Positions 1 to 64,000 of a stretch of 64,000 bases of DNA are shown here, in pieces. Positions within the stretch are counted from its first letter, which is position 1, and the number at the start of each line of letters is the position of its first letter. This DNA is from Rhodobacter sp. NTK016B (GTDB lineage: Bacteria; Pseudomonadota; Alphaproteobacteria; Rhodobacterales; Rhodobacteraceae), in the NCBI RefSeq assembly GCF_017303295.1, contig NZ_JAFKOK010000013.1:1-64000 (forward strand). The letters are read 5' to 3'. Made by a program: the position numbers and the translations under genes. The notes beneath the pieces are model-generated. The model saw only the letters and a program-made list of their open reading frames with translations, ran no database searches and had not been told where the DNA came from.

Positions 1-74
1 GCGTGCGTCCCCTCCGGGCGGGTGCGGGCGGCAGCCCGCCGGGCCGAGGGGGCTCGATGCCCCTGAGGCCCGGC

Positions 75-2159
75 CTATTCCGCGGCGAATTTGAAGACCG
101 GCTCCATGTCATCAAGGATCGCCTGCGACAGGTGGCATTTCAGCTGATGCCCCCCGCCGACGTCTCGAAGCGGCGGCACCTCGGTATCGCACAGGTTGCC
201 CGGCACCTGCGACTTCCAGCGGCAACGGGTCTGGAAGGGACAGCCCGGCGGCGGGTTCACCGCCGAGGGGATATCGCCTTCGAGCACGATACGTTTCTTC
301 TCGATCTTCGTGTCGGCGATCGGCACCGCCGAGAGGAGCGCCTCGGTATAGGGGTGGTAGGGCGGCGCGAAGACCTGATCGGTGCTGCCCAGTTCCACGA
401 CATGGCCCAGATACATGACCAGCACGCGGTCCGACAGGTAGCGCACGATGCTCAGATCGTGCGAGATGAACAGCAGCGTGGTCTTGTTCTTGCGCTGGAT
501 ATCCATCAGCAGCTCCGTCACCGCCGCCTGCACCGACACGTCGAGGGCCGAGACCGGCTCGTCGGCGATCACCACCTTGGCGTTACCCGCGAAGGCACGT
601 GCAATGCCCACGCGCTGCTTCTGCCCGCCCGAAAGCTGGCGCGGCATCCGGGTGGCGAATTCGCGCGGTAGCTTGACGAGGTCGAGCAGTTCCAGCATCC
701 GCTGCTGGCGTTCCGCGTCGTTGGTCCCCACCCCGAAAATTTCGAGCGCGCGAACGATCTGGCGACCGACGCTCATCGACGGATTGAGCGTGTCGAACGG
801 GTTCTGGAACACCATCTGCAGCGACGACACCGTATCGGTGTTGCGGTGCTGGATCGGGGTCGACTCGACCGTCTGGTCGAACAGCATGATCTGCCCCGAG
901 GTCGCGGTTTCCAGCCCCATCAGCACCTTGGCGAAGGTCGATTTCCCGCACCCCGATTCACCGACGATGGCCAGCGTCTCGCCTTCACGCGCGTCGAAGC
1001 TGAGCGTTTCGTTGGCCTTCACCACTTTGGGGTCCCCACCCGAGAACAGGGTCGAGGCAGAGACTTCGTAATACTTGCGCACCTCCTGCATTTCGAGCAC
1101 CACGTCGCCAATGGGCGCGCGCGCTTCGCCTGTCTGCACAGCAAAAGCCGCGTCCCAGTCGATTTCGTCGAATTTCAGGCAGCGGCTGGTATGGCGGGCA
1201 TCGCCCGAAACCGGCGCCATCGGAATGTCGCGCGCATCGCAGCGCCCGGCTTCGAAATAGTCGCAGCGCGGTCCGAAATTGCAGCCATCCGGGCGCTCAT
1301 GCGGCAGCGGGAAATTCCCCGGAATCGCCTGCAAAGGGCGCGCGGTCTTCGAGGCTCCGGGCAGCGGGATCGAGCGGAACAGCGCCTGCGTATAGGGGTG
1401 ACGCATCTTGTCGAACACGTCCTTGATGTCGCCCGTCTCGACCGCCTCGCCGGAATACATCACGGTAATGCGGTCGCAGACCTCCATCACCAGCCCGAGA
1501 TTGTGCGAGATGAACAGCATCGAGGTGCCGTATTTCTCGGCCAGTTCGCCGACCAGATCGACGATCCCCGCCTCGACCGTGACGTCGAGCGCGGTGGTCG
1601 GCTCGTCGAGGATGAGCAGCGCGGGTTTCGACATCAGCGCCATGGCGATGACGATGCGCTGCTGCTGGCCGCCCGAAAGCTGGTGCGGATAGGCGTCGAG
1701 GATGCGGTCCGGATCGGGCAGACGCACATCGGCCACCACCTGCCGGGCGAGTTTCAGCGCCTCGGCGCGGGCCATCTTCTGATGGATCATCGGCACTTCA
1801 GCGAGCTGGGCGCCGATCTTCATGGCCGGGTTCAGCGACGCCATCGGTTCCTGATAGATCATGGCGATTTCCGAGCCACGGATCTTGCGCAACTCGTCCT
1901 GGCCCATACGGGTTAGGTCGCGCCCCTTGAACTTGATCGTCCCGCCAGTGATGCGGCCGTTGACGCCCAGATCGCGCATCACCGCCAGTGCCACTGTGGA
2001 TTTGCCACAGCCGGATTCGCCCACGAGGCCCATCGCCTCGCCCGCCATGACGCGGCAGGAGAAATCCATCACCGCCGGGATCTCGCGCAGGCGGGTGAAG
2101 AAGCTGATCGACAGGTTCTCGATCTCGAGGATCGGTTGGTCGGGGGTCCAGTCGCTCAT
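75..2159 (-). CDS. Dipeptide/oligopeptide ABC transporter, fused double ATPase
   Basis: This 694-residue protein joins two complete Opp/Dpp-type nucleotide-binding domains, equivalent to DppD plus DppF. The first domain has a Walker A GESGCGKST at residues 47-55, an LSGGQQQR signature and a LLILDEP Walker B. The second repeats these with GESGCGKST near residue 400 and LSGGQKQR near 515. Each half ends in the cysteine cluster typical of peptide-transporter ATPases (for example GPRCDYFEAGRC and CPFQTRCRW). It energises import through the two permeases encoded just upstream. The start is well placed: CAGGAG lies eight bases before the ATG. A hairpin repeat sits between it and the preceding permease gene, so its expression may be attenuated relative to the permeases. 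The family is certain; the substrate is not, because Opp/Dpp systems also carry sugars and opines. Confidence 0.93.
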   Translation of the reverse strand: MSDWTPDQPILEIENLSISFFTRLREIPAVMDFSCRVMAGEAMGLVGESGCGKSTVALAVMRDLGVNGRITGGTIKFKGRDLTRMGQDELRKIRGSEIAMIYQEPMASLNPAMKIGAQLAEVPMIHQKMARAEALKLARQVVADVRLPDPDRILDAYPHQLSGGQQQRIVIAMALMSKPALLILDEPTTALDVTVEAGIVDLVGELAEKYGTSMLFISHNLGLVMEVCDRITVMYSGEAVETGDIKDVFDKMRHPYTQALFRSIPLPGASKTARPLQAIPGNFPLPHERPDGCNFGPRCDYFEAGRCDARDIPMAPVSGDARHTSRCLKFDEIDWDAAFAVQTGEARAPIGDVVLEMQEVRKYYEVSASTLFSGGDPKVVKANETLSFDAREGETLAIVGESGCGKSTFAKVLMGLETATSGQIMLFDQTVESTPIQHRNTDTVSSLQMVFQNPFDTLNPSMSVGRQIVRALEIFGVGTNDAERQQRMLELLDLVKLPREFATRMPRQLSGGQKQRVGIARAFAGNAKVVIADEPVSALDVSVQAAVTELLMDIQRKNKTTLLFISHDLSIVRYLSDRVLVMYLGHVVELGSTDQVFAPPYHPYTEALLSAVPIADTKIEKKRIVLEGDIPSAVNPPPGCPFQTRCRWKSQVPGNLCDTEVPPLRDVGGGHQLKCHLSQAILDDMEPVFKFAAE

Positions 2160-2189
2160 GCGGGCTCTCCTGTGGCGGGTTCGGGAACC

Positions 2190-2235
2190 GGGGGTTTCAC
2201 ACCCCCGGCCCCCCGTGGAGTATTTGGAACAAAGT
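2190..2235 (+). repeat. Dispersed intergenic hairpin element, copy A
   Basis: A perfect stem GGGGGT-TTCAC-ACCCCC (2190-2206) is followed by GGAGTATTTGGAACAAAGTG. The layout matches the other copies near 9052, 9139, 14438, 14533 and 29038. It lies between a permease gene and the ATPase gene of one transport operon. It probably acts as a partial terminator or mRNA-stability element; that is inference. Confidence 0.6.
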
Positions 2236-2255
2236 GACAGGGGCGCGGCGGGCCC

Positions 2256-3416
2256 TCAATCCTTCAGGCTTTCTTCGCGCAGTCCGTCAGCGAGCAGGTT
2301 CAGCCCCAGAACGAGGCTCATCAGGGCGATGGCGGGGACCAGCGCGGGATGCGGGTAGACGGTGAGCAAACGGCGCCCGGCATTGATGGTCGACCCCCAG
2401 TCGGGGCTTTCGGGGCTGACGCCGAGGCCGAAGAAGCCAAGCGTACCGAGCAGGATCGTCGTGTAGCCGATGCGCAGGCAGAAATCGACGATCAGCGGTC
2501 CCCGCGCATTGGGCAGGATTTCCCAAAGCATGATGTACCACGGCCCCTCGCCCCGGGTCTGGGCGGCGGCGACGTAGTCGCGCGTCTTGATGTCCAGCGT
2601 GATGCCGCGCACGATGCGGAACACGGTAGGCGCGTTGACGAAGACCACGGCCACGAAGACGTTGAGCAGGTTGGGCGACATCGACCAGAAGCCGGCCGGG
2701 TCGGCATCGAAGACCAGACCGGTATAGGCCCAGACGCCCACAAGCAGCACGCCGCCCACATAGAGATTGCGCTTGGCGGGCTGGGTGAAGAAGCGCGCGT
2801 TGAGCAGAATGGTCACGAACACGATCGGTACGAGGAACAGCACGCCCGCCATCACCGAGGGGATGATCGTTTCCTGAATCTCGGGCGCGACCAGCAGGAA
2901 GAACAACAAGATCACCGGAAAGGCCAGCACCAGATTGGCGAGGAAGGTCAGCCCGGTATCGAGCTTGCCGCCGAAATAGCCCGCGGGCAGGCCCAGCGTG
3001 ATGCCGATCATGAACGAGATCATCGCCGCGAAGGGCGCGATGCGCAGCACCTCGCGCGCGCCCATCACCATGCGCGAGAACACGTCCCGCGCGAGGCTGT
3101 CGCCGCCCAGCAGGTAATAGGGATAGAGATCGCCCGGATCTCGCAGGGCCGCGCCCGGTGGCTCATTGCGCATGCCGCTGACCTGCGAGAGCGCGTCATG
3201 GGTGATGACGATATCTGCGAAGAGCGCGGTAAAGAGCCAGAACATGACGATGCCGAAGCCGATCATGCCGACCGTGGAATCAAAAAGCTTGCCGTACAGC
3301 CCCAGTCGGCGCTTGAAACGGATGGAAAGCGCATAGGTCACCACCAGCGCCACCCAGACGGGCAGGAATTGCTGGGCCATGCGGGCGAGGATTTCGAACC
3401 AGTTGAGCGGGTCCAT
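2256..3416 (-). CDS. Peptide-type ABC transporter permease (DppC-like)
   Basis: A 386-residue inner-membrane permease of the DppC/OppC family. It has an N-terminal membrane segment (about 45-70), a periplasmic stretch containing GGDSLARDVFSRM, which is typical of this family, and further helices in a BPD-type transmembrane domain. The EAA-like loop contacting the ATPase reads roughly AQTRGEGPWYIMLWEILPNA. The C-terminus LNLLADGLRE is also characteristic of DppC. AAGGAGA precedes the ATG. The stop of the upstream DppB-like permease gene lies only 12 bases away, so the two permeases are co-translated partners. It is somewhat longer than the usual 280-300 residues because of extra hydrophobic helices around residues 150-240. 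Confidence 0.92.
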   Translation of the reverse strand: MDPLNWFEILARMAQQFLPVWVALVVTYALSIRFKRRLGLYGKLFDSTVGMIGFGIVMFWLFTALFADIVITHDALSQVSGMRNEPPGAALRDPGDLYPYYLLGGDSLARDVFSRMVMGAREVLRIAPFAAMISFMIGITLGLPAGYFGGKLDTGLTFLANLVLAFPVILLFFLLVAPEIQETIIPSVMAGVLFLVPIVFVTILLNARFFTQPAKRNLYVGGVLLVGVWAYTGLVFDADPAGFWSMSPNLLNVFVAVVFVNAPTVFRIVRGITLDIKTRDYVAAAQTRGEGPWYIMLWEILPNARGPLIVDFCLRIGYTTILLGTLGFFGLGVSPESPDWGSTINAGRRLLTVYPHPALVPAIALMSLVLGLNLLADGLREESLKD

Positions 3417-3428
3417 GGCGGGCTCTCC

Positions 3429-4514
3429 TTACGAAATCCGGATGCGCGGGTTGAGGTAGACATAACCGATATCCGAGATCAGCTGCGTCACCAGCACGAC
3501 CACCACCGCCACGACAGACGAGGCGAGGAGCAGTTCGATATCGTTGTTCACGGCGGCCTCGTAGAGGGTCCAGCCGAAGCCCGGATAGGAGAACAGCACT
3601 TCCGAGATCACCACGCCGTTCAACAGCCACGGGATCTGCAGCATGATCACGGTGAAGGGCGCGATCAGCGCGTTCCTGAGCGCGTGCCGCAGGACGATCT
3701 TGGAAAAGCTCACGCCCTTGAGACGCGCGGTGCGGATATATTGCTGGGTCATCACCTCGGTCATCGAGGCACGGGTGATGCGCGCGACATAGCCCATGCC
3801 GTAAAGCGCGATGGTCAGCACCGGCAGGGTGAAGTTGGACAGGGTGATATTGTCCATGGCCGAGCGCGCATTGCCCTGAAACAGCACGCGCCCGTCGATC
3901 CAGCCCCACTCGGCGAGGATCGGCGAGATACCCACCGTGGACGACGCCAGAAGCGCGATGAACAGCACGCCCGAGACATATTCGGGCGTCGCGGTCGAGG
4001 CGATGGCAAAGGTCGACAGCGTCCGGTCGGTGCGCGAGCCTTCGCGCATCCCCGCCAGCACCCCCACGATCAGCGCCATCGGCACCATCACGATGAGCAC
4101 CCACATCATCAAGAGCCCCGTCGCGCCAAGCCGCGCGGTGATGACATCGGCGACATCGGCGCGGAAGCGGGTCGAAAAGCCCCAGTCGCCCTGTAGCAGC
4201 CCGCAGCGTTCGCCCGCGGCCTCGGGCGTGTCGCGCAGGGTCACGCACCGGCCGGTGACGGTGCCGTCCTCATCCTCGCGCACCCAGCCCGGCCATACGC
4301 CCAGCCATTCGCCGTAGCGCATCACCAGCGGCTCGCCATAGCCGTTGCGATCGAGCCAGCTTGCAACCTCGGCATCCGACATTCGGCTGCCGGCCTGCGT
4401 CTTGGCCAGCGTTTCCAGCTTGGCGGGCATGTTGGTGAGCGCGAAGACCACGAAGGTGAGGCAAAGCGCGGTGACGAGCATCAGGCCGATGCGCCGCAAG
4501 AGAAAAAGCAGCAT
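3429..4514 (-). CDS. Peptide-type ABC transporter permease (DppB-like)
   Basis: A 361-residue permease of the DppB/OppB family. I take the start at MLLFLLRRIGL, the canonical DppB N-terminus, rather than an in-frame ATG ten codons upstream. After the first membrane helix there is a periplasmic segment of roughly 100 residues, longer than in E. coli DppB. It is followed by the WGFSTR motif and the conserved multi-helix domain. The EAA loop reads IRTARLKGVSFSKIVLRHALRNA. It pairs with the DppC-like permease 12 bases downstream. The two should form the membrane channel served by the Tat-exported binding protein encoded upstream. Confidence 0.92.
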   Translation of the reverse strand: MLLFLLRRIGLMLVTALCLTFVVFALTNMPAKLETLAKTQAGSRMSDAEVASWLDRNGYGEPLVMRYGEWLGVWPGWVREDEDGTVTGRCVTLRDTPEAAGERCGLLQGDWGFSTRFRADVADVITARLGATGLLMMWVLIVMVPMALIVGVLAGMREGSRTDRTLSTFAIASTATPEYVSGVLFIALLASSTVGISPILAEWGWIDGRVLFQGNARSAMDNITLSNFTLPVLTIALYGMGYVARITRASMTEVMTQQYIRTARLKGVSFSKIVLRHALRNALIAPFTVIMLQIPWLLNGVVISEVLFSYPGFGWTLYEAAVNNDIELLLASSVVAVVVVLVTQLISDIGYVYLNPRIRIS

Positions 4515-4666
4515 GGCGTCTCCGATGGCGGGCCACGGACGCACGGAAGGCCGGTAATCAGGCGGTATCCGGACGGCGCGGCGGCGAAGGAGGGATCCCT
4601 TGCGGGCAGGGAAGACGGGTCGGAAAAATCAGGGCGCGCCGGTCTGCGGCGCGCCCTGAGGGAAGA

Positions 4667-6307
4667 TCAGCTCTTCCAGTACTTGACGTAATCGACGACG
4701 AAGGTCGGGTGCATCTCGGCCCCGTGCACGTTCTCGGCCGCGTTGCGGAAGATCGAGCGCCAATAGGGCTGAATGAGAACCCCCTCTTCCTGCATGATCG
4801 TTTCGATCCGCGCCATCACTTCGCTGCGGGCATCGGCATCAGCGATGCCGTTGGCCTCGTCGAGCAGGCTGTCGAACTCTTCATTGGAAAAGGCCGTCTC
4901 GTTCCAGGGGCCGCCCGTGCGATAGGCAAGGTTCAGGACCTGAACGCCGAGCGGGCGCATGTTCCATTCAGTCGCCGAGAACGGATACTTCGTCCAGTCG
5001 TTCCAGAAGGTCGCGCCGGGCAGGATGGTGCGCGAGATATTGATGCCCGCATCCCGCATCTGCGCCGCCACCGCGTCGCAGGTTTCGGCCTGCCACGGCT
5101 CGTCGATCGAGATCAGCTCGAATTCGGTCTCGGCGTGGCCCGCTTCCTCGAGCCGGGCCATCGCGGCTGAGGCGTCGGATTCGATCGGCGGCAACTCGGC
5201 GTATTCGGGATGGATCGGGCAGACATGGTGGTTTTCCGCCACGGTCCCCAGATCGTTGTAGCCCAGTTCCAGAACGATGGCGTTGTTGACCGCTTTCTGC
5301 AGCGCCAGACGCACGTCCTTGTTGTCGTAGGGCTCGTTATCCTGATTGAAGCGCACGGCGATGGTGGCGGCGGTGACGGCTTCCGAGCGCGGATAGCCGA
5401 TGGCGTCGAAGATATCGATGATATCGCCCTGCGCCTGATAGTTGAGGTCGATCTCACCGGCTTCGGCGGCGGCGATCCACGATGCCGGGTCGGTGCCGAG
5501 ATCGATGAATTCGATTCGATCAAGATAGGCGCCGTTGCCTTCATTCCACCACGTATGATCGGTGTTGCGCTCGACCACCGCGCCGATGCCGGGATCGTAG
5601 CTGACCGGCAGGTAGGGGCCGGTGCCGATCGGGTTGGCGACCGGGTCGTCGCCGGTAAAGGACGGGTGCACGATCGCCGCCGGGTAATCGGCCATCGACA
5701 CGATCAGCGCGATATCCGGGCTCGACAGGTTCAGCCGAACGGTCAGGTCATCGACCACCTCAACCGCGCCGTCGCGCAGCGCATCGTCCTCCATCAGCGA
5801 GCCCATGCGGCTGGCCATCGAGTTGCCTTCGACCGAGGCGTCGCACCAGCGCTCGATATTGTGGGCCACGTCCGAGGCGGTGAAGGCGTCGCCGTTGTTC
5901 CACGTCACGCCCGGACGGACATGCAGGGTGTAGGTCGTCGCGTCGTCCGAGGCTTCCCAGCTTTCCAGAAGCACCGGCTGCAGAGAGCCGTCACGTTGGT
6001 AATCCACCAGATATTCCAGCCAGCCGCGGCAGGCATTGGCCAGTTCGGACCAGTCCCAGGTGCGCGGGTCGCGTTGCGCCTTGATCGCCATCTGCATGCG
6101 CAGCGTGCCACCCATTTGCGGCTCTTGCGCCGAAGCTTCGGGCGCCGCGAGGCCCAGAAGGCCGTAGGCCGCGGGCACGGCAAGGCCCAGCGCCGTCGCG
6201 CGGGTCAGAAATTCCCGGCGATCCAGTTTACGCGCAGCGTGTTCACGGGCGTACATCTCTGCCACGGGATGCCGAACAGCCTCCCGCTTCGCGTGAAGAT
6301 CTTTCAT
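4667..6307 (-). CDS. Tat-exported ABC transporter solute-binding protein, family 5
   Basis: A 546-residue periplasmic binding protein of the SBP_bac_5 (DppA/OppA) family. The N-terminus carries a twin-arginine signal, RREFLTRATALGLAVPAAYG, ending in an alanine-rich cleavage region near ASAQ. It should therefore be exported folded. The body contains typical family stretches such as LHVRPGVTWNNGDAFTASDV and IGTGPYLP. It is the first gene of the importer operon, followed by two permeases and the fused ATPase. The enolase-superfamily enzyme and alcohol dehydrogenase upstream on the same strand suggest a polyol, sugar acid or similar carbon source rather than a peptide. That is inference from neighbours only. 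Confidence 0.93.
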   Translation of the reverse strand: MKDLHAKREAVRHPVAEMYAREHAARKLDRREFLTRATALGLAVPAAYGLLGLAAPEASAQEPQMGGTLRMQMAIKAQRDPRTWDWSELANACRGWLEYLVDYQRDGSLQPVLLESWEASDDATTYTLHVRPGVTWNNGDAFTASDVAHNIERWCDASVEGNSMASRMGSLMEDDALRDGAVEVVDDLTVRLNLSSPDIALIVSMADYPAAIVHPSFTGDDPVANPIGTGPYLPVSYDPGIGAVVERNTDHTWWNEGNGAYLDRIEFIDLGTDPASWIAAAEAGEIDLNYQAQGDIIDIFDAIGYPRSEAVTAATIAVRFNQDNEPYDNKDVRLALQKAVNNAIVLELGYNDLGTVAENHHVCPIHPEYAELPPIESDASAAMARLEEAGHAETEFELISIDEPWQAETCDAVAAQMRDAGINISRTILPGATFWNDWTKYPFSATEWNMRPLGVQVLNLAYRTGGPWNETAFSNEEFDSLLDEANGIADADARSEVMARIETIMQEEGVLIQPYWRSIFRNAAENVHGAEMHPTFVVDYVKYWKS

Positions 6308-6541
6308 GGTTCAACTCCCTGTTGGCTCGGATTCTTTGTGCGGTTAGGCCGCTGATCCGAATTAGCTCATGCGGCCCAAAGGTCACGCCCGGCACCGCGT
6401 TAAAAACGACATCAATCCATCCAAACGCGACACGCCCGGATTTTCAACCGAATTTTCCATAAGCCCCGTCCGCGCCACGGCACCTTGCAGGCCCCTGAGG
6501 CGCGCCAAATCGCACCCATGGGATCTGCCTGCGACCAACGA

Positions 6542-7774
6542 TCAATCGCGCGGCGCGCCGCCCTGAAACGCATTCGCCGCCGAGTAATCGCACGGCGCCT
6601 CCTGCATCTGCAGATGCAGCGCGTCGCCGTCATAGGCTTGTTCGCGCGCCAGCGCCTCGTCGAATTCGATCCCCAGCCCCGGCGCCGTGGGAACGGTGAT
6701 GTAGCCGTCCTCGACCGTCAGCGTGTCGCGGGTCAGCGCACGGTGGAACGCGCCCCCGGTCTGAATGCTCTCGACCAGCAGCAGATTGGGCAGCGTCGCG
6801 CCCAGCTGCACATTCGCAGCCCATTCCACCGGCCCGGCATAAAGATGCGGAGCAACCTGCGCACCGAAAGCCTCGGCCATGGCGGCGATCTTCTTCGTCT
6901 CAAGGATCCCGCCCGAACGGCCCAGCGCCGGCTGCAGGATCGAGGCCCCGCCCGAGCGCAAGAGCGTTCCGAACTCGGCCTTGGTGGTCATCCGCTCCCC
7001 CGTGGCCAAAGGAATGCGCACCGCCTGCGCCACCTGCGCGAAATCGAGAAGATTGTCGGGCGGGATCGGTTCTTCGAACCACAGCGGGCTGTAGGGCTCC
7101 AGCGCTTGCCCCAGCCGGATCGCGCCCGAGGGCGTGAACTGCCCATGCGTCCCGAACAAAAGGTCCGCATTATTGCCCACCGCCTTGCGGATCGCCGCAC
7201 ACATCCGCACGCTCAGATCGATATCCCACATCGCCGGCTGATGCCCGCCATGGATCGTATAGGGCCCGGCCGGATCGAACTTGATCGCGGTGAACCCCTG
7301 CGCAACCGCCGCACGCGCGGATTCGGCCTGCATATCCGGCGAGCTCCAGAATTCACGCGGATCCATCCCGTCGAGCGGGTAGAGATAGGTATAGGCCCTG
7401 AGCCGTTCGTTCAGCCGCCCCCCCAGCAGCGCATGGACCGGCTGGCCCAGCGCCTTGCCCCACAGATCCCAGCAGGCGATCTCAAGCCCCGAGAAAGCCC
7501 CCATCACCGTCAGATCCGGGCGCTGGGTGAAGCCCGCCGAATAGGCGCGGCGGAACATCGTCTCGACATTCGCGGGCGCCTCGCCCTGCATATGGCGCGC
7601 GAAGACATCCTCGATCACCGCCACCATCGCCTTGGGACCGACCGAGGCTGCATAGACCTCGCCATAACCGCTGATGCCGTTATCGGCGGTCAGCTTGACG
7701 ATCAGCCAATATCGCCCGCCCCAACCCGGCGGCGGCGTGCCGACGACAAAGATATCGAGATCCTGCAGCTTCAT
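6542..7774 (-). CDS. Mandelate racemase / muconate lactonizing family enzyme (enolase superfamily)
   Basis: A 410-residue enolase-superfamily protein with the N-terminal capping domain and a C-terminal TIM barrel. Recognisable barrel elements are AIKFDPAGPY (second strand, with the usual catalytic lysine), PLWFEEPIPPDN and IPLATGER, which supply two metal-binding glutamates, and the ILQPALGRSGGI segment. The strand that normally carries the first metal-ligand aspartate reads LLFGTHGQFT, as in a subgroup resembling sugar-acid dehydratases and cycloisomerases, so the metal site may differ. A GAGAGG Shine-Dalgarno precedes the ATG. It sits between an ABC importer and a zinc alcohol dehydrogenase on the same strand. 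I expect it to dehydrate or isomerise an imported sugar acid; the precise substrate is unknown. Confidence 0.85.
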   Translation of the reverse strand: MKLQDLDIFVVGTPPPGWGGRYWLIVKLTADNGISGYGEVYAASVGPKAMVAVIEDVFARHMQGEAPANVETMFRRAYSAGFTQRPDLTVMGAFSGLEIACWDLWGKALGQPVHALLGGRLNERLRAYTYLYPLDGMDPREFWSSPDMQAESARAAVAQGFTAIKFDPAGPYTIHGGHQPAMWDIDLSVRMCAAIRKAVGNNADLLFGTHGQFTPSGAIRLGQALEPYSPLWFEEPIPPDNLLDFAQVAQAVRIPLATGERMTTKAEFGTLLRSGGASILQPALGRSGGILETKKIAAMAEAFGAQVAPHLYAGPVEWAANVQLGATLPNLLLVESIQTGGAFHRALTRDTLTVEDGYITVPTAPGLGIEFDEALAREQAYDGDALHLQMQEAPCDYSAANAFQGGAPRD

Positions 7775-7863
7775 CGCATCCTCTCTGGCGGAACGGCCCG
7801 CCGTTACAACGCCCGAAGGCCCCGCGCCTATCGCTCACGCGCGGACCCCGGCCCTGCGGTCGG

Positions 7864-8946
7864 TCACCGCTCCATGATGATGACGTTGCGCCGGACATGG
7901 CCCTGCCGGGCATCGGCGATGGCCTGATTGATATCCTCGAACGCGTAGCGCGCGGTGATCAGCTCTTCCAGCTTCAGCCGCCCCTGACGCCACATCTCGA
8001 CCAGATAGGGGATGTCGCGCTGCACCACGGTCGCGCCCATGAAACTGCCGCGATAGCTTTGGGCGGTGACGGCGGCGATAACCGGCTCGACCTCCATCTT
8101 CGCGCCCGAGGGTGGCATACCCACCATCACCACCTGCCCGCCCTTGCACGCCAGCGAGGCGGCCTGATTATAGGCGGCAACCGCCCCGACGGCGACCATC
8201 ACATGCTCGGCCCCCTGCCCCTCGGTCAGCGCCATGACGGCCTTGCGCAGCCCCTTCATGTCGGCGCGCAACACATCCGTCGCTCCGAATTCCTTGGCGG
8301 CTTCCAGCTTTTCCTCGGCGAGATCCACGGCGATGATCTTTCCCGCCCCGGCCAACCGCGCGCCCTGAATGGCATTCAGCCCGACGCCCCCGGCGCCGAT
8401 CACCACCACGTTCTCGCCCGCTTTGACACCGGCCGTGTTGATCACTGCACCGGTGCCCGTAATCACCCCGCAGGCCAGAAGCGCGCCCAGCTCCATCGGC
8501 AGATCGTCGGGCACTTTCGCCACCTGACTGGCATGAACCACACAGGCCTCGGCAAAGGCGGCGGTATCGAGCCCGTGCTCGACCACGCTGCCATCGGGCA
8601 GGCTGAGCACACCGTTGCCGCGGTTGTAGCGCGTGGCACAGAGATACGGCCTGCCCAGACGGCAGGCACGGCATTGCCCGCACGCGCGGATCATTGTCAC
8701 CACGACCGCGTCGCCGACTGACAGCCCCTGCACCCCCTCGCCCAAGGCCGTGATCCGCCCGGCAGCCTCGTGCCCGTAGACGGCGGGAAGCTGGCTGTGC
8801 CAGATCCCGTCGAGATAACCGATATCGGAATGGCAGATCGCCACGGCGTCGATCCCGACCTGCACCTCGCCCGGCCCCGGCGCCCTGAGCACGACCTCCT
8901 CGATCGATAGCGGCTGACCAAAGTCCCGACAGATTGCAGCTTTCAT
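7864..8946 (-). CDS. Zinc-dependent alcohol dehydrogenase (class III-like MDR family)
   Basis: A 360-residue medium-chain dehydrogenase. The start at MKAAICRDFGQP is the classical family N-terminus. Structural zinc ligands appear as CGQCRACRLGRPYLC, catalytic-zinc residues as AICHSD, GHE and LACGVITG, and the NAD-binding Rossmann fingerprint as GAGGVGLNAIQGARLAGA, followed by an acidic residue (AVDLAEE) favouring NAD over NADP. It resembles the S-(hydroxymethyl)glutathione / aryl-alcohol dehydrogenase branch. It lies 89 bases upstream of the enolase-superfamily gene on the same strand and may oxidise a product of the same pathway. A formaldehyde-detoxifying role is also possible, because the next gene upstream encodes an oxidative N-demethylase-like enzyme. 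Confidence 0.88.
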   Translation of the reverse strand: MKAAICRDFGQPLSIEEVVLRAPGPGEVQVGIDAVAICHSDIGYLDGIWHSQLPAVYGHEAAGRITALGEGVQGLSVGDAVVVTMIRACGQCRACRLGRPYLCATRYNRGNGVLSLPDGSVVEHGLDTAAFAEACVVHASQVAKVPDDLPMELGALLACGVITGTGAVINTAGVKAGENVVVIGAGGVGLNAIQGARLAGAGKIIAVDLAEEKLEAAKEFGATDVLRADMKGLRKAVMALTEGQGAEHVMVAVGAVAAYNQAASLACKGGQVVMVGMPPSGAKMEVEPVIAAVTAQSYRGSFMGATVVQRDIPYLVEMWRQGRLKLEELITARYAFEDINQAIADARQGHVRRNVIIMER

Positions 8947-9051
8947 GACTCGTTCTCCCCCTCGGTTCCGCCTCAGAGAACACACCCGGCGCGTCCGGAG
9001 CAAGCCCGCCCTCGCGTCGCCCTGCGCCCGCACGGATCCCCGCACGGAACA

Positions 9052-9120
9052 GGGGGGCTTTCTGCCCCTCTCTTGGGCGAAGGCCAATTCACCTCCGAGG
9101 GTACGTACGGAATAAAGATG
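9052..9120 (+). repeat. Dispersed intergenic hairpin element, copy B
   Basis: A degenerate copy of the G/C hairpin plus AATTCAC...CGAGGGTA...AATAAAGATG element. It faces copy C, 19 bases away, in inverted orientation. Both lie in the 298-base gap between the alcohol dehydrogenase and the dimethylglycine-dehydrogenase-like gene. Confidence 0.55.
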
Positions 9121-9138
9121 CCACCACGAGGCCCTCTT

Positions 9139-9195
9139 CATCTTTGATCCATAAATATCCTCGGGAGGGCGCGGGAGGGCGAAGCGCCTCCCGCC
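9139..9195 (-). repeat. Dispersed intergenic hairpin element, copy C
   Basis: Inverted copy of the element (CATCTTTGATCCATAAATATCCTC, followed by a GGGAGGCGC...GCCTCCCG-type stem). It lies just downstream of the stop codon of the dimethylglycine-dehydrogenase-like gene and is read in that gene's direction. It fits a transcription terminator for that gene. Confidence 0.55.
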
Positions 9196-9244
9196 GGGGC
9201 GGCGAGCGGCCCCCTTGCGGGGCCCGAGACGCCCCGCCCCCCCG

Positions 9245-11791
9245 CTACATCCGCATTCTTGCGCCCGTCGGATCGAAAGGTGGCTCCAGCGCGATGGTGG
9301 CCGCGCGGCGTTCGCCCATGATCTCGACCTCGAACAGCCCCGCTTCGCCGCGATCGGACAAAGCCGCCGGCAGATAGCCCTGCGCCATGGATCTCTCGAC
9401 CCAATGCGCGTAGCCGCCCGACGTGACCCAGCCGACGACCCGCCAGTCACCATCGCGTGCGGGATCGGGCTTGGCAACCTCGCGCCCCTTGGCGTCGAAA
9501 CGGGGGGCACCATAACCATGTGGTGTCCCGATCGTTTCGTAATCCGTGTCGCCCACCTTGGCCCAGATCGGCTCGTCCCCCATCACATCGGCCGTATCGG
9601 CCCCGATCATAAGCGAGACGCGGCGCAGTTTCGGGCCTTCGTCACGCTCGCGCACCGCTGCCTCGCGGCCGATGAAATCGGGTTTCTGCAGTTTGACGAA
9701 GCGGTCCATGGCGCCCTCATAGGGGCCATAGATCGGGCGCAGTTCCGCGAACCAGGTGGGGAAGTTCTTTTCCAGCCGCATCGACAGCAGCGCCCGCATG
9801 CCGAAATCGGTGATGCCGTGTTCCGCCCCTGCCTCCTTGATCGCCGCATAGACCCGCCGCTGGGCTGCCGGTTTCATCCAGATCTCGTAGCCCAGATCGC
9901 CGGTATAGGAGATCCGGTTGACCGCGCAGGGCGCCCCCGCCACGTCCATTTCGCGGAAATCCATGAAGCGGAAGGCGGCGTTCGTAACATCCTCATCGAC
10001 CAGTTTCGCCAAAACGTCGCGCGCCTTCGGGCCGCAGATCGACAGACCCACGAGGTCCATGTGGAAGCGGTGCACCCTGACCGAGCCGTCCTTGGGCAGA
10101 TGGCTCTCGAACCAGCGCATGTGGTAACGCGAGGCACCGAGCGAGCCCCAGACCATGAAGCGCCCCTCGCCAGCCTTCGCGATGGTGAAATCGCCGATCA
10201 GCTTGCCGCGCGCGTTCAGCATCGGCGTCAGCACCAGCCGCCCGGTGCGCGGCATCGTGTTGGTCATCAGCCGGTCGAGCCACGCCTCAGCCCCCGCGCC
10301 CGTCACCTCGTATTTGGCGAAATTGGCGATCTCGGTCACGCCGACGCTTTCGCGGGTTGTCTTCACCTCGCGGGCGACATGAGCGAAATCGTTCGAGCGG
10401 TGGAAAGAAGGGATATCCTGAGCCTCGGCTGCCGAGGGGGCGAACCACAGGGGCGCCTCCAGCCCCCAGCTATCGCCCATCACCGCGTTCTGGGACAGCA
10501 TCAGGTCGTAAAGCGGCGTGGTCTCGGCCGGGCGCGCGGCGGGCAGTTCCTCATTCGGGAAGCGGATCGAGAAGCGGCGCGAGTAATTCTCGCGCACCTT
10601 GGCATTGGTGTATCTGAGCGTCGCCCATTCGCCGAAACGCGCGACATCCATGCCGAACACGTCGTGCCCGGGATCGCCGCCGGTCATCCAGTTGGCCAGC
10701 ACGAGACCCACGCCGCCGCCCTGCGAAAAGCCCGCCATCACCGCGCAGGCGGACCAGAAATTCGTCAGTCCCGGCACCGGCCCGACCAGCGGGTTACCGT
10801 CGGGGGCAAAGGTGAAGGGGCCGTTTATCACCTGCTTGATGCCCGCGCGTTCGACCGCCGGGAAATGGCGGAACCCCACTTCCAGCGAGGGCGCGATGCG
10901 GTCGAGATCGGGGGCCAGCAATTCGTGCCCGAAATCCCACGGCGTCTTCACCGGCGACCACGGCTTGCAGGCTTTCTCATAGGTGCCCAGCAGGATGCCC
11001 TGGCGTTCCTGTCGCGTGTAGATTTCGCCCTTGAAATCGATGACCCCGACCAGTTCGCGGCCCGTCGACTGGTTGAATTCCACGACTTCGGGCATCGTGT
11101 CGGTGAGCAGGTACATATGCTCCATCGCCAGAACCGGCAGTTCCAGCCCGACCATCCGCCCGACCTCGCGCGCCCAGAGGCCACCCGCATTCACCACATG
11201 CTCGCAGGTGATCGGGCCGTTCTTCGTGTGCAGGGTCCAGGTGCCGTCCGGTGTCTGGGTGATATCCTCGACCGGGTTGCGCAGCTCGATCTCGGCGCCC
11301 AGCACGCGCGCCGCCTTTGCATAGGCATGGGTGGTGCCCGACGGATCGAGATGGCCTTCGACCGGGTCCCAAAGGGCGCCGACGAAATGGCTTTCATCCA
11401 TCAGCGGGAACATCGCCTTGGCCTCGGACGGGGTGATGAGCTCGGTCTCCATACCCAGCGCGCGGCCCCGCGCATGGGTCATGCGCAGGAAGTTCATCCG
11501 CTCCGGGCTGTCGGCCATCATCACGCCGCCCGTCAGGTGCAGCCCGCAGCTCTGGCCGCTGATCTGTTCGAGCTCCTCGTAGAGCGACACGGTATAGGCC
11601 TGCAGCCGCGCCACATTCGGGTCGCCGTTGAGCGTGTGAAAGCCCCCCGCCGCGTGCCAGCTAGACCCCGAGGTCAGCTCGGAACGTTCGATCAGCAGGA
11701 CATCCGTCCAGCCCGCCTTGGCCAGATGGTAAAGGACCGAGGCCCCCACCACACCGCCGCCGATTACCACGGCCCGATAGCTCCGCGTCAT
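9245..11791 (-). CDS. FAD-dependent oxidoreductase + GcvT (dimethylglycine/sarcosine dehydrogenase-like)
   Basis: An 848-residue two-part enzyme. The N-terminal half is a DAO-type FAD domain starting AVVIGGGVVGASVLYHLAKA, with SGSSWHAAG, where the histidine corresponds to the covalent FAD-attachment site of dimethylglycine oxidase. The C-terminal half (about 430-848) is a GcvT/aminomethyltransferase fold with the GcvT C-terminal barrel, which in relatives binds tetrahydrofolate and captures the released one-carbon unit. The start MTRSYRAVVIGGG places the dinucleotide fold at the N-terminus; longer in-frame starts only add an implausible proline/arginine leader. Role: oxidative N-demethylation of an N-methylated amine or amino acid, yielding methylene-THF or formaldehyde. 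The stop of the PhnD-like gene lies 16 bases before this start, so the two are likely co-transcribed. Confidence 0.88.
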   Translation of the reverse strand: MTRSYRAVVIGGGVVGASVLYHLAKAGWTDVLLIERSELTSGSSWHAAGGFHTLNGDPNVARLQAYTVSLYEELEQISGQSCGLHLTGGVMMADSPERMNFLRMTHARGRALGMETELITPSEAKAMFPLMDESHFVGALWDPVEGHLDPSGTTHAYAKAARVLGAEIELRNPVEDITQTPDGTWTLHTKNGPITCEHVVNAGGLWAREVGRMVGLELPVLAMEHMYLLTDTMPEVVEFNQSTGRELVGVIDFKGEIYTRQERQGILLGTYEKACKPWSPVKTPWDFGHELLAPDLDRIAPSLEVGFRHFPAVERAGIKQVINGPFTFAPDGNPLVGPVPGLTNFWSACAVMAGFSQGGGVGLVLANWMTGGDPGHDVFGMDVARFGEWATLRYTNAKVRENYSRRFSIRFPNEELPAARPAETTPLYDLMLSQNAVMGDSWGLEAPLWFAPSAAEAQDIPSFHRSNDFAHVAREVKTTRESVGVTEIANFAKYEVTGAGAEAWLDRLMTNTMPRTGRLVLTPMLNARGKLIGDFTIAKAGEGRFMVWGSLGASRYHMRWFESHLPKDGSVRVHRFHMDLVGLSICGPKARDVLAKLVDEDVTNAAFRFMDFREMDVAGAPCAVNRISYTGDLGYEIWMKPAAQRRVYAAIKEAGAEHGITDFGMRALLSMRLEKNFPTWFAELRPIYGPYEGAMDRFVKLQKPDFIGREAAVRERDEGPKLRRVSLMIGADTADVMGDEPIWAKVGDTDYETIGTPHGYGAPRFDAKGREVAKPDPARDGDWRVVGWVTSGGYAHWVERSMAQGYLPAALSDRGEAGLFEVEIMGERRAATIALEPPFDPTGARMRM

Positions 11792-11807
11792 CCCGTTTCC
11801 CCCTTGT

Positions 11808-12548
11808 TCAGCGTGGTGGCACCGGGTGACACCCGGCGGCCAGCAAGGCCTCGCGCATCGCCGCCACCATGGCGGGATCGGTGGCGCGGCTGGTGACATA
11901 GGCGATGCCCAATTGCTCGCCGGTCCAGCCGATCACGTCGAGCTGCGACGCCGCCTCGGGCTCGAAACGCTGCGCGAGCGCCCAGGATCGGCAATCGATC
12001 ACCGCGGTATCGGCCTCGCCCTGTGCGACCATGCGTACCGAATTGCGGTGCCCGCCCGACAGGTTCGTCTGCGCGGCCAGCGTGGCGGGATCAGCCGCCA
12101 GATCGGCGGCAAGGCCGCGGTAGCCCGACAGCGACTCGGTATCGTTGTAGGCAAAGCGGCGGCCCTTCAGCGGCGCGGCGGGCAATTCGGCAATAGGACC
12201 CGAGGGCAGCGGCGCAGGAATCCCCTCGCCTTTGCGCACCACCATCGCCGAGCGATAGAACGGTCCGCGCCCGCCAGGCCACGCACCGTAATCGGGCTGT
12301 GCGAGCGGGATCAGGTAATCGATCATGCCGACATCCAGCGGCCCCCAGCAGCATTGGCTGAAGACCAGCGCCGGATCGCGCCAGTGATCGTTGAGCTTAT
12401 AGGGCCCGCTATCGGGGCGCGTCAGCGTTTCGGGCAGATCAACGGCGTTCATCACGGCGCGCAGGGTCTGCCATTGGGCATCGGTTTCGGCGTGAACCTC
12501 GGGCCAGTCATACATCGGCAGGCTGGCGAGGGGATTGGTCTGGGTCAT
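11808..12548 (-). CDS. PhnD-like substrate-binding-fold protein without signal peptide
   Basis: A 246-residue protein of the PhnD / phosphate-phosphonate binding-protein fold. Typical elements are KGRRFAYNDTESLSGYRGL, SGGHRNSVRMVAQGEAD and ID-CRSWALAQR. The N-terminus, MTQTNPLASLPMYDWPEV, has no signal peptide or lipobox, so the protein appears cytosolic, unlike classical PhnD. The start codon overlaps the stop of the desaturase gene as ATGA, so translation is coupled. No phosphonate permease or ATPase lies nearby. It may act as a ligand sensor or binding protein for the adjacent oxidoreductase, but this is unproven. Confidence 0.7.
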   Translation of the reverse strand: MTQTNPLASLPMYDWPEVHAETDAQWQTLRAVMNAVDLPETLTRPDSGPYKLNDHWRDPALVFSQCCWGPLDVGMIDYLIPLAQPDYGAWPGGRGPFYRSAMVVRKGEGIPAPLPSGPIAELPAAPLKGRRFAYNDTESLSGYRGLAADLAADPATLAAQTNLSGGHRNSVRMVAQGEADTAVIDCRSWALAQRFEPEAASQLDVIGWTGEQLGIAYVTSRATDPAMVAAMREALLAAGCHPVPPR

Positions 12549-13450
12549 GGTCTCTCGGGCTCGTGTCTCAGGACGGGATGGGCGACGGGCTCTTTCGCCC
12601 GGAACCCCCATTGCCGCCACAATGCCCAGTAGTTGGGAAAGACGTAACCTCTGTTCAGCGCGCGCCAGTCGTCGCGCCGGGCCCGGTAGAGCGCGGGCAG
12701 CGCGTACCATGGCGTCGACGGATGGCGGTGATGGACGATATGCAGGTTGTTGTTGAGATACAGCCACGCCAGCGGCGAGCGCTCGACTATGATCGTGCGG
12801 CCCTCGGGGGCTTCGTGCCATTGATGCTCGGCAAAGGTCCGCAGCGCGATCAGCGACAGGCCCGGCCAGCAGACGGCCAGCGCGTACAGCCACAGAGGAA
12901 TGCCCATCGCGTAGACCAGAACCAGCACCGCCAGCATCGCGGGCAGATGCAGCGCCCAGGCCCGCCGAACGCCCCAGGCATCGTCGCGCAAATGCCGCAT
13001 CTCAGCCCCCAGAAACCCCGCCACCGACAACCACGGACCGATAACCATCCGCCCCGCCAGCGTATTGTTGAGCCGCAACAGGCCGCGCAACGGCAGGGGC
13101 AGCGCCCGGTAGCGCCAGCGCTCGCGGTAATAGCTTTCGGGATCGTCCAGCGGATCGGTCAGCTTGGTGTCGTGGTGATGCGCCAGATGCAGCGACCGGT
13201 AGCGGCGGAACGGATAGACCAGCGACAAGGGCAGCGTGACCAGCGCCTCGTTGATCAGCCGGTGGCGGGTGGGGTGCCCATGCAGACATTCATGCACCAG
13301 CGAGGAATGCAGCGCCGTCATCACCGCCATCAGGGCCAGCGCGGCGACGGGCGCGCGCGGGTAAAGCCAGAACCCGGCCACGAGCCATACGCCGTAACAA
13401 CCCGCGATCAGGCCCAATGTCGGCCATTCGAGGCGCAGATCCCGGCGCAT
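12545..13450 (-). CDS. Membrane fatty-acid desaturase / hydroxylase family protein
   Basis: A 301-residue integral membrane di-iron enzyme. Three histidine boxes are visible: HECLHGH (about residue 53), HLAHHHDTK (about 92) and HIVHHRHP (about 250), together with EHQWHEAP. They are separated by hydrophobic helices, the arrangement of the fatty-acid desaturase/hydroxylase superfamily. The start MRRDLRLEW was chosen because the open frame further upstream enters the divergent regulator's promoter. Its last bases overlap the PhnD-like gene start (ATGA). It is divergent from the XRE regulator, which may control it. The substrate (acyl lipid or other alkyl chain) cannot be told. Confidence 0.85.
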   Translation of the reverse strand: MRRDLRLEWPTLGLIAGCYGVWLVAGFWLYPRAPVAALALMAVMTALHSSLVHECLHGHPTRHRLINEALVTLPLSLVYPFRRYRSLHLAHHHDTKLTDPLDDPESYYRERWRYRALPLPLRGLLRLNNTLAGRMVIGPWLSVAGFLGAEMRHLRDDAWGVRRAWALHLPAMLAVLVLVYAMGIPLWLYALAVCWPGLSLIALRTFAEHQWHEAPEGRTIIVERSPLAWLYLNNNLHIVHHRHPSTPWYALPALYRARRDDWRALNRGYVFPNYWALWRQWGFRAKEPVAHPVLRHEPERP

Positions 13451-13554
13451 CGCTTCTCCTGTGATGATCGAATGCCGCCAGTCTCCCGCTTTTGACGCGC
13501 ACGGCAACGCGCGTTTGCACGTCAGTATCCGCCGCGATTGACGCGCGAAGTCAC

Positions 13555-13578
13555 ATCTGTTTACTAAAAGCCACAGAT
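13555..13578. promoter_or_regulatory. Inverted repeat ATCTGT-N12-ACAGAT, candidate XRE operator
   Basis: A six-base inverted repeat with twelve-base spacing lies 14 bases before the XRE gene start, in the divergent region shared with the desaturase gene. Two TTGACGCGC sequences occur further upstream in the same gap. Its position suits autoregulation, but this is inference from symmetry only. Confidence 0.35.
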
Positions 13579-13592
13579 CTGACGGGGATGTC

Positions 13593-14429
13593 ATGGACAA
13601 GCGCGAGACCGCCGCCGCCTTTCGCAAGCGACTGGCCGATGTCCAGAGCCGCTCGGGCCTGTCGCAAACCGCCTTCGCCGCCGAGATCGGCATCGATCGC
13701 TCGGCGCTCTCGCAGCTGATTTCCGGCCAGAACCCCCGCCTACCCCGCGCCGAGACGCTGCTGGCCCTGGCCGCGCGGTTCAGGGTCTCGGCCGACTGGC
13801 TGCTGGGGCTCAGCGACGAGCCGGGACGCTCGATGAAGGTGCTCGACGCGGTCGAGACAGAACAGGCACTCGACGAAGAAAACCGCACGGCGATGGAACG
13901 CTGGCACCACGAAGCCAGCGGGCAGAAGGTGCGCTATGTTCCGGCATGGCTGCCCGACCTGATGCGCACTCAGGCGGTGATCGCCTATCAGGCCGCGTCG
14001 AACGAGCAGGAACGCAGACGCCTGCAGCGCCAGACCGACCGAAGGCTGCATTTCTCGCGCATGCCCGAAAGCGATATCGAGCTTTGTATGCCGCTGCAAT
14101 CCTTGGAAATCTTTGCCCAAGGCGGCGGGATTTGGACCGGGCTGGACGCCGACGCCCGCCGCGACCAGCTTTCCCATATCGCCGCCACGCTTGACGAGCT
14201 GTACCCGGCTTTCCGGATGTACCTGTTCGACGGCCGCAAACGCTTCGCCGCGCCGATGACGGTGTTCGGCTATACAAGGGCTGCGGTCTATACGGGCGAT
14301 ACCTACATGCTGGTGCGCTCGAAACCGCTGATCCGCGATCTGGCGCAGGGCTTTGACCGCCATATCCGCCATGCCGAGGTACATGCCCACGACACTGCGC
14401 GCTGGGTCCGGACCCTGACGCTGCGGTAA
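13593..14429 (+). CDS. XRE-family helix-turn-helix transcriptional regulator
   Basis: A 278-residue regulator. Residues about 10-70 form a Cro/CI-type HTH (SGLSQTAFAAEIGIDRSALSQLISGQNPRLPRAETLLALA). The remaining 200 residues form an uncharacterised C-terminal domain containing QRQTDRRLHFSRMPESDIE and a run of short strands near GYTRAAVYTGDTYMLVRS. That part probably senses a small molecule or a protein partner. It is divergent from the desaturase-PhnD-oxidoreductase group across a 142-base region holding an inverted repeat, so it is the likely local regulator. Whether it represses or activates cannot be told. Confidence 0.85.
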   Translation: MDKRETAAAFRKRLADVQSRSGLSQTAFAAEIGIDRSALSQLISGQNPRLPRAETLLALAARFRVSADWLLGLSDEPGRSMKVLDAVETEQALDEENRTAMERWHHEASGQKVRYVPAWLPDLMRTQAVIAYQAASNEQERRRLQRQTDRRLHFSRMPESDIELCMPLQSLEIFAQGGGIWTGLDADARRDQLSHIAATLDELYPAFRMYLFDGRKRFAAPMTVFGYTRAAVYTGDTYMLVRSKPLIRDLAQGFDRHIRHAEVHAHDTARWVRTLTLR

Positions 14430-14437
14430 GCGGGCTT

Positions 14438-14505
14438 AGGGGGCTGTCTGCCCCCTCTTGGCCTGCGGCCAATTCACCCCCGAGGATATTTCAGGAACAA
14501 AGATG
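14438..14505 (+). repeat. Dispersed intergenic hairpin element, copy D
   Basis: AGGGGGCTGTCTGCCCCCT hairpin, then GGCCTGCGGCC, AATTCACCCCCGAGGATATTT and GGAACAAAGATG. It begins nine bases after the XRE stop codon, as expected of a terminator. Its last 20 bases (14486-14505) are an 18-of-20 inverted match to 14533-14552 in copy E. Confidence 0.65.
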
Positions 14506-14532
14506 CGCAGGGTTAACAAGCTCTGAAGGCCC

Positions 14533-14590
14533 CATCTTTGTTCCACAAATATCCTGCAGGAGGGTTCGGGAGGGTGCAAAACCCTCCCGC
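14533..14590 (-). repeat. Dispersed intergenic hairpin element, copy E
   Basis: Inverted copy facing copy D: CATCTTTGTTCC, AAATATCCTGCAGGAG, then the stem GGGAGGGTGCAAAACCCTCCC (14569-14589). With copy D it forms a long imperfect palindrome in the gap before the MttB-family gene. Confidence 0.6.
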
Positions 14591-14711
14591 GCGGGCCGAA
14601 GGCGCGCGTCCGTTTGCCGTGTCACTTCGCGTCACCCGCCGCTGACTTCTCTCGCATTGCCGCCAGCCCGCATGCCGCTCTACCCTTTTCCCGGCACAGA
14701 CGGAGGCCTCG

Positions 14712-16268
14712 ATGGACGAGAGCGCGGCGCGCAGGAAGCGGCATGGCGGGCGGGGTGGCAATGCGCGGCGCGGCACCGGCTTCAAGCTTGAGCAGATGCC
14801 GTGGCGCGTGCCGCGCAACACCGACCGTCCGGTCGAGCCCGTGGACGAGGCCGGTGTGCAGGCAATCCACAAGGGCGCGATGCGGATCCTGTCGGAGATC
14901 GGTATCGAGTTTCTCAATGACGAGGCGCTGACGATCCTGCGCGATGCAGGATGCCGGGTTGAGGGGCAGAACGTCCGGATGGACGAGGATTTCGTGATGG
15001 AGATGGTGCGCCGGGCGCCGCGATCCTTCACCATCACCCCGCGCAACCCCGAGCGCCGCGTCACGATCGGCGAGGGCTACATGGCCTTCGTCAATGTCTC
15101 GAGCCCGCCCAATGCCTGGGACCTCGTGCGCGGCAAGCGGCCTGGCGATTTCGGCACGTTCCGTGAATTCATGATGCTGACGCAGGCCTTCAACTGCATC
15201 CATATCGCCGGGGGCTATCCGGTCGAGCCCATCGACATCCACCCGTCGATCCGGCATCTCGACTGCCTGTTTGAAAAGCTCACGCTGACCGACAAGGTCT
15301 GCCACGCCTATTCGCTGGGTCGCGAGCGGGTCGAGGACGTGATGGAGATGGTACGCATCGCGGGCGGGCTGAGCCATGCCGCGTTCGAAGCGGCGCCACG
15401 GATGTATACCAACATCAATTCGGTCAGCCCGCTGAAACACGACTTCCCGATGATTGACGGCGCGCTCCGGCTTGCGCGGCGCGGCCAGCCGGTGATCGTG
15501 ACGCCCTTCACGCTGGCGGGCGCGATGGCGCCGGTGACGATGGCGGGCGCGGTGGCGCTGTCGATTGCCGAGGGACTCGCGGCGGTGGCGCTGCTGCAAT
15601 ACGTGGCGCCGGGCTGCCCGGTGGGGATCGGCACCTTTACCTCGAATGTCGACATGCGCTCGGGCGCGCCCGCTTTCGGCACGCCCGAATACATGCGCGC
15701 GACGCAGATGACCGGGCAATTGGCGCGGTTCTACGGGTTGCCGCTGCGCTCATCAGGGGTCTGCACGGCGAATGTGCCCGACGGACAGGCGATGTGGGAG
15801 ACGTCGAACTCGCTCTGGGCGGCGGTCCAGTCGGGGTCGAACATGGTCTATCACGCGGCCGGCTGGCTTGAAGGCGGGTTGATCGCCAGCCCCGAGAAAT
15901 TCGTCATGGATTGCGAGCTTTTGCAGATGATCCAGCGCTATATGGCGCCCGATCTGGTGGCGACCGATCCCGACGCGATTGCCTTCGACGCCGTGCGCGA
16001 CGTCGGCGCGGGCGGGCATTTCTTCGGCTGTGCGCATACGCAGGCGCGCTACAGTTCGGCCTTCTACGATCCGATGGTCAGCGACTGGCGCAATTACGAA
16101 GCCTGGGCGCAGGCAGGCGCGGTCGAGACGCCCGAGCGCGCGCACCGGATCTATCGTGGCATCGTCGATTCTTTCGAACCGCCCGCGATGGATCCGGCGA
16201 TCCGCGAAGAGTTGCAGGCCTTCGTCGCGCGCCGCAAGGAAGAGGGCGGCGCGCCGACGGATTTCTGA
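14712..16268 (+). CDS. Trimethylamine methyltransferase family protein (MttB superfamily, non-pyrrolysine)
   Basis: A 518-residue MttB-superfamily methyltransferase. Family-typical segments include GAMRILSEIGIEFLND, the VNVSSPPNAWD loop, and a glycine-rich TIM-barrel C-terminus (DVGAGGHFFG). The archaeal enzymes use an in-frame UAG for pyrrolysine. Here the frame runs through without any amber codon, so it belongs to the non-pyrrolysine group (MtgB/MtpB/MtcB-like), whose members demethylate quaternary amines such as glycine betaine, proline betaine or carnitine onto a corrinoid protein. No corrinoid protein, reactivase or second methyltransferase is encoded nearby. Its N-terminal 30 residues are basic and glycine-rich (RRKRHGGRGGNARRG), probably disordered. 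Confidence 0.87.
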   Translation: MDESAARRKRHGGRGGNARRGTGFKLEQMPWRVPRNTDRPVEPVDEAGVQAIHKGAMRILSEIGIEFLNDEALTILRDAGCRVEGQNVRMDEDFVMEMVRRAPRSFTITPRNPERRVTIGEGYMAFVNVSSPPNAWDLVRGKRPGDFGTFREFMMLTQAFNCIHIAGGYPVEPIDIHPSIRHLDCLFEKLTLTDKVCHAYSLGRERVEDVMEMVRIAGGLSHAAFEAAPRMYTNINSVSPLKHDFPMIDGALRLARRGQPVIVTPFTLAGAMAPVTMAGAVALSIAEGLAAVALLQYVAPGCPVGIGTFTSNVDMRSGAPAFGTPEYMRATQMTGQLARFYGLPLRSSGVCTANVPDGQAMWETSNSLWAAVQSGSNMVYHAAGWLEGGLIASPEKFVMDCELLQMIQRYMAPDLVATDPDAIAFDAVRDVGAGGHFFGCAHTQARYSSAFYDPMVSDWRNYEAWAQAGAVETPERAHRIYRGIVDSFEPPAMDPAIREELQAFVARRKEEGGAPTDF

Positions 16269-16289
16269 CGAGGAACGGGTCGTCCAGGC

Positions 16290-17483
16290 TCAGTCCTTGG
16301 CGCCATTACCGAAGGTGTTGAGCAGTTCCTCGTCGCATTTGACGTCGTCGTCATCAAAATCGACGCCCGACAGATCGACGGGTGCCGAGCGACCCGGTGC
16401 AGAGCGGCGGGGCGCGGGACGCGCGGCTGTGGGCGCAGGCCGGGGGGCGGCATTGGGCGCCATGCGCGGGGCCATCCGCAGCGGAATGTCAGAGGTGTCG
16501 GCGGGCTGGGCCGCTGCCACGGGCGCGGCGCTGGCGGGCGGTCGGTGCTCGGACAGAAAGTTCTTCATCACATAGGCCACGCCTTCGGGGGCGACCTCGC
16601 GCATCCCTTCCTTGAAGAACACGCCGCGCGCGGCGGGACCGACGATCATCTCGTAGGACGGGAAATAGTCGATGTAATCATGCGCGCCGTGAAGCTCGCC
16701 CGCGACCGCGCGCAAGACCGATTTGCTGTAAACGGTAGCGACCGAGATCTGTTGCGGGGTTGCCGTCGCCATCATTGAGACCGGCGAGACGGTGAGCAGC
16801 ACTTCAAGCCGGGGATTGATGCGTTTGACCTTGGCAAGGAAGGTTTCCATATCCGCGCGCACCTCGGCCGAGCTGAGGTTTTGCAGGAAATGCTGGTTGG
16901 GATCATAGGTGCCGCCCGCCGTGCCGGGACAGAGCGGGAAACAGGCGCCGTCCTTTTTCGACAGCCATGCCTCGGTCAGGCCCATGGTGAACACGAGCAC
17001 ATCGGCGGTGCGAAAGACCTCGGCCGTGGCGGCAAGGTGGTCGTCGCGCAGCGCGCGCAATTCCTCGACCGACCCGAACGGTTCGGGTTCGATCGTCGGG
17101 CGGAACGGATCGACGACACCGCCATCCCGCTCCCAGTAATCCTCGACCGGGTCGAAAACGCCCGTGGCGCGGTCGAATAGCTGGACCAGCTGCCGGGACG
17201 TGTAGACGTTGCCGTAGCGCGCCGAATACATCTTGTAGCCCCAGTCGAGATAATCGCTCTCGGGCAGGCCGGTCGGGGGCAATTCGCAATCGACGTAATC
17301 GAAACCCGCATTGCGAAGCTGACGCCCGAGATGCTGGGCAAAACAGCTTCCGGCCGTCGCGATGCGTTTGCCGTCGAGCGAGAAGCGCTTGGTGTACCAG
17401 TCGCCGATCTCTTGCGGCTGGCGGTCGCCGATGGCGCGGCGCCAGAAGGCGCTGTCGGGCTGGTCGTTATAGGGATGGGACAT
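16290..17483 (-). CDS. GSCFA-domain protein with disordered C-terminal tail
   Basis: A 397-residue member of the GSCFA family, named for the motif seen here as TAGSCFAQHLGRQL near residue 45. The fold is related to SGNH hydrolases; the enzymatic role of the family is unproven. Residues 1-310 hold the domain, with WGYKMYSARYGNVYTSRQL and VLLTVSPVSMMAT typical of it. Residues about 315-385 are an alanine/proline-rich low-complexity tail ending in an acidic patch VDFDDDDVK. Its stop is convergent with the MttB gene. It is downstream of, and ten bases from, the SGNH-like gene, so the pair forms an operon. Confidence 0.85.
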   Translation of the reverse strand: MSHPYNDQPDSAFWRRAIGDRQPQEIGDWYTKRFSLDGKRIATAGSCFAQHLGRQLRNAGFDYVDCELPPTGLPESDYLDWGYKMYSARYGNVYTSRQLVQLFDRATGVFDPVEDYWERDGGVVDPFRPTIEPEPFGSVEELRALRDDHLAATAEVFRTADVLVFTMGLTEAWLSKKDGACFPLCPGTAGGTYDPNQHFLQNLSSAEVRADMETFLAKVKRINPRLEVLLTVSPVSMMATATPQQISVATVYSKSVLRAVAGELHGAHDYIDYFPSYEMIVGPAARGVFFKEGMREVAPEGVAYVMKNFLSEHRPPASAAPVAAAQPADTSDIPLRMAPRMAPNAAPRPAPTAARPAPRRSAPGRSAPVDLSGVDFDDDDVKCDEELLNTFGNGAKD

Positions 17484-17493
17484 TCGGGGTTCC

Positions 17494-18234
17494 TCAGCCG
17501 GCGGCCCGGGCGCTGGCCGCCCGGGTGGCGATCTCGCGCAGATAGGGGACGGCGCGCTGCAGCATCAGGGCGCCGAATTCCGCGTTCACATGATGGGTGT
17601 CGGTGGGATCTTCGGAGCGATGCTGCGGATCCATGAAACCGTCTTCGAGGATACAGCCCTCGGGCAAGTCGATCACCGGCATCCCGGCCTCGTCGACGCG
17701 GGCGCGCTGGATCGCGCGGACCTCGGCCTGCAGCGCAAGGCAGGTCTCGGCACCGAACGGACGCACATAGCCCCAATGGCGAAACAGCGTCGGCGGCTCG
17801 ATCGCAAAGACCGGATAGCCCAGCCCGCTCAGGAACGTACCCAGCGCCATGATGTATTTCATGTCCGACAGCACCATGTGGCGCAGCAGAGCGCGCGACA
17901 TCACATGCCCCTGCCCCGGCAACCCGTGCACGACGTAGCCGCTTTGCAGGATCATCCGCATGACGCGCCCGTTCCACATCGGCATCGACAGACCGATCGC
18001 ATCGGGGCGCGGATCATCGGGCGGCAGCTTGGGCATCATCTTGCCGTATTGCGGATCGGTGATCACCGCATGGTCGCCAGCGTCTTTCCAGAAGGGCGTG
18101 TTCATGCGTTTGCCCGGGCCCAGAGGCTGAATGCGCCACTCGATCCCCTCGGGCGCGGTGCCCTGCTGGACCATCAGATCATGTCCGCGCTTGAGGGCAC
18201 CGGTATGGGAATCCCCGACGATCAGTACTTGCAT
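17494..18234 (-). CDS. SGNH-hydrolase-like protein paired with GSCFA protein
   Basis: A 246-residue protein. The chosen start MQVLIVGDSHTG puts a GDSH block-I-like motif of the SGNH/GDSL fold at the N-terminus. A late block near DPTDTHHVNAEFG resembles the family's D-x-x-H catalytic pair. No signal peptide is visible, so it should be cytoplasmic. The gene precedes the GSCFA gene by ten bases. The two related folds side by side suggest they act on the same acylated or glycosylated substrate, perhaps in surface polysaccharide or secondary metabolism; that is inference. Start alternatives upstream are GC-rich and less likely. Confidence 0.65.
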   Translation of the reverse strand: MQVLIVGDSHTGALKRGHDLMVQQGTAPEGIEWRIQPLGPGKRMNTPFWKDAGDHAVITDPQYGKMMPKLPPDDPRPDAIGLSMPMWNGRVMRMILQSGYVVHGLPGQGHVMSRALLRHMVLSDMKYIMALGTFLSGLGYPVFAIEPPTLFRHWGYVRPFGAETCLALQAEVRAIQRARVDEAGMPVIDLPEGCILEDGFMDPQHRSEDPTDTHHVNAEFGALMLQRAVPYLREIATRAASARAAG

Positions 18235-18476
18235 CAAAACCCTCGTCCTTCGTTGGCCGACTATCCCGCATGCACCGGGACCGGTCAAGGCAAGCCCCGC
18301 TATCGCCGCAGGGGCCGGGCTTGTCCACCGGGCGTGAGGTCCGGGCGGGCGCGCGTGGCCTCAGTGACGCATCGGGCGTGGGCGACAAGCCGCGCGCCGC
18401 CGGCGCCATTGCCCGCGACCGCCTTGTCCCCATGCAACGCAGCGGACTAGATTGCCAGCATCCGGATGGAGACCCG

Positions 18477-19151
18477 ATGCCCCTGTTCCCTTCCCCTGTC
18501 GTGTCACGCATTGTTGCAACGCTTGCCCTGTGCTTGGCGAGCTCGGTCGCGCAGGCCCATCCACATGTCTATGTCGATGCCCGCGCCGGTTTCGTCATCG
18601 ACGAAGGCCGGTTGCAGGCGCTGCGGATCGAGTGGCGCTACGATCTGCTGACGAGCCTTTACCTGGTCGAGATCCTCGATCTCGACCGCGATCGCGACGG
18701 CGAGTTGGACGATGCCGACCGCGCCGCCATCGTCGCGGGCGAGACCGAGTGGGAGCCGGGCTATGACGGCGACATCCATCTCACGCTCGACGGCGCGCCA
18801 GTGGCGATGTCCCGCCCCGAGGACGCCTCGGCCGCGCATATCGACGACCAGATCGTCGTGCGGTTCACCCTGCCGCTGGCTGATCCGCTGACGCTGCCCG
18901 CAGGCGATATCGTGCTACGGCTCTACGATCCCATCTTCTATTACGCCTACACGATCCTCGACGGCTCGGACTCGCCCGCGCTGCCCGGCCATTGCGTGAC
19001 CGAGATCATCCCGTTCACGCCCGACGAGGCCAGCGACGCGCTGCGGGCGCGGCTGGCAGCCCTGTCGCGCGAGGAAATGCCCGAGGACGAGACCGTGGGC
19101 CGCCTTTTTGCCGACCGGGTAACGCTGCACTGCGACGAGGATGGCCTATGA
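18477..19151 (+). CDS. DUF1007 family periplasmic protein associated with nickel/cobalt export
   Basis: A 224-residue protein. The start MPLFPSPVVSRIVATLALCL gives a good Sec signal peptide cleaving after VAQA, leaving the family hallmark HPHVYVDARAGFVID at the mature N-terminus. It has acidic stretches (DLDRDRDGELDDADR) that could bind cations. DUF1007 proteins are encoded next to NicO/RcnA-type exporters in many alphaproteobacteria, and here the stop overlaps the NicO start (ATGA). Its exact role in metal export is not established. Confidence 0.85.
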   Translation: MPLFPSPVVSRIVATLALCLASSVAQAHPHVYVDARAGFVIDEGRLQALRIEWRYDLLTSLYLVEILDLDRDRDGELDDADRAAIVAGETEWEPGYDGDIHLTLDGAPVAMSRPEDASAAHIDDQIVVRFTLPLADPLTLPAGDIVLRLYDPIFYYAYTILDGSDSPALPGHCVTEIIPFTPDEASDALRARLAALSREEMPEDETVGRLFADRVTLHCDEDGL

Positions 19152-20716
19152 GCGAGCGGCGGTTCAACGGATTACCACGCGGCGCGGCAGAGGCCGGGGC
19201 TGGATCTGCTGCGGTGGTGCGAAGCGCTGGACCAAGTGAGGAACGCGCCGAAGGAAGCACCAAGCGACACAGGGGTTTGGTCGACACATATGGGGCAGAC
19301 AGAACGGCCGACCTGTCGACGCATAGCGCGTCTTCCGGGAGGCGAGACATCCGGTCGGGCCGAGCCTATGGTGATGCGACCGCCGAGCCGAGCCTTGCCG
19401 AGGGCGGCTCTGATGAGAGAAGAACCGCACGCGGCACATCTAATGAGGCCCGCTTTGAACAACCAAGATCCGCACTTTCCGACGAGCCCGATGATGGGCA
19501 ATCGGTCCTGACCTCTGTCGCCGCCGAAACTGACGAAACTGACGAAACTGACGAAACTGACGAAACTGACGAAACTGACGAAACATGCCAATTAGACGCG
19601 CTGACGACGCGCAATACCCAAGCCGAGAGCGGCACTGAGGCTGCCCCCAATTCCCGCCACTCGCAAACCGACGATACCCCGCCGCACCGCCCTGATATGC
19701 CGCAACCTTCGGCCCCACGGCCTCTACCGCCCCTGATACGCCCCCTTTTGTGGCTGGCCTTGGTCATCTTGGCAGGGCTGGCGGTCTGGGCGTGGCTGCC
19801 ATGGGAAGCGTTGCTGGTCCGGGCGGCCTCGGCGCAGCGTGCGTTTCAGGACGGCATGGCCCGCGCGCTTCAGGCGGTGCGCCAGAACGAACCACGCGCG
19901 ATCTGGACGCTTTGCGCGGCGACGGCGGCCTATGGCTTCGTCCATGCCGCAGGCCCGGGACATGGTAAGGTTCTGCTCGGTGGCGCGGCTCTGGCCAGCG
20001 GTGCGACGCTGCGGCGGCTCTGGGCGTTGAGCCTTGCCTCGGGGTTGGCGCAGGCTTCGGTGGCCATCGCCCTTGTGGGGGTCGTCGCACTGGCCTTGCG
20101 CGCCAGCAGCGCGGCGCTGGTCGAGGTTACCGAGACATGGCTGGTCCGCGCCAGCGCGCTGGCCATGGTCGCCATCGGTCTGGTGCTGGCATGGCGTGGC
20201 CTGCGCGCCTTGTTCCGGCTGCGGAGGGCGCAGCAAGGCACCGGCCCCGACAACTCCGCGGAAGCGCACGGCTCCTCGCCGGATAGTATCCATGCTTATG
20301 ATGATCATGGACATGATAAACATGCTCACCATCACCATGGACACCCTGAGCATGGACACGATCACCATGGCTGCGGCCATGCCCATGGTCCCAGTCTGTC
20401 CGAGATCCGCTCACTGACCGGCTGGCGCGATACGGCGGCATTGGTGGCGGGAATCGCGATCAGGCCCTGTTCGGGCGCCTTGGTCGTTTTGCTGATTGCC
20501 GCGCGGTTCGATGTTTTCATGGCTGGCGCGCTGTCGGTTATCGCGATGGGCCTTGGTACCGCCGCCTTCAACGCGCTGGTCACAACGGGCGGCGTCGCCG
20601 CGCGCAAACTGGCCCTGGCGGGCGGCGACGGTCGCAGCGTCCTGCTGCTCAGCGCACTGGCGCATCTGTTCGGCGGCGGACTGATCGTCTTGCTGGCTTC
20701 AGGGTTCTTTCTGTAG
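19148..20716 (+). CDS. NicO-family nickel/cobalt efflux protein with unusual N-terminal extension
   Basis: A 522-residue inner-membrane exporter of the NicO/RcnA family. The conserved core begins near residue 190: a first membrane helix, then YGFVHAAGPGHGKVLLGGA with the hallmark HxxGPGHGK, a cytoplasmic histidine-rich loop at about residues 379-415 (many HGH/HHH units) that should bind Ni or Co, and RPCSGALVVLLIA. The start at 19148 overlaps the DUF1007 stop as ATGA, the usual coupling of this pair. Residues 5-185 are hydrophilic, low in complexity, unlike other family members, and contain six GluThrAsp repeats. An internal in-frame ATG at 19697 would give a 339-residue protein of normal family size. 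I cannot decide which start is used. Confidence 0.82.
   Translation: MSERRFNGLPRGAAEAGAGSAAVVRSAGPSEERAEGSTKRHRGLVDTYGADRTADLSTHSASSGRRDIRSGRAYGDATAEPSLAEGGSDERRTARGTSNEARFEQPRSALSDEPDDGQSVLTSVAAETDETDETDETDETDETDETCQLDALTTRNTQAESGTEAAPNSRHSQTDDTPPHRPDMPQPSAPRPLPPLIRPLLWLALVILAGLAVWAWLPWEALLVRAASAQRAFQDGMARALQAVRQNEPRAIWTLCAATAAYGFVHAAGPGHGKVLLGGAALASGATLRRLWALSLASGLAQASVAIALVGVVALALRASSAALVEVTETWLVRASALAMVAIGLVLAWRGLRALFRLRRAQQGTGPDNSAEAHGSSPDSIHAYDDHGHDKHAHHHHGHPEHGHDHHGCGHAHGPSLSEIRSLTGWRDTAALVAGIAIRPCSGALVVLLIAARFDVFMAGALSVIAMGLGTAAFNALVTTGGVAARKLALAGGDGRSVLLLSALAHLFGGGLIVLLASGFFL
19526..19584 (+). repeat. Tandem repeat GAAACTGAC, six full copies plus a partial
   Basis: Six head-to-tail nine-base units (19526-19579) followed by GAAAC. 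In the NicO frame they encode Glu-Thr-Asp repeated at residues 127-144, then Glu-Thr. The array is perfect, so it is either young or held by selection. A nine-base unit keeps the frame when copy number changes. Confidence 0.95.
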
Positions 20717-21443
20717 CGCTTGCTTTCGGTACTGCTCATTTCCGATAGTGCTCATGCCGCCCCGCCGGAAGTGACGTGAACCCACGGAGCGGGGCGCGTC
20801 GAAGTCGCGTAAAACTCCGTTGCGGATAGGTTGCGTTGCGCCGACGCGCGCAATCGCGTCCCGGATGCCTCGGCCTCACGAAGCCCCCAAAAAATCCGAG
20901 TTCAAAACCTCTAGCCACGTCCCCACCCCAAAAGGCGCCGCAAGGATGCCGATGCCGTCCCCCTCCCATTCGCGTCATAAGGTGTAGCGAACGGAGTTCG
21001 CCTTGGTCAAAGGGCTGCAAGCCTCATGATCCGGCGGGATCCCGGGCCTTGGCGCAAAAGGATTGGCGCGTCGTCTGACGGGCAGGATTCGCCAGTATGG
21101 GCCTCTTGTTCAATGAGAACATTCTTCCAGTCAGGCGATGTGTTGCCTTTCGATGAGCCGGGAGCATGGGGGCGACGGACAAAACGACACGGAATTCGCG
21201 AGACGAGACCGCGCCGGACGATAGCGATTCAGCAGCGATCAAGGCGAGGCACCGGGCAGCCTCGCTGCGCGGATCCGCGAAAACAAGGGTAAGAATGCGC
21301 GTCGCGTGCGCCTTTGGGCGGGTTGCCAGGGACGCGGGGCGCCTCACTCGTCATGAATGTTACACAAATGCATAAAAAACGGTTGCGCGCGCAACATGAT
21401 TGGGCATTATCCGTCTAGTGAGCTAAAATAACAGGAAAATCTG
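20717..21443. other. 727-base gap without a recognisable gene
   Basis: I see no convincing coding sequence here on either strand. Short open frames show no family motifs or good ribosome sites. The composition resembles the hydrophilic insertion region of the NicO gene. The 3' end becomes AT-rich and contains the perfect palindrome GTTGCGCGCGCAAC at 21382-21395, upstream of the next gene. Confidence 0.6.
21382..21395. promoter_or_regulatory. Perfect 14-base palindrome upstream of the 21444 gene
   Basis: GTTGCGCGCGCAAC lies in an AT-rich stretch about 50 bases before the GTG start at 21444. The position suits an operator, but no regulator is assigned. Confidence 0.3.
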
Positions 21444-21998
21444 GTGCATAATTGCGAAACGAACAGCCTCGCGCTGTGCGAACAATTGCGTGCGGCCGTG
21501 GCCAGCGAGCCGGGCACGCGCCGTCCGGTAACGAATAACGAAAAGATCGTGGACGGAGTATATCTGAGCTGGGACGACAGCCAGGGCGAGGTGCAATGCC
21601 ACCGGGTGCTGAGCGAAGGCGCGCTGCTTGATCTGAATGTCATGGTCTCGGGCAAGCCGGGCTGGATGTCGCTGAATTTCGAGCTTGGCACGGCGACCTT
21701 CACGCCCGGCGTGACACTTATCGCGGCGCTCAGCGTGCAGGCCGAGGGCATGGGCACAATCCGTCCCTTCATCCGCTCGCAGGGTCCCGAAGGATGGGAG
21801 ACAACACCCGACTGGCGCGACACCGCTTTCGACTGGGAAGCGGATATGAGCCATGACGGCGTGAAGATCCTGCCCTGCAGCGTGAAGGGCGAGGCGCCGC
21901 TCGCGATCCCCGAAGGCTTCCACACGCTGGTCGTGCCGCTGCCGACCGAGACCTTCCGGCTGACGCTGAAAGACCTGCGCCTGCTCGCCATGAACTGA
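21444..21998 (+). CDS. Hypothetical protein
   Basis: A 184-residue protein I do not recognise. The first possible start is a GTG at 21444; no strong Shine-Dalgarno is visible, so the N-terminus is uncertain. It has no signal peptide or membrane helix. Alternating strand-like segments, aromatic residues and a C-terminal FRLTLKDLRLLAMN suggest an all-beta, perhaps carbohydrate-binding-like, fold (SLNFELGTATFTPGVTLIAALSV). Codon use is like its neighbours from about residue 30 on. It stands alone, preceded by a long gap with a palindrome and convergent with the transglutaminase operon. Confidence 0.6.
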   Translation: MHNCETNSLALCEQLRAAVASEPGTRRPVTNNEKIVDGVYLSWDDSQGEVQCHRVLSEGALLDLNVMVSGKPGWMSLNFELGTATFTPGVTLIAALSVQAEGMGTIRPFIRSQGPEGWETTPDWRDTAFDWEADMSHDGVKILPCSVKGEAPLAIPEGFHTLVVPLPTETFRLTLKDLRLLAMN

Positions 21999-22075
21999 GC
22001 CGAACTGGCGGTGCGCGCAGAGGCGCGTGCCGCCACCCCGTTCTCAGGCCTTGCCCTTCTCAGGCCGCCCCGATC

Positions 22076-22963
22076 TCAGGCCTCTTCGTCCAGTGGCACC
22101 ATATCGACGGCGTGACGACTGTCCTGCCCGCCCGCGCTGCGCAGCGCGCCGCGCACCGGGGCCACGTCGAGATAATCGCGCCCGCGCGCGATGGTGACGT
22201 AATCCTGCCCGGCGGCCTGATCGTTGGTCGGATCGAACTCGATCCAGCCGGTTGCAGGCCCGGTCCAGGCGCGGATCCACGCATGCATCGCGTCCGCCCC
22301 TTCCAGCCGGGGCTGACCGGGGGGCGGCGTCGTGCGCAAGAAGCCCGAGACATAACCCGCCGGAATGCCCAGCGCCCGCAGCCCGGCAATCATCACCTGC
22401 GCGAAATCCTGACACACGCCCGAGCGCTGCTCGAACGCCTGCTCCGGCCCCGTCTCGACCGAGGTGGCGGCAGAATCAAAGCGCATCTCTTCATGCAGGG
22501 CGTGGCCGAGCGTCTCGATCGCCTGCCGCACGGTCATCGCATCGCGAACGGTATCGCGCGCGAAATCACTGATGGCGGGCACCTCGGGAACGCGCGGTGA
22601 AGGCCCGCGAAAATGATGCGGCGACAGCGGATCCAGCCCGGTTTCAAGCGCCAGCGCTGCGGGCAATTCGCGCAAGGTCGGTGACAGATCGGCGCGGTCC
22701 GGGGTGGCGAGCCGCTCGATCTGCAGGGCAAGCTGAAAGCGCAGAGACGAGATCGGCCCGTGCCAGACCGCCATGGTCGTGCGGTTGCCGAAGAAATCCC
22801 GCCCTTCGCGCCGCTCATCGGGGCGCGGCTGGATGTCGAGGCTTTGCGACACGAGGCGCTGCTCGCCCGGAATGTCGGCCGGCATCAGCCGCACCAGCGT
22901 GCGCGACCGGTCCGAGGCGGCGGTGTAATCGTAATCGACGGTCAGCCCGATATCGTAAAACAC
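22076..22963 (-). CDS. Transglutaminase-family protein (short form)
   Basis: A 295-residue bacterial transglutaminase-like protein. The N-terminal beta domain begins MFYDIGLTVDYDYTAASDRSR. The papain-like core has the catalytic cysteine in SGVCQDFAQ (about residue 182), histidine in AMHAWIRAW (about 225) and aspartate in EFDPTND (about 243). No signal peptide is seen, so it is probably cytoplasmic. It is the last gene of a three-gene operon, nine bases after the ATP-grasp/alpha-E gene. In this conserved set, transglutaminase-fold proteins are predicted to hydrolyse or ligate peptide or isopeptide bonds made by the ATP-grasp enzyme; no substrate is known. Confidence 0.9.
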   Translation of the reverse strand: MFYDIGLTVDYDYTAASDRSRTLVRLMPADIPGEQRLVSQSLDIQPRPDERREGRDFFGNRTTMAVWHGPISSLRFQLALQIERLATPDRADLSPTLRELPAALALETGLDPLSPHHFRGPSPRVPEVPAISDFARDTVRDAMTVRQAIETLGHALHEEMRFDSAATSVETGPEQAFEQRSGVCQDFAQVMIAGLRALGIPAGYVSGFLRTTPPPGQPRLEGADAMHAWIRAWTGPATGWIEFDPTNDQAAGQDYVTIARGRDYLDVAPVRGALRSAGGQDSRHAVDMVPLDEEA

Positions 22964-22972
22964 GGCCAGATC

Positions 22973-25399
22973 CTAACGCAGGTAAGCAGTGGTGATGAGG
23001 TTCGATATCTCGCCCAGATCCCCGCGCAGCCTGAGCAGCGCGCGGGGCGTCAGGTGGTCGGGCGTGGCGACGCTGAGGAACGCCTCGATCGGGACGATGG
23101 CACGCGACAGGGCGGCAAGGCGTCCATGTTCCATTGCGCCGGGCAGCGCGGCGGCCTGTTCACGCAGCGCCTGTACCTGAAACAGGATCGAGCGCGGGTT
23201 GTCGGCATCGAGCGCGAGCAGATCGACAACCGTATCGCGCGAGGTTTCGACCGCATAGCGCCGCCGATGGGTTATGACGCAATCGGCCACCTCGACCGCG
23301 AGATCCAGCGCGCCGTCGGGCGCATCGGCATCGCTGAGTCCGTGCAAAAGCGCGGCCAGCGCGTCGGCGCGTTCCAGCGCGCGGCCGAGCGAGAGAAACC
23401 GCCAGCCCTGAAAGCGGTACATGTTGTCCTGCACGAGGCCGGAAAAGCCGGTGATCTTGCGCACCAGCACGAACATGGCCTTGGCGGCATCGTCGCCCGG
23501 CTCGACATTGCGGAGCGTATGGGCGGCGGTCTTGTGCAGATCCGACAGCGCGGCCCAGCCATCGACCGAGAACCGGTCGCGCACCTTGGCCGCGCAGGCC
23601 TGTGCCATGGTGATCCGCTCGATCAGCGCGTCGGGCACGGGCTTGCCCAGATCGATTCCATAGCCCCCCAGAAAGGCGCGCAGGCGCCGCAACAGCGGGT
23701 CGGCGGGGTTGTCGGTGGTGGCAAGACGCAGATGATAGGCGCGGATGAGGCGGATCGCATCCTCGGTCCGCTCGACATAGCGACCCAGCCAGAACAGGTT
23801 GTCGGCCGCCCGCGCGGGCACCACGCCGGGCGTGGCGCGGCGGAAGGGCGCGTTGCCTTCGGGCACCATCGTGTATTTCGGCACCTGCTTGTCCGAAACG
23901 ATCCAGACATCGGCGACCGATCCGCCCTTCTGCATCGCAAGCGCGGTCGCATCGCCCGAATGCCCGATCCGCGCATAGCCGCCCTTCATGAAGCGCCAGC
24001 CCTTGGGCGTGCGGGCGGCGATGACGCGGATGGTCATCGGACGCGGCTCCATCCGGCCCTCGGCCAGCGTCTCGCCCGGTTCGGTGACCCAGGCGGGCGT
24101 GGTCGACAGCGCGACGGCCTCCTGCCCGACCAGATCGGTGGCATTGGCCTCGATCCAGTCGCGCAACTCACCCTCGGCACCGCCGGCAAAGCGTCCGCCC
24201 AGCGCGGTGCGCGCGGTGACGTCGAAAGGCAGCGCGGGCGTCAGGGCCGGGCCGATGAGCATCTTTTCGGCTTTCGAGAGGACATGCTTGCGCTCGGCCT
24301 CACCGCCACACCACCACGTCGCAATATTCGGCAGGGCCAGCTTCTTGCCCGTCAGCACTTCGCTGATGCGCGGCAGGAAGGCCATCATCGCGCGCAGTTC
24401 CAGCACCCCTGCCCCCAGCGCATTGACCATCGACAGGTTGCCCTGACGCACAGCCTCGATCAGGCCGGGCGTGCCGATGTGGCTGTCGGCGTTAAGCTCG
24501 AGCGGATCGGCAAAGGCCGCGTCGATCCGCCGCCAGAGCGCGCCGATGGGCTGCGGGCCTTCGATGGTGCGCACTTTCAGCTCACCGTTCTCGACCAGCA
24601 GATCCTCGCCTTCCAGCAGCAGCATCCCCAGATAGCGGGCGATGTAAGTATGTTCGTAATAGGTGTCGTTCGACGGCCCCGGCGTCAGGATCGCCGATTG
24701 GCCATCCGCCCGCCCCTCGGCCTGCGCCAGCCGGTGCATCTGGCTGCGGAAATCGTGGAAGAACCCCGCCAGCCGGTGAATATAGGCACGCGGGAAGCGC
24801 TCGGGGAAAATGCGCCCCGTCGCCATGCGGTTTTCCAGCGCGAAGCCCGCGCCCGAGGGCGCTTCAAGCCGGTCGCCAAGCACCAGCCACGAGCCATCCG
24901 GCGAGCGCCCGATCTCGAAGGCCAGCAGGTGCAGGTAATGGCCGTCGGCGGGCGTCACCCCCACCATCGGCCTGAGCCATTGCGGCGAGCGCGCGATCAG
25001 CGAGGCGGGCAGATGCCCGTCGCGCACCAGCTTGCCGGGGCCGTAGAGATCGGCCACCACCCGCTCAAGCAGATCGGCGCGCTGCGACAGGCCCGCGCAT
25101 ATCTCTTCCCATTCGCTATCATGCAAGATGACGGGCACATGCGATAACGGCCAGTCGCGCTCGGCCCCCGGCTCGTTGGAATATTGCCGGAAATACACCC
25201 CCGCATCGCGCAGGTAATTGTTGCCGCGCTCGAACCGGGTGGCGATCTCGGTCGGGCTCAGTTTTGCAAAACGGTCGACGAAACGACGCCAGACGGGCCG
25301 CATCTGCCCGTCAGCATCGAACAATTCGTCCGCCACCCCGGGCAAGCGGTGATAATCCGCGAACAGATCGGGGCCTTGTTGAGAGACGGCCGGCGGCAT
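22973..25399 (-). CDS. Circularly permuted ATP-grasp + alpha-E domain protein
   Basis: An 808-residue fusion. Residues about 60-480 form the circularly permuted ATP-grasp domain, with LSHVPVILHDSEWEEICAGL and LLEGEDLLVENGELKVRTIEG typical of it. Residues about 530-808 form the helical alpha-E domain, with the hallmark NLFWLGRYVERTEDAIRL. In many genomes the two are separate adjacent genes; here they are one chain. ATP-grasp enzymes of this type are predicted to form peptide bonds by acyl-phosphate chemistry. The gene lies between two transglutaminase-family genes (gaps of 16 and 9 bases), a conserved arrangement proposed by comparative genomics to make and trim a small peptide or peptide tag. 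Confidence 0.9.
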   Translation of the reverse strand: MPPAVSQQGPDLFADYHRLPGVADELFDADGQMRPVWRRFVDRFAKLSPTEIATRFERGNNYLRDAGVYFRQYSNEPGAERDWPLSHVPVILHDSEWEEICAGLSQRADLLERVVADLYGPGKLVRDGHLPASLIARSPQWLRPMVGVTPADGHYLHLLAFEIGRSPDGSWLVLGDRLEAPSGAGFALENRMATGRIFPERFPRAYIHRLAGFFHDFRSQMHRLAQAEGRADGQSAILTPGPSNDTYYEHTYIARYLGMLLLEGEDLLVENGELKVRTIEGPQPIGALWRRIDAAFADPLELNADSHIGTPGLIEAVRQGNLSMVNALGAGVLELRAMMAFLPRISEVLTGKKLALPNIATWWCGGEAERKHVLSKAEKMLIGPALTPALPFDVTARTALGGRFAGGAEGELRDWIEANATDLVGQEAVALSTTPAWVTEPGETLAEGRMEPRPMTIRVIAARTPKGWRFMKGGYARIGHSGDATALAMQKGGSVADVWIVSDKQVPKYTMVPEGNAPFRRATPGVVPARAADNLFWLGRYVERTEDAIRLIRAYHLRLATTDNPADPLLRRLRAFLGGYGIDLGKPVPDALIERITMAQACAAKVRDRFSVDGWAALSDLHKTAAHTLRNVEPGDDAAKAMFVLVRKITGFSGLVQDNMYRFQGWRFLSLGRALERADALAALLHGLSDADAPDGALDLAVEVADCVITHRRRYAVETSRDTVVDLLALDADNPRSILFQVQALREQAAALPGAMEHGRLAALSRAIVPIEAFLSVATPDHLTPRALLRLRGDLGEISNLITTAYLR

Positions 25400-25415
25400 C
25401 AGGTGGTCGCGCCCC

Positions 25416-28400
25416 TCACATCAATCCCGCCGGGCGCCGCAGATCCAGCGTCATCGGGAATTCCGGATGCGGCTGTTCGGGCACGGGCCGATAGCTGCCG
25501 GGCGTGTGGCCGTGACCTTCGAAGCGCGCAAGGCGACGCGCCTCGGCTTCATAGGCATTGACCGGGAAGGTGTCGTAATTTCGCCCGCCGGGATGGGCGA
25601 CGTGATAGGTGCAGCCCGCCATCGCCCGGCCCGTCCAGTCGTCGTAGATGTCGAAGACCAGCGGCGTGTTCACCGGCAGGACCGGATGCAGCGACTCGGG
25701 CGGTTGCCACGCCTTGTAGCGCACGCCACCCACCGCCACGCCCGAGGTCGACGTCCGCGCCATCGGCACCGGACGCTGATTGCACATCACCCGGTAGCGG
25801 TCCTGATGCAGCGTCGTCAGCTTGACCTGCAGCCGCTCGACCGAGCTGTCAGTATAGCGCACCGTGCCGCCGATCGCGCCGGTCTCGCCCAGCACATGCC
25901 ACGGCTCCAGCGCTTGGCGGACTTCCAGATGCACGCCCTCGGCCTCGATCTGACCGCAGAAGGGGAAGCGGAACTCGGATTGTGCTTCGAACCAGACCGG
26001 GTCCATGTCGAAGCCGTGCTCGCGCAGATCGGCCAGCAGGCTGAGCAGATCCTCCCACAGGAAATGCGGCAGCATGAAGCGGTCGTGCAGCACCGTGCCC
26101 CAGCGCACCGGACGCCCGGTGACCGGGCTGTTCCAGCACCGCGCGATGATGGCGCGCAGCAGCAATTGCTGAGCAAGGCTCATGCGCGGATGGGGCGGCA
26201 TCTCGAAGCCCCGGAACTCGACAAGGCCCAGACGTCCGGTCGGACCGTCGGGGGAATAGAGCTTGTCGATGCAGATCTCGGCCCGGTGGGTGTTGCCGGT
26301 CACGTCGGTCAGCATGTTGCGCAGCAGACGGTCGACCAGCCATGCGGGCGGCAGGCCGCCGCCATTGACCGGGTCGCCGATCTGGTTAAGCGCGATTTCC
26401 AGCTCGTAAAGCGTGTCGTGGCGTGCCTCGTCGATGCGCGGAGCCTGAGACGTGGGACCGATGAACAACCCCGAGAACAGATAGCTGAGCGCCGGGTGCC
26501 TCTGCCAGATCAAGATCAGCGATTTCAGCAGGTCGGGGCGGCGCAGGAAGGGGCTGTCGAGCGTGGTCGCGCCCCCAACCACGACATGGTTGCCGCCGCC
26601 GGTGCCGGTATGGCGCCCGTCGATCATGAACTTGTCGGCACCCAGACGGCTTTCGCGCGCCTCGTCATAGATCGCCTCGGTCGTGGCGACGCATTCCTCC
26701 CAGCTATGGGCGGGATGGATATTCACCTCGATCACGCCGGGATCGGGCGCCACGCGCATCACGTCGAGACGCGGATCGGTAGGGGGCGAATAGCCCTCGA
26801 TATGGATGGGCAGGCCCAGCTCGGCCGCCGTGATCTCGGCATTGGCGATCAGTTCGAGATAATCCTCGAGCGTCTCGCAGGGCGGCATGAACAAGCACAG
26901 CTTGCCGTCGCGCGGCTCGATCGCCAGCGCGGTGCGAACCGCGCCGAATTCCGGATCGACGCCCTCGACCGTCTCGAGCGGGCCTTGCGGGCGCATGTCC
27001 TGACGCTCGGCCTCGACCGCGCCGGGGCGCGAGGGTTGCGAGCGGCCCTGCGTGGTAGGGGGCACCATCGCGTCGCGCTCGGCCCCTTCGCGCGCTTCGC
27101 GCTCGACCGCGCCTTGATCCTGCGCGCGCTCGGCCCTCAGACGGTCGTGGAAATCGGGCAGCGCATCCTTCTCGACGGTCGGATCGGCGGGATAGGAATA
27201 GGGATATTGCGCGGGCGGGATATAGGGCAGCGAGCCCAGCGGCAGGCGGAAGCCCACCGGGCTGTCGCCGGGAATGAGGAAGATATGCCCGCGCCGGGGC
27301 TTCCACAGCTCGGAGCGCCAGCGCGCAGGCTTGTCCGCCGATTGCCACCAGCGCTGCAACGGCAGCGCGTAGCCCGACGGCTCGGTCAGGCCGCGGTCGA
27401 ACACACGGGCATAGCGCGCGCGGTCCTCGGGGTTCTTCAGCTTGGAATTTTCCGGGCTGACATTGGGCGGCAGGTTCGCTTCCTTCAGGATCCACTCGGC
27501 CGGATCCTCAAAGGCGGGCTGCGCGAAAGCCTCGTCCAGACCCAGATTGCGGGCGAAAGCGGCCAGGAAGCGCCCGGCTTCGTCCGCCGTGGCCGGCGTT
27601 TCGGGCGCCTCGGTGGCGATCAAATCGGGGTTCTTCCAGACCGGCTGACCATCACGGCGCCAGTAGAGCGAGAAGGTCCAGCGCGGCAGGCTTTCGCCGG
27701 GATACCACTTGCCCTGCCCGTAATGAAGGAAACCGCCGGGCGCGAAGCGGTTGCGCAGGCGGCGGATCAGATCATCTGCCAGCCCGCGCTTTTGCGGCCC
27801 GACGGCGGCGGTGTTCCACTCGTCGCTTTCAAAATCGTCGATCGACACGAAGGTCGGCTCGCCGCCCATGGTCAGGCGCACGTCGCCGTCCTGCAGCTGG
27901 CGGTCGACTTCTTGGCCGAGCGCGTTGAGACGCTCCCAGCTTTCATCCGAGAAAGGCTTGGTGATGCGCGGATGCTCGGCCACGCGCTTGACCGTCATGT
28001 CGAAGGCGAAATCGACCTCCGGCTGGCCATCCGACGAGAAGCCGCCCGAAATCGGCGCCGCGTTCTGGTAATGGGGCGTCGCGGCCAGCGGAATATGGCT
28101 TTCGCCGGTCAGCAGACCCGAGGTCGGATCGAGCCCGATCCAGCCCGCGCCGGGCAGAAAGACCTCGACCCAGGCGTGCAGATCGGTGAAATCGACATCA
28201 GTGCCCGACGGGCCGTCGAGCGATTTCACATCGGGCTTGAGCTGAATCAGATAGCCCGACACGAAACGCGCGGCGAAGCCCAGATGGCGCAACACCTGCA
28301 CCAGCAACCACGAACTGTCGCGGCACGAGCCCGAGCGCAGCGTCAGCGTCTCTTCGGGCGTCTGTACGCCGGGCTCCATGCGGATGGTGTAATTCACCTC

Positions 28401-28862
28401 CTGCGCGATGCGGGCATTGAGCGCGACCAGCACGTCGATGGTGCGCATGCGCGACAAGTCGATCGCCCCGATCAGCTTGGCCAGCTTCGGGCCTTCGGGT
28501 TCGGGGCGACGATAGATCGACAGATCCTCGCGCAGCTCGGCGGGATAGTCAAAAGGCCAGGTCTCGGCGCTTTCCTCGACGAAGAAATCGAACGGGTTGT
28601 AGACCGACATATCGGCGGTCAGATCGACCTCGATCTTGAATTCGCGCACCGGCTCGGGAAACACGAAGCGCGCCAGCCAGTTGCCATAGGGATCCTGCTG
28701 GTGGTTCACGAAATGCCCGCCGGGGCTGACCTTGAGCGAATGCGAGATCACCCGCGTGCGCGAATGCGGTGCCGGGCGCAGGCGGATGATCTGCGGACCG
28801 AGCGTCACCGGGCGGTCGTATTTGTAATGCGTCAGGTGATGGATCGAGGCGTAGATTGCCAT
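25416..28862 (-). CDS. Transglutaminase + DUF2126 large protein
   Basis: A 1148-residue protein, first in its operon. Residues 1-300 are a transglutaminase module: N-terminal beta domain [18 protein letters not shown], then catalytic Cys in [19 protein letters not shown] (about 180), His in DLHAWVEVF (about 230) and Asp in GLDPTSG (about 242). Residues about 300-1148 are DUF2126, a large conserved domain with ATP-grasp/amidoligase-like character, including [17 protein letters not shown] and CNQRPVPM. A charged, glutamate/arginine-rich linker lies near residues 580-620. With the next two genes it forms a conserved three-gene system of unknown substrate. Confidence 0.9.
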
Positions 28863-29037
28863 GCGTGGCCCTTATCGCTGTGTGCCCTCCCACCATAGGG
28901 GGCGAGACGCATCTTGCCAGCGTGAATGCGGAATTTCCGCGGCAGAACCAAGATTTCCGTCCGCGCTGCCCGTCTGTTCAGCAGCCGCCGGAGCGCCGCA
29001 ATCCCCGCCGCCCGAGCAGGGCCGGAAAGGACGAGAT

Positions 29038-29106
29038 GGGGGCTGTCTGCCCCCCTCTTTGCCTGCGGCAAATTCACCCCCCGAGGATATTTGGGGAACA
29101 AAGATG
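29038..29106 (+). repeat. Dispersed intergenic hairpin element, copy F
   Basis: GGGGGCTGTCTGCCCCCC hairpin, TTGCCTGCGGCAA second stem, then AATTCACCCCCCGAGGATATTT and GGAACAAAGATG. Nearly the same as copy D although 14.6 kb away. It lies between the DUF2126 gene start and the cysNC stop codon, and may terminate cysNC transcripts. Confidence 0.65.
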
Positions 29107-29131
29107 CGCGCAGGGCGGTTCGGTCGCCCGA

Positions 29132-31033
29132 TCAGGGGATCAGGCGGGCGATGATGATCTCGGCAGCCTCGTCGGGCGTCATCGACGTGGTGTCGATACG
29201 CAGCTCAGGGCTTTCGGGCGCCTCGTAGGGACTGTCGATGCCCGTGAAGTTCTTGAGCTGACCCGCGCGCGCCTTGGCATAGAGCCCCTTCACATCGCGC
29301 TCTTCGGCCACGCTGAGCGGGGTATCGACGAAGACCTCGACGAATTCACCGGGCTGCATCATGCCGCGCACCATGTCGCGCTCGGAGCGGAAGGGCGAGA
29401 TGAAGGCGGTGACCACGATCAGGCCCGCATCCGTCATCAGCTTTGCCACTTCGCCCACCCGGCGCACGTTCTCGACGCGGTCGGCCTCGGTGAAGCCCAG
29501 ATCCTTGTTCAGCCCGTGACGCACATTGTCGCCGTCGAGCAGGAAGGTATGCCGGTTCATCCGCGCCAGCTTTTTCTCGAGCGCGTTGGCGATGGTCGAC
29601 TTGCCCGAACCCGACAGCCCCGTCAGCCAGACAACCGCCGGCTTCTGATGCTTCATCTTCGCGTGGTGGTCGCGGGTGATGTCGGTGGCCTGCCAGTGGA
29701 TGTTCTGGGCGCGGCGCAGCGAGAAATGGATGATGCCTGCGGCCACGGTGGCGTTGGTCATCTTGTCGATCAGGATGAACCCGCCCAGATCGCGGCTTTC
29801 GGTATAGGGCGCGAAGGGGATCTCGCGGTCGGTGGTGATATTCGCCACGCCGATCGAGTTGAGGTCGAGCGTCTTCGCCGCCAGATGTTCCTGGGTGTTG
29901 ACGTTGACCTCGTATTTCGGTGCCCCGATCGAGGCCGAGACGGTCTGCGCGCCGATCTTCATCCAATAGGCGCGGCCCGGCACCATTTCGTGCTCGTCCA
30001 TCCAGATGACCGCGGCTTCGAACTGATCCGAGACTTCGAGCGGCGATTTCGCCGCGACGATGACCTGCCCGCGCGAGCAGTCGATTTCGTCAGCCAGCGT
30101 GATGGTCACCGATTCACCGGCCACGCCCGCTTCGAGATCGCCGCCCAGCGCCACGACCCGCGACACGGTCGAGGTCTTGCCCGAGGGCAGCACGCGCACC
30201 TCGTCGCCCGGGCGCACGACGCCGTCAGCGATCAGGCCCGAGAAGCCGCGGAAATCGAGATTGGGGCGGTTGACCCATTGCACCGGCATGCGGAAGGGCT
30301 TGCGCTGATCGACGGTGCTGTCGAGTTCGACCGTCTCGAGGAAGGGCAGCAGCGAAGGACCGGTATACCACGGCGTGTTCTCGCTGGGCGCGGTGATGTT
30401 GTCGCCTTTGAAGCCCGAAATCGGCATCGGCGTGAAGCTTTCGATCCCGATCGAGGCGGCAAAGGCGCTGTAATCGGCTACGATCGCGTCGAACAACGCC
30501 TGATCGTAGCCCACGAGATCCATCTTGTTCACCGCGAGCACGATGTTCTTGATGCCCAGCAGGTTGACCAGATAGCTGTGGCGCCGCGTCTGCGTCAGCA
30601 CGCCCTTGCGCGCGTCGATCAGGATCACGGCCAGATCGGCGGTCGAGGCACCGGTGACCATGTTGCGGGTGTATTGCTCGTGCCCCGGGGTGTCGGCGAC
30701 GATGAACTTGCGCTTTTCGGTCGCGAAGAAGCGGTAGGCCACGTCGATGGTGATGCCCTGCTCGCGCTCGGCGGCGAGGCCGTCGACCAGCAGCGCGAAG
30801 TCGATTTCCTGCCCCTGCGTGCCGACGCGCTTGCTGTCGGCTTCCAGCGCGGCCAGCTGGTCTTCGAAGATCATCTTCGAATCGTAGAGAAGGCGACCAA
30901 TCAGCGTGGATTTGCCGTCATCCACCGACCCGCAGGTGATGAAGCGCAGCATGGTCTTGTGCTGATGGGTTTCGAGATAGGCGTCGATATCCTGCGCGAT
31001 CAGCGCGTCGGTCTTGTAGATCGGATCGGTCAT
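29132..31033 (-). CDS. cysN: Sulfate adenylyltransferase subunit 1 / adenylylsulfate kinase fusion (CysNC)
   Basis: A 633-residue bifunctional sulfate-activation enzyme. Residues 1-440 are the GTPase subunit of ATP sulfurylase: G1 GSVDDGKST at 35-43, G3 [13 protein letters not shown]4 NKMDL. Residues about 455-633 are APS kinase, with P-loop GLSGSGKST near 472 and [20 protein letters not shown]. It makes APS from sulfate and ATP with CysD, then phosphorylates it to PAPS. The fused form is the NodQ/CysNC type common in alphaproteobacteria. It follows cysD by 49 bases on the same strand, with AGGTGA before the ATG. Confidence 0.96.
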
Positions 31034-31082
31034 GTCTGTTCACCTCAGAGGGTGTTGAAAGTCTGGGCGAGAAAGCGGCGGC

Positions 31083-31988
31083 TCAGAAATAGCCTTCCTG
31101 CTTCTTCTTCTCCATCGAGGCGGCCTGATCGTGGTCAATGGCGCGACCCTGACGCTCGGACGTGGTGGTCAGCAGCATTTCCTGGATCACCTCGGGCAGC
31201 GTCGTGGCGTTGCTTTCGACCGCGCCCGTCAGCGGGTAGCAGCCCAGCGTGCGGAAACGGACCGAACGCATCACCGGCTCTTCGCCCGGATTGAGCGGGA
31301 AGCGGTTGTCGTCGACCATCAGCAGCAGACCGTCGCGGGTGACGGTCGGACGCGGCGCGCTGAAATAGAGCGGCACGATCTCGATCCCTTCGAGGTGGAT
31401 GTATTGCCAGATATCCAGCTCGGTCCAGTTCGAGATCGGGAAGACCCGCATCGACTCGCCCTTGTTCTTGCGCGCGTTGTAGAGCCGCCAGAGTTCGGGG
31501 CGCTGGTTCTTCGGATCCCAACGGTGATTGGCCGAGCGGAACGAGAAAACACGCTCTTTCGCGCGCGATTTCTCTTCGTCGCGACGCGCGCCGCCGAAGG
31601 CCGCGTCGAAACCGTATTTGTCGAGCGCCTGTTTCAGGCCCTCGGTCTTCCACATATCGGTGTGAAGCGAACCGTGATCGAAGGGGTTGATCCCTTTCTC
31701 TTTCGCCTCGGGGTTCTGGTAGACCAGCAACTCCATCCCCGCATCCCGCGCGGCCTTGTCGCGCAGCTTGTACATGTCCTGGAATTTCCAGGTCGTATCG
31801 ACATGCAGCAGCGGGAAAGGCGGCGGCGAGGGATAGAAGGCCTTTTTGGCCAGATGCAGCATCACCGCGCTGTCCTTGCCGACGGAATACAGCATCACCG
31901 GCTTCTGCGCTTCCGAGACGACCTCGCGCATGATGTGGATGCTCTCGGCTTCCAGGCGTTGCAGGTGGGTCAGGGTTTTCACGGACAT
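31083..31988 (-). CDS. cysD: Sulfate adenylyltransferase subunit 2
   Basis: A 301-residue catalytic subunit of ATP sulfurylase, the same size as E. coli CysD. It has the PP-loop [12 protein letters not shown], the TTWKFQDMY segment and the conserved C-terminus ending KKKQEGYF. I chose the ATG at 31988 ([10 protein letters not shown]) because AAGGAAG lies at the right distance; an upstream in-frame ATG at 32012 would add eight residues. Works with CysN to activate sulfate. Divergent from a LuxR-type regulator across a gap with a perfect 16-base palindrome. Confidence 0.96.
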
Positions 31989-32059
31989 TCCCGCTTCCTT
32001 GTCAGTTCGCATGTGTTTCGCATTGTCACGGCAGATAGCAACCGCTAAGCCGGGTTTCA

Positions 32060-32075
32060 CCCCCCATATGGGGGG
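32060..32075. promoter_or_regulatory. Perfect palindrome CCCCCCATATGGGGGG in cysD/luxR-type divergent region
   Basis: A 16-base perfect palindrome lies 72 bases before the cysD start and 30 bases before the divergent regulator start. The position suits a shared operator controlling sulfate activation and the regulator. No matching known motif comes to mind. Confidence 0.45.
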
Positions 32076-32104
32076 CTGTATGTGCGTTTGGTCAGGTTCC
32101 GCCG

Positions 32105-33124
32105 ATGCTGCAGCAATCCAATGACGTCGAAATCCTGCGCTTTCTTTATGCCGATGCGCGCGCGCCCGGCGGGGACTGGGCACAGAGCCTGCCGCTTTTG
32201 GCGACGATGACCCGGGCGCGCGCGGTCACATTGCTGATCGAGACGCGCGGGACGCTCCAGCGTGTCGCGCTGGGTCCGAAAGCCCCTTTACCGCCGCAGC
32301 CCCGGCTGGAGGCGCTGCGCCATTCGCGGGTCTATGCGCAGGACGAATTCGAGGCGCAGACCGGCATGCTTCGCGTGATCCGCGTCGATCCGATCGCGGG
32401 CCTGCGCGGTTGGCTCTGCCTGTGGCACCCTTTCACCGATTTCCGTGCGGTCGACACCGTGCTTTTGGGCCGAATCGCGCCCTATCTGGAACAGGCGCTT
32501 GAAATCTGGCTTGACGCCGGAGCCGAGCGCGCGCGGCAGGCCCGGGCCGAGGCATTGGCGCATAATCTGGGCGCGGGCTGGCTGTGGCTCGATCCGACCG
32601 GGCGGGTGGTCGAGGCCAGCGAGACGGCGCGCAACGCCTTGCTGCGCGGTACCGCCCTGCGGCTGACGGTGAACGGGCGGATCGAGGGGCGCAACCCGGT
32701 CGCGGGACGAGACTTTCGCCGCGCTCTGGATCTGGCGCTGGCGGGGGCCGAGGGGCCGCATCTGGTCACGCTGGACGAGACCGCGCACGCCGAATTGGCG
32801 ATCGAGCCCGGTCTGGCGGCCCCCGCCCCGGGCATTGAGCCGAGCCTGCGCGCGGTCGTACGCTGGGCGCCGGATGTGGCCGGACGTGACCTTGCCGCTC
32901 TGGCACGGGCCTTGGGTCTCAATCGCAGTGAAGCGCGGCTGACGGCGCTGATCTGCGACGGGAATTCGCTGGCGGAAGCGGCGGCGGTGCTGGGCTGGAC
33001 GCTGGAAACTGCGCGCAGTTGCTCGAAGAAAATCTACGCGCAGACCGGGACGCGCGGGCAGCCGGACCTCCTGCGCTCGGTGCTGAACGGCGCCTGTGTC
33101 GCGTCGCTGGCGGCACCGTCCTAG
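32105..33124 (+). CDS. LuxR-type HTH transcriptional regulator
   Basis: A 339-residue regulator. The C-terminal 65 residues form a LuxR/NarL-like [52 protein letters not shown], matching the form common in rhodobacterial stand-alone LuxR proteins. The N-terminal 250 residues contain GAF/PAS-like stretches ([28 protein letters not shown]) suggesting small-molecule or redox sensing. It is divergent from cysD-cysNC over 116 bases with a strong palindrome, so sulfur status is a reasonable guess for its signal; this is inference. Confidence 0.82.
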
Positions 33125-33194
33125 CGCTCGCGCTTCCCCCTTTGACCGCCCCCGCCCCGCCCGCTAGGGTCGCGGCGGACAAACGGGGAATGCG

Positions 33195-34070
33195 ATGCGC
33201 TGGCTGGGCGTGGATATGGGCGGCACGGCCACGCGGTGGGTCCTTGTGGACGCCGATCACCGGGTCGTGGCACGAGGCGAAACGCCGGGCGCAACCGGTC
33301 TTGCCTTCGACGCGGCCGGGCGCGCGGCGCTCGCCGCCGCGCTGACCCCGATCCGCGCGCAGGGGCCGGTGACAGGGGCGTATCTGGGCGTCACCGGCGC
33401 GGGCTTCACGGAGGATCCCGACCTGCGCGACCAGATCGCGGTCGCGCTGTCCCTGCCCCCGGAAAAGACGCGCGTCGTCAATGACATGGTGCTGGCGTGG
33501 CGGGCCTGCTGGCCCGATGGCGGCGGGCATCTGGTCGCGGCAGGCACCGGCTCGGTCGGGTTCACGATGCGGGGCGAGACGCTGTTGATCGGTGGGCGCG
33601 GCACCCTGATCGACGATGCCGGATCGGGCGCGTGGATCGCGCTGCGGGCGCTCGACGCGCTGTGGCGGCGTATCGACGAGACCGGCAAACCCGACGGGGC
33701 CGAGATCTTGGCCGAGGCGCTGTTCACGGCATTGGGCGGCGCCGATTGGGAGGCCACGCGCCGCTCGGTCTATAGCGCGGATCGGGGCGCTATCGGGCGG
33801 CTGGCGCGCCCGGTGGCCGAGGCCGCAATGGCGGGGGATCCGCTGTCGCTGGATCTGATGCGGCAGGCGGGCGCCGAACTGGCCCGGCTGGCGCGCGTTC
33901 TGGTTTCGCGGGCGGGCGCGGCGCCGGTCGCGGTGATCGGCGGCGTGCTGACGCTGCATCCGGGTATCCGCGCTGCGCTGGAAGCCGCAACGCCCGGCAT
34001 CGCGCTGTGTTATCCGCAACCCGACGCCGCGCTGACGGCGGCACAACTGGCGCAGGAGAGCTTCGCATGA
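33195..34070 (+). CDS. BadF/BcrA-type sugar kinase (N-acetylglucosamine / MurNAc kinase-like)
   Basis: A 291-residue ASKHA-fold kinase. The phosphate-1 loop is GVDMGGTATRWVLVD at the N-terminus; further motifs are VVNDMVLAW, VAAGTGSVGF and GRGTLIDDAGSGAWI, as in N-acetylglucosamine kinase and Clostridium MurK of the BadF family. It should phosphorylate GlcNAc and/or MurNAc at position 6. The stop overlaps the murQ start (ATGA), so it likely supplies MurNAc-6-phosphate to the etherase, bypassing a PTS importer. GlcNAc specificity cannot be excluded. Confidence 0.85.
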   Translation: MRWLGVDMGGTATRWVLVDADHRVVARGETPGATGLAFDAAGRAALAAALTPIRAQGPVTGAYLGVTGAGFTEDPDLRDQIAVALSLPPEKTRVVNDMVLAWRACWPDGGGHLVAAGTGSVGFTMRGETLLIGGRGTLIDDAGSGAWIALRALDALWRRIDETGKPDGAEILAEALFTALGGADWEATRRSVYSADRGAIGRLARPVAEAAMAGDPLSLDLMRQAGAELARLARVLVSRAGAAPVAVIGGVLTLHPGIRAALEAATPGIALCYPQPDAALTAAQLAQESFA

Positions 34071-34945
34071 GCAGCACCGAACAGGCCGCCCCCCGGTTTT
34101 CGGGGATCGAGGACTGGCCCTCGGAAGATCTGGCCGCAGCGCTTCTGGAAACGCAGCTGGCCGCCGTGGCCGCGGCTGGTGCCGCGCGCCCTGCCCTTGC
34201 GACCGCCATCGACGCCTGTGCCGCGCGGCTCGCGCGGGGCGGACGGCTGATCTATCTGGGCGCGGGCACCTCGGGGCGGCTGGCCGTGCTCGACGCCGCC
34301 GAATTGCCGCCGACATTCGACTGGCCGCCTGAGCGCGCGGTGGCCCTGATGGCGGGAGGCCCCGCGGCTGTCACCAACGCGGTCGAGGGGGCCGAGGACA
34401 GCGAGAGCGAAGCCCCCGCCGCGCTGGATGCGCTCGGGCTGAGTGACGCGGATGTGGTGATCGGCGTCGCGGCCTCGGGCCGAACGCCCTTCGTGCTGGC
34501 TGGCATCGCCCATGCCCGGCGGATCGGCGCGCTGACGCTTGGTGTCACCAGTGCACCCGAAGCTGCCCTGGCCGGAGCCGCCGAGATCGCGCTGGTGGCC
34601 GAAACCGGCGCCGAGATCATCGCGGGCTCCACCCGGATGAAGGCGGGCACCGCGCAGAAGGTCTTGCTGAACTGCCTGTCAACCGGGGTGATGATCCGTC
34701 TGGGCTATGTCCATCGCGGTCGGATGGTCGAGATGCGGCCCACTAACGTCAAGCTGCGAGCCCGCGCGGTGGCGATGGTGGCCGATCTGACCGGTGAGAA
34801 CCTTGTGGCCGCCGAAACCGCGCTGGACGCGGGCGGCACGATCAAGCGCGCGGTGGTGATGCTGACGCTGAGGCTGGATGCCAAGGCGGCCGAGGCGCGC
34901 TTGCAGGCGGCTGGCGGGATGCTTGGGAAGGCGTTGACGGGCTGA
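34067..34945 (+). CDS. murQ: N-acetylmuramic acid 6-phosphate etherase
   Basis: A 292-residue SIS-domain lyase, close to the usual MurQ length. Diagnostic segments are IYLGAGTSGRLAVLDAAELPPTF, AASGRTPFVL, and EIIAGSTRMKAGTAQKVLLN, followed by EMRPTNVKLR. It cleaves the lactyl ether of MurNAc-6-phosphate to GlcNAc-6-phosphate and D-lactate in cell-wall recycling. Translation is coupled to the preceding kinase by an ATGA overlap. No anhydroMurNAc kinase (AnmK) gene is seen here, consistent with the BadF-type kinase feeding it. Confidence 0.95.
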   Translation: MSSTEQAAPRFSGIEDWPSEDLAAALLETQLAAVAAAGAARPALATAIDACAARLARGGRLIYLGAGTSGRLAVLDAAELPPTFDWPPERAVALMAGGPAAVTNAVEGAEDSESEAPAALDALGLSDADVVIGVAASGRTPFVLAGIAHARRIGALTLGVTSAPEAALAGAAEIALVAETGAEIIAGSTRMKAGTAQKVLLNCLSTGVMIRLGYVHRGRMVEMRPTNVKLRARAVAMVADLTGENLVAAETALDAGGTIKRAVVMLTLRLDAKAAEARLQAAGGMLGKALTG

Positions 34946-35007
34946 GCGCGGAGGGGCGCCAGTTTCTAACGTAGGATCAGTTCCTTAGCCCGGAGCAAGC
35001 CGAAGGC

Positions 35008-35147
35008 GCCGGGCAAGCGCCGGCCCGTCCCGACGGGCTGGCGCTCTGGCTGCCGCCCGCGCAGAACGGAGGTCATGCGGATCTGGCACCATAAAGCGCG
35101 CTGTTCCACCGTTGCCGCGCCACCCCACGGGCCAGCGCTTGCCCGGC
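35008..35147. repeat. Inverted repeat with nested hairpin between murQ and guanine deaminase
   Basis: GCCGGGCAAGCGCCGGCCC (35008-35026) is the inverse of GGGCCAGCGCTTGCCCGGC (35129-35147) with one mismatch in 19. A tight hairpin GCCCGTC-CC-GACGGGC lies at 35023-35038. The region separates two convergent genes and could be a bidirectional terminator or a small mobile-repeat remnant. Confidence 0.45.
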
Positions 35148-35163
35148 GGCCCAAAGGTTCTGC

Positions 35164-36507
35164 CTATCCCGCCATCCCCGCGACTTGCGTCCCCTGCACC
35201 CAGACCCGCGCGATGTTGGGCTTCGACGTGCCGTAAAGCACGCGCTCAAGCAGCCGCACGCCGGTCTCGTCGTCGAAAGCGCGCAGGGTCCCCGCCTCGA
35301 CCGACGGGTCGATCAGCATTGCATCGAACGCCATCCCCGGCACGAAGGCGCCAACCGGCAGGCCCAAGGTCTCGGCCCCGCCCCGCGTCGCGAGGTGGAA
35401 GGCCGTCACTGCGTCGATCCGGGCGCCGGGCTGGCCCGCGCGCGCTTCGGGCGCCAACGCAGGCTCGACACCCGTTTCCAGCATCCGCGCGGCGGTGACG
35501 GCCATGCGCGCGGTCTCCCAGATCGTGCCCGCAGGCCCGCCTGAGATGTCCGAGCCCAAACCCACCGACACGCCCGCGCTCAGCGCCTTGCGCAGCGGAA
35601 AGACCGAGCCTGCGAAATAGGCATTCGACAGCGGGCAATGCGCGACGCCCGTCTTGTGCCGCTTCATCAGCGCGAAATCGCTGCCCGACAGGAAATTCCC
35701 ATGCGCCAGAACCGAATGCGGCGTCATCAGACCGAAGCGCGCGAGGCTCTCGGCGTCGCTCATGGCGTGGCGATCCAGCACGTAGCCGTGCTCCCAGTCG
35801 CTTTCCGAGACATGAGTATGCACCCGGCAACCCGTCTCGGCGGCCAGCGCGCCCAAACCTGCCAGCGCCTCATCCGTGCAGGCGGGAATGAACCGCGGCA
35901 TGACCACGGGTTCGACCAATCCGTCATTGCCGGGCAGCGTGCGGATATGCTCGATCAGCGCGCGGGTGCCGGCGATGGCGTCCTCGGCGCTCACATCGCG
36001 GTAATAATCCGGACAATTCTCGGGGTGGTCCATCGCCACCTTGCCCACCAGCGCGCGCTGGCCAAGCTCGAGACACAGCTCGGCCAGCCGCTGGGTTGCG
36101 GGCAGATGGACGGTGCCGAAATAGAGCGCCGTGGTCGTGCCCGAGGCCAGCAGATCGCGCACCAGCCGGGAATAGACCCGTTCGGCGAAGGCAAGGTCGC
36201 TGTAGCGCGCTTCCAGCGGGAAGGTGTAGCGTTGCAGCCAGACCTCGAGCGGCTCATCCAGCGCGGTGCCAAGCTGGGGATATTGCGGCGCATGGATATG
36301 CAGATCGACGAAGCCGGGAAGCAAAAGCGTGCCTTCCGGCAGGCGGATCGCATCGGCGGGGGGCGCATAGCCATCCGCGCCGGGGCGATGAACCGCCACG
36401 ATCACACCCTCGTCGCCGATCTCGATGGCGAGCTCGGCGAAATCCTCAAGCGTGCCGTCAGGGCAGTGAAAACCCCGCGCAACAAGGGTCCGTCCGGCAA
36501 GCTTCAT
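35164..36507 (-). CDS. guaD: Guanine deaminase
   Basis: A 447-residue amidohydrolase that converts guanine to xanthine. Metal and active-site motifs are LLLPGFVDLHIHAPQYPQLG (HxH plus the guanine-deaminase APQYPQ signature), AMDHPENCPDYYRD, HTHVSESDWEHGYV, LAHGNFLSGSDFALM and HCPLSNAYFAGSVFPL, with the late metal aspartate in GLGSDISGG. The start overlaps the stop of the oxygenase-subunit gene (ATGA), so its long open frame upstream is only antisense-like coincidence. It is the last gene of a seven-gene operon for nucleobase uptake and breakdown. Confidence 0.94.
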   Translation of the reverse strand: MKLAGRTLVARGFHCPDGTLEDFAELAIEIGDEGVIVAVHRPGADGYAPPADAIRLPEGTLLLPGFVDLHIHAPQYPQLGTALDEPLEVWLQRYTFPLEARYSDLAFAERVYSRLVRDLLASGTTTALYFGTVHLPATQRLAELCLELGQRALVGKVAMDHPENCPDYYRDVSAEDAIAGTRALIEHIRTLPGNDGLVEPVVMPRFIPACTDEALAGLGALAAETGCRVHTHVSESDWEHGYVLDRHAMSDAESLARFGLMTPHSVLAHGNFLSGSDFALMKRHKTGVAHCPLSNAYFAGSVFPLRKALSAGVSVGLGSDISGGPAGTIWETARMAVTAARMLETGVEPALAPEARAGQPGARIDAVTAFHLATRGGAETLGLPVGAFVPGMAFDAMLIDPSVEAGTLRAFDDETGVRLLERVLYGTSKPNIARVWVQGTQVAGMAG

Positions 36508-37358
36508 GCCGCGCTGGCGCCTTCGCCCAGCGTGGTGCCATAGGTCAGGCCCTTTTCCTTCAGCCAGCGCCGATAGGCGACCGAGGACGCATCGGCGCGC
36601 GTCGGGATCTCGGCACGCGGTTCGAGCGGCAACAAGGCCGGGCGCTGATTTTCCAGAATGATGCGGTCTTGCAGGAAAATCACCTGCTGGAACCCGATCA
36701 GATCGGCGATGCGCGCGCCTTCGTCGATCAGAAACATCACCGGATGGGCGCGGCACCGGTCGGGGTCGAGCGGCTGCACGAACAACGCGATCACGTCCCA
36801 GCGCTCGGTCGCCATCGGGCAGGTCTTGTAGAGCACGGTCACGAAGGGCGTCGCGATGCGGTACATGTAATCGGTCTTGAGCGCACCGCCCGCCGACAGC
36901 GCGGCCTTGGGCTGCACGAAGGTGCAATTGGTGGCCCAGACCTCGTCCACGTCGCGGCGGATCTCGCAATCGTATTGCGCGACTTCCGTATGCGGCTCGG
37001 ACCCAAGAATATCGGTATGCACGAAGGGAAAATGCGCCATGTCGAGGAAGTTCTCGACGATCCGCAGGCCCGACGCTTTCACGGTGATCGCGCCGCAAGG
37101 CACGTAGCGGCGGTCGGCCTCTCTCGCTTCGGGGATGTCGGGCACATCGTCCGAGGCAGGCTCGCCCAGCGTGGTCCACAGATAGCCATAGCGCTGGCGG
37201 ACCGGCAATCGGCGTCCCCGCGCCGAGACCGAAATCGAATCGCCCGCGCGACCGACGGCCAGATCAACGCCGAGCAGCCTGTTCCCACTTCCGCCCTGCG
37301 GCACATCCGCGAGGTTTTCGATGCAGTACCATTGATCCAGTGCGGCTTTCTCGGCCAT
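36504..37358 (-). CDS. Rieske-less non-heme iron oxygenase catalytic subunit (NdmC-like), copy 1
   Basis: A 284-residue protein of the ring-hydroxylating oxygenase alpha-subunit family. The mononuclear iron site is clear: ENFLDMAHFPFVHTD gives D106, H109 and H114, and FLQDRIILENQRP supplies the probable third ligand aspartate. The N-terminal 95 residues keep a Rieske-like outline (DQWYCIENL, LLGVDLAV, YLWTTLGEP) but no CxH...CxxH cluster ligands, and are about 60 residues shorter than normal. This matches NdmC of Pseudomonas putida CBB5, which needs a Rieske cluster in trans. Paralogue of the gene at 50473. The stop overlaps guaD and the 8-oxoguanine-deaminase-like gene lies 21 bases upstream, so its substrate is probably a methylated or oxidised purine. 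Confidence 0.82.
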   Translation of the reverse strand: MAEKAALDQWYCIENLADVPQGGSGNRLLGVDLAVGRAGDSISVSARGRRLPVRQRYGYLWTTLGEPASDDVPDIPEAREADRRYVPCGAITVKASGLRIVENFLDMAHFPFVHTDILGSEPHTEVAQYDCEIRRDVDEVWATNCTFVQPKAALSAGGALKTDYMYRIATPFVTVLYKTCPMATERWDVIALFVQPLDPDRCRAHPVMFLIDEGARIADLIGFQQVIFLQDRIILENQRPALLPLEPRAEIPTRADASSVAYRRWLKEKGLTYGTTLGEGASAA

Positions 37359-37379
37359 GGCGATCCCTTTGCGTTCTGC

Positions 37380-38795
37380 TCACGCGTCGTAGATCCGACG
37401 CATCGTCGCGCGATGTTCGGCCAGCGCGGCGCCGATGTCGATGCGCGTGAAGGCCCCGTCAGCGACAACCTGTACGCCGTTGATGAAGGATTGATCAACC
37501 TTGAACGGGCCGCACATCACCATGGCGGCCAGCGGATCGCGCTCGGCCCCGGCCAGCCCGATCTGATTGAGGTTCATGGCGATGATATCGGCGGATTTGC
37601 CCGGCGCGATCTGGCCGATATCGTCGCGCCCCAGAAGCGCCGCGCCGCCGCGCGTGGCCATCCACAACGCTTCGCGCGTGGACATGGCGGTGGGCGTGCC
37701 GCCGAAACCACCCCGTCCGCCGGGCTGGGCGCTGAGATAGCGGTCGGGGGCCACACGCTGCAGGTATTGCGCGAAGCGAGCCTCGAGGAACATGTTGGAC
37801 GTGTCGTTCGAGGCCGAGCCATCGACGCCCAGCCCGACCACAACGCCCGCATCCAGCATTTCGCGCGCGCGCATGATGCCCAGCCCGCAGCGCATATGCG
37901 CCGAGGGGCAGAAGGTCGCGCCGGTGCCGGTTTCGGCAAAATGCCGGATCTCGTCATCATTGAGGAAGATCGCATGGGCGAACCATACATCCGGCCCCAG
38001 CCAGCCCACGCTTTCGGCGAACCCGACCGAGCGCATGCCGTACATCTCCTGGCAATAGACCTCTTCGTCCAGCACCTCGGCGATATGGGAATGCAGCCGC
38101 ACGCCGGTATGGCGGCGTGCCAGCGCGGCGGCGTCCTTCATCAGTTGCGGCGTCACCGAGAAGGGCGAGCAAGGCGCCAGCACGATCCGCGTCATCGCGT
38201 GATCGGCCGTGTCGTGATGGCGGCCGATCAGGCGCTCCATATCGGTCAGGATCGCGTCCTCGTCCTCGACGCAGCTATCGGGCGGCAGCCCGCCCTTGCT
38301 TTCACCGCGCGACATGGCGCCCCGGGCGGCGTGAAAACGCATCCCCATCTCGCCCGCGACCTCGATACAGGTATCGAGCCGGAAATCGCCGGGCATGATA
38401 TACAGGTGATCCGAGGTCGTCGTGCAGCCCGAATGGATCAGTTCGGCCATCGCCATGCGCGACGACACGCGGTTCGCGTCGTCGTCGAGCCGTGCCCAGA
38501 TCGGGTACAGCGTCTTGAGCCAGACAAAAAGCGGATCGTCCTGCACCATCACCCGCGTGAGGTTCTGGTAGAAGTGGTGATGCGTGTTCACCATGCCAGG
38601 CATGACGACATGATCGGTCAGGTCGATCACGCGGTCGGCGCCTGCCCCGACCTCGGCCAGCTCGGCATCGGTGCCGACGGCAGCAATGACATTGCCGTCG
38701 ATCAGGACCGAAGCCCCGGTGATCTCTCGCCCCGCCTGCCCGCCCGCATCGTCGAACGTGGCGAGATGGGCGATGTTTTTCAGAAGCGTTTTCAT
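37380..38795 (-). CDS. 8-oxoguanine deaminase-like amidohydrolase
   Basis: A 471-residue amidohydrolase. It shows NTHHHFYQNLTRVM near residue 72, which is the form found in 8-oxoguanine deaminases, then LAPCSPFSVTPQLM, HSHIAE, WFAHAIFLNDDEI, FCPSAHMRCGLGI and the metal aspartate in GLGVDGSASND. Such enzymes convert 8-oxoguanine to urate. The start overlaps the permease stop by ATGA, placing it in the transporter operon. Related chloro-triazine or isocytosine deaminase activities in the same subgroup cannot be excluded. Confidence 0.82.
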   Translation of the reverse strand: MKTLLKNIAHLATFDDAGGQAGREITGASVLIDGNVIAAVGTDAELAEVGAGADRVIDLTDHVVMPGMVNTHHHFYQNLTRVMVQDDPLFVWLKTLYPIWARLDDDANRVSSRMAMAELIHSGCTTTSDHLYIMPGDFRLDTCIEVAGEMGMRFHAARGAMSRGESKGGLPPDSCVEDEDAILTDMERLIGRHHDTADHAMTRIVLAPCSPFSVTPQLMKDAAALARRHTGVRLHSHIAEVLDEEVYCQEMYGMRSVGFAESVGWLGPDVWFAHAIFLNDDEIRHFAETGTGATFCPSAHMRCGLGIMRAREMLDAGVVVGLGVDGSASNDTSNMFLEARFAQYLQRVAPDRYLSAQPGGRGGFGGTPTAMSTREALWMATRGGAALLGRDDIGQIAPGKSADIIAMNLNQIGLAGAERDPLAAMVMCGPFKVDQSFINGVQVVADGAFTRIDIGAALAEHRATMRRIYDA

Positions 38796-39727
38796 CGTGT
38801 GTCCCGGAAATAGGGGGTCGACAGCGCGGCGGGTGCGGCCATCATCCGGCGCATCCGCTGCCATGCGATCACCGGCAGAATGATCAGCGCGATGGTGCCG
38901 AGATAGGGCAGCATCGACAAGATCGGCGCGGCGATGGGCCAGTTGCGAGCCTGCCCGACGAAACCGAGCGCGGTGACGAAGCCGAAGAGCAGCGCGGCGC
39001 CCGCAGCATTGATGGGCCGGAAGCCCGCGAAGATGACCAGCGCGACGGCGATCCAGCCGCGTCCGGCGACCACGCCTTCGGACCATGACGGCACGAAAGC
39101 CAGCGTCAGATAGGCGCCCGACCCCGCCGCCATTGCGGCACCGATCGCGGTGTACCAGAAGCGATAGGCCATGACGTTCAGCCCCGCCGCATCGGCCGCC
39201 GCCGGGTTTTCACCCACCGCGCGCATATTGAGACCGTGCCGGGTGCGGAACATCAGCCAGTGCAGGAACAACGGCACGATCAGGAAGATCACGTAGACAA
39301 GGATATTGTGCTGAAAGAACGCGCGCCCGAAGAACGGCAGATCCGACAGGATCGGGATGTCGAGCGGACGAAAGATCGCGGGCGCGGGCGTGCCGGAATA
39401 GGCCTTGCCGACCGTGGCGGCCATGCCGGTGCCGATGAGCGTCAGCGCCAGCCCCGACAGCACCTGATTGGCGCGGATGATCACGGTGGCAAAGGCAAAG
39501 ACCATGCCGACCGCCAGTCCGACCGCCAGCGCGGCCAGAAAACCCAGCCAAGGCGTGGTGGTGGCGACGACCACGGCGATCCCGGTGACGGCGCCCAGCG
39601 CCATCAGCCCCTCGACCCCCAGATTGACGACGCCCACGCGTTCGGCCAGCACCTCGCCCAGCGCGGCCAGCGCCAGAACACCGCCCGCAAGAAAGGCCGT
39701 CTGGATAAGACCTGCGATGATGTCCAT
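38792..39727 (-). CDS. Nucleoside/purine-type ABC transporter permease (second subunit)
   Basis: A 311-residue inner-membrane permease of the BPD_transp_2 family found with BMP-type binding proteins. It starts MDIIAGLIQTAFLAGGVLALAALGEVLAERVGVVNLGVEGLM, the usual N-terminus of the YufQ-like subunit, and has about eight hydrophobic helices. EVLAERVGVVNLGVEG and AVGENPAAADAAGLNV are typical. It begins two bases after the stop of the partner permease gene and overlaps the deaminase gene. Confidence 0.93.
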   Translation of the reverse strand: MDIIAGLIQTAFLAGGVLALAALGEVLAERVGVVNLGVEGLMALGAVTGIAVVVATTTPWLGFLAALAVGLAVGMVFAFATVIIRANQVLSGLALTLIGTGMAATVGKAYSGTPAPAIFRPLDIPILSDLPFFGRAFFQHNILVYVIFLIVPLFLHWLMFRTRHGLNMRAVGENPAAADAAGLNVMAYRFWYTAIGAAMAAGSGAYLTLAFVPSWSEGVVAGRGWIAVALVIFAGFRPINAAGAALLFGFVTALGFVGQARNWPIAAPILSMLPYLGTIALIILPVIAWQRMRRMMAAPAALSTPYFRDTR

Positions 39728-39729
39728 GC

Positions 39730-40779
39730 TTAGTTTCTCCCTTCCAGGCGCCGCAGCCGGTAATGCGCCAACTCGTCGCCGATCGCGGCGAAAAGCAGGA
39801 TCAGACCGGTCATCGCCAGCACGGTGTTGGTGGTCAGGCCCTGCGTCTGCATGACGATGCCGCCATTCAGGATCACCGCCATCAGAAAGGCCGAGGCGAT
39901 CACGCCCAGCGGCGCGGCCCGCGCCAGAACGGCCACCATGATGCCCAGATACCCGTAATTGTTGGAAATTCCGCCCTGAAGACGGCCTACCGTGCCCGCG
40001 ACTTCCATCACACCGCCCAGCCCGGCAAGGGCGCCCGACAGCAACATGACCGCGATCAGGTGACGGCGCACGGGCATTCCCGCGTAACGCGCCGATCCCG
40101 CATTCGAGCCCGCCATGCGCACCTCGTAGCCCCAGCGGGTGACGCTGAAGATCACGGCCAGCACGACCGCCAGACCCAGCGCGATGGGCAGGCCCCAGTG
40201 AACGATACCCCAGACCTCGGGCAGACGGACGGGCAGTCGCGCGGTGGTGGCCAATGCCCGCCCCGACGGGTCAAGCCACGGCCCGGTGGCGACATAATAG
40301 ACCAGCAAAAGCGCCACGAAGTTCAAAAGCAACGTGGTGATCAGCTCGCTTACATCAGCATAGGCGCGCGCGAGGGTGGGCACGAGGATCCACAGCGCCC
40401 CGCCCAGCGCGCCCGCCGCGATCATCGCGGGCAACAGCGCCCAGTCCGGGCCCGGCACGAAAAGCGCGATCCCGGCGGCACAAAGCGCACCGATATTGAA
40501 CTGACCTTCGGCGCCGATATTCCACGCACCGATCCGCAGGCCCACCGCGACGGCAAGCCCGGTGAACAGCAGCGGCGAAAAGAGCAGGCCCAGATCCTCG
40601 AGCCCGAAGGACGAGCCGAACGTGGCGCTCAGCACCTGTGCGGCAAGGTCGATCGGGTCGATCCCGGCCATGGCCATCATCAGCGCCGTCACCGCCAGAG
40701 CCAGAAGCACCGACAGAACCCGCGCGGCGAAGGCTTTCCACGGCGGGGCGGAATGCAGGCGTTGCAGTTTCAGCCTCAT
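39730..40779 (-). CDS. Nucleoside/purine-type ABC transporter permease (first subunit)
   Basis: A 349-residue permease of the BPD_transp_2 family (YufP-like). It has about nine hydrophobic segments and the conserved cytoplasmic-face motif IGAWNIGAEGQFNIGALCAAG. Later conserved pieces are AGSNAGSARYAGMPV and ALAGLGGVMEVAG. The start overlaps the stop of the ATPase gene by ATGA. With the second permease it forms the membrane part of the importer. Confidence 0.93.
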   Translation of the reverse strand: MRLKLQRLHSAPPWKAFAARVLSVLLALAVTALMMAMAGIDPIDLAAQVLSATFGSSFGLEDLGLLFSPLLFTGLAVAVGLRIGAWNIGAEGQFNIGALCAAGIALFVPGPDWALLPAMIAAGALGGALWILVPTLARAYADVSELITTLLLNFVALLLVYYVATGPWLDPSGRALATTARLPVRLPEVWGIVHWGLPIALGLAVVLAVIFSVTRWGYEVRMAGSNAGSARYAGMPVRRHLIAVMLLSGALAGLGGVMEVAGTVGRLQGGISNNYGYLGIMVAVLARAAPLGVIASAFLMAVILNGGIVMQTQGLTTNTVLAMTGLILLFAAIGDELAHYRLRRLEGRN

Positions 40780-42338
40780 GCCGCGACCTCCGCTTGCGGA
40801 CCGCGCTGGCCGCCCATCATCAGGCCGATCTCGTCGATATCGGCCTGTTCACCCTCGACCACGCCCATGATCTGGCCGTGGAACATGACCGCGATACGGT
40901 CCGACAGGTTCAGCAATTCTTCCAGTTCCTCAGAGACCAGAACCACCGCGACGCCCTGATCGCGCAGTTCGGTGAAATAGCGCATCATCGTGTTGATCGC
41001 GCCGACATCGAGCCCGCGCGACGGATAGGCCGCGACCAGAACGCGCGAAGCAATCCGCATCTCGCGCCGCGCGACCAGCCGTTGCTGGTTCCCGCCCGAC
41101 AGGTTGCGCACCGGCATGGCGAAATCGGGGACCATGACCTCGGCGATGGCGGCGATCTTTTCAGCCAGCGCCCGCGCCGCGCGCGGCATGTACCACGGCC
41201 CGCGCGACACGGGCGGCTGGCGATATTCGCGCAGCACGGTGTTGTCGGTCACCGACAAAGCGGGGGCCAGACCCGAGCCGAGCCGGTCTTCGGGTATATG
41301 CCCGACCCCGAGCGCGGCCACCTTGCGCGGACCCAGCGGCGCGATGTCGTCGCCGTCCAGCAAGACCCGGCCCTTGTCGGGCGTGGCAAGCCCGGTGAGC
41401 ACCTGACACAGCTCGCGCTGGCCATTGCCCGCGACCCCGGCCACGCCCAGAATCTCGCCCGCGCGAAGCTGCAGCGACACATCTGTGAGCCGCCCTTTCA
41501 GCGTCACGCCGTCAAGCGTGAGCACCGGCGCCCCGGGCCCGGCGACGCCCTCAGTGCGTGTGCGCATGTCGCTGAGCACGATCTCGCGCCCGACCATTTT
41601 CTGCGCGAGCGAGCGTTCGGTGCAGGCCTCGGCCCATTCGGTCGCGACCTTGCGCCCCTGCCGCAGAATGGTGATGCGGTCGGCGATTTCGAGCACTTCG
41701 TCGAGCTTGTGAGAAATGAAGATCACCGCGTTGCCGCGCGCGACGAAGGCCCGCAGCGCGACGAACAGCTCCTGCGCCTCGGCAGGGGTCAGGACGGCGG
41801 TGGGCTCGTCAAGGATCAACACCTTGGCATCGCGCGACAGCACGCGCAGGATCTCGACGCGCTGTTGCTCGCCCGTCGACAGGTCGTCGACCGTGGCGCC
41901 CGGATCGACCGCCAGACCCAGCTTATGCGACAGATCGGCGGTGCGCTGTTCGAGCACCGAGCGATGGATGCGGGCGGGCGTATCCGCCCAGCCCAGATGC
42001 ACGTTCTCGGCCACGGTAAAGGCCTTCACCAGTTTGAAATGCTGGTGCACCATGCCGATCCCGGCGGCGATGGCGTCTTGCGGGGCGGTAAAGACGCGGG
42101 CATAGCCGCCCACATGGATTTCGCCCGCCTCGGGCTGATAAATGCCCGTCAGCACGTTCATCAGCGTGGATTTTCCCGCGCCGTTCTCGCCCAGAAGCGC
42201 GTGAATTTCGCCGGGGAAGACCTCGAGCGACACGTTCTTGTTGGCGATCACGCCGGGAAACACCTTGTCGATGCCGTGGAGCGCCACCAAAGGCGGCGCT
42301 CCGGCATCCAGCCCCAACCGTTGCCGGATATCCGTCAT
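40776..42338 (-). CDS. Nucleoside/purine-type ABC transporter ATPase (double domain)
   Basis: A 520-residue protein with two ABC domains, like RbsA, XylG and YufO. The first has GENGAGKST, GMVHQHFKLV, LSTGEQQRVEI and LILDEPTAVLTP. The second is degenerate in its P-loop (GVAGNGQRELCQ) but keeps LSGGNQQRLVARRE, as is normal for this family. I chose MTDIRQRLGL as the start, because the longer frame overlaps the binding-protein gene and adds an arginine-rich leader. It begins five bases after the binding-protein stop. Confidence 0.93.
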   Translation of the reverse strand: MTDIRQRLGLDAGAPPLVALHGIDKVFPGVIANKNVSLEVFPGEIHALLGENGAGKSTLMNVLTGIYQPEAGEIHVGGYARVFTAPQDAIAAGIGMVHQHFKLVKAFTVAENVHLGWADTPARIHRSVLEQRTADLSHKLGLAVDPGATVDDLSTGEQQRVEILRVLSRDAKVLILDEPTAVLTPAEAQELFVALRAFVARGNAVIFISHKLDEVLEIADRITILRQGRKVATEWAEACTERSLAQKMVGREIVLSDMRTRTEGVAGPGAPVLTLDGVTLKGRLTDVSLQLRAGEILGVAGVAGNGQRELCQVLTGLATPDKGRVLLDGDDIAPLGPRKVAALGVGHIPEDRLGSGLAPALSVTDNTVLREYRQPPVSRGPWYMPRAARALAEKIAAIAEVMVPDFAMPVRNLSGGNQQRLVARREMRIASRVLVAAYPSRGLDVGAINTMMRYFTELRDQGVAVVLVSEELEELLNLSDRIAVMFHGQIMGVVEGEQADIDEIGLMMGGQRGPQAEVAA

Positions 42339-42343
42339 CGTCT

Positions 42344-43462
42344 TCAGCCGTCGACGCCGGTGACGCCTTCGATGGACCAGTTCCATTCGTAGAGTTCGCG
42401 CTCGGTCATCGTATGACCGGCGGGGACGCGAATGGTGCCCGTGTTGTCCTTCATCTCGCCGACGAAGGGCGTCCAGCCGCCGAGCATCTGCTCACGCACC
42501 GCGTCGGCCTGCGCCGCGACCTCGGTCGGCACCGACTGGCCCCAGGCATCGCGATCGACGCCCTGACCCAGCGGCAGGATGTCTTCGGTCGGCGTCCATT
42601 CCCCGGCAAGGCGACGGCGCACCTGCTCGACATACCACGCCCCGAAATCGACGACGATCGACGAGATGTAGGCTTCCGGGCCATAGCGGCGGATATCGGT
42701 GTTCCACATCACCGCCTTGACGCCGCGCGCCTCGGCGACCTGCAGATAGGCGGCCTCGTCCATGATACCGAACAGCACATCGGCGCCATTGTCGATCAGC
42801 GCGGTGCCCGCCTGCGCGGCGGCCTGCGGATCGAACCACGAGTTGATGACGATGGCCTGCAAAGTGGCGTCCGGCTTGACCGTGCGCGCGCCCATCAGGA
42901 AGGCGTTGGTGCCCGAGTAGACCGAAGGGACCGGGAACGAGGCGACATAGCCCAGCTTGCCGGTTTCCGACATCAGGCCCGCAGCGACACCGGCGATATA
43001 GGACGGATACCAGTGCTGGACGTAATAGGTGCCCATATTCGGCAACGTGGTACGGCCGTCGCATTCATAGAACGCCACGTCGGGGGCGCGGTCGGCAACG
43101 TCATAGAGGAAGTCGCCATAGTTCGAGTTCACGAAGACCATGTTCGCGCCCTCGCCCACCATGCGGCGCAGGATGCGGCTGGCATCGGCCGAATAGGGCA
43201 GGTTCTCGACATAGGTGGTGGTGAGTTCGGGGAAAGCCGCCTCGACCGCCTGACGGCCCTGATCATGCGCCCAGGTCCAGCCCTCATCGGCGGTGGGACC
43301 GACATAGGCGAAAGAGATCTTGGCGTCGGCCTCGGCCACCGGGGGCAGCGCGGTCTGCGCACGAGCGGGACGGATCAGGCCGGTTTTCGGCAAGATCAGA
43401 CCCGCACCCGCGGCGGCGCCCATGTTAAGAAAGCCACGCCGGGAAAGGTGTCGGATGTTCAT
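42344..43462 (-). CDS. BMP-family (PnrA/TmpC-like) Tat-exported solute-binding protein
   Basis: A 372-residue periplasmic binding protein of the basic membrane protein family, whose characterised members bind nucleosides or purines. The N-terminus is a twin-arginine signal SRRGFLNMGAAAGAGLIL. Mature segments typical of the family are ISFAYVGPTADEGWTWAHDQGRQ, YYVQHWYPSYIAG and GADVLFGIMDEAAY. It is the first gene of a seven-gene operon and is transcribed from the divergent control region that also carries a LysR-type dyad. Confidence 0.92.
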   Translation of the reverse strand: MNIRHLSRRGFLNMGAAAGAGLILPKTGLIRPARAQTALPPVAEADAKISFAYVGPTADEGWTWAHDQGRQAVEAAFPELTTTYVENLPYSADASRILRRMVGEGANMVFVNSNYGDFLYDVADRAPDVAFYECDGRTTLPNMGTYYVQHWYPSYIAGVAAGLMSETGKLGYVASFPVPSVYSGTNAFLMGARTVKPDATLQAIVINSWFDPQAAAQAGTALIDNGADVLFGIMDEAAYLQVAEARGVKAVMWNTDIRRYGPEAYISSIVVDFGAWYVEQVRRRLAGEWTPTEDILPLGQGVDRDAWGQSVPTEVAAQADAVREQMLGGWTPFVGEMKDNTGTIRVPAGHTMTERELYEWNWSIEGVTGVDG

Positions 43463-43790
43463 CTTCAATATCTCCGCTGTATAGGGCCTCTTGGCGGGCC
43501 TGGGATGGACCTGCGGCACTGCAGCATGAAGAGCCGACAGGCCCTTTGCAGGCGCAGAATCGAGCCTTGCAGAATGCAATCGTTGCGAATAGGCGCTAAA
43601 TTTCGTGGCACTTGTTGCGCTGAAAGCAACACTTGACGCGGCGCCGTTTCCCGTCCCTTACTGATTCCGCACTGCAGCACGATAGCCGGCCCCGGTGGGT
43701 TCACCCCCCGACTCCGGCACCCCGCCTGCGACGCGCCCCAGTTCCGGCCCGGATCCTGTCTGGACCCGCGCCCCATTGATCGGAGCCCGC
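43463..43790. promoter_or_regulatory. Divergent control region of the two purine-type operons
   Basis: 328 bases with no gene, between the BMP-type operon (minus) and the Rieske operon (plus). It is relatively AT-rich in its centre and holds a TGTTGC-N7-GCAACA dyad at 43613-43631, plus extra half-site-like motifs TTGC-N5-GCAA (43567-43579) and TGCAATCGTTGCGA (43575-43588). Both operons probably start here. I could not assign -35/-10 boxes with confidence. Confidence 0.7.
43613..43631. promoter_or_regulatory. LysR-type operator dyad TGTTGC-N7-GCAACA, site 1
   Basis: A perfect inverted repeat with a T-N11-A core, the LysR-family binding form. The same twelve symmetric bases with the same spacing recur at 46311-46329, just after the lysR gene. 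Two matching dyads make the 45385 LysR protein the probable binder. Confidence 0.7.
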
Positions 43791-44087
43791 ATGACCGCCC
43801 GCATGACCGACCGTGTCATTCTGGAATTCACCGGCACGCTGACGCCGGCCAGCATGGACGCGTTCGCACATCATCGGGCGCAGCGGCTGACGCTTGATCT
43901 GGAGATCCTCGAATCGACGCCCGCGCGGATGCGGCTGGCGGTGGGCGGCCCGGTTGACCTGACCGATGCGTTCGAGATGGCGCTCAGCCTCGGGCCCGCA
44001 GACAGCCTGATCCTTGAGGTCAGGCGCAACAGCAATGACGGCCCGCGGCTGGACGACGCGGCACCGAACAGAGGAATGACGCAATGA
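43791..44087 (+). CDS. Acylphosphatase-like small protein
   Basis: A 98-residue protein at the head of the plus-strand operon, with CGGAG six bases before the ATG. The pattern of strands and helices (VILEFTGTLTPASMDAFAHHRAQRL, then LAVGGPVDLTDAFEMALSLGP, then DSLILEV) resembles acylphosphatase, including the terminal GP. The catalytic GxVQGVxFR arginine and the asparagine are absent, so it would not be an active acylphosphatase. Its stop overlaps the Rieske gene start (ATGA). I suspect a structural or assembly role for the split oxygenase; the fold assignment is tentative. Confidence 0.5.
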   Translation: MTARMTDRVILEFTGTLTPASMDAFAHHRAQRLTLDLEILESTPARMRLAVGGPVDLTDAFEMALSLGPADSLILEVRRNSNDGPRLDDAAPNRGMTQ

Positions 44088-44731
44088 GTATCAATGGCTG
44101 GTTCCCGCTGGCATTGTCGGACGCGATCACCGCAGGCAGCTCGGCAGGCGCGATCGTGAAGGGCTTGGAAGTCGTCGTGTGGCGCGACGATGCGGGCAAT
44201 GCACATGCATGGGAAGACCGCTGCCCGCATCGCGGCATGAAGATGAGCTTCGGCTTCGTACGCGGCGATCATATCGCGTGCCTCTATCACGGCTGGCAAT
44301 ACGGCGTGGACGGTCAATGTCAGAAGATCCCCGCGCATCCCGAACTCGACGTGCCCAAAAGCATCTGCGTCAACACCTATGGCGCCGCCGAGGCGGGCGG
44401 CATGATCTGGGCCGCACTGGGCGAGGCCGGCGACGCCCCCACCCTGCCCGACGCGACCGCCGTGCGCAGCCTCTATATCGAGGTGCCGCTCAACACCGCG
44501 CTGGCCGCCCTGCCCTCGGCCGTTGGCGCCAAGGGGTTCACGCCCGAAGGGCCTGTCGCGCGGCTGGACAGCCGCTGGGGCATGCTGCTTGTCGGCCTGC
44601 AGGAAATCGGCGAGACCAGCTGCGCGCTGCATATCGCCGTTGCAGGACGCGCAACGCCCGAAACCTGCGCGCAGATCGCCATGGCCGCCGCGCGCCTGCG
44701 CGATGACGTCGAAGCCGGAGTTGCCGCATGA
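44084..44731 (+). CDS. Stand-alone Rieske [2Fe-2S] protein of a split oxygenase
   Basis: A 215-residue protein whose N-terminal 115 residues are the Rieske domain of ring-hydroxylating oxygenases: ligands C47 and H49 in DRCPHRG, then C66 and H69 in CLYHGWQ, spaced C-x-H-x16-C-x2-H. There is no mononuclear-iron motif. The C-terminal 90 residues are a short alpha/beta tail of unknown role. It should carry electrons from a reductase encoded elsewhere to the two Rieske-less catalytic subunits (36504 and 50473). It overlaps both neighbours by ATGA, including the GST-like gene. In NdmCDE the extra Rieske is part of the NdmD reductase; here it is separate. Confidence 0.85.
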   Translation: MSINGWFPLALSDAITAGSSAGAIVKGLEVVVWRDDAGNAHAWEDRCPHRGMKMSFGFVRGDHIACLYHGWQYGVDGQCQKIPAHPELDVPKSICVNTYGAAEAGGMIWAALGEAGDAPTLPDATAVRSLYIEVPLNTALAALPSAVGAKGFTPEGPVARLDSRWGMLLVGLQEIGETSCALHIAVAGRATPETCAQIAMAAARLRDDVEAGVAA

Positions 44732-45360
44732 CCGACCCCGTTCTCTACAATTACGATCTCGATATCGACTGCTACACGGTGCGGATGATTGCGGGCTGTC
44801 TGGGCATCGCGCTAGAGCTGCGCAATGTCGACATGTTCCCCGGCAACGAACATCTCAGCCCCGAGATGCTGGCGCTCAACCCGCAGGGCCGCCTGCCGGT
44901 TCTGGTCGAAGACTCGCTGGTCCTGACGCAGCCGCTGTCGATCATTCTGCATCTGGCCGAAACCCGGTGTCCCGAACATCCGCTGCTCCCGACCGATCCC
45001 GGGATCGGCGCGCGGATGCTGGACTGGATGACCTTCGCCGCGCGTGAAATGGGTGTTGCCGGCGCGGCGCGCGCCACGGCGATGCTGGGCGCGCCCGGCG
45101 ATCTGGACGCCCTGCGCGCGCAGGCCCGCCGCGCGCTTCGGCTGGTCGACGATCACCTGACGCTGCAGGGCTTCAAGGGGCTGGGCTTTGTGGCCGGGCC
45201 CGAGGTAACGCTGGCCGATCTGATGCTGTTCCCGCCCTTTGCCCTGTCGCGCGATTTCGGCATCGACCACGATGCCTTCCCGGCGCTGCGCAACTGGGCG
45301 CGGCGCGTGCGCAAGACCAAGGGCTTTTCGACCATGCCGGGCATTCCGGACTATCACTGA
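44728..45360 (+). CDS. GST-like protein (NdmE-like structural partner)
   Basis: A 210-residue glutathione S-transferase fold: thioredoxin-like N-terminal domain with the cis-proline loop NPQGRLPVLV, and helical C-terminal domain with VTLADLMLFPPF. The position that normally binds the gamma-glutamyl group (Q/E followed by Ser) reads TQPLSII, with proline instead of serine, so glutathione binding is doubtful. Translationally coupled to the Rieske gene. In Pseudomonas putida CBB5, the GST-like NdmE is a structural member of the N7-demethylase complex, so I infer the same role here. Confidence 0.8.
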   Translation: MTDPVLYNYDLDIDCYTVRMIAGCLGIALELRNVDMFPGNEHLSPEMLALNPQGRLPVLVEDSLVLTQPLSIILHLAETRCPEHPLLPTDPGIGARMLDWMTFAAREMGVAGAARATAMLGAPGDLDALRAQARRALRLVDDHLTLQGFKGLGFVAGPEVTLADLMLFPPFALSRDFGIDHDAFPALRNWARRVRKTKGFSTMPGIPDYH

Positions 45361-45384
45361 CCGGATCACGCCCGGAGAGTTTTC

Positions 45385-46305
45385 ATGGACCTGCACCGCG
45401 TCGGCCTGCTTTCGAGCCGCGTGCACAATTTCACCACCGTGGTGCGGCTCGGATCCATCCGGGCCGCTGCCAAGGCGCTCAATGTCGCGCCCTCGTCGAT
45501 CAGCCGCACGATCAAGCAGCTTGAGGACGATCTGGCCGCGCCGCTGTTCCAACGCTCGCAACAGCGGCTGAAGCTGACCTCGGCGGGCGAGCTTTTATAT
45601 TACCACATCCGCCAATCGACGGGCGAGTTGAACCGCGCCCTGACCGAGATCGCCGACCTTCAGGGCCTGCATCGCGGCACCGTCACGCTGGCCACCGTGG
45701 AAAGCGCCGCGCGGGGCTTCGTGCCCGAGGTGATGGCGGGCTACTGGGTGCGCCACCCCGAGATCACCGTCGATATGAACGTGATGACCTCGTCGGATGC
45801 GGCCAATGCCGTGGCGCAGGGCGACGCCGATCTGGCCATGGTTTTCGACACCCGCCCGCCCCGCAATACGCGGCGCATCGCCTCGCTGTCGCTGCCGCTG
45901 GGCGTGATGGTCGCGCCGGGCAGCCGTCTTGCACGCAAGGAAACGCTTCGGGTGTTCGACCTGACCGGCGAGCGGGTGATCTTGTCGGATTCAAGCCTGA
46001 CATTGGGCTGGTCGGTCGAAGATGCGCTGGCGGGCTCTTTCGTCGAGTTTTCGCGCCGCGCACGGTCGAACTCGATCACCCTGATGATCGATCTGGCGCG
46101 ACGGGGGCTGGGCACGATCCTGCAAACCCGTATCGGCGCCGAGCAGGAACTCGAACGCGGCGACCTTGTGTTCATCCCCCTCAGCGACCCGCAGCTAAAG
46201 CCCCGCCGCCTGCATCTGATCGCCCGCCCGAAGGCGGAAATGTCCGAGGCCGCCTCGGCCCTCGAAGCGATGATCGCGGGCACGATGGAGCGTCTGAGCG
46301 GCTGA
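45385..46305 (+). CDS. LysR-family transcriptional regulator of the purine-type operons
   Basis: A 306-residue LysR regulator. The winged HTH lies at about residues 12-65 (LGSIRAAAKALNVAPSSISRTIKQLEDDLAAPLFQRS). The rest is a periplasmic-binding-like effector domain beginning GTVTLATVESAARGFVPEVM. It lies inside the plus-strand operon, between the GST-like and TPP-enzyme genes. TGTTGC-N7-GCAACA dyads lie directly after its stop and in the divergent control region, so it probably regulates both operons in response to a pathway metabolite. Confidence 0.9.
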   Translation: MDLHRVGLLSSRVHNFTTVVRLGSIRAAAKALNVAPSSISRTIKQLEDDLAAPLFQRSQQRLKLTSAGELLYYHIRQSTGELNRALTEIADLQGLHRGTVTLATVESAARGFVPEVMAGYWVRHPEITVDMNVMTSSDAANAVAQGDADLAMVFDTRPPRNTRRIASLSLPLGVMVAPGSRLARKETLRVFDLTGERVILSDSSLTLGWSVEDALAGSFVEFSRRARSNSITLMIDLARRGLGTILQTRIGAEQELERGDLVFIPLSDPQLKPRRLHLIARPKAEMSEAASALEAMIAGTMERLSG

Positions 46306-46310
46306 CCATC

Positions 46311-46329
46311 TGTTGCACTGGGCGCAACA
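46311..46329. promoter_or_regulatory. LysR-type operator dyad TGTTGC-N7-GCAACA, site 2
   Basis: Begins six bases after the lysR stop codon and 83 bases before the TPP-enzyme alpha gene. Same symmetric bases and spacing as site 1 at 43613, with different spacer bases (ACTGGGC against GCTGAAA). It marks a probable second regulated promoter within the plus-strand gene set. Confidence 0.7.
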
Positions 46330-46411
46330 ACTGCGTCGGAAATCAACGTCTATTCGGAACACTGTGGTCGCGTCATCCTGCGCTTGGAGTACAGGAAACG
46401 GATCCACCATC

Positions 46412-46912
46412 ATGAAGCAAAGCGCCGTCGAAGCGGTCATTCGCGGGCTCAAGAAGGCGGGCGTCAGCATCGTCTGCTACCTGCCCGATTCGCTGTTCAA
46501 GGAACTCTACCCGGCGCTCGATGCCGATCCCGATATCCGCACGATTCAGGTCACAAACGAAGGCGAAGGCGCGGCCATCTGCGGCGGGGTGTTCCTGTCG
46601 GGCAAACGCGCGGCGCTGGTGATGGAGAATTCGGGGCTGCGCGCCTCGGTCGAGCCGCTGGCGCGCATGGGGCTGGGCGCGGGCATCCCGGTGGTCATGC
46701 TGATGAGCTATCGCGGCGACACGGGCGAGAACAATTGGTGGGCGGTGCCGCATGGCATCACCATGGAGCCGGTGCTCAAAGCGCTGCGCATCCCCTATGT
46801 CGTCGAGCGCGAGGAAGACCGCATCGAGCGCGCGATCACCGACGCGTTCGAACTGGCCTATGCCAGCTATTATCACACCGCCGTGGCGCTGTCCGGGAGC
46901 ATCGTGCGATGA
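46412..46912 (+). CDS. TPP-dependent decarboxylase, alpha subunit (phosphono/sulfopyruvate decarboxylase-like)
   Basis: A 166-residue PYR-domain subunit resembling ComD and the N-terminal half of phosphonopyruvate decarboxylase. It has the cofactor-activating glutamate in TNEGEGAAICGG, the GVSIVCYLPDSLFKELYP start, and MENSGLRASVEPLARM. The start MKQSAVEAVI follows a weak AGGAAA site. The stop overlaps the beta-subunit start (ATGA), so the two form one enzyme. The 2-oxoacid substrate is unknown; the purine context gives no obvious 2-oxoacid. Confidence 0.82.
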   Translation: MKQSAVEAVIRGLKKAGVSIVCYLPDSLFKELYPALDADPDIRTIQVTNEGEGAAICGGVFLSGKRAALVMENSGLRASVEPLARMGLGAGIPVVMLMSYRGDTGENNWWAVPHGITMEPVLKALRIPYVVEREEDRIERAITDAFELAYASYYHTAVALSGSIVR

Positions 46913-47517
46913 AACGTTTTGACTGCATGACCCGCCTCGCCGCGCGGCTGGACAACGAACTGGTGATCCTGTCGCTGGGGGCTTCGGTCGACGAATGGTA
47001 CAATGCCGCGCCGCATATGCGCACGGCCTCGTTGTTTCAGCAACAACTCGGCTGCGTGACCCCGCAGGCCTTCGGACTGGCGGCGGGCCTGCCCGACCGG
47101 CGCATTGTCTCGCTCGATACCGATGGCGGGATGATGTTCAATCTCGGCATCCTCGCCACGCTGGGGAACGAGCAGCCGAAGAACCTGTTCGTCGTCGTCT
47201 GGGACAACGAATGCTACCAGTCGATCGGCGGGCCGCCCACGCATACTGCCTCGGGGCGCGTCGATATCGCCGCCATCGCCCGGGGCGCCGGGGTCGAACA
47301 TGCCTATACCGCGCGCACGCTCGACGAATTCGACGCGCATTGCGAGGCCGGGCTGAAAGCCGATACGCCCTATGTCGTCGTCGCCAAGGTTGCCGGCACC
47401 GTGCAGCCCGACATCCGGCGCAAGCATTCAGACGGGCGCGAAGACAAATACATCTTCGTGCGCCATGTCGAAGCGACCGAGGGCATCACCATCATGGGCC
47501 CGTCGGAGCATAATTGA
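46909..47517 (+). CDS. TPP-dependent decarboxylase, beta subunit
   Basis: A 202-residue PP-domain subunit resembling ComE. The TPP/Mg site is DTDGGMMFNLGILATLG followed by WDNECYQSIGG. A TRLAARLDNELVILSLGAS N-terminus fits this family. Together with the alpha subunit it would decarboxylate a 2-oxoacid such as a phosphono- or sulfopyruvate analogue. The stop TGA shares its A with the ATG of the next gene (TGATG), so translation is coupled. Confidence 0.82.
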   Translation: MKRFDCMTRLAARLDNELVILSLGASVDEWYNAAPHMRTASLFQQQLGCVTPQAFGLAAGLPDRRIVSLDTDGGMMFNLGILATLGNEQPKNLFVVVWDNECYQSIGGPPTHTASGRVDIAAIARGAGVEHAYTARTLDEFDAHCEAGLKADTPYVVVAKVAGTVQPDIRRKHSDGREDKYIFVRHVEATEGITIMGPSEHN

Positions 47518-49034
47518 TGGCCGGTGCCTTCGACATCCTCGTGGTCGGATCGGGATCGGGCGGCGCGCCGGTCGCGCGGCGCCTCGCCGATGCGGGCGCG
47601 CGCGTGGCGGTGATCGAGGCAGGCAGCGACCCGCTGGGCGATCCGGTGGTCGCAGACCCCGCGCAATGGTTCGCGCTGCAATCGGGGCGCTGGGACTGGG
47701 GGCATGCCTATCGCCCCGCCGCAGCCCTGAACGGTCGTGTCGTGCCGATCCCGCGCGGAAAGGCGCTCGGCGGCTCATCCGTCACCAACGCGATGATGTG
47801 GTACCGCGGCGTGCCTGACGATTACGCGCGCTGGAATGCCGTGGCACCTGGGTGGAGCTGGGCCGACTGCCTGCCCGCCTTTCTTGCCAGCGAAAGCTGG
47901 GACGGGGGCGGCCAGCGCGGCACGAATGGTCCACTGCAGATCACTCGTGCAAGCGCCGACCATCCGTTGACGCAGGCGATGCTCGCCGGAGGCGCGGCGA
48001 TGGGATTGCCCGTCATCGACGATCCCAACGGCCCCGAACCCGAAGGCGTCGCGCTCGCCAATTTCAACATCGACAAGACCGGCCTGCGCCACAGCTCAGC
48101 CGATGCCTATCTGCGTCCGGTCATCGGCAAGGGTGTCACGCTGCTCACCCGCACACGCGCGCTCTCGGTGCTGTTCGACGGCGACCGAGCGGTGGGGCTG
48201 CGCGTCGCCGATGCCGAAGGAACGCGCGACCTTTTCGCGGACAGGATCGTGCTTGCCGCCGGCGCGCTCGAAACACCGCGGCTGCTAATGCTGTCGGGGA
48301 TCGGCGCCAAGGACGACCTGCAACGTCTCGGAATAAAAACACGAATCGATGCACCCGAGGTTGGCCGCAACCTGCAGGACCATCCGCTGCTTCGCGCGCT
48401 CAACATCCGCCCCAAGCGCCCGCTCGGCCCCCCGGTCGGCAATGGCGGCGGCACGCTGACGATCTGGCGCTCGGACCCGTCGCTGCCTCAGGCAGACCTG
48501 CTGGCCTTTCCGATCCAGAATGCCTCGGGCGGGCCGGATCTGCGCGCGCGCTACGATCTGAGCGGCGAGGCCTTTGCCATCGGGGTCGGCGTTATGCGGT
48601 CGTATTCGCGCGGCTGGATGCGGCTGACCGGCACCGATCCCGACGATCCGCTGGAGATCGAGCCGAACCTTCTGTCCGACCCGCGCGACCTGACCGCGCT
48701 GACCACCGGTGTGCTACACCTGCAGGAGATGCTGGAAGGCCCCGCCTTCGCCGATCTCTTCGCCGGCCACCTTGCCCCCGACAGCCGCGTCGACCGTGCC
48801 GGTGCCGAAGCTTTCGTCCGCCTCGCCTGCTCGACCTTCTTTCACTGCACCGGAACCGCCCGGATGGGTGCCGACGCGCAGGCCGTGGTCACACCCCGGC
48901 TGCAGGTCAACGGCCTGCATAATCTATGGATCGCCGATGCCTCGGTCATCCCTGAAATCCCGGCCTGCCACACGCACGCCCCCGTCACCATGATCGGCGA
49001 ACGCGCCGCCCGCTTCATCCAGGAGGATGCATGA
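47517..49034 (+). CDS. GMC-family FAD oxidoreductase
   Basis: A 505-residue glucose-methanol-choline oxidoreductase. FAD binding is shown by DILVVGSGSGGAPVARRLADAG, the GMC signature by GKALGGSSVTNAMMWYRG, and the active-site end by FHCTGTARMG followed by LHNLWIADASVIPEIPACHTHAPV. I chose the ATG at 47517, which overlaps the previous stop as TGATG. It should oxidise an alcohol, perhaps a carbinol formed in the pathway, to an aldehyde, which would suit the aldehyde dehydrogenase further downstream. Its end overlaps the amidohydrolase start (ATGA). Confidence 0.9.
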   Translation: MAGAFDILVVGSGSGGAPVARRLADAGARVAVIEAGSDPLGDPVVADPAQWFALQSGRWDWGHAYRPAAALNGRVVPIPRGKALGGSSVTNAMMWYRGVPDDYARWNAVAPGWSWADCLPAFLASESWDGGGQRGTNGPLQITRASADHPLTQAMLAGGAAMGLPVIDDPNGPEPEGVALANFNIDKTGLRHSSADAYLRPVIGKGVTLLTRTRALSVLFDGDRAVGLRVADAEGTRDLFADRIVLAAGALETPRLLMLSGIGAKDDLQRLGIKTRIDAPEVGRNLQDHPLLRALNIRPKRPLGPPVGNGGGTLTIWRSDPSLPQADLLAFPIQNASGGPDLRARYDLSGEAFAIGVGVMRSYSRGWMRLTGTDPDDPLEIEPNLLSDPRDLTALTTGVLHLQEMLEGPAFADLFAGHLAPDSRVDRAGAEAFVRLACSTFFHCTGTARMGADAQAVVTPRLQVNGLHNLWIADASVIPEIPACHTHAPVTMIGERAARFIQEDA

Positions 49035-50473
49035 CCCAGGACTCCGCACGACCGAAAGCCAAGAAGGCCACGCCCGCTCCGAAACGCCCCGCGCCCGGGC
49101 AGCCCGATCTGATCCTGACGGCCGAGGCGGTCGTGACCATGGATGTCGATCTGAGCGTTCACGCGCCGGGCGCCATCGCGATCCGCGGGGACACCATCCT
49201 TGCCGTCGGCCCCGAGGCCGAAATCCTCGCCGCGCATCCCGGCGCGCCGGTGAAAGCGATGGGCCGCAAGGTCCTGATGCCCGGCCTGATCAACGCGCAT
49301 GCACATTCCGGTTTCCTGCGCGGGACGGCCGAACATCTGCCGGTCTGGGACTGGCTGACCCAGCACATCAACCCGATGCACCGTATGCTGCGCCCCGAAG
49401 AGGCCGAAGCCGCAAGCTATCTGTGTTATGCCGAAAGCCTCCTTTCCGGAACGACAACGCTGGTCGATATGTGGCGCTACATGCAAGGATCGGCCCGCGC
49501 GGCCGAGGTCCTTGGCAACCGGCTGGTCGCCGTGCCGTATGTCGGCGAACATCCCGATTACGACTACTTTGACACGCTGGACATGAACGAAGCGTTAATC
49601 GAGGCGTGGAACGGCAAGGCCGATGGCCGCGTCTCGGTCTGGGTCGGGCTCGAGCACTTGTTCTATGCCGACGAAGCCGGTCAGCAGCGCGCAATCGAAC
49701 TGTCGAAGAAGCACAAGGTTCCGTTTCACACCCATTGCTCCGAAGCCGAGATCGAGCTGCAGGAATATCTCGACCGATATGGCAAGAAGCCGATGGAAGT
49801 CTTTGAGGATCTTGGCTTCTTCGAGACCCCGCTGACCATGTTCGCGCATGCTGTCTGGCTCGATCCGTCCGAAGTCGAGCTGATCGCGAAATACAATGTC
49901 TCGGTCGCCCACAACCCGGTGTCGAACATGAAACTCGCCTCAGGGATCGCGCCCGTGGCCGAGTTCCTTGCCGCCGGTATTCCCGTCGGGCTGGGCACCG
50001 ATGGCGAGAAAGAGAACAACAATTTCGACATGGTCGAAGAGATGAAGACCGCCAGTCTTCTGGGCAAGCTGCGCCACCGGGACGCGGCGGCGATGGATAG
50101 CTGGGACTGCCTGCGCATGGCCACCAGCCTGGGCGCGAAAGCCATCGGTCAGGACGACCGGATCGGCAGCCTCGAACCCGGAAAACGCGCCGATATCATC
50201 GCGATACGCGCCGACACGCCGCGCATGACCCCGTTCTTCGCGGACGGTCCGTGGTTCAATCTTCAGCATAACCTCGTGCATGCGATCCGGGGCTCCGACG
50301 TGTCGATGACCATGGTTAACGGCGCGATCCTCGTCGAAGACGGCCAGTTGAAAACCGGCGACATGGCCGAGATCATCGCCCGCATCCACCGCCTCGCCCC
50401 CGGCCATTTCACCCGGCGTGCCGACTGGCTGTCGGCGAATGGCGGTGGCACCAAGCAATGGACGGATTCCTGA
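49031..50473 (+). CDS. MtaD-like amidohydrolase / deaminase
   Basis: A 480-residue amidohydrolase of the MTA/S-adenosylhomocysteine-deaminase and TrzN/AtzA group. Motifs are LMPGLINAHAHSGFLRG (HxH), FHTHCSEAE, FAHAVWLDPSEVEL, HNPVSNMKLASGIAPV and the metal aspartate in GLGTDGEKENNN. A perfect AGGAGG precedes the ATG. Residues 1-25 are a lysine/alanine/proline-rich leader absent from most relatives. It probably deaminates or dechlorinates an N-heterocycle. It is the third amidohydrolase of the divergent pair of operons. Confidence 0.88.
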   Translation: MTQDSARPKAKKATPAPKRPAPGQPDLILTAEAVVTMDVDLSVHAPGAIAIRGDTILAVGPEAEILAAHPGAPVKAMGRKVLMPGLINAHAHSGFLRGTAEHLPVWDWLTQHINPMHRMLRPEEAEAASYLCYAESLLSGTTTLVDMWRYMQGSARAAEVLGNRLVAVPYVGEHPDYDYFDTLDMNEALIEAWNGKADGRVSVWVGLEHLFYADEAGQQRAIELSKKHKVPFHTHCSEAEIELQEYLDRYGKKPMEVFEDLGFFETPLTMFAHAVWLDPSEVELIAKYNVSVAHNPVSNMKLASGIAPVAEFLAAGIPVGLGTDGEKENNNFDMVEEMKTASLLGKLRHRDAAAMDSWDCLRMATSLGAKAIGQDDRIGSLEPGKRADIIAIRADTPRMTPFFADGPWFNLQHNLVHAIRGSDVSMTMVNGAILVEDGQLKTGDMAEIIARIHRLAPGHFTRRADWLSANGGGTKQWTDS

Positions 50474-51333
50474 TGACCCGCGATCCCGTAGCGCTCAACG
50501 ACTGGTACGCCGTCGCCTCGCTGGCGGACCTTACGCAAACCCCTGAAACCACTCGGCTTCTGGGTCAGGACATCGCGGTCAGCCACGGCCCCGACGGCCC
50601 CGTCGCGACCCATCTGGGGACCGGTGCCGCGCTGCCCGTGCGCGAGAAATTCGAGTGCCTCTGGACCAGCCTTGGCACACCCGAAGGCGAGATCTTCGAC
50701 ATTGCCGAGGCGCAGGACCCGACCCGCCGTGTCCTTCCCTGCGGCTGGGTGACGATGCGCGCATCCGGCCTGCGGGTGGTCGAGAATTTCCTCGACATGG
50801 CGCATTTCCCCTTCGTGCACACCGATATCCTCGGCTCGGAGCCTCATACAGAGGTGCCGCATTACACGTCCGAAATCCGCCGCGATGTCGACGAGGTCTG
50901 GGCCACGAATTGCCAGTTCTTCCAGCCGCAGATGACCGCCGCGCGCCCTGAGGGCGAATTCGCGCAGCTGACCTATCGCGTGCCGTCGCCCTTCGTGGTG
51001 ATGCTCTACCGCAAGGTTCCCGATAGCGGCGGCCTTGAGGACGCCATCGCGCTGTTCATCCAGCCGCACGAGGCCGATCTGTGCCGCGCCCAGCCGGTGA
51101 TGTACCTGACCGATCAGAGCTCGACGGAAACGGCCCTGCTGCGCTTTGAGCAAGTGATCTTCCTTCAGGATCGGATCATCGTTGAAAATCAACGCCCTCT
51201 GCTGCTTCCTTTAGAGCCGAGAGCCGAAGTTCCCACCCGCGCGGACAGCTCATCCGTGGCCTATCGGCGGTGGCTGAAAGAGAAAGGCCTGACATTCGGA
51301 ACGACGGCGGAGCCGCTCGTTGGCGCCGCGTGA
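50473..51333 (+). CDS. Rieske-less non-heme iron oxygenase catalytic subunit (NdmC-like), copy 2
   Basis: A 286-residue paralogue of the 36504 gene product. The iron site is ENFLDMAHFPFVHTD (D108, H111, H116) with a candidate distal ligand D233 in FLQDRIIVENQRP. No Rieske ligands occur in the first 95 residues, although NDWYAVASL and LLGQDIAV echo the Rieske-domain outline. A stretch of about 55 residues around the iron site is nearly identical in the two paralogues. I prefer the ATG at 50473 (TGATG with the previous stop) to the one at 50458. It sits with deaminase, Rieske, GST-like and molybdenum hydroxylase genes, so N-demethylation or ring hydroxylation of a purine is the best inference. 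Confidence 0.83.
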   Translation: MTRDPVALNDWYAVASLADLTQTPETTRLLGQDIAVSHGPDGPVATHLGTGAALPVREKFECLWTSLGTPEGEIFDIAEAQDPTRRVLPCGWVTMRASGLRVVENFLDMAHFPFVHTDILGSEPHTEVPHYTSEIRRDVDEVWATNCQFFQPQMTAARPEGEFAQLTYRVPSPFVVMLYRKVPDSGGLEDAIALFIQPHEADLCRAQPVMYLTDQSSTETALLRFEQVIFLQDRIIVENQRPLLLPLEPRAEVPTRADSSSVAYRRWLKEKGLTFGTTAEPLVGAA

Positions 51334-54300
51334 TGCGGGTCCTCCGGCCCGATACGCTGGATGAAGCGTTGTCGCTTGTTGCGCAGGGCGCGGCGCGCCC
51401 GGTGGCCGGCGCGACGGCGTTTCAGGTCCTGTGGGCGCAAGGCATCGCCCGCCCGGACGCGCTGGTCGATATCGCGCCCTTCCTGCCCGCGGGGATCAAC
51501 CGGGCCGGCGGCAGTATAACCATCGGTGCGGGCACGACGCTGGAAACCCTGCGGCGCGCGGGCATCCCGCTTCTGTCGCGCGCGCTCGAGGATGTGGCCG
51601 CGCCGGGTATCCGGCGCCTCGGGACGCTGGGCGGACAGATCGGCTGGGGCGCGGGATGCCTGCTGTCGGTGTTGCTGGTACTGGAAGCCGAGCTTGAAAC
51701 CACGCATGGCTTGCGCCCGCTCACCGATTTTCTGACGCGTCCTGAGGGTGTTATTCTTAATGTCAGGCTTTCAGAGCCCACCGAAGATGCAAGACTGGTC
51801 TGGCGCAAATTCGGGCTGAGACAGGCTTTTTCTCCGGCGATGCTCACCGTTGCGGGGTTCAGGCAACCGGGCGCGCTGCGGCTTGCGATTGGCGGCGGAC
51901 TTGTCGCGCCGCGCCGCCTGCCCTTGAGCGAGGCTGCGGGCCAGTCCCATGACACGCTGCGACGCGCGGTTGAGGCCGAAGTCGAGATGCCCGACTGCCC
52001 CTTTCGCTCCGCCCTGTGGCGTCAGCGCAGCGCGGCGCGCGCGCTCGCGCAGGGGCTATTCCCGCAAACGGCACGAACAACGCGCCGAACCTTGCGTCCC
52101 TTGCCCCGGCGTGACGTGCCCAAACCCGGTTTGTTGAGCCCGGATGGCCCTGACTGGTACACCCGCCCTGACATGGCGCGCAAAGCGCGGGGCGAGATGC
52201 CCTATCTCACCGATATCCGCCGTCCCGACATGCTGATCGGTCGGATCCTGCGCGCGGCGCATCCGCATGCGCGGATCCTGTCGATCGATACCAGCGTCGC
52301 CGAGGCGCTGCCCGGCGTCGCTGCCGTGGTCACGCATCGCGATATTCCCGGTCTAAACGGCTTTGGCATCGTGTTTCAGGACCAGCCCGGCCTGTGCGCG
52401 GATAAGGTCCGCTATCTGGGCGACGCGGTCGCGGCGGTCGCCGCCCGTGACGAGGCGACCGCCGAGGCGGCGCTGGCGCTGATCCGCGTCACCTATGATC
52501 CGCTGCCCGTGGTCGAGGAGATGGCGCAGGCGCTCACGGACGGTGCGACGCGGGTTCACGAAAGCGGCAATCTGGTCACCGACATCCGGCTTGAGCGGGG
52601 CGATATCGACGCAGGCTTCGGCGAGGCCGCGCATGTGGTCGAGGATATTTACCTTACCCCCCGGCAGATGCACGGCTTCATGGAAACCGAAGGCGGCCAT
52701 GCCGAGGTGCTGCCGGATGGCACGCTGCTTGTCTCGGTCGGCGGACAACATGGCGCGCGCGACCGGGCACAGCTGGCGCGGCTGCTGGACCGCGACCCGT
52801 CCACAATCCGTGTGATCACAAGCCCCACGGGCGGTGCCTTCGGCGGCAAGGACGAATTGACCGTGCAGCCGGCTCTGGCGCTTCTGGCGCTCAAATCCGG
52901 CCGGCCCGTACGCCTGCAACTCAGCCGGACCGAGAGCGTCATCGCGGGCACAAAGCGCAACCCGATGCGGATACGGATGCGAACCGGCTGCGACGCCGAT
53001 GGCAAGATCGTCGCGCAAGAGGTTGATGTTCTGTCAGATTCCGGCGCTTATGCGTCGCTTTCCCCCGGCGTTCTGGAAACCGGGATGGAACATGCGGCGG
53101 GGCCGTACCTTATCAAGGCCCTGCGCACGCGCGGACGTCTGACCTATAGCAATAACGGCACGAATGGTGCGTTCCGGGGCTTCGGGGCCAACCAGATGGC
53201 CTTTGCCATGGAATGCCAGATCGACCGCCTTGCTGCGAAAGCGGGGCTCGACCCTGCCGAAATCCGCCGCCGCAACCTGCGCGACCCGGGAATGCCCGGG
53301 GCCTTGGGGCAGAAGGTTGCGGGCTCGGAGCGGCTGGAGGAAATGCTGGAAGCGGCGGCGGCCTCGCCGCTGTGGAGCGGCACGTCGGATGATGGCGAAT
53401 GGGTCACCGGAACCGGCATGGCGTTGATCTGGCAGGGAAACGGTCTGGGCACCATCCCCGAGGATCGGGGCGAAGGCGCGCTGAGGCTGGCGCCCGATGG
53501 CAAGATCGAAGTGCTGTGCGGGCTTGATGAGATGGGACAGGGCCTGCATGCCTCGCTTCGCGCGGTGGTGGCCGGCGCGCTGGGGATCGGACGCGAGGAT
53601 GTGCGGCCCGTGACAGGCGATACCGGCCGCGCCCCCGATAGCGGCTCGACCACCGCGTCGCGCGGCGGCTATGTCGTCTGGACCATTGCGCAGCAGGCAG
53701 GTCCGGTTCTGTCCGCCGACATGCTGCAGGGCGCGGCGCGGCTGCTCGACCGTCCGGTGACCGAGCTGACCCTCGTTCCCGGCGGTATCGGCGAGGCGGG
53801 GCGCAACCTGCCCGAGCCGATCCTGACCTTCGCCGATCTGGCACGGCGGGCGCTGCCCTCGGGCCTGCCGGTCGCGCATGTGGCCTTCGACTTTCCCAAA
53901 AGCGATTACACCAAGGGCAATGCGCGGTTCATCTTCTGCGCCGGGGCGACCGTCGCGCGCATCGCGGCAAGCCGGGTGAGCGGCGAGATCCGCGTCGATG
54001 CGCTTGAGATGCACACCGCTGCGGGACCGATCATCGATCTTGCCAGCTATCTGGGCCAGATGGAGGGCGGGCTGGTGCAGGGGCTGGGCTTCACGCTGAC
54101 CGAGGACGTGTTGATGAAGGGCGGCGCGCCGCTCACGCGCAACCTTGACACCTATGCCATGCCGACCCAGCGCGACGTCCCCCGGCATCTGAGCGTCACC
54201 GCCCTGCCCGATCTCGATCCCGGCGATCCCTATGGGCCGCGCGGCGCGGGTGAATTGGGGATCGGCGGCGTCACGCCCGCCATCGCCAATGCCGTGGCCG

Positions 54301-54374
54301 ACGCGATCGGCCACTGGCCCGCCAAAGCCCCGATCCCGCCCGACTGGGTGCAAAGCCGGATGGAGACGCGATGA
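51333..54374 (+). CDS. Xanthine-dehydrogenase-type molybdenum hydroxylase, FAD-Mo fusion subunit
   Basis: A 1013-residue protein that joins two subunits normally separate in three-gene hydroxylases. Residues 1-230 are the CoxM-type FAD domain (PVAGATAFQVLWAQ, TIGAGTTLETL, RRLGTLGGQIGWG). Residues about 265-1013 are the molybdopterin subunit, starting RPDMARKARGEMPYLTDIRRP, with PTGGAFGGKDE, NGAFRGFGANQ and the catalytic glutamate in RGAGELGIGG near 972. It should hydroxylate a purine or related N-heterocycle. Coupled to the previous gene by TGATG and to the [2Fe-2S] subunit by ATGA. FAD-Mo order within one chain is unusual, since known fusions join FeS and FAD. Confidence 0.88.
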   Translation: MRVLRPDTLDEALSLVAQGAARPVAGATAFQVLWAQGIARPDALVDIAPFLPAGINRAGGSITIGAGTTLETLRRAGIPLLSRALEDVAAPGIRRLGTLGGQIGWGAGCLLSVLLVLEAELETTHGLRPLTDFLTRPEGVILNVRLSEPTEDARLVWRKFGLRQAFSPAMLTVAGFRQPGALRLAIGGGLVAPRRLPLSEAAGQSHDTLRRAVEAEVEMPDCPFRSALWRQRSAARALAQGLFPQTARTTRRTLRPLPRRDVPKPGLLSPDGPDWYTRPDMARKARGEMPYLTDIRRPDMLIGRILRAAHPHARILSIDTSVAEALPGVAAVVTHRDIPGLNGFGIVFQDQPGLCADKVRYLGDAVAAVAARDEATAEAALALIRVTYDPLPVVEEMAQALTDGATRVHESGNLVTDIRLERGDIDAGFGEAAHVVEDIYLTPRQMHGFMETEGGHAEVLPDGTLLVSVGGQHGARDRAQLARLLDRDPSTIRVITSPTGGAFGGKDELTVQPALALLALKSGRPVRLQLSRTESVIAGTKRNPMRIRMRTGCDADGKIVAQEVDVLSDSGAYASLSPGVLETGMEHAAGPYLIKALRTRGRLTYSNNGTNGAFRGFGANQMAFAMECQIDRLAAKAGLDPAEIRRRNLRDPGMPGALGQKVAGSERLEEMLEAAAASPLWSGTSDDGEWVTGTGMALIWQGNGLGTIPEDRGEGALRLAPDGKIEVLCGLDEMGQGLHASLRAVVAGALGIGREDVRPVTGDTGRAPDSGSTTASRGGYVVWTIAQQAGPVLSADMLQGAARLLDRPVTELTLVPGGIGEAGRNLPEPILTFADLARRALPSGLPVAHVAFDFPKSDYTKGNARFIFCAGATVARIAASRVSGEIRVDALEMHTAAGPIIDLASYLGQMEGGLVQGLGFTLTEDVLMKGGAPLTRNLDTYAMPTQRDVPRHLSVTALPDLDPGDPYGPRGAGELGIGGVTPAIANAVADAIGHWPAKAPIPPDWVQSRMETR

Positions 54375-54850
54375 TCCGCTTCACATTGAACGGCGAGCCG
54401 GTCGAAATCGACGCCGCCCCCGACCGCAGTCTTGCGCGCATCCTGCGCGACGATCTGGGGCGGACCGGCACCAAGATCGGCTGCGATATCGGTCGCTGCG
54501 GAGCCTGTACGGTGCTGCTGGGCGGTCAGGCGGTCAATGCCTGTCTGGTCATAGCGTGGCGGCTCGCCGGGCAACACGTCACGACCATCGAGGGGCTCGA
54601 TTCCCTTCCTGTTTCCAAGGCGCTGGTCCAAGGCATGACCGAGGCCAACGCGTTTCAATGCGGCTATTGCGCGCCCGGCACGATGATGCAGCTGGCCGCG
54701 CTTTTGACCGACGAGCCCGAGGCCAGCGACGACACGATCCGCGCCGCGCTCGAGGGCAATCTGTGCCGCTGCACCGGCTATCATTCGATCCTGCGCGGGG
54801 CCCGGCGGGCTGCCGACCTGCTCAGGGCCGAGACCCAAGATAAGGACTGA
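54371..54850 (+). CDS. Molybdenum hydroxylase [2Fe-2S] subunit
   Basis: A 159-residue iron-sulfur subunit of the xanthine dehydrogenase/CoxS family. The plant-type cluster has C38, C43, C46 and C58 (GCDIGRCGACTVLLGG); the second cluster is FQCGYCAPG and NLCRCTGYHSI. It passes electrons between the molybdenum centre and FAD of the fused partner. Overlaps the preceding stop by ATGA. Confidence 0.95.
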   Translation: MIRFTLNGEPVEIDAAPDRSLARILRDDLGRTGTKIGCDIGRCGACTVLLGGQAVNACLVIAWRLAGQHVTTIEGLDSLPVSKALVQGMTEANAFQCGYCAPGTMMQLAALLTDEPEASDDTIRAALEGNLCRCTGYHSILRGARRAADLLRAETQDKD

Positions 54851-54851
54851 C

Positions 54852-56351
54852 ATGCGCCTGATCCTGACCCCGCACGCGCCGCGCACCGAAGGCGCGCAGC
54901 GCTTCCTCAAGACCGGCCCGAAGCGGCTGTTCATCGATGGCGAATGGCTGGACACCGCCGAGACGTTCCCCAGCCATGACCCCGCCACCGGCGCGGAACT
55001 GGCACAAATCGCGCGCGCCACGCAGGCCGACGCAGACGAGGCCGTCGCCGCAGCGCAGGCGGCGCTGACCCGGCCCGACTGGGCGGGGATGCTGCCCGCC
55101 GCGCGCGGGGCTTTGTTGTGGAAGGTCGCCGATCTGATCGAGGCCCATGCCGACGAACTGGCCGAGCTGGAAAGCCTCGATCAAGGCAAGACCTTCGCCA
55201 CCGCGCGCTTCGGCGAGATGAACGGCGCAATCGCGCAGTTCCGCTATTACGCCGGGTTCGCCACCAAGCTGCACGGTCAGACGATCGCGCCGTCGATCGG
55301 ATACGCGCCGCCCGGCAAGCAGGTCATGGCCTATACGCGTCGTGAACCCATTGGCGTGGTGGCGGCGATCACGCCGTGGAACTCGCCCCTGTTGATGGCA
55401 GCGATGAAACTGGCGCCGGCGCTTTGCGCGGGCTGTACCATCGTGCTGAAACCGGCCGAAGAAACCTCGCTCACCGCGATCCGGCTGGTCGAGCTGATGG
55501 CCGAAGCCGGGCTGCCCGCGGGCGTGGTCAACCTGCTGACCGGCTACGGGCACGAGGTCGGCGCGGCGCTGAGCGCGCATCCGGGCGTGGCGAAAGTGGC
55601 CTTCACCGGCTCGACCGAGGTCGGGCGCCTTTTGCTGGACGCCGCGCGCGGAAACCTGAAGAAGCTGACGCTGGAGTTGGGCGGGAAATCCCCCGCGCTG
55701 GTGCTGGATGATGCCGATCTGTCGCTGGCCGTGCCGGGCGTCGCGCGCGGGATCTTCGCCAATTCCGGTCAGGTCTGCGTCGCGGGCAGCCGGGTTTATG
55801 CCCAGCGAAAGATCCATGACCAGCTGGCCGAGGGGCTGGCGAAACAGGCCGAGGGGATGCGTCTGGGGCATGGGCTGGACCCCGAAAGCGAACTGGGGCC
55901 CCTGGTACACGAAGCGCATGCCCAGCGCGTCGCGGGCTTCGTCGCGCAAGCGCGCAAGGCAGGAGCCGAAGTGCTGGCGGGCGGCATGACCAACGGCGCC
56001 TTTCATGCCCCGACGGTGATCGCGGGCGCGGCGCAGGACAGCCCGCTTCTGCGCGACGAGATCTTCGGCCCGGTGGTGTCGATCACCCCCTTCGACGAGA
56101 TCGACGAGGCGATTCAGATGGCCAACGACACCGATTTCGGACTGGCCGCGAGCGTCTGGACCGAAGGCCTGAGCGCCGCGCACCGGGTATCGGCGGCAAT
56201 CCGCGCAGGCACGGTTTGGGTCAATTGTCACAGCTTTTTCTCGCCCGAATTGCCCAAGGGCGGGCTCAAGGAAAGCGGCTGGGGCGTCGAGAACGGAGCG
56301 CAGGGGCTTGAGAATTACCTCGAGACCAAGACAGTGTGCATGGTGATTTGA
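54852..56351 (+). CDS. Aldehyde dehydrogenase
   Basis: A 499-residue NAD(P)-dependent aldehyde dehydrogenase. It shows ITPWNSPLLMAAMKLAPALCAG, the nucleotide loop FTGSTEVGR, the general-base glutamate in LELGGKSP (about 275) and the catalytic cysteine in NSGQVCVAGSR (about 309). It begins two bases after the [2Fe-2S] subunit stop, so it belongs to the operon. The likely substrate is an aldehyde produced by the GMC enzyme or by demethylation chemistry; formaldehyde itself is less usual for this family. Confidence 0.92.
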   Translation: MRLILTPHAPRTEGAQRFLKTGPKRLFIDGEWLDTAETFPSHDPATGAELAQIARATQADADEAVAAAQAALTRPDWAGMLPAARGALLWKVADLIEAHADELAELESLDQGKTFATARFGEMNGAIAQFRYYAGFATKLHGQTIAPSIGYAPPGKQVMAYTRREPIGVVAAITPWNSPLLMAAMKLAPALCAGCTIVLKPAEETSLTAIRLVELMAEAGLPAGVVNLLTGYGHEVGAALSAHPGVAKVAFTGSTEVGRLLLDAARGNLKKLTLELGGKSPALVLDDADLSLAVPGVARGIFANSGQVCVAGSRVYAQRKIHDQLAEGLAKQAEGMRLGHGLDPESELGPLVHEAHAQRVAGFVAQARKAGAEVLAGGMTNGAFHAPTVIAGAAQDSPLLRDEIFGPVVSITPFDEIDEAIQMANDTDFGLAASVWTEGLSAAHRVSAAIRAGTVWVNCHSFFSPELPKGGLKESGWGVENGAQGLENYLETKTVCMVI

Positions 56352-56409
56352 GGGGCGTCCGCGCGGTTCGCTGTGGGGCGCCCCAACGCTAACCGGGTTG
56401 GAGACCGAC

Positions 56410-56751
56410 ATGACGCCATCGTTCTGGGATGCGGAGACGCGCTTCTGGCTGGACGGGACGACAAGCTATGTGACCACCATGGCCAATGATGCGGTGATGG
56501 TGTTCCCCGCCCCGACCGGCATTCTGACGGGCGAGGCGATCCTTGAAAGCCTGAAGGAAGCGCCCCGCTGGGACGATGTCGCTTTCGATGAACGCAAGGA
56601 GACCCGCGTGGGCGACACGATGGTGCTGGCCTACCGCGCGACCGGCCATCGCGGCAAGGACCGCCCTTATGTCGCGATGTGCTCGTCGACCTATGCGCGG
56701 CAGGCCGGGTCGTGGAAGCTGGTGGCCCACCAGCAATGCCCGCAAAGCTGA
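56410..56751 (+). CDS. NTF2-like / DUF4440-type small protein
   Basis: A 113-residue protein with the cone-shaped NTF2/SnoaL-like pattern: an N-terminal helix ending FWLDGTTSYVTTMAND, then alternating strands ending SWKLVAHQQCPQS, as in DUF4440. The start ATG follows GGAGA by six bases; a TTG four codons upstream is less likely. It closes the plus-strand operon, 58 bases after the aldehyde dehydrogenase gene and 41 bases before a terminator. The role is unknown. Beta subunits of some ring-hydroxylating oxygenases share this fold, but there is no direct evidence for that here. Confidence 0.7.
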   Translation: MTPSFWDAETRFWLDGTTSYVTTMANDAVMVFPAPTGILTGEAILESLKEAPRWDDVAFDERKETRVGDTMVLAYRATGHRGKDRPYVAMCSSTYARQAGSWKLVAHQQCPQS

Positions 56752-56792
56752 GCACGGCAGGCGGCGGCGCCTTGCGCACCGGACCTGTAACC

Positions 56793-56822
56793 ACGGCGCG
56801 CGGCCCTGCGGCGCGCCGTTTT
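56793..56822 (+). terminator. Intrinsic terminator of the plus-strand operon
   Basis: Perfect nine-base stem ACGGCGCGC (56793-56801) and GCGCGCCGT (56811-56819) around a nine-base loop, ending in a T run. It lies 41 bases after the NTF2-like stop, at the boundary between the oxygenase operon and the iron transport operon. Confidence 0.75.
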
Positions 56823-56889
56823 GCAGGGCCTCTGCGTCCCCGTCCGATTGCGCCGCGTGTCGAAGCGCGTTAGACCCCGAGTCGTTATC

Positions 56890-56904
56890 TGACCGAAACA
56901 CTCA
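56890..56904. promoter_or_regulatory. TGA-N9-TCA iron-box-like site
   Basis: TGACCGAAACACTCA matches the TGA-N9-TCA form of the RirA/Iron-Rhodo-box in alphaproteobacteria. It lies 50 bases before the iron transporter's first gene. Six fixed bases could occur by chance in a gap of this size at a few percent, so the call rests on position. Confidence 0.4.
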
Positions 56905-56954
56905 GCAATACAGAGCCAGGCGAAAGGTCGGTCCTCGCAAGTACGGACTTCCTG

Positions 56955-57866
56955 ATGAAACCTTCGCTCTCGTTGTTGGCTCTGGCTATCGCGCCGCTCT
57001 TCCCCGCATCGCAGGCCCTCGCGCAAGAGGTCACGGTCGCGACATTTGCCGGACCGGCTCAGGCCCCGGCGCAGCCCGACCGCGTGGTCGCGCTCGACCT
57101 TGCAGCCATCGACTCGCTGGCGGCCTTGGGCGTGGCTCTGGATGGCGTGCCGGCGATCCGAGCGCCCGCGTATCTGGCACCTGCCCTTGATGGCGTGCCG
57201 ACCATGGGCACCCTGTTCGAGCCCGATTTCGAAAGCCTCGCGGTGATGGAGCCCGACCTGATCATCGCCGGCGGACGCTCGCAGCCGCAGGTCGCCGCGC
57301 TGAACCGGATCGCGCCGACGCTCGACATGACGATCGGCGGCGATGTCGTGGGGCAAAGCCGCGAACGACTGCGCGCTTATGGCCAGATCTTCGGGCTGCA
57401 GGACCGGGCCGAGACGCTGATCGCGCAGTCCGACGCCCAATTGGCCGAGGCGCGCGCGTCGATCGAGGGCCGTGGCGCTGCACTGATCGTGCTGACCAAT
57501 GGCGGCACCGTGTCGGCCTATGGCGGCGACAGCCGGTTCGGCTGGCTGCACAGCGCGCTGGGTCTTCCCGAAGCCGCGCCCGGTATCACCGCCGAAAACC
57601 ATGGCGAATCCGTCTCGTTCGAGTTCATCGCCGAGACCGATCCCGACTGGCTTCTCGTCATCGACCGCGCCGCCGCGATCGGGCAAGAGGGCGAAGCGGC
57701 CTCGGTCACGCTGGACAATCCGCTGGTGCAGGGCACCAGGGCGGGGCTGAGCGGGCAGATCATCTATCTCGACAGCGCGGCGCTTTATCTGGCGGGCGGC
57801 GGCGTTCAGGCGACGGCGCGGGTGGTCGGCCAGATCGCAGAGGCTTTCACCGCAGCGGGACGCTGA
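56955..57866 (+). CDS. Iron-siderophore ABC transporter periplasmic binding protein
   Basis: A 303-residue binding protein of the FatB/VctP/CeuE type. It has a Sec signal MKPSLSLLALAIAPLFPASQALAQ. The mature protein has RVVALDLAAIDSLAALGV, MEPDLIIAGGR and VLTNGGTVSAYGGDSRFGW, typical of catecholate or citrate-type ferric-siderophore receptors. No lipobox cysteine is present, so it is soluble. First gene of a four-gene import operon. Confidence 0.92.
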   Translation: MKPSLSLLALAIAPLFPASQALAQEVTVATFAGPAQAPAQPDRVVALDLAAIDSLAALGVALDGVPAIRAPAYLAPALDGVPTMGTLFEPDFESLAVMEPDLIIAGGRSQPQVAALNRIAPTLDMTIGGDVVGQSRERLRAYGQIFGLQDRAETLIAQSDAQLAEARASIEGRGAALIVLTNGGTVSAYGGDSRFGWLHSALGLPEAAPGITAENHGESVSFEFIAETDPDWLLVIDRAAAIGQEGEAASVTLDNPLVQGTRAGLSGQIIYLDSAALYLAGGGVQATARVVGQIAEAFTAAGR

Positions 57867-57870
57867 CCCT

Positions 57871-58815
57871 ATGCGCCGCCTGTTGCCTGCGCTGATCGCG
57901 CTCGCCCTTCTGACCGGGCTCAGTCTGCTGGTCGGAGCCACCAATCTTTTCGACAGCCCGCTCGACCGCTCGATGGTGCTGGCCGTCAGCCGCCTGCCCC
58001 GCACCATGGCCGCCATCCTTGCGGGCGCCGGGCTGGCGCTGGCGGGCGTGGTGATCCAGCAGACGATGCGCAACCGGCTGGTCGAGCCGGGCCTGACCGG
58101 CACGCCGGAAGCGGCGATGATCGGGCTTCTGGGCGTGACGCTGCTCGCGCCGGGGGCCGCGCTGCTGACGAAGATGTCGGTGGCCGCCTTGTCTGCGCTT
58201 CTGGGCACGGCGGGGTTCTTCGCGCTCAGCACGCGCGTGCCCCGCCGCGACCCGATGCTTCTGCCGCTGGTGGGGCTGATCTATGGCGGCATCCTTGGCG
58301 CGGCGGCGCTGTTCATCGCGTGGTCGACCGATCTCGTGCAATTCGTGGGGATCTGGCAGACCGGCGATTTCTCGGGCGTGCTGCGGGGCCGGTACGAGCT
58401 GTTATGGCTGATCGCCGCGCTCGCGGGCCTGCTCTGGCTGTTCACCGACCGCCTGACCATCCTCGGGCTGGGCGAGGATCGCGCGCGGGCGCTGGGGCTG
58501 AACGTTCGCCAGACGGTGCTGGCCGGGCTGACCATCGTCGCCATCGCCGTCGCGGTCGTGGTGGTTACCGTGGGCGCGATGCCCTTCGTAGGGCTTGTCG
58601 TGCCCAATATCGTCTCGCGGCTCTGGGGGGACAATCTGCGCGACAATCTGGGGCTCGTGGCGGTGATGGGGGGCGGTTTCGTTCTGGCCTCGGACGTGAT
58701 CGGGCGGCTGGTGCGCTGGCCCTACGAGATCCCCGCCGCCACCATCTTCGCCATCGGCGGCGCGGCGATCTTTTTGTGGCTTCTCAATCACCCCAAGGCG
58801 CACGCGCATGGCTGA
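57871..58815 (+). CDS. Iron-siderophore ABC transporter permease 1
   Basis: A 314-residue FecCD/BtuC-family permease with about nine hydrophobic helices, like VctD/FatD. The N-terminal region has RLPRTMAAILAGAGLALAGV, and the C-terminal region GAMPFVGLVVPNIVSRLWG, both family signatures. Starts four bases after the binding-protein stop and overlaps the second permease by eight bases (ATGGCTGA). Confidence 0.93.
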   Translation: MRRLLPALIALALLTGLSLLVGATNLFDSPLDRSMVLAVSRLPRTMAAILAGAGLALAGVVIQQTMRNRLVEPGLTGTPEAAMIGLLGVTLLAPGAALLTKMSVAALSALLGTAGFFALSTRVPRRDPMLLPLVGLIYGGILGAAALFIAWSTDLVQFVGIWQTGDFSGVLRGRYELLWLIAALAGLLWLFTDRLTILGLGEDRARALGLNVRQTVLAGLTIVAIAVAVVVVTVGAMPFVGLVVPNIVSRLWGDNLRDNLGLVAVMGGGFVLASDVIGRLVRWPYEIPAATIFAIGGAAIFLWLLNHPKAHAHG

Positions 58816-59752
58816 GCGGCGGCTGATCTGGCTGGCGGGCGGGCTGGCACTGGCCATCGCGCTGTTCCTGCTTTGGAACCTGCGCGCGCCCATGGGGTTC
58901 ATCCTGTCGCTCAGGGCCGAGAAGCTGGCCGCGCTGGTGCTGGTCGGGGCGGCGACCGGGGTCGCCACGGTGATCTTCCAGACCATCGCCGCCAACCGGC
59001 TGCTCACCCCCGGCATCGTCGGGTTCGACGCGCTCTTCGTGTTCCTGCAGACGGCGCTGCTCGTGGCGCTCGGCAGCGCGGGCTTCGCCGCCCTGCCCAC
59101 CTTGCCGACATTCGTGCTTGAGACCCTGTGCCTGATCGGGGCTGCGATGGCCTTGTTCGGGCTGCTCTTGCGCAAGGGGGCCGAGGATATCATCCGCATG
59201 ATCCTGACCGGCGTGATCCTGGGCGTGTTGCTGCGCGGGCTTGCGAGCTTCGCGCAGCGGCTGCTGGACCCGTCGGAATTCGCGGTCCTGCAACAGGCCA
59301 GCATCGCCAGTTTCAACGCGGTTCCGCGCGACCAGCTTGCAATAGCCGCGCTGACACTGAGTGCAGCCCTTGGGGTCGCGTGGCGGCTCGCGCCCGGCTT
59401 TGACGTCGCGCAGCTGGGGCGGATCAAGGCGCGCTCGCTGGGGCTCGACCATGACCGGCTGGTGCTGGGCGGGCTGGCGCTGGTGGCGGCGCTGGTCGCG
59501 GTGTCGACCGCGCTGGTCGGGCCGGTCACCTTTCTTGGCCTGCTGGCCGCCAGCCTTGCGCGCGCAGCCCTGCCCGACAGCCGCCACGCCCTGCTGATCC
59601 CCGCCGCCGCGCTGATCGGCGCGACGATCCTTGTTGTCGGGCAAACATTGTTCGAACGCGTGCTCGGCCTGCAATCGGCGCTGGGGATGGTGGTCGAGTT
59701 TCTGGGCGGGCTGTTGTTCCTCGTCCTTGTCCTGAGAAAGCCGGTGCCATGA
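58808..59752 (+). CDS. Iron-siderophore ABC transporter permease 2
   Basis: A 314-residue FecCD-family permease, the partner of the preceding gene, like VctG/FatC. RAEKLAALVLVGAATGVATVIFQTIAANRLLTPGIVG and VGPVTFLGLLAASLAR are characteristic. Overlaps both neighbours, so the whole importer is translationally coupled. Confidence 0.93.
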   Translation: MAERRLIWLAGGLALAIALFLLWNLRAPMGFILSLRAEKLAALVLVGAATGVATVIFQTIAANRLLTPGIVGFDALFVFLQTALLVALGSAGFAALPTLPTFVLETLCLIGAAMALFGLLLRKGAEDIIRMILTGVILGVLLRGLASFAQRLLDPSEFAVLQQASIASFNAVPRDQLAIAALTLSAALGVAWRLAPGFDVAQLGRIKARSLGLDHDRLVLGGLALVAALVAVSTALVGPVTFLGLLAASLARAALPDSRHALLIPAAALIGATILVVGQTLFERVLGLQSALGMVVEFLGGLLFLVLVLRKPVP

Positions 59753-60531
59753 TCGATATCGACCACCTGACCCTTGAGCGCGATGGCCGTGTTATCCTCG
59801 ACGATATCTCTCTGCGCCTTCCGCGCGGTGGCATCACCGCGATCATCGGTCCCAACGGCGCAGGCAAATCCACGCTGTTGCATTGCCTTGCCGGATTGCT
59901 GGCGCCCCGGTCCGGTCGGGTTCGCGTGCTGGGCCGTGACATTCATCACATCCCCGCGCGCGAGCGGGCGCGGCTTCTGGCCCTGCTCACGCAAAGCCCC
60001 GGCACGGTTCCCCGGCTCAGCGTGCGCGATCTGGTGGCTTTCGGGCGCTGGCCGCATCACCGGGGCCGCCCCGGCCCGACGGACCATGCGCTGGTCGCGC
60101 AGGCGCTTGAGCGCTTTGCGCTCACGCCCCTGGCCGCGCGCGATGTCGAAACGCTGTCGGGCGGCCAGAAACAGCGGGCCTTCGTCGCCATGGCCTATGC
60201 GCAATCGACACCGTGGATGCTGCTGGACGAGCCCCTGTCGGCGCTCGACCCGAAATATATCCGCGATATCATGGACCGCTTGCGCGACCTCGCCCCGCCC
60301 CGGCACGGATTGACCGAAGCCCCCGCCGCGAGCCGAAGCGTGCTTTTGGTACTGCACGACCTGCAGATCGCGTGGCGCTATGCCGACTGGTTCGTGTGCC
60401 TGAAGGACGGCAAGCTGCTGGCTCATGGCCCGCGCGACACGACCGTGACCGCCGATTTGCTGTCGGCCCTCTACGACACCCCGCTGCGGCTTGAGCGTGT
60501 CAGCGACAGCTCGGTCATTTTGCCCGCCTGA
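59749..60531 (+). CDS. Iron-siderophore ABC transporter ATPase
   Basis: A 260-residue ATPase of the FepC/VctC type. Walker A GPNGAGKST near 36-44, LLTQSPGTVPRLSVRDLVAFGRWPHH, LSGGQKQRAFVAMAYAQ and LLDEPLSALD. Overlaps the second permease gene by ATGA. A short insertion DLAPPRHGLTEAPAASRS lies between the D-loop region and the switch histidine. Confidence 0.94.
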   Translation: MIDIDHLTLERDGRVILDDISLRLPRGGITAIIGPNGAGKSTLLHCLAGLLAPRSGRVRVLGRDIHHIPARERARLLALLTQSPGTVPRLSVRDLVAFGRWPHHRGRPGPTDHALVAQALERFALTPLAARDVETLSGGQKQRAFVAMAYAQSTPWMLLDEPLSALDPKYIRDIMDRLRDLAPPRHGLTEAPAASRSVLLVLHDLQIAWRYADWFVCLKDGKLLAHGPRDTTVTADLLSALYDTPLRLERVSDSSVILPA

Positions 60532-60572
60532 CACGGCTTGTGCCGGCTCTTGCGCCGCGCCATGCTGTGCGG

Positions 60573-61007
60573 ATGACAGATGCCGACGCCCTGATCGCCG
60601 CCCTTGAGCTGCAGCCCCATCCCGAAGGCGGCCATTACCGCGAGACATGGCGCGCCGAGGCACCGGAGGGTGAGCGCCCGGCGGGAACGATGATCCTGTT
60701 CCTGCTCAAGGCGGGTGAGGTCTCGCACTGGCACCGGGTCGATTCGACCGAAACATGGCTCTATCACGCAGGCGCGCCGCTGATCCTGTCGACCAGCCCG
60801 GACATGACCGGCCCCGCGACCGACCGGCGGCTGGGGGCGGATGTTCTGGGCGGTCAGGCGCCGCAACTGATCGTACCCGCCGATCACTGGCAGGCCGCGC
60901 GCAGCGAGGGCGCGTTCACGCTGGTTTCCTGCGCCGTCAGCCCGGGTTTCGACTTTGCCGGTTTCACCCTCGCCCCGCCCGGTTTCGACATCCCGCGCGG
61001 TCGCTGA
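60573..61007 (+). CDS. DUF985 cupin-family protein
   Basis: A 144-residue beta-barrel cupin of the DUF985 family. Conserved signatures are LQPHPEGGHYRETWRA, the metal-site-like SHWHRVDSTETWLYHAG, and APPGFDIP near the end. I chose the ATG giving MTDADALIAAL, the usual family start. The function is unknown in general. It is 41 bases after the ATPase stop, and may be co-transcribed or independent. Confidence 0.85.
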   Translation: MTDADALIAALELQPHPEGGHYRETWRAEAPEGERPAGTMILFLLKAGEVSHWHRVDSTETWLYHAGAPLILSTSPDMTGPATDRRLGADVLGGQAPQLIVPADHWQAARSEGAFTLVSCAVSPGFDFAGFTLAPPGFDIPRGR

Positions 61008-61126
61008 AGCGCTGAAACAAGCGACCGTCGCGCGGCCCGGAAGGCGGGCGCGATTTTTCCCGTCCAACCCTCTTGCACCCGCTCGCGGCATTCGCTACAT
61101 CGCCCCCACGTTGACCATCCAAGCGC

Positions 61127-61216
61127 GGAGAGGTGCCGGAGCGGTCGAACGGGGCGGTCTCGAAAACCGTTGTGGGTGAGAGCCCACCCAGGGTTCGAAT
61201 CCCTGTCTCTCCGCCA
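61127..61216 (+). tRNA. tRNA-Ser (anticodon CGA)
   Basis: A 90-base class II tRNA including an encoded CCA end. The acceptor stem GGAGAGG (61127-61133) pairs with TCTCTCC (61206-61212). The anticodon loop is CTCGAAA between GCGGT and ACCGT, giving CGA, which reads UCG. A long variable arm (GTGGGTGAGAGCCCACC region) and GGTTCGAATCC T-loop are present, as expected of tRNA-Ser. Confidence 0.96.
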
Positions 61217-61800
61217 CTTGCCTCCGCGAAAGCGTTCTCCCGATCCTGCTGAGGCCAGATTTTCTCTTTATATTCACGGGTCATGCGGGGGGGCTGTTCA
61301 CCGGCCCATGTGCCAGAAGGGCCGGAAGCAGTCTCTCAGGGCCGTTATTCTCCAGCCCTCATGACTGCGCCGATTTAGTGAATAGCTTGTAAGTGAATGA
61401 TTTATTGTTTTTATTTCGAAGGTCGAAAATTGACTTCGACGCTAGTCTCCTTCGGTCATTTGGAACTGGGATCGAAATTTCAATCAGCTTGAAGCACATC
61501 ATCCTGTACTTTCGTCAGCGATGACATCTGCATTCCCAATTTGGATTTCGGCAGCACTGCTGCGGCGCCAAGCGGCCAAGAGATTGACTGCCAATGCAGT
61601 CTCCTCCTGTCTCCTGAGCACGCACTCCCAGACTGTTGCAACACGCCAGCCAACATCAAGCAGCTGATCGTGCACCGACCTGTCCCGCGCAACGTTCGCG
61701 TCGAACTTCGAGTGCCAGAATTCTGGACGTGTCGATGGAGTGGTTGCGCTACGGCGCCATCGCTTTAGCAGGCGCTAAGCTGCTGATGTTCCGTCATTTG
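61217..61800. other. 584-base AT-richer gap 3' of tRNA-Ser
   Basis: No recognisable gene on either strand. Short frames such as 61480-61692 (minus) and 61541-61768 (plus) have no family motifs or ribosome sites. The stretch from about 61370 to 61500 is notably AT-rich. Its position directly after a tRNA 3' end, a common integration point, hints at a past insertion, but I see no integrase and no repeat of the tRNA end within this window. Confidence 0.6.
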
Positions 61801-63168
61801 TCACGTCCTGCGCATCGCGTCTCGAGCGATGGTTTCCGCAGGATCTGTCGGCAACCTGAGGGATGCCTGAAAACCGGAAGACGACCCAGGACGCGGCGAC
61901 TTCAGAATGAGTTGGCTTCCGATCCGATCCGCGATGGCAACGACGATGGCAAGGCCCAGTCCGCTGCCATCGGTGCTTGGGTTTGCCCGCTCGAAACGGA
62001 CCGTCAGGCGGCTGAGGGTGTCGCGCGGCAGGACGGGACCGTCGTTCGACACGATCAATTGCGCATCACCCGTCAGGGTGACATCGACTGGCGCAGTCTC
62101 CGCCCCATGACGAAGCGCATTCTCCACGAGGTTTCGGCAGAGGATGCCGAAGGCGTCAGGGTCGATATCCGACATGACGGCGGTGTCCGCTAGGGTCAGC
62201 GCGATGCGGCCCGGCGCGCTTGCGCGCGCCAAGTCGTCCACCACAACACGCGCAACGGCTCTCAGGTCCGCGCTTCGGTCCATTCGCAGGCGCCCGCCTT
62301 CCGCCCGTGCAAGCTGCATCAGGCGTTCGGAAAGCCGCGTCAGGCGCTTCAGCGTCGCCTCGATTTCTGCAGCCCGCGCGTCAGTGGCCGGGTCACTCGT
62401 CTCCGACCGAAGCCTCTGCGCCTGAGCGATGGCCCCTGCCAACGGGGTTCGCAATTCGTGCGCTGCATTGGCGGCAAAGCTGCGCTCCGCCTCGAACGCT
62501 TCGCGCAACCTGGCCAAAAGGCTGTTCAGGGTAGCGGCCAGCGGGCCGATCTCTGTCGGCAGATCGTCGGCAGCAACCTCCGACAGGTCGCGGGCGCCGC
62601 GCGCCTCGAGCTGCGCGCGGAACCGGCGCAAGGGGTCAAGGCTGAAGCGAACGGCCATGACGATCGCCGCCAGCGCGAGGGGCAGCACGATCAGAAGCGG
62701 CAGGCCGAGGCCCATCTGGATTTCCCGCGCGACGGACATGCGATGCGCCAGCGGTTCGGCCACCGTGATGCGGATCGTCCCCTGGAGCGCCGCGTCGCTG
62801 TAGAGCCGGTGAGTTGCGGTCTGGCGGAACCCCGGCGCATCGTAGGGCGGGAACACTGCGGGGTCTGCCGCATGGGACTGCAGCAGGATCAGACCCTCGG
62901 CGTCCCGCACGAGATAGGTGAACAACTCGTCGTGCTCGCGAATGGGCGCGAGCCGTTGGGTCACCCCTTGGTCCTCGCGACCGACGATGTCGGTCACCGC
63001 CAGCGGCAGGATGCGTTCCGCAGTCTCGCGCAGGGCGCTGTCGAAGACCTCGTCCATCTCGCCCCGCACGATCACGGCCGTGACTGTAGCGGCCAGCAGC
63101 CACAGGATCGTCAGCACGAGGCCCAGCGACAGGCCGAGCCGCGCCTGGAGGCTCGCGGGCCAATTCAT
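61801..63168 (-). CDS. Two-component sensor histidine kinase (QseC/PmrB-like)
   Basis: A 455-residue inner-membrane kinase. One helix lies near residues 10-35, then a periplasmic sensor region of about 120 residues, a second helix near 155-175, a HAMP-like linker, and the dimerisation/phosphorylation site SFAANAAHELRTPLAGAIAQ (His about 237). ATP-binding boxes are RNLVENALRHG and DGSGLGLAIV. It starts by ATGA overlap with the response regulator stop. Signal unknown; relatives respond to metals, cations or antimicrobial peptides. Confidence 0.93.
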   Translation of the reverse strand: MNWPASLQARLGLSLGLVLTILWLLAATVTAVIVRGEMDEVFDSALRETAERILPLAVTDIVGREDQGVTQRLAPIREHDELFTYLVRDAEGLILLQSHAADPAVFPPYDAPGFRQTATHRLYSDAALQGTIRITVAEPLAHRMSVAREIQMGLGLPLLIVLPLALAAIVMAVRFSLDPLRRFRAQLEARGARDLSEVAADDLPTEIGPLAATLNSLLARLREAFEAERSFAANAAHELRTPLAGAIAQAQRLRSETSDPATDARAAEIEATLKRLTRLSERLMQLARAEGGRLRMDRSADLRAVARVVVDDLARASAPGRIALTLADTAVMSDIDPDAFGILCRNLVENALRHGAETAPVDVTLTGDAQLIVSNDGPVLPRDTLSRLTVRFERANPSTDGSGLGLAIVVAIADRIGSQLILKSPRPGSSSGFQASLRLPTDPAETIARDAMRRT

Positions 63169-63824
63169 GCTTTACCCAGTCTGTAGCCCATTCCGCGCTC
63201 GGTCTCGATGACGGCGCTCCCCAGCTTCTTGCGCAGACGGCTGACATGAACCTCTATGGTGTTGCTCTCCACCTCCACGTCGAAGGCATAGAGCTTATCC
63301 TCCAACTGCGCCTTCGACAGAAGCTGCCCCGGGCGGGACAGAAACGCCTCGAAGAGCGCCCATTCCCGCGCCGTCAGCTGGACGGACCTACCGTCGCGAT
63401 AGATGCTGTGCGCGGCCAGGTCGATCTGAAGCGACCCGTGCGTGATGATCGGGTTCGGGTTGCCGCTATAGCGCCGGGCGACCGAGCCAATTCGCGCTGA
63501 CAGTTCGGCGAGATCAAAGGGTTTCACGAGATAATCGTCGGCCCCCGCGTTCAGCCCCTCGATCCGGTCTGACACCTGGTCCAGCGCCGTCAGGATGATG
63601 ACTGGCGTCGCTTCGCCCCGTGCGCGCAAGCCCTTGAGGAAACCGATGCCACGGCCGTCGGGCAACATGAGATCGAGCAGGATCAGATCATAGGACGTGG
63701 CGTGCACGGCGTCGCCGGCAACGTCAAGCCGCGTGACCCAGTCCACCGACTGGCCATCCGCGGCTATCTGGTCTCGCACCGCGGCGCCCAGCACAGTATC
63801 GTCCTCGATCAGCAGGATGCGCAT
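63165..63824 (-). CDS. Two-component response regulator (OmpR/PhoB type)
   Basis: A 219-residue regulator. Receiver domain begins MRILLIEDDTVLG, has phospho-acceptor Asp near 51 in LILLDLMLPDG and the switch lysine in DYLVKPFDLAEL. The C-terminal winged helix contains LTAREWALFEAFLSRPGQLLSKAQLEDKLY and SNTIEVHVSRLRKKLG. The start MRILLIEDD was chosen over an in-frame ATG 17 codons upstream. It is probably divergent from the exported protein gene at the window end. Confidence 0.95.
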   Translation of the reverse strand: MRILLIEDDTVLGAAVRDQIAADGQSVDWVTRLDVAGDAVHATSYDLILLDLMLPDGRGIGFLKGLRARGEATPVIILTALDQVSDRIEGLNAGADDYLVKPFDLAELSARIGSVARRYSGNPNPIITHGSLQIDLAAHSIYRDGRSVQLTAREWALFEAFLSRPGQLLSKAQLEDKLYAFDVEVESNTIEVHVSRLRKKLGSAVIETERGMGYRLGKA

Positions 63825-63969
63825 GATGGTTCCCGTCCTTTCCCGATGACCCTCCATGATCCGTCTGGCTGACACGAAGCTGAAGCGTGTGGGCCAAGCC
63901 CCTTCAGGCTGCCGTCAGCTTCGCCGCGCATGAAGTGCATCAAGATGGCCGCAGCGAGGAGTGTGCCCC

Positions 63970-64000
63970 ATGAAGAAGACATTGACAATTCTTGGCTTTC
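63970..64000 (+). CDS. Start of an exported protein, cut by the window end
   Basis: Ten codons, MKKTLTILGF, are visible after GAGGAGTGTGCCCC, which contains a GAGGAG site. The basic N-terminus and following hydrophobic residues look like the beginning of a signal peptide. In QseBC/PmrAB-type loci a small secreted PepSY or OB-fold protein often occupies this place, but the sequence seen is too short to decide. Confidence 0.5.
   Translation, partial: MKKTLTILGF

Follow-up and report, generated by a model that had tools for sequence, protein, structure and literature searches.

The window, by which we mean the whole 64,000-nucleotide stretch of the Rhodobacter sp. NTK016B genome that was analysed, probably encodes a heteromeric Rieske oxygenase that carries its metal centres on separate polypeptides and acts on a purine-type substrate, most likely by N-dealkylation. 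Rieske oxygenases are normally viewed as single chains holding both metal centres; here, motifs and genome co-occurrence assign the Rieske site to one chain and the iron site to another that co-occurs with it, the mark of a split Rieske oxygenase. A sequence-only reading of the window had proposed such an enzyme, related to the N-demethylase NdmCDE and made up of a 215-residue Rieske protein, a GST-like protein coupled to it and a Rieske-less catalytic subunit. Each of these parts proved to be real and the relationship was upheld, but a fourth conserved part of the gene set (43791-44087) had been missed.

The stand-alone Rieske [2Fe-2S] subunit (44084-44731, forward strand; 215 residues) matches Pfam PF00355 (E=1.1e-21), and its ligands C47/H49/C66/H69, noted in the earlier reading, are invariant across 45 aligned sequences, the window's among them. 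A scan of relatives' loci found the Rieske motif in 100 of 100 Rieske subunits and the iron motif in none (0/100); 91 of these subunits have no reductase joined in reading frame and nine do, at least three of the 91 being cut or broken NdmD-type genes and overlapping loci being counted separately. The free Rieske protein groups with the Rieske domain of NdmD, separate from full-length oxygenases (tree support 89), and over 133 residues the window's protein is 38% identical to the N-terminus of NdmD.

Two genes encode catalytic oxygenase subunits, CAT1 (50473-51333, forward strand) and CAT2 (36504-37358, reverse strand; 284 residues), so that the window's single Rieske/GST pair is matched by two catalytic subunits. 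They are 58% identical, match VanA_C (E=9.6e-18 and 1.1e-19, respectively) and match no Rieske model. Their iron site, D108, H111 and H116 (numbered in CAT1 from 50473, an alternative in-frame ATG lying at 50458), had been read correctly beforehand and, together with a further acid, D233, is invariant across 37 aligned sequences including both CAT1 and CAT2. Among 120 matches to the catalytic profile (>200 bits), 117 contain D-x2-H-x4-H and lack C-x-H...C-x2-H, the remaining three being full-length oxygenases with both motifs. The two subunits share 41.8% and 43.7% identity with NdmC of an ndmABCDE cluster (L135) and only 23-24% with NdmA/NdmB of the same cluster. Phylogenetic reconstruction places them with NdmC in one clade that excludes full-length Rieske oxygenases (55 rows against 20; support 99/99), and not with any Rieske-less family whose chemistry differs; five long-branch rows (L137_21839m, L131, L087_2164m, L092 and L126) were left out of this tree, and the same clade was recovered with long-branch rows kept (SH-aLRT 98; 80 rows).

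The gene for the GST-like subunit (44728-45360, forward strand; 210 residues) shares 4 bases with the Rieske gene, and its product contains GST N- and C-terminal domains and is related to NdmE (33% identity over 204 residues, E=2.8e-39). Glutathione sites of GSTs are marked by an acid-Ser pair, which is kept in just 7 of 94 aligned GST rows from all loci and is absent from the window's protein; this argues weakly against an active glutathione transferase. The fourth part is a small protein of 98 residues (43791-44087, forward strand; the start may be 43803) that is conserved beside free Rieske genes. The window's member of this acylphosphatase-like group has no family match; of its 39 relatives, 24 give a hit to PF00708 at E<=1, the strongest having E=6.1e-5. 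Acylphosphatases use a catalytic Arg and Asn in the motif GxVQGVxFR...N. With this motif mapped by eye, the position following the conserved Phe varies among the relatives (Arg in 2/39) and no conserved Asn was found within the inspected alignment columns 11-40, pointing to a protein that is probably not an active acylphosphatase.

Among 198 genomes of the same family, the free Rieske protein (E<=1e-40) is present in 12 and the catalytic subunit (E<=1e-60) in 11, with both in 10 of the 13 genomes that have either (Fisher p=3.5e-14, relatedness not corrected for); the three exceptions are genomes of 74-84% completeness. The acylphosphatase-like gene occurs in 10 of the 12 free-Rieske genomes versus 1 of the 186 others. 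A species-genome scan yielded 79 loci from the best 80 of 530 relatives, with up to 10 kb on each side (6 contigs appear twice and contig ends cut some loci), and in this sample Rieske and GST genes are found in 75 loci, the acylphosphatase-like gene in 70 and an NdmD-type reductase in none. Two catalytic-gene loci, L026 and L027, have no Rieske, GST or acylphosphatase-like gene within 10 kb. Counting overlapping loci of one contig separately, the acylphosphatase-like gene is present at 82 free-Rieske loci and absent at 8 (L008, L036, L041, L068, L074, L087, L118 and L119, with only about 800 bases of upstream sequence for L087, L118 and L119) as well as at 11 fused-type loci. Three loci were sorted to the fused type by hand: L112, which is truncated where its locus ends, and L116 and L138, whose reductase frames are broken or cut; L134 is from the same genome as L112. 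In simple operons (L004 and L005) the Rieske and catalytic genes are adjacent. The Rieske protein is fused to a reductase in P. putida and S. meliloti, and in Variovorax the catalytic subunit is fused to a reductase and the Rieske protein is separate; such swapped architectures tie the Rieske, catalytic and reductase parts together. On a kombucha plasmid of Komagataeibacter nataicola, a set of acylphosphatase-like, Rieske, catalytic (48.6% identical to NdmC) and GST genes adjoins a PDR/VanB reductase, and the plasmid also carries NdmA-like (67%), NdmB-like (54%) and formaldehyde-detoxification genes.

A whole-genome search with an NdmD-type query (E<=0.001) found no NdmD/VanB-type reductase on the contig of the window (C4), where the only match was the Rieske gene itself, in keeping with the earlier claim that the window lacks a flavin reductase. 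A conserved VanB-type reductase was rejected as the electron donor because it does not co-occur with the free Rieske protein: with a query like the reductase beside the Komagataeibacter set (E<=1e-50), it turned up in 2 of the 12 genomes that have this protein and in 34 of the 186 that lack it (p=1). In the window's own genome, the two best VanB-type matches lie at C75:229656-230576 and C22:287201-287998.

The surrounding genes look like an island built for the breakdown of modified purine bases, guanine- or caffeine-related. On the reverse strand, CAT2 is accompanied by a guanine deaminase-like amidohydrolase (35164-36507; NCBIfam guan_deamin, 367.9 bits, just under the cut-off of 375.4), an 8-oxoguanine deaminase-type amidohydrolase (37380-38795; NCBIfam PRK08203, 581.5 bits, above the cut-off of 532) and an ABC importer (38792-43462). 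The importer comprises two permeases (38792-39727 and 39730-40779, named by synteny with the annotated locus L006), an ATPase (40776-42338, family match) and a BMP-type binding protein (42344-43462) that is nearest to 3s99, a basic membrane lipoprotein, and 6pi5, an atrazine-binding protein. On the forward strand are a LysR-type regulator (45385-46305, Pfam), a two-subunit TPP enzyme resembling sulfopyruvate/phosphonopyruvate decarboxylase (46379-46912 and 46909-47517, below curated cut-offs), a GMC oxidoreductase (47514-49034, family match), an amidohydrolase adjoining CAT1 that is similar to MTA/SAH deaminase or N-ethylammeline chlorohydrolase (49031-50473), a xanthine-dehydrogenase-like enzyme (51333-54850; fused FAD/Mo subunit 51333-54374, 2Fe-2S subunit 54371-54850) and an aldehyde dehydrogenase (ALDH; 54852-56351). 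Unlike in caffeine clusters, no formaldehyde-detoxification gene was identified beside the set among the annotated genes. When the window, L004, L005 and L137 were searched against Rfam at gathering cut-offs, no substrate-revealing riboswitch came up; the only matches, a Cis52 sRNA and a tRNA, lie in the window itself. A scan of 43300-46500 for sigma-70 promoters and terminators gave nothing above chance.

In the mechanism that we infer, the subunits would form a complex in which electrons from a reductase or ferredoxin pass to the [2Fe-2S] cluster of the Rieske subunit and from there, through a conserved bridging Asp, to the mononuclear iron of the separate catalytic subunit; the role of this Asp in electron transfer is known from other Rieske oxygenases. 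The iron would activate O2 and oxidise a purine-type substrate, most likely stripping it of an N-linked methyl or other alkyl group and releasing an aldehyde. The GST-like and, in this branch, acylphosphatase-like proteins would act as scaffolds without catalytic function, the role reported for NdmE, and one Rieske/GST/acylphosphatase-like module may serve both catalytic subunits interchangeably: CAT2, which has the guanine deaminase-like gene, the 8-oxoguanine deaminase-type gene and a putative purine-type importer as neighbours, and CAT1 beside another deaminase-like gene and the xanthine-dehydrogenase-like enzyme. Products of the oxygenase would then be deaminated and oxidised toward urate. 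The deaminase-like neighbours of CAT2 suggest a modified guanine as the substrate. Kinship and context make N-demethylation our best guess for the activity, because the free-Rieske set shares the kombucha plasmid with formaldehyde genes and with NdmA- and NdmB-like genes.

The split oxygenase might instead be a purine ring hydroxylase, converting for example guanine to 8-oxoguanine for the neighbouring 8-oxoguanine deaminase, a molybdenum-free bypass like that of HpxDE, a Rieske system for oxidising hypoxanthine and xanthine (PMC7373994). Besides the above-cut-off score of the 37380-38795 product and the formaldehyde genes missing from the annotated neighbourhood, the amidohydrolases of L004 and L005 agree with this, being likewise nearest to the 8-oxoguanine deaminase model PRK08203, though at 400.9 and 368.6 bits against the cut-off of 532. 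We nevertheless consider ring hydroxylation rather unlikely: each of the three subunits has its nearest characterised relative in an N7-demethylase (NdmC, the Rieske part of NdmD and NdmE); an HpxD-annotated oxygenase (L093) falls outside the Rieske-less clade; and a molybdenum-free bypass is not needed because the island has a xanthine-dehydrogenase-like enzyme.

Simple N-demethylation of a guanine does not account for the TPP-enzyme, GMC-oxidoreductase and ALDH genes. They recur in CAT1-type islands (in 34-45, 36 and 28, respectively, of the 79 loci from the best 80 of 530 relatives) and could process the larger side chain of a non-purine N-heterocycle such as a pterin, a triazine or an N-alkylated guanidine-type compound, a reading that also draws on the resemblance of the importer's binding protein to the atrazine-binding protein and on the guanidinium compounds handled by SxtT/GxtA, the nearest solved structures to both halves. 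Such a substrate seems improbable given the kinship to NdmC and the guanine/8-oxoguanine deaminase-type and xanthine-dehydrogenase-like neighbours, and L004 and L005 keep the importer and a deaminase-like gene with the oxygenase while lacking TPP, GMC and ALDH genes in 25 and 21 kb. That the free Rieske protein works for other oxygenases or as a general ferredoxin, its GST/catalytic neighbourhood being coincidental, is hardly credible despite the 6.7 and 5.7 kb separating it from the catalytic genes in the window, in view of the co-occurrence across genomes, the adjacency in L004 and L005 and the grouping with the NdmD Rieske domain.

Returning to the split purine-type oxygenase, the predicted folds suggest an origin by complementary decay of an ancestral oxygenase. 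The Rieske subunit has a C-terminal domain (residues 124-214) without an iron site, and AlphaFold models of the Rieske (pLDDT 94.8) and catalytic (pLDDT 90.2) subunits both have SxtT/GxtA as nearest solved fold. The Rieske model aligns with full-length oxygenases at TM-scores up to 0.77 on 215 residues, against a ceiling of about 0.57 at most from the Rieske domain alone, and this predicted fold suggests that the C-terminal domain arose by decay of a catalytic one; profile comparisons gave no sequence proof of this (P=0.0039 with the catalytic profile, 0.018 with an unrelated GST control and 0.16 with full-length oxygenases). Tentatively, a duplicated full-length oxygenase may have decayed into catalytic and Rieske subunits, the dispersed form being the older and NdmCDE and the Variovorax arrangement later reductase fusions, with one module powering two exchangeable catalytic subunits for modified-guanine salvage. 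The data point to a large bacterial family of separable parts, with varied natural fusions, an electron module in common and catalytic subunits that can be exchanged, and to a proposed route for modified-guanine breakdown in rhizobia and relatives. Having each centre on a separate chain, open to mutation or omission by itself, makes electron crossing between subunits directly testable in this family.

Split Rieske oxygenases are already known from NdmCDE and the chlorophyllide a oxygenase (CAO) of Micromonas pusilla. In the latter the Rieske centre lies on one chain and the mononuclear iron on the other. CAO, found as two polypeptide chains (PMC9615114), resembles the window's enzyme in being split; it differs in being an algal pigment enzyme with a different substrate class, and the text consulted mentions no GST-like or acylphosphatase-like partner. 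SxtT/GxtA (SxtDIOX) and NdmA/NdmB provide the nearest solved folds for both halves but hold both metal centres on one chain, SxtT/GxtA being about 20-25% identical to the halves in fold comparisons. HpxDE is, like the proposed enzyme, a Rieske system acting on purines (PMC7373994); HpxD-annotated L093, which adjoins a separate PDR/VanB reductase, is a full-length Rieske oxygenase, unlike CAT1 and CAT2.

NdmCDE, the 7-methylxanthine N7-demethylase of Pseudomonas putida CBB5, is a 3:3:3 complex required for solubility in which NdmE is structural (PMC10380055; PMC4408171); it has been called very unique for its split-off Rieske domain (PMC4408171), its structure was still described as unsolved in 2026 (PMC13237722), and ndmCDE homologues of unknown function were noted in 18 further organisms, mostly Sinorhizobium and Mesorhizobium (PMC4408171). 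The window shares with it a Rieske-less catalytic subunit of the same clade, a Rieske centre on another chain and a GST-like partner. It differs in that the 215-residue Rieske protein stands alone whereas that of NdmD is fused to an FNR/ferredoxin reductase, in having the additional acylphosphatase-like gene and two catalytic subunits per Rieske/GST pair, in that no reductase was found at the locus, and in having purine deaminase-like genes and a BMP-type importer where the L135 ndm cluster has a nucleobase permease and formaldehyde genes. We found no description of the stand-alone-Rieske version in openly licensed PMC papers, a narrow and hence weak basis for novelty. The earlier reading had called the architecture of this locus different, which holds for the separate Rieske polypeptide but not as a peculiarity of the locus: the free-Rieske set is a widespread, large family, of which NdmCDE is one branch with fused parts.

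The Rieske protein of the window (215 residues, 44084-44731, + strand) is the middle member of a module in which it follows a small acylphosphatase-like protein (98 residues, 43791-44087, +; translation could equally well start at the internal ATG, 43803) and precedes a GST-like protein (210 residues, 44728-45360, +), the three genes being joined in series by 4-base overlaps. A LysR regulator comes next, followed on the same strand by a two-subunit TPP enzyme (46379-46912 and 46909-47517; sulfopyruvate/phosphonopyruvate decarboxylase-like, below curated cut-offs), a GMC oxidoreductase (47514-49034), an amidohydrolase (49031-50473) and the catalytic oxygenase subunit CAT1 (50473-51333). The TPP enzyme genes recur in the island and have no obvious role in purine N-demethylation. 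After CAT1, 51333-56351 encodes a xanthine-dehydrogenase-like enzyme, in which one fused chain (51333-54374) combines the FAD-binding (pucC-like) and the molybdopterin (pucD-like) part and the 2Fe-2S subunit is separate, and then an aldehyde dehydrogenase. Upstream of the Rieske module, the - strand encodes an ABC importer whose binding protein is of the BMP type (38792-43462; permeases named by synteny with an annotated Rhizobium tumorigenes locus), an amidohydrolase of the 8-oxoguanine deaminase type (37380-38795; NCBIfam score 581.5, passing the cut-off of 532), the second catalytic subunit, CAT2 (36504-37358; 58% identity to CAT1), and a guanine deaminase-like protein (35164-36507; 367.9, just below the cut-off of 375.4). 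Two genes elsewhere in the window suggest methylated-amine breakdown, one for an MttB-family methyltransferase (14712-16268; Pfam MTTB, E=1.5e-218), the other for a dimethylglycine-dehydrogenase-like FAD/GCV_T protein (9245-11899), and Rfam matches a Ruegeria cis52 sRNA at 3674-3867 (106 bits).

The sequence-only reading of a split Rieske N-demethylase placed the Rieske cluster and the catalytic iron on separate chains, and both assignments hold. CAT1 and CAT2 match VanA_C and no Rieske model in a profile search; the iron-site residues D108, H111 and H116, together with D233, are invariant among 37 aligned catalytic sequences, as are the Rieske ligands C47, H49, C66 and H69 among 45. In a motif scan over the compared loci, in which loci overlapping on a contig are counted separately, 120 proteins score above 200 bits against the catalytic profile; 117 of them carry the iron motif alone, and the other three are full-length oxygenases with both motifs. 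The Rieske motif stands alone in 100 of 100 Rieske subunits (91 without an in-frame reductase, 9 joined to one). The Komagataeibacter nataicola set 1 Rieske protein (L137:21309-21842), in which the second Cys is absent, falls outside the 100-subunit filter. In Micromonas CAO, one chain carries the Rieske cluster and the other the mononuclear iron.

The proposed kinship with NdmCDE, the 7-methylxanthine N7-demethylase of Pseudomonas putida CBB5, was likewise recovered. A single branch splits the Rieske-less catalytic subunits, NdmC included, from full-length oxygenases (SH-aLRT 98, 80 rows), and has support of 99/99 in a 75-row tree from which five long-branch rows were removed (L137_21839m, L131, L087_2164m, L092 and L126). 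Identity of the window catalytic subunits is 41.8% and 43.7% to NdmC versus 23-24% to NdmA/B; that of the GST-like protein to NdmE is 33%, and that of the Rieske protein to NdmD 38% over 133 residues. Free Rieske subunits group with those fused to reductase as in NdmD (support 89, on 112 columns only), and neither arrangement is strictly one clade in the 75-row tree. Among the unsplit enzymes sampled, the full-length oxygenases of loci L120-L126, encoded beside BMP importer genes, are most closely related to the catalytic subunits. In the Rieske subunit model (pLDDT 94.8), the Rieske domain is followed by a C-terminal domain (residues 124-214) of strand-helix-four-strand-helix order; the model matches full-length GxtA/SxtT chains with TM-scores of 0.66-0.77 on its own length (239-277 columns), above the maximum attainable from the Rieske domain alone. 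The CAT1 model (pLDDT 90.2) aligns with SxtT/GxtA along its whole length (TM-score 0.80-0.86), and when the profile of the catalytic subunits is aligned with full-length oxygenases, about 45 residues are skipped where the Rieske domain binds its cluster. We read these fold matches and this gap as complementary decay, whereby the two subunits would be copies of one oxygenase; sequence comparison gave no proof that the C-terminal domain of the Rieske subunit is a decayed catalytic domain.

The free-Rieske system is real and conserved. A scan of species genomes gave 79 loci, from the best 80 of 530 relatives (6 contigs present twice); in the sequence compared, up to 10 kb either side, Rieske and GST genes lie in 75, the acylphosphatase-like gene in 70 and an NdmD-type reductase in none. 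The four loci lacking a Rieske gene are L034 and L072, at contig ends or on short contigs, and the CAT1-type islands L026 and L027, where intact sequence holds no Rieske, GST or acylphosphatase-like gene within 10 kb. Across 198 genomes of the window's own family, 12 encode a free Rieske protein (E<=1e-40), 11 a catalytic subunit (E<=1e-60) and 10 both, the three genomes with only one being 74-84% complete; the acylphosphatase-like gene occurs in 10 of 12 Rieske-positive genomes versus 1 of 186 others (a weak match). Fisher p is 3.5e-14 for each pairing, Rieske/catalytic and Rieske/acylphosphatase-like, with genomes treated as independent despite shared descent. A sparser sample of the phylum gave matches to the catalytic profile (E<=1e-20) in 27 of 398 genomes, a figure that includes full-length oxygenases.

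Four gene arrangements occur among the compared loci: (a) the NdmCDE design of catalytic subunit, Rieske-reductase fusion and GST (a P. putida cluster with an NdmA that shares 92% identity with the query stretch from solved NdmA, another P. putida plasmid, P. caffeinilytica and S. meliloti, the last with two catalytic genes); (b) separate acylphosphatase-like, Rieske, catalytic and GST genes with an amidohydrolase and BMP importer (Qingshengfaniella, Rhizobium binae); (c) two catalytic genes to a single Rieske module (the window and R. tumorigenes, alike in gene order except for the 8-oxoguanine deaminase); and (d) a separate Rieske gene, a catalytic-reductase fusion and GST (Variovorax). In Variovorax paradoxus (L008 7313-10460) the catalytic subunit is fused to an FNR/ferredoxin reductase beside a free Rieske gene, a mirror image of NdmD. 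Such part swaps indicate that catalytic, Rieske, reductase and GST parts form one functional unit. Among possible electron donors, the top two matches to an NdmD-type reductase in the window's own genome lie on other contigs (C75:229656-230576, adjoining a different Rieske oxygenase, and C22:287201-287998; weaker matches on C2 and C1) and show no specific closeness to reductases linked to the split-Rieske system, and a Komagataeibacter-type reductase does not track the free Rieske gene (2 of 12 Rieske-positive versus 34 of 186 other family genomes).

Most of the free Rieske genes examined have the small acylphosphatase-like gene alongside; none of the 11 fused-type loci has it, in a count that assigns L112 (cut at the locus end), L116 and L138 (cut or broken reductase frames) to the fused type. 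L134 comes from the same genome as L112. Pfam acylphosphatase matches 24 of 39 family members (best E=6.1e-5), the window member being unmatched, and the positions expected to hold the catalytic Arg and Asn show no conservation (motif mapped by eye). The protein may serve in scaffolding or assembly; no paper containing both 'acylphosphatase' and 'Rieske oxygenase' was found in the openly licensed PMC literature.

The main rival to N-demethylation is hydroxylation of the purine ring, for which HpxDE is the comparison (PMC7373994). The best evidence that the free-Rieske type can demethylate purines comes from plasmid pKNA08 of a kombucha-derived K. nataicola (L137 506-23721), probably a caffeine-degradation (N-demethylation) island in an acetic acid bacterium judging by its genes: NdmA-like (67%), NdmB-like (54%), formaldehyde detoxification and two split-oxygenase sets, with an acylphosphatase-like/Rieske/catalytic/GST set adjoining a PDR/VanB reductase. 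No published account of this island was found among openly licensed PMC papers. In the window, the neighbouring deaminase-like genes, importer binding protein (closest structures 3s99 and the atrazine-binding protein) and pucD-like xanthine dehydrogenase point to aminopurines; a modified guanine is our best, if tentative, guess at the substrate, and a methylxanthine the second.

As far as our searches show, this four-part, free-Rieske relative of NdmCDE is a known kind of system in an undescribed form, no description of a stand-alone-Rieske form having been found in openly licensed PMC papers. For NdmCDE itself, published work describes a 3:3:3 assembly that acts on 7-methylxanthine and in which NdmE is a structural member (PMC10380055; PMC4408171); a review lists ndmCDE homologues, their function unknown, in 18 organisms (PMC4408171), and Micromonas CAO is an earlier case of a split Rieske oxygenase (PMC9615114).
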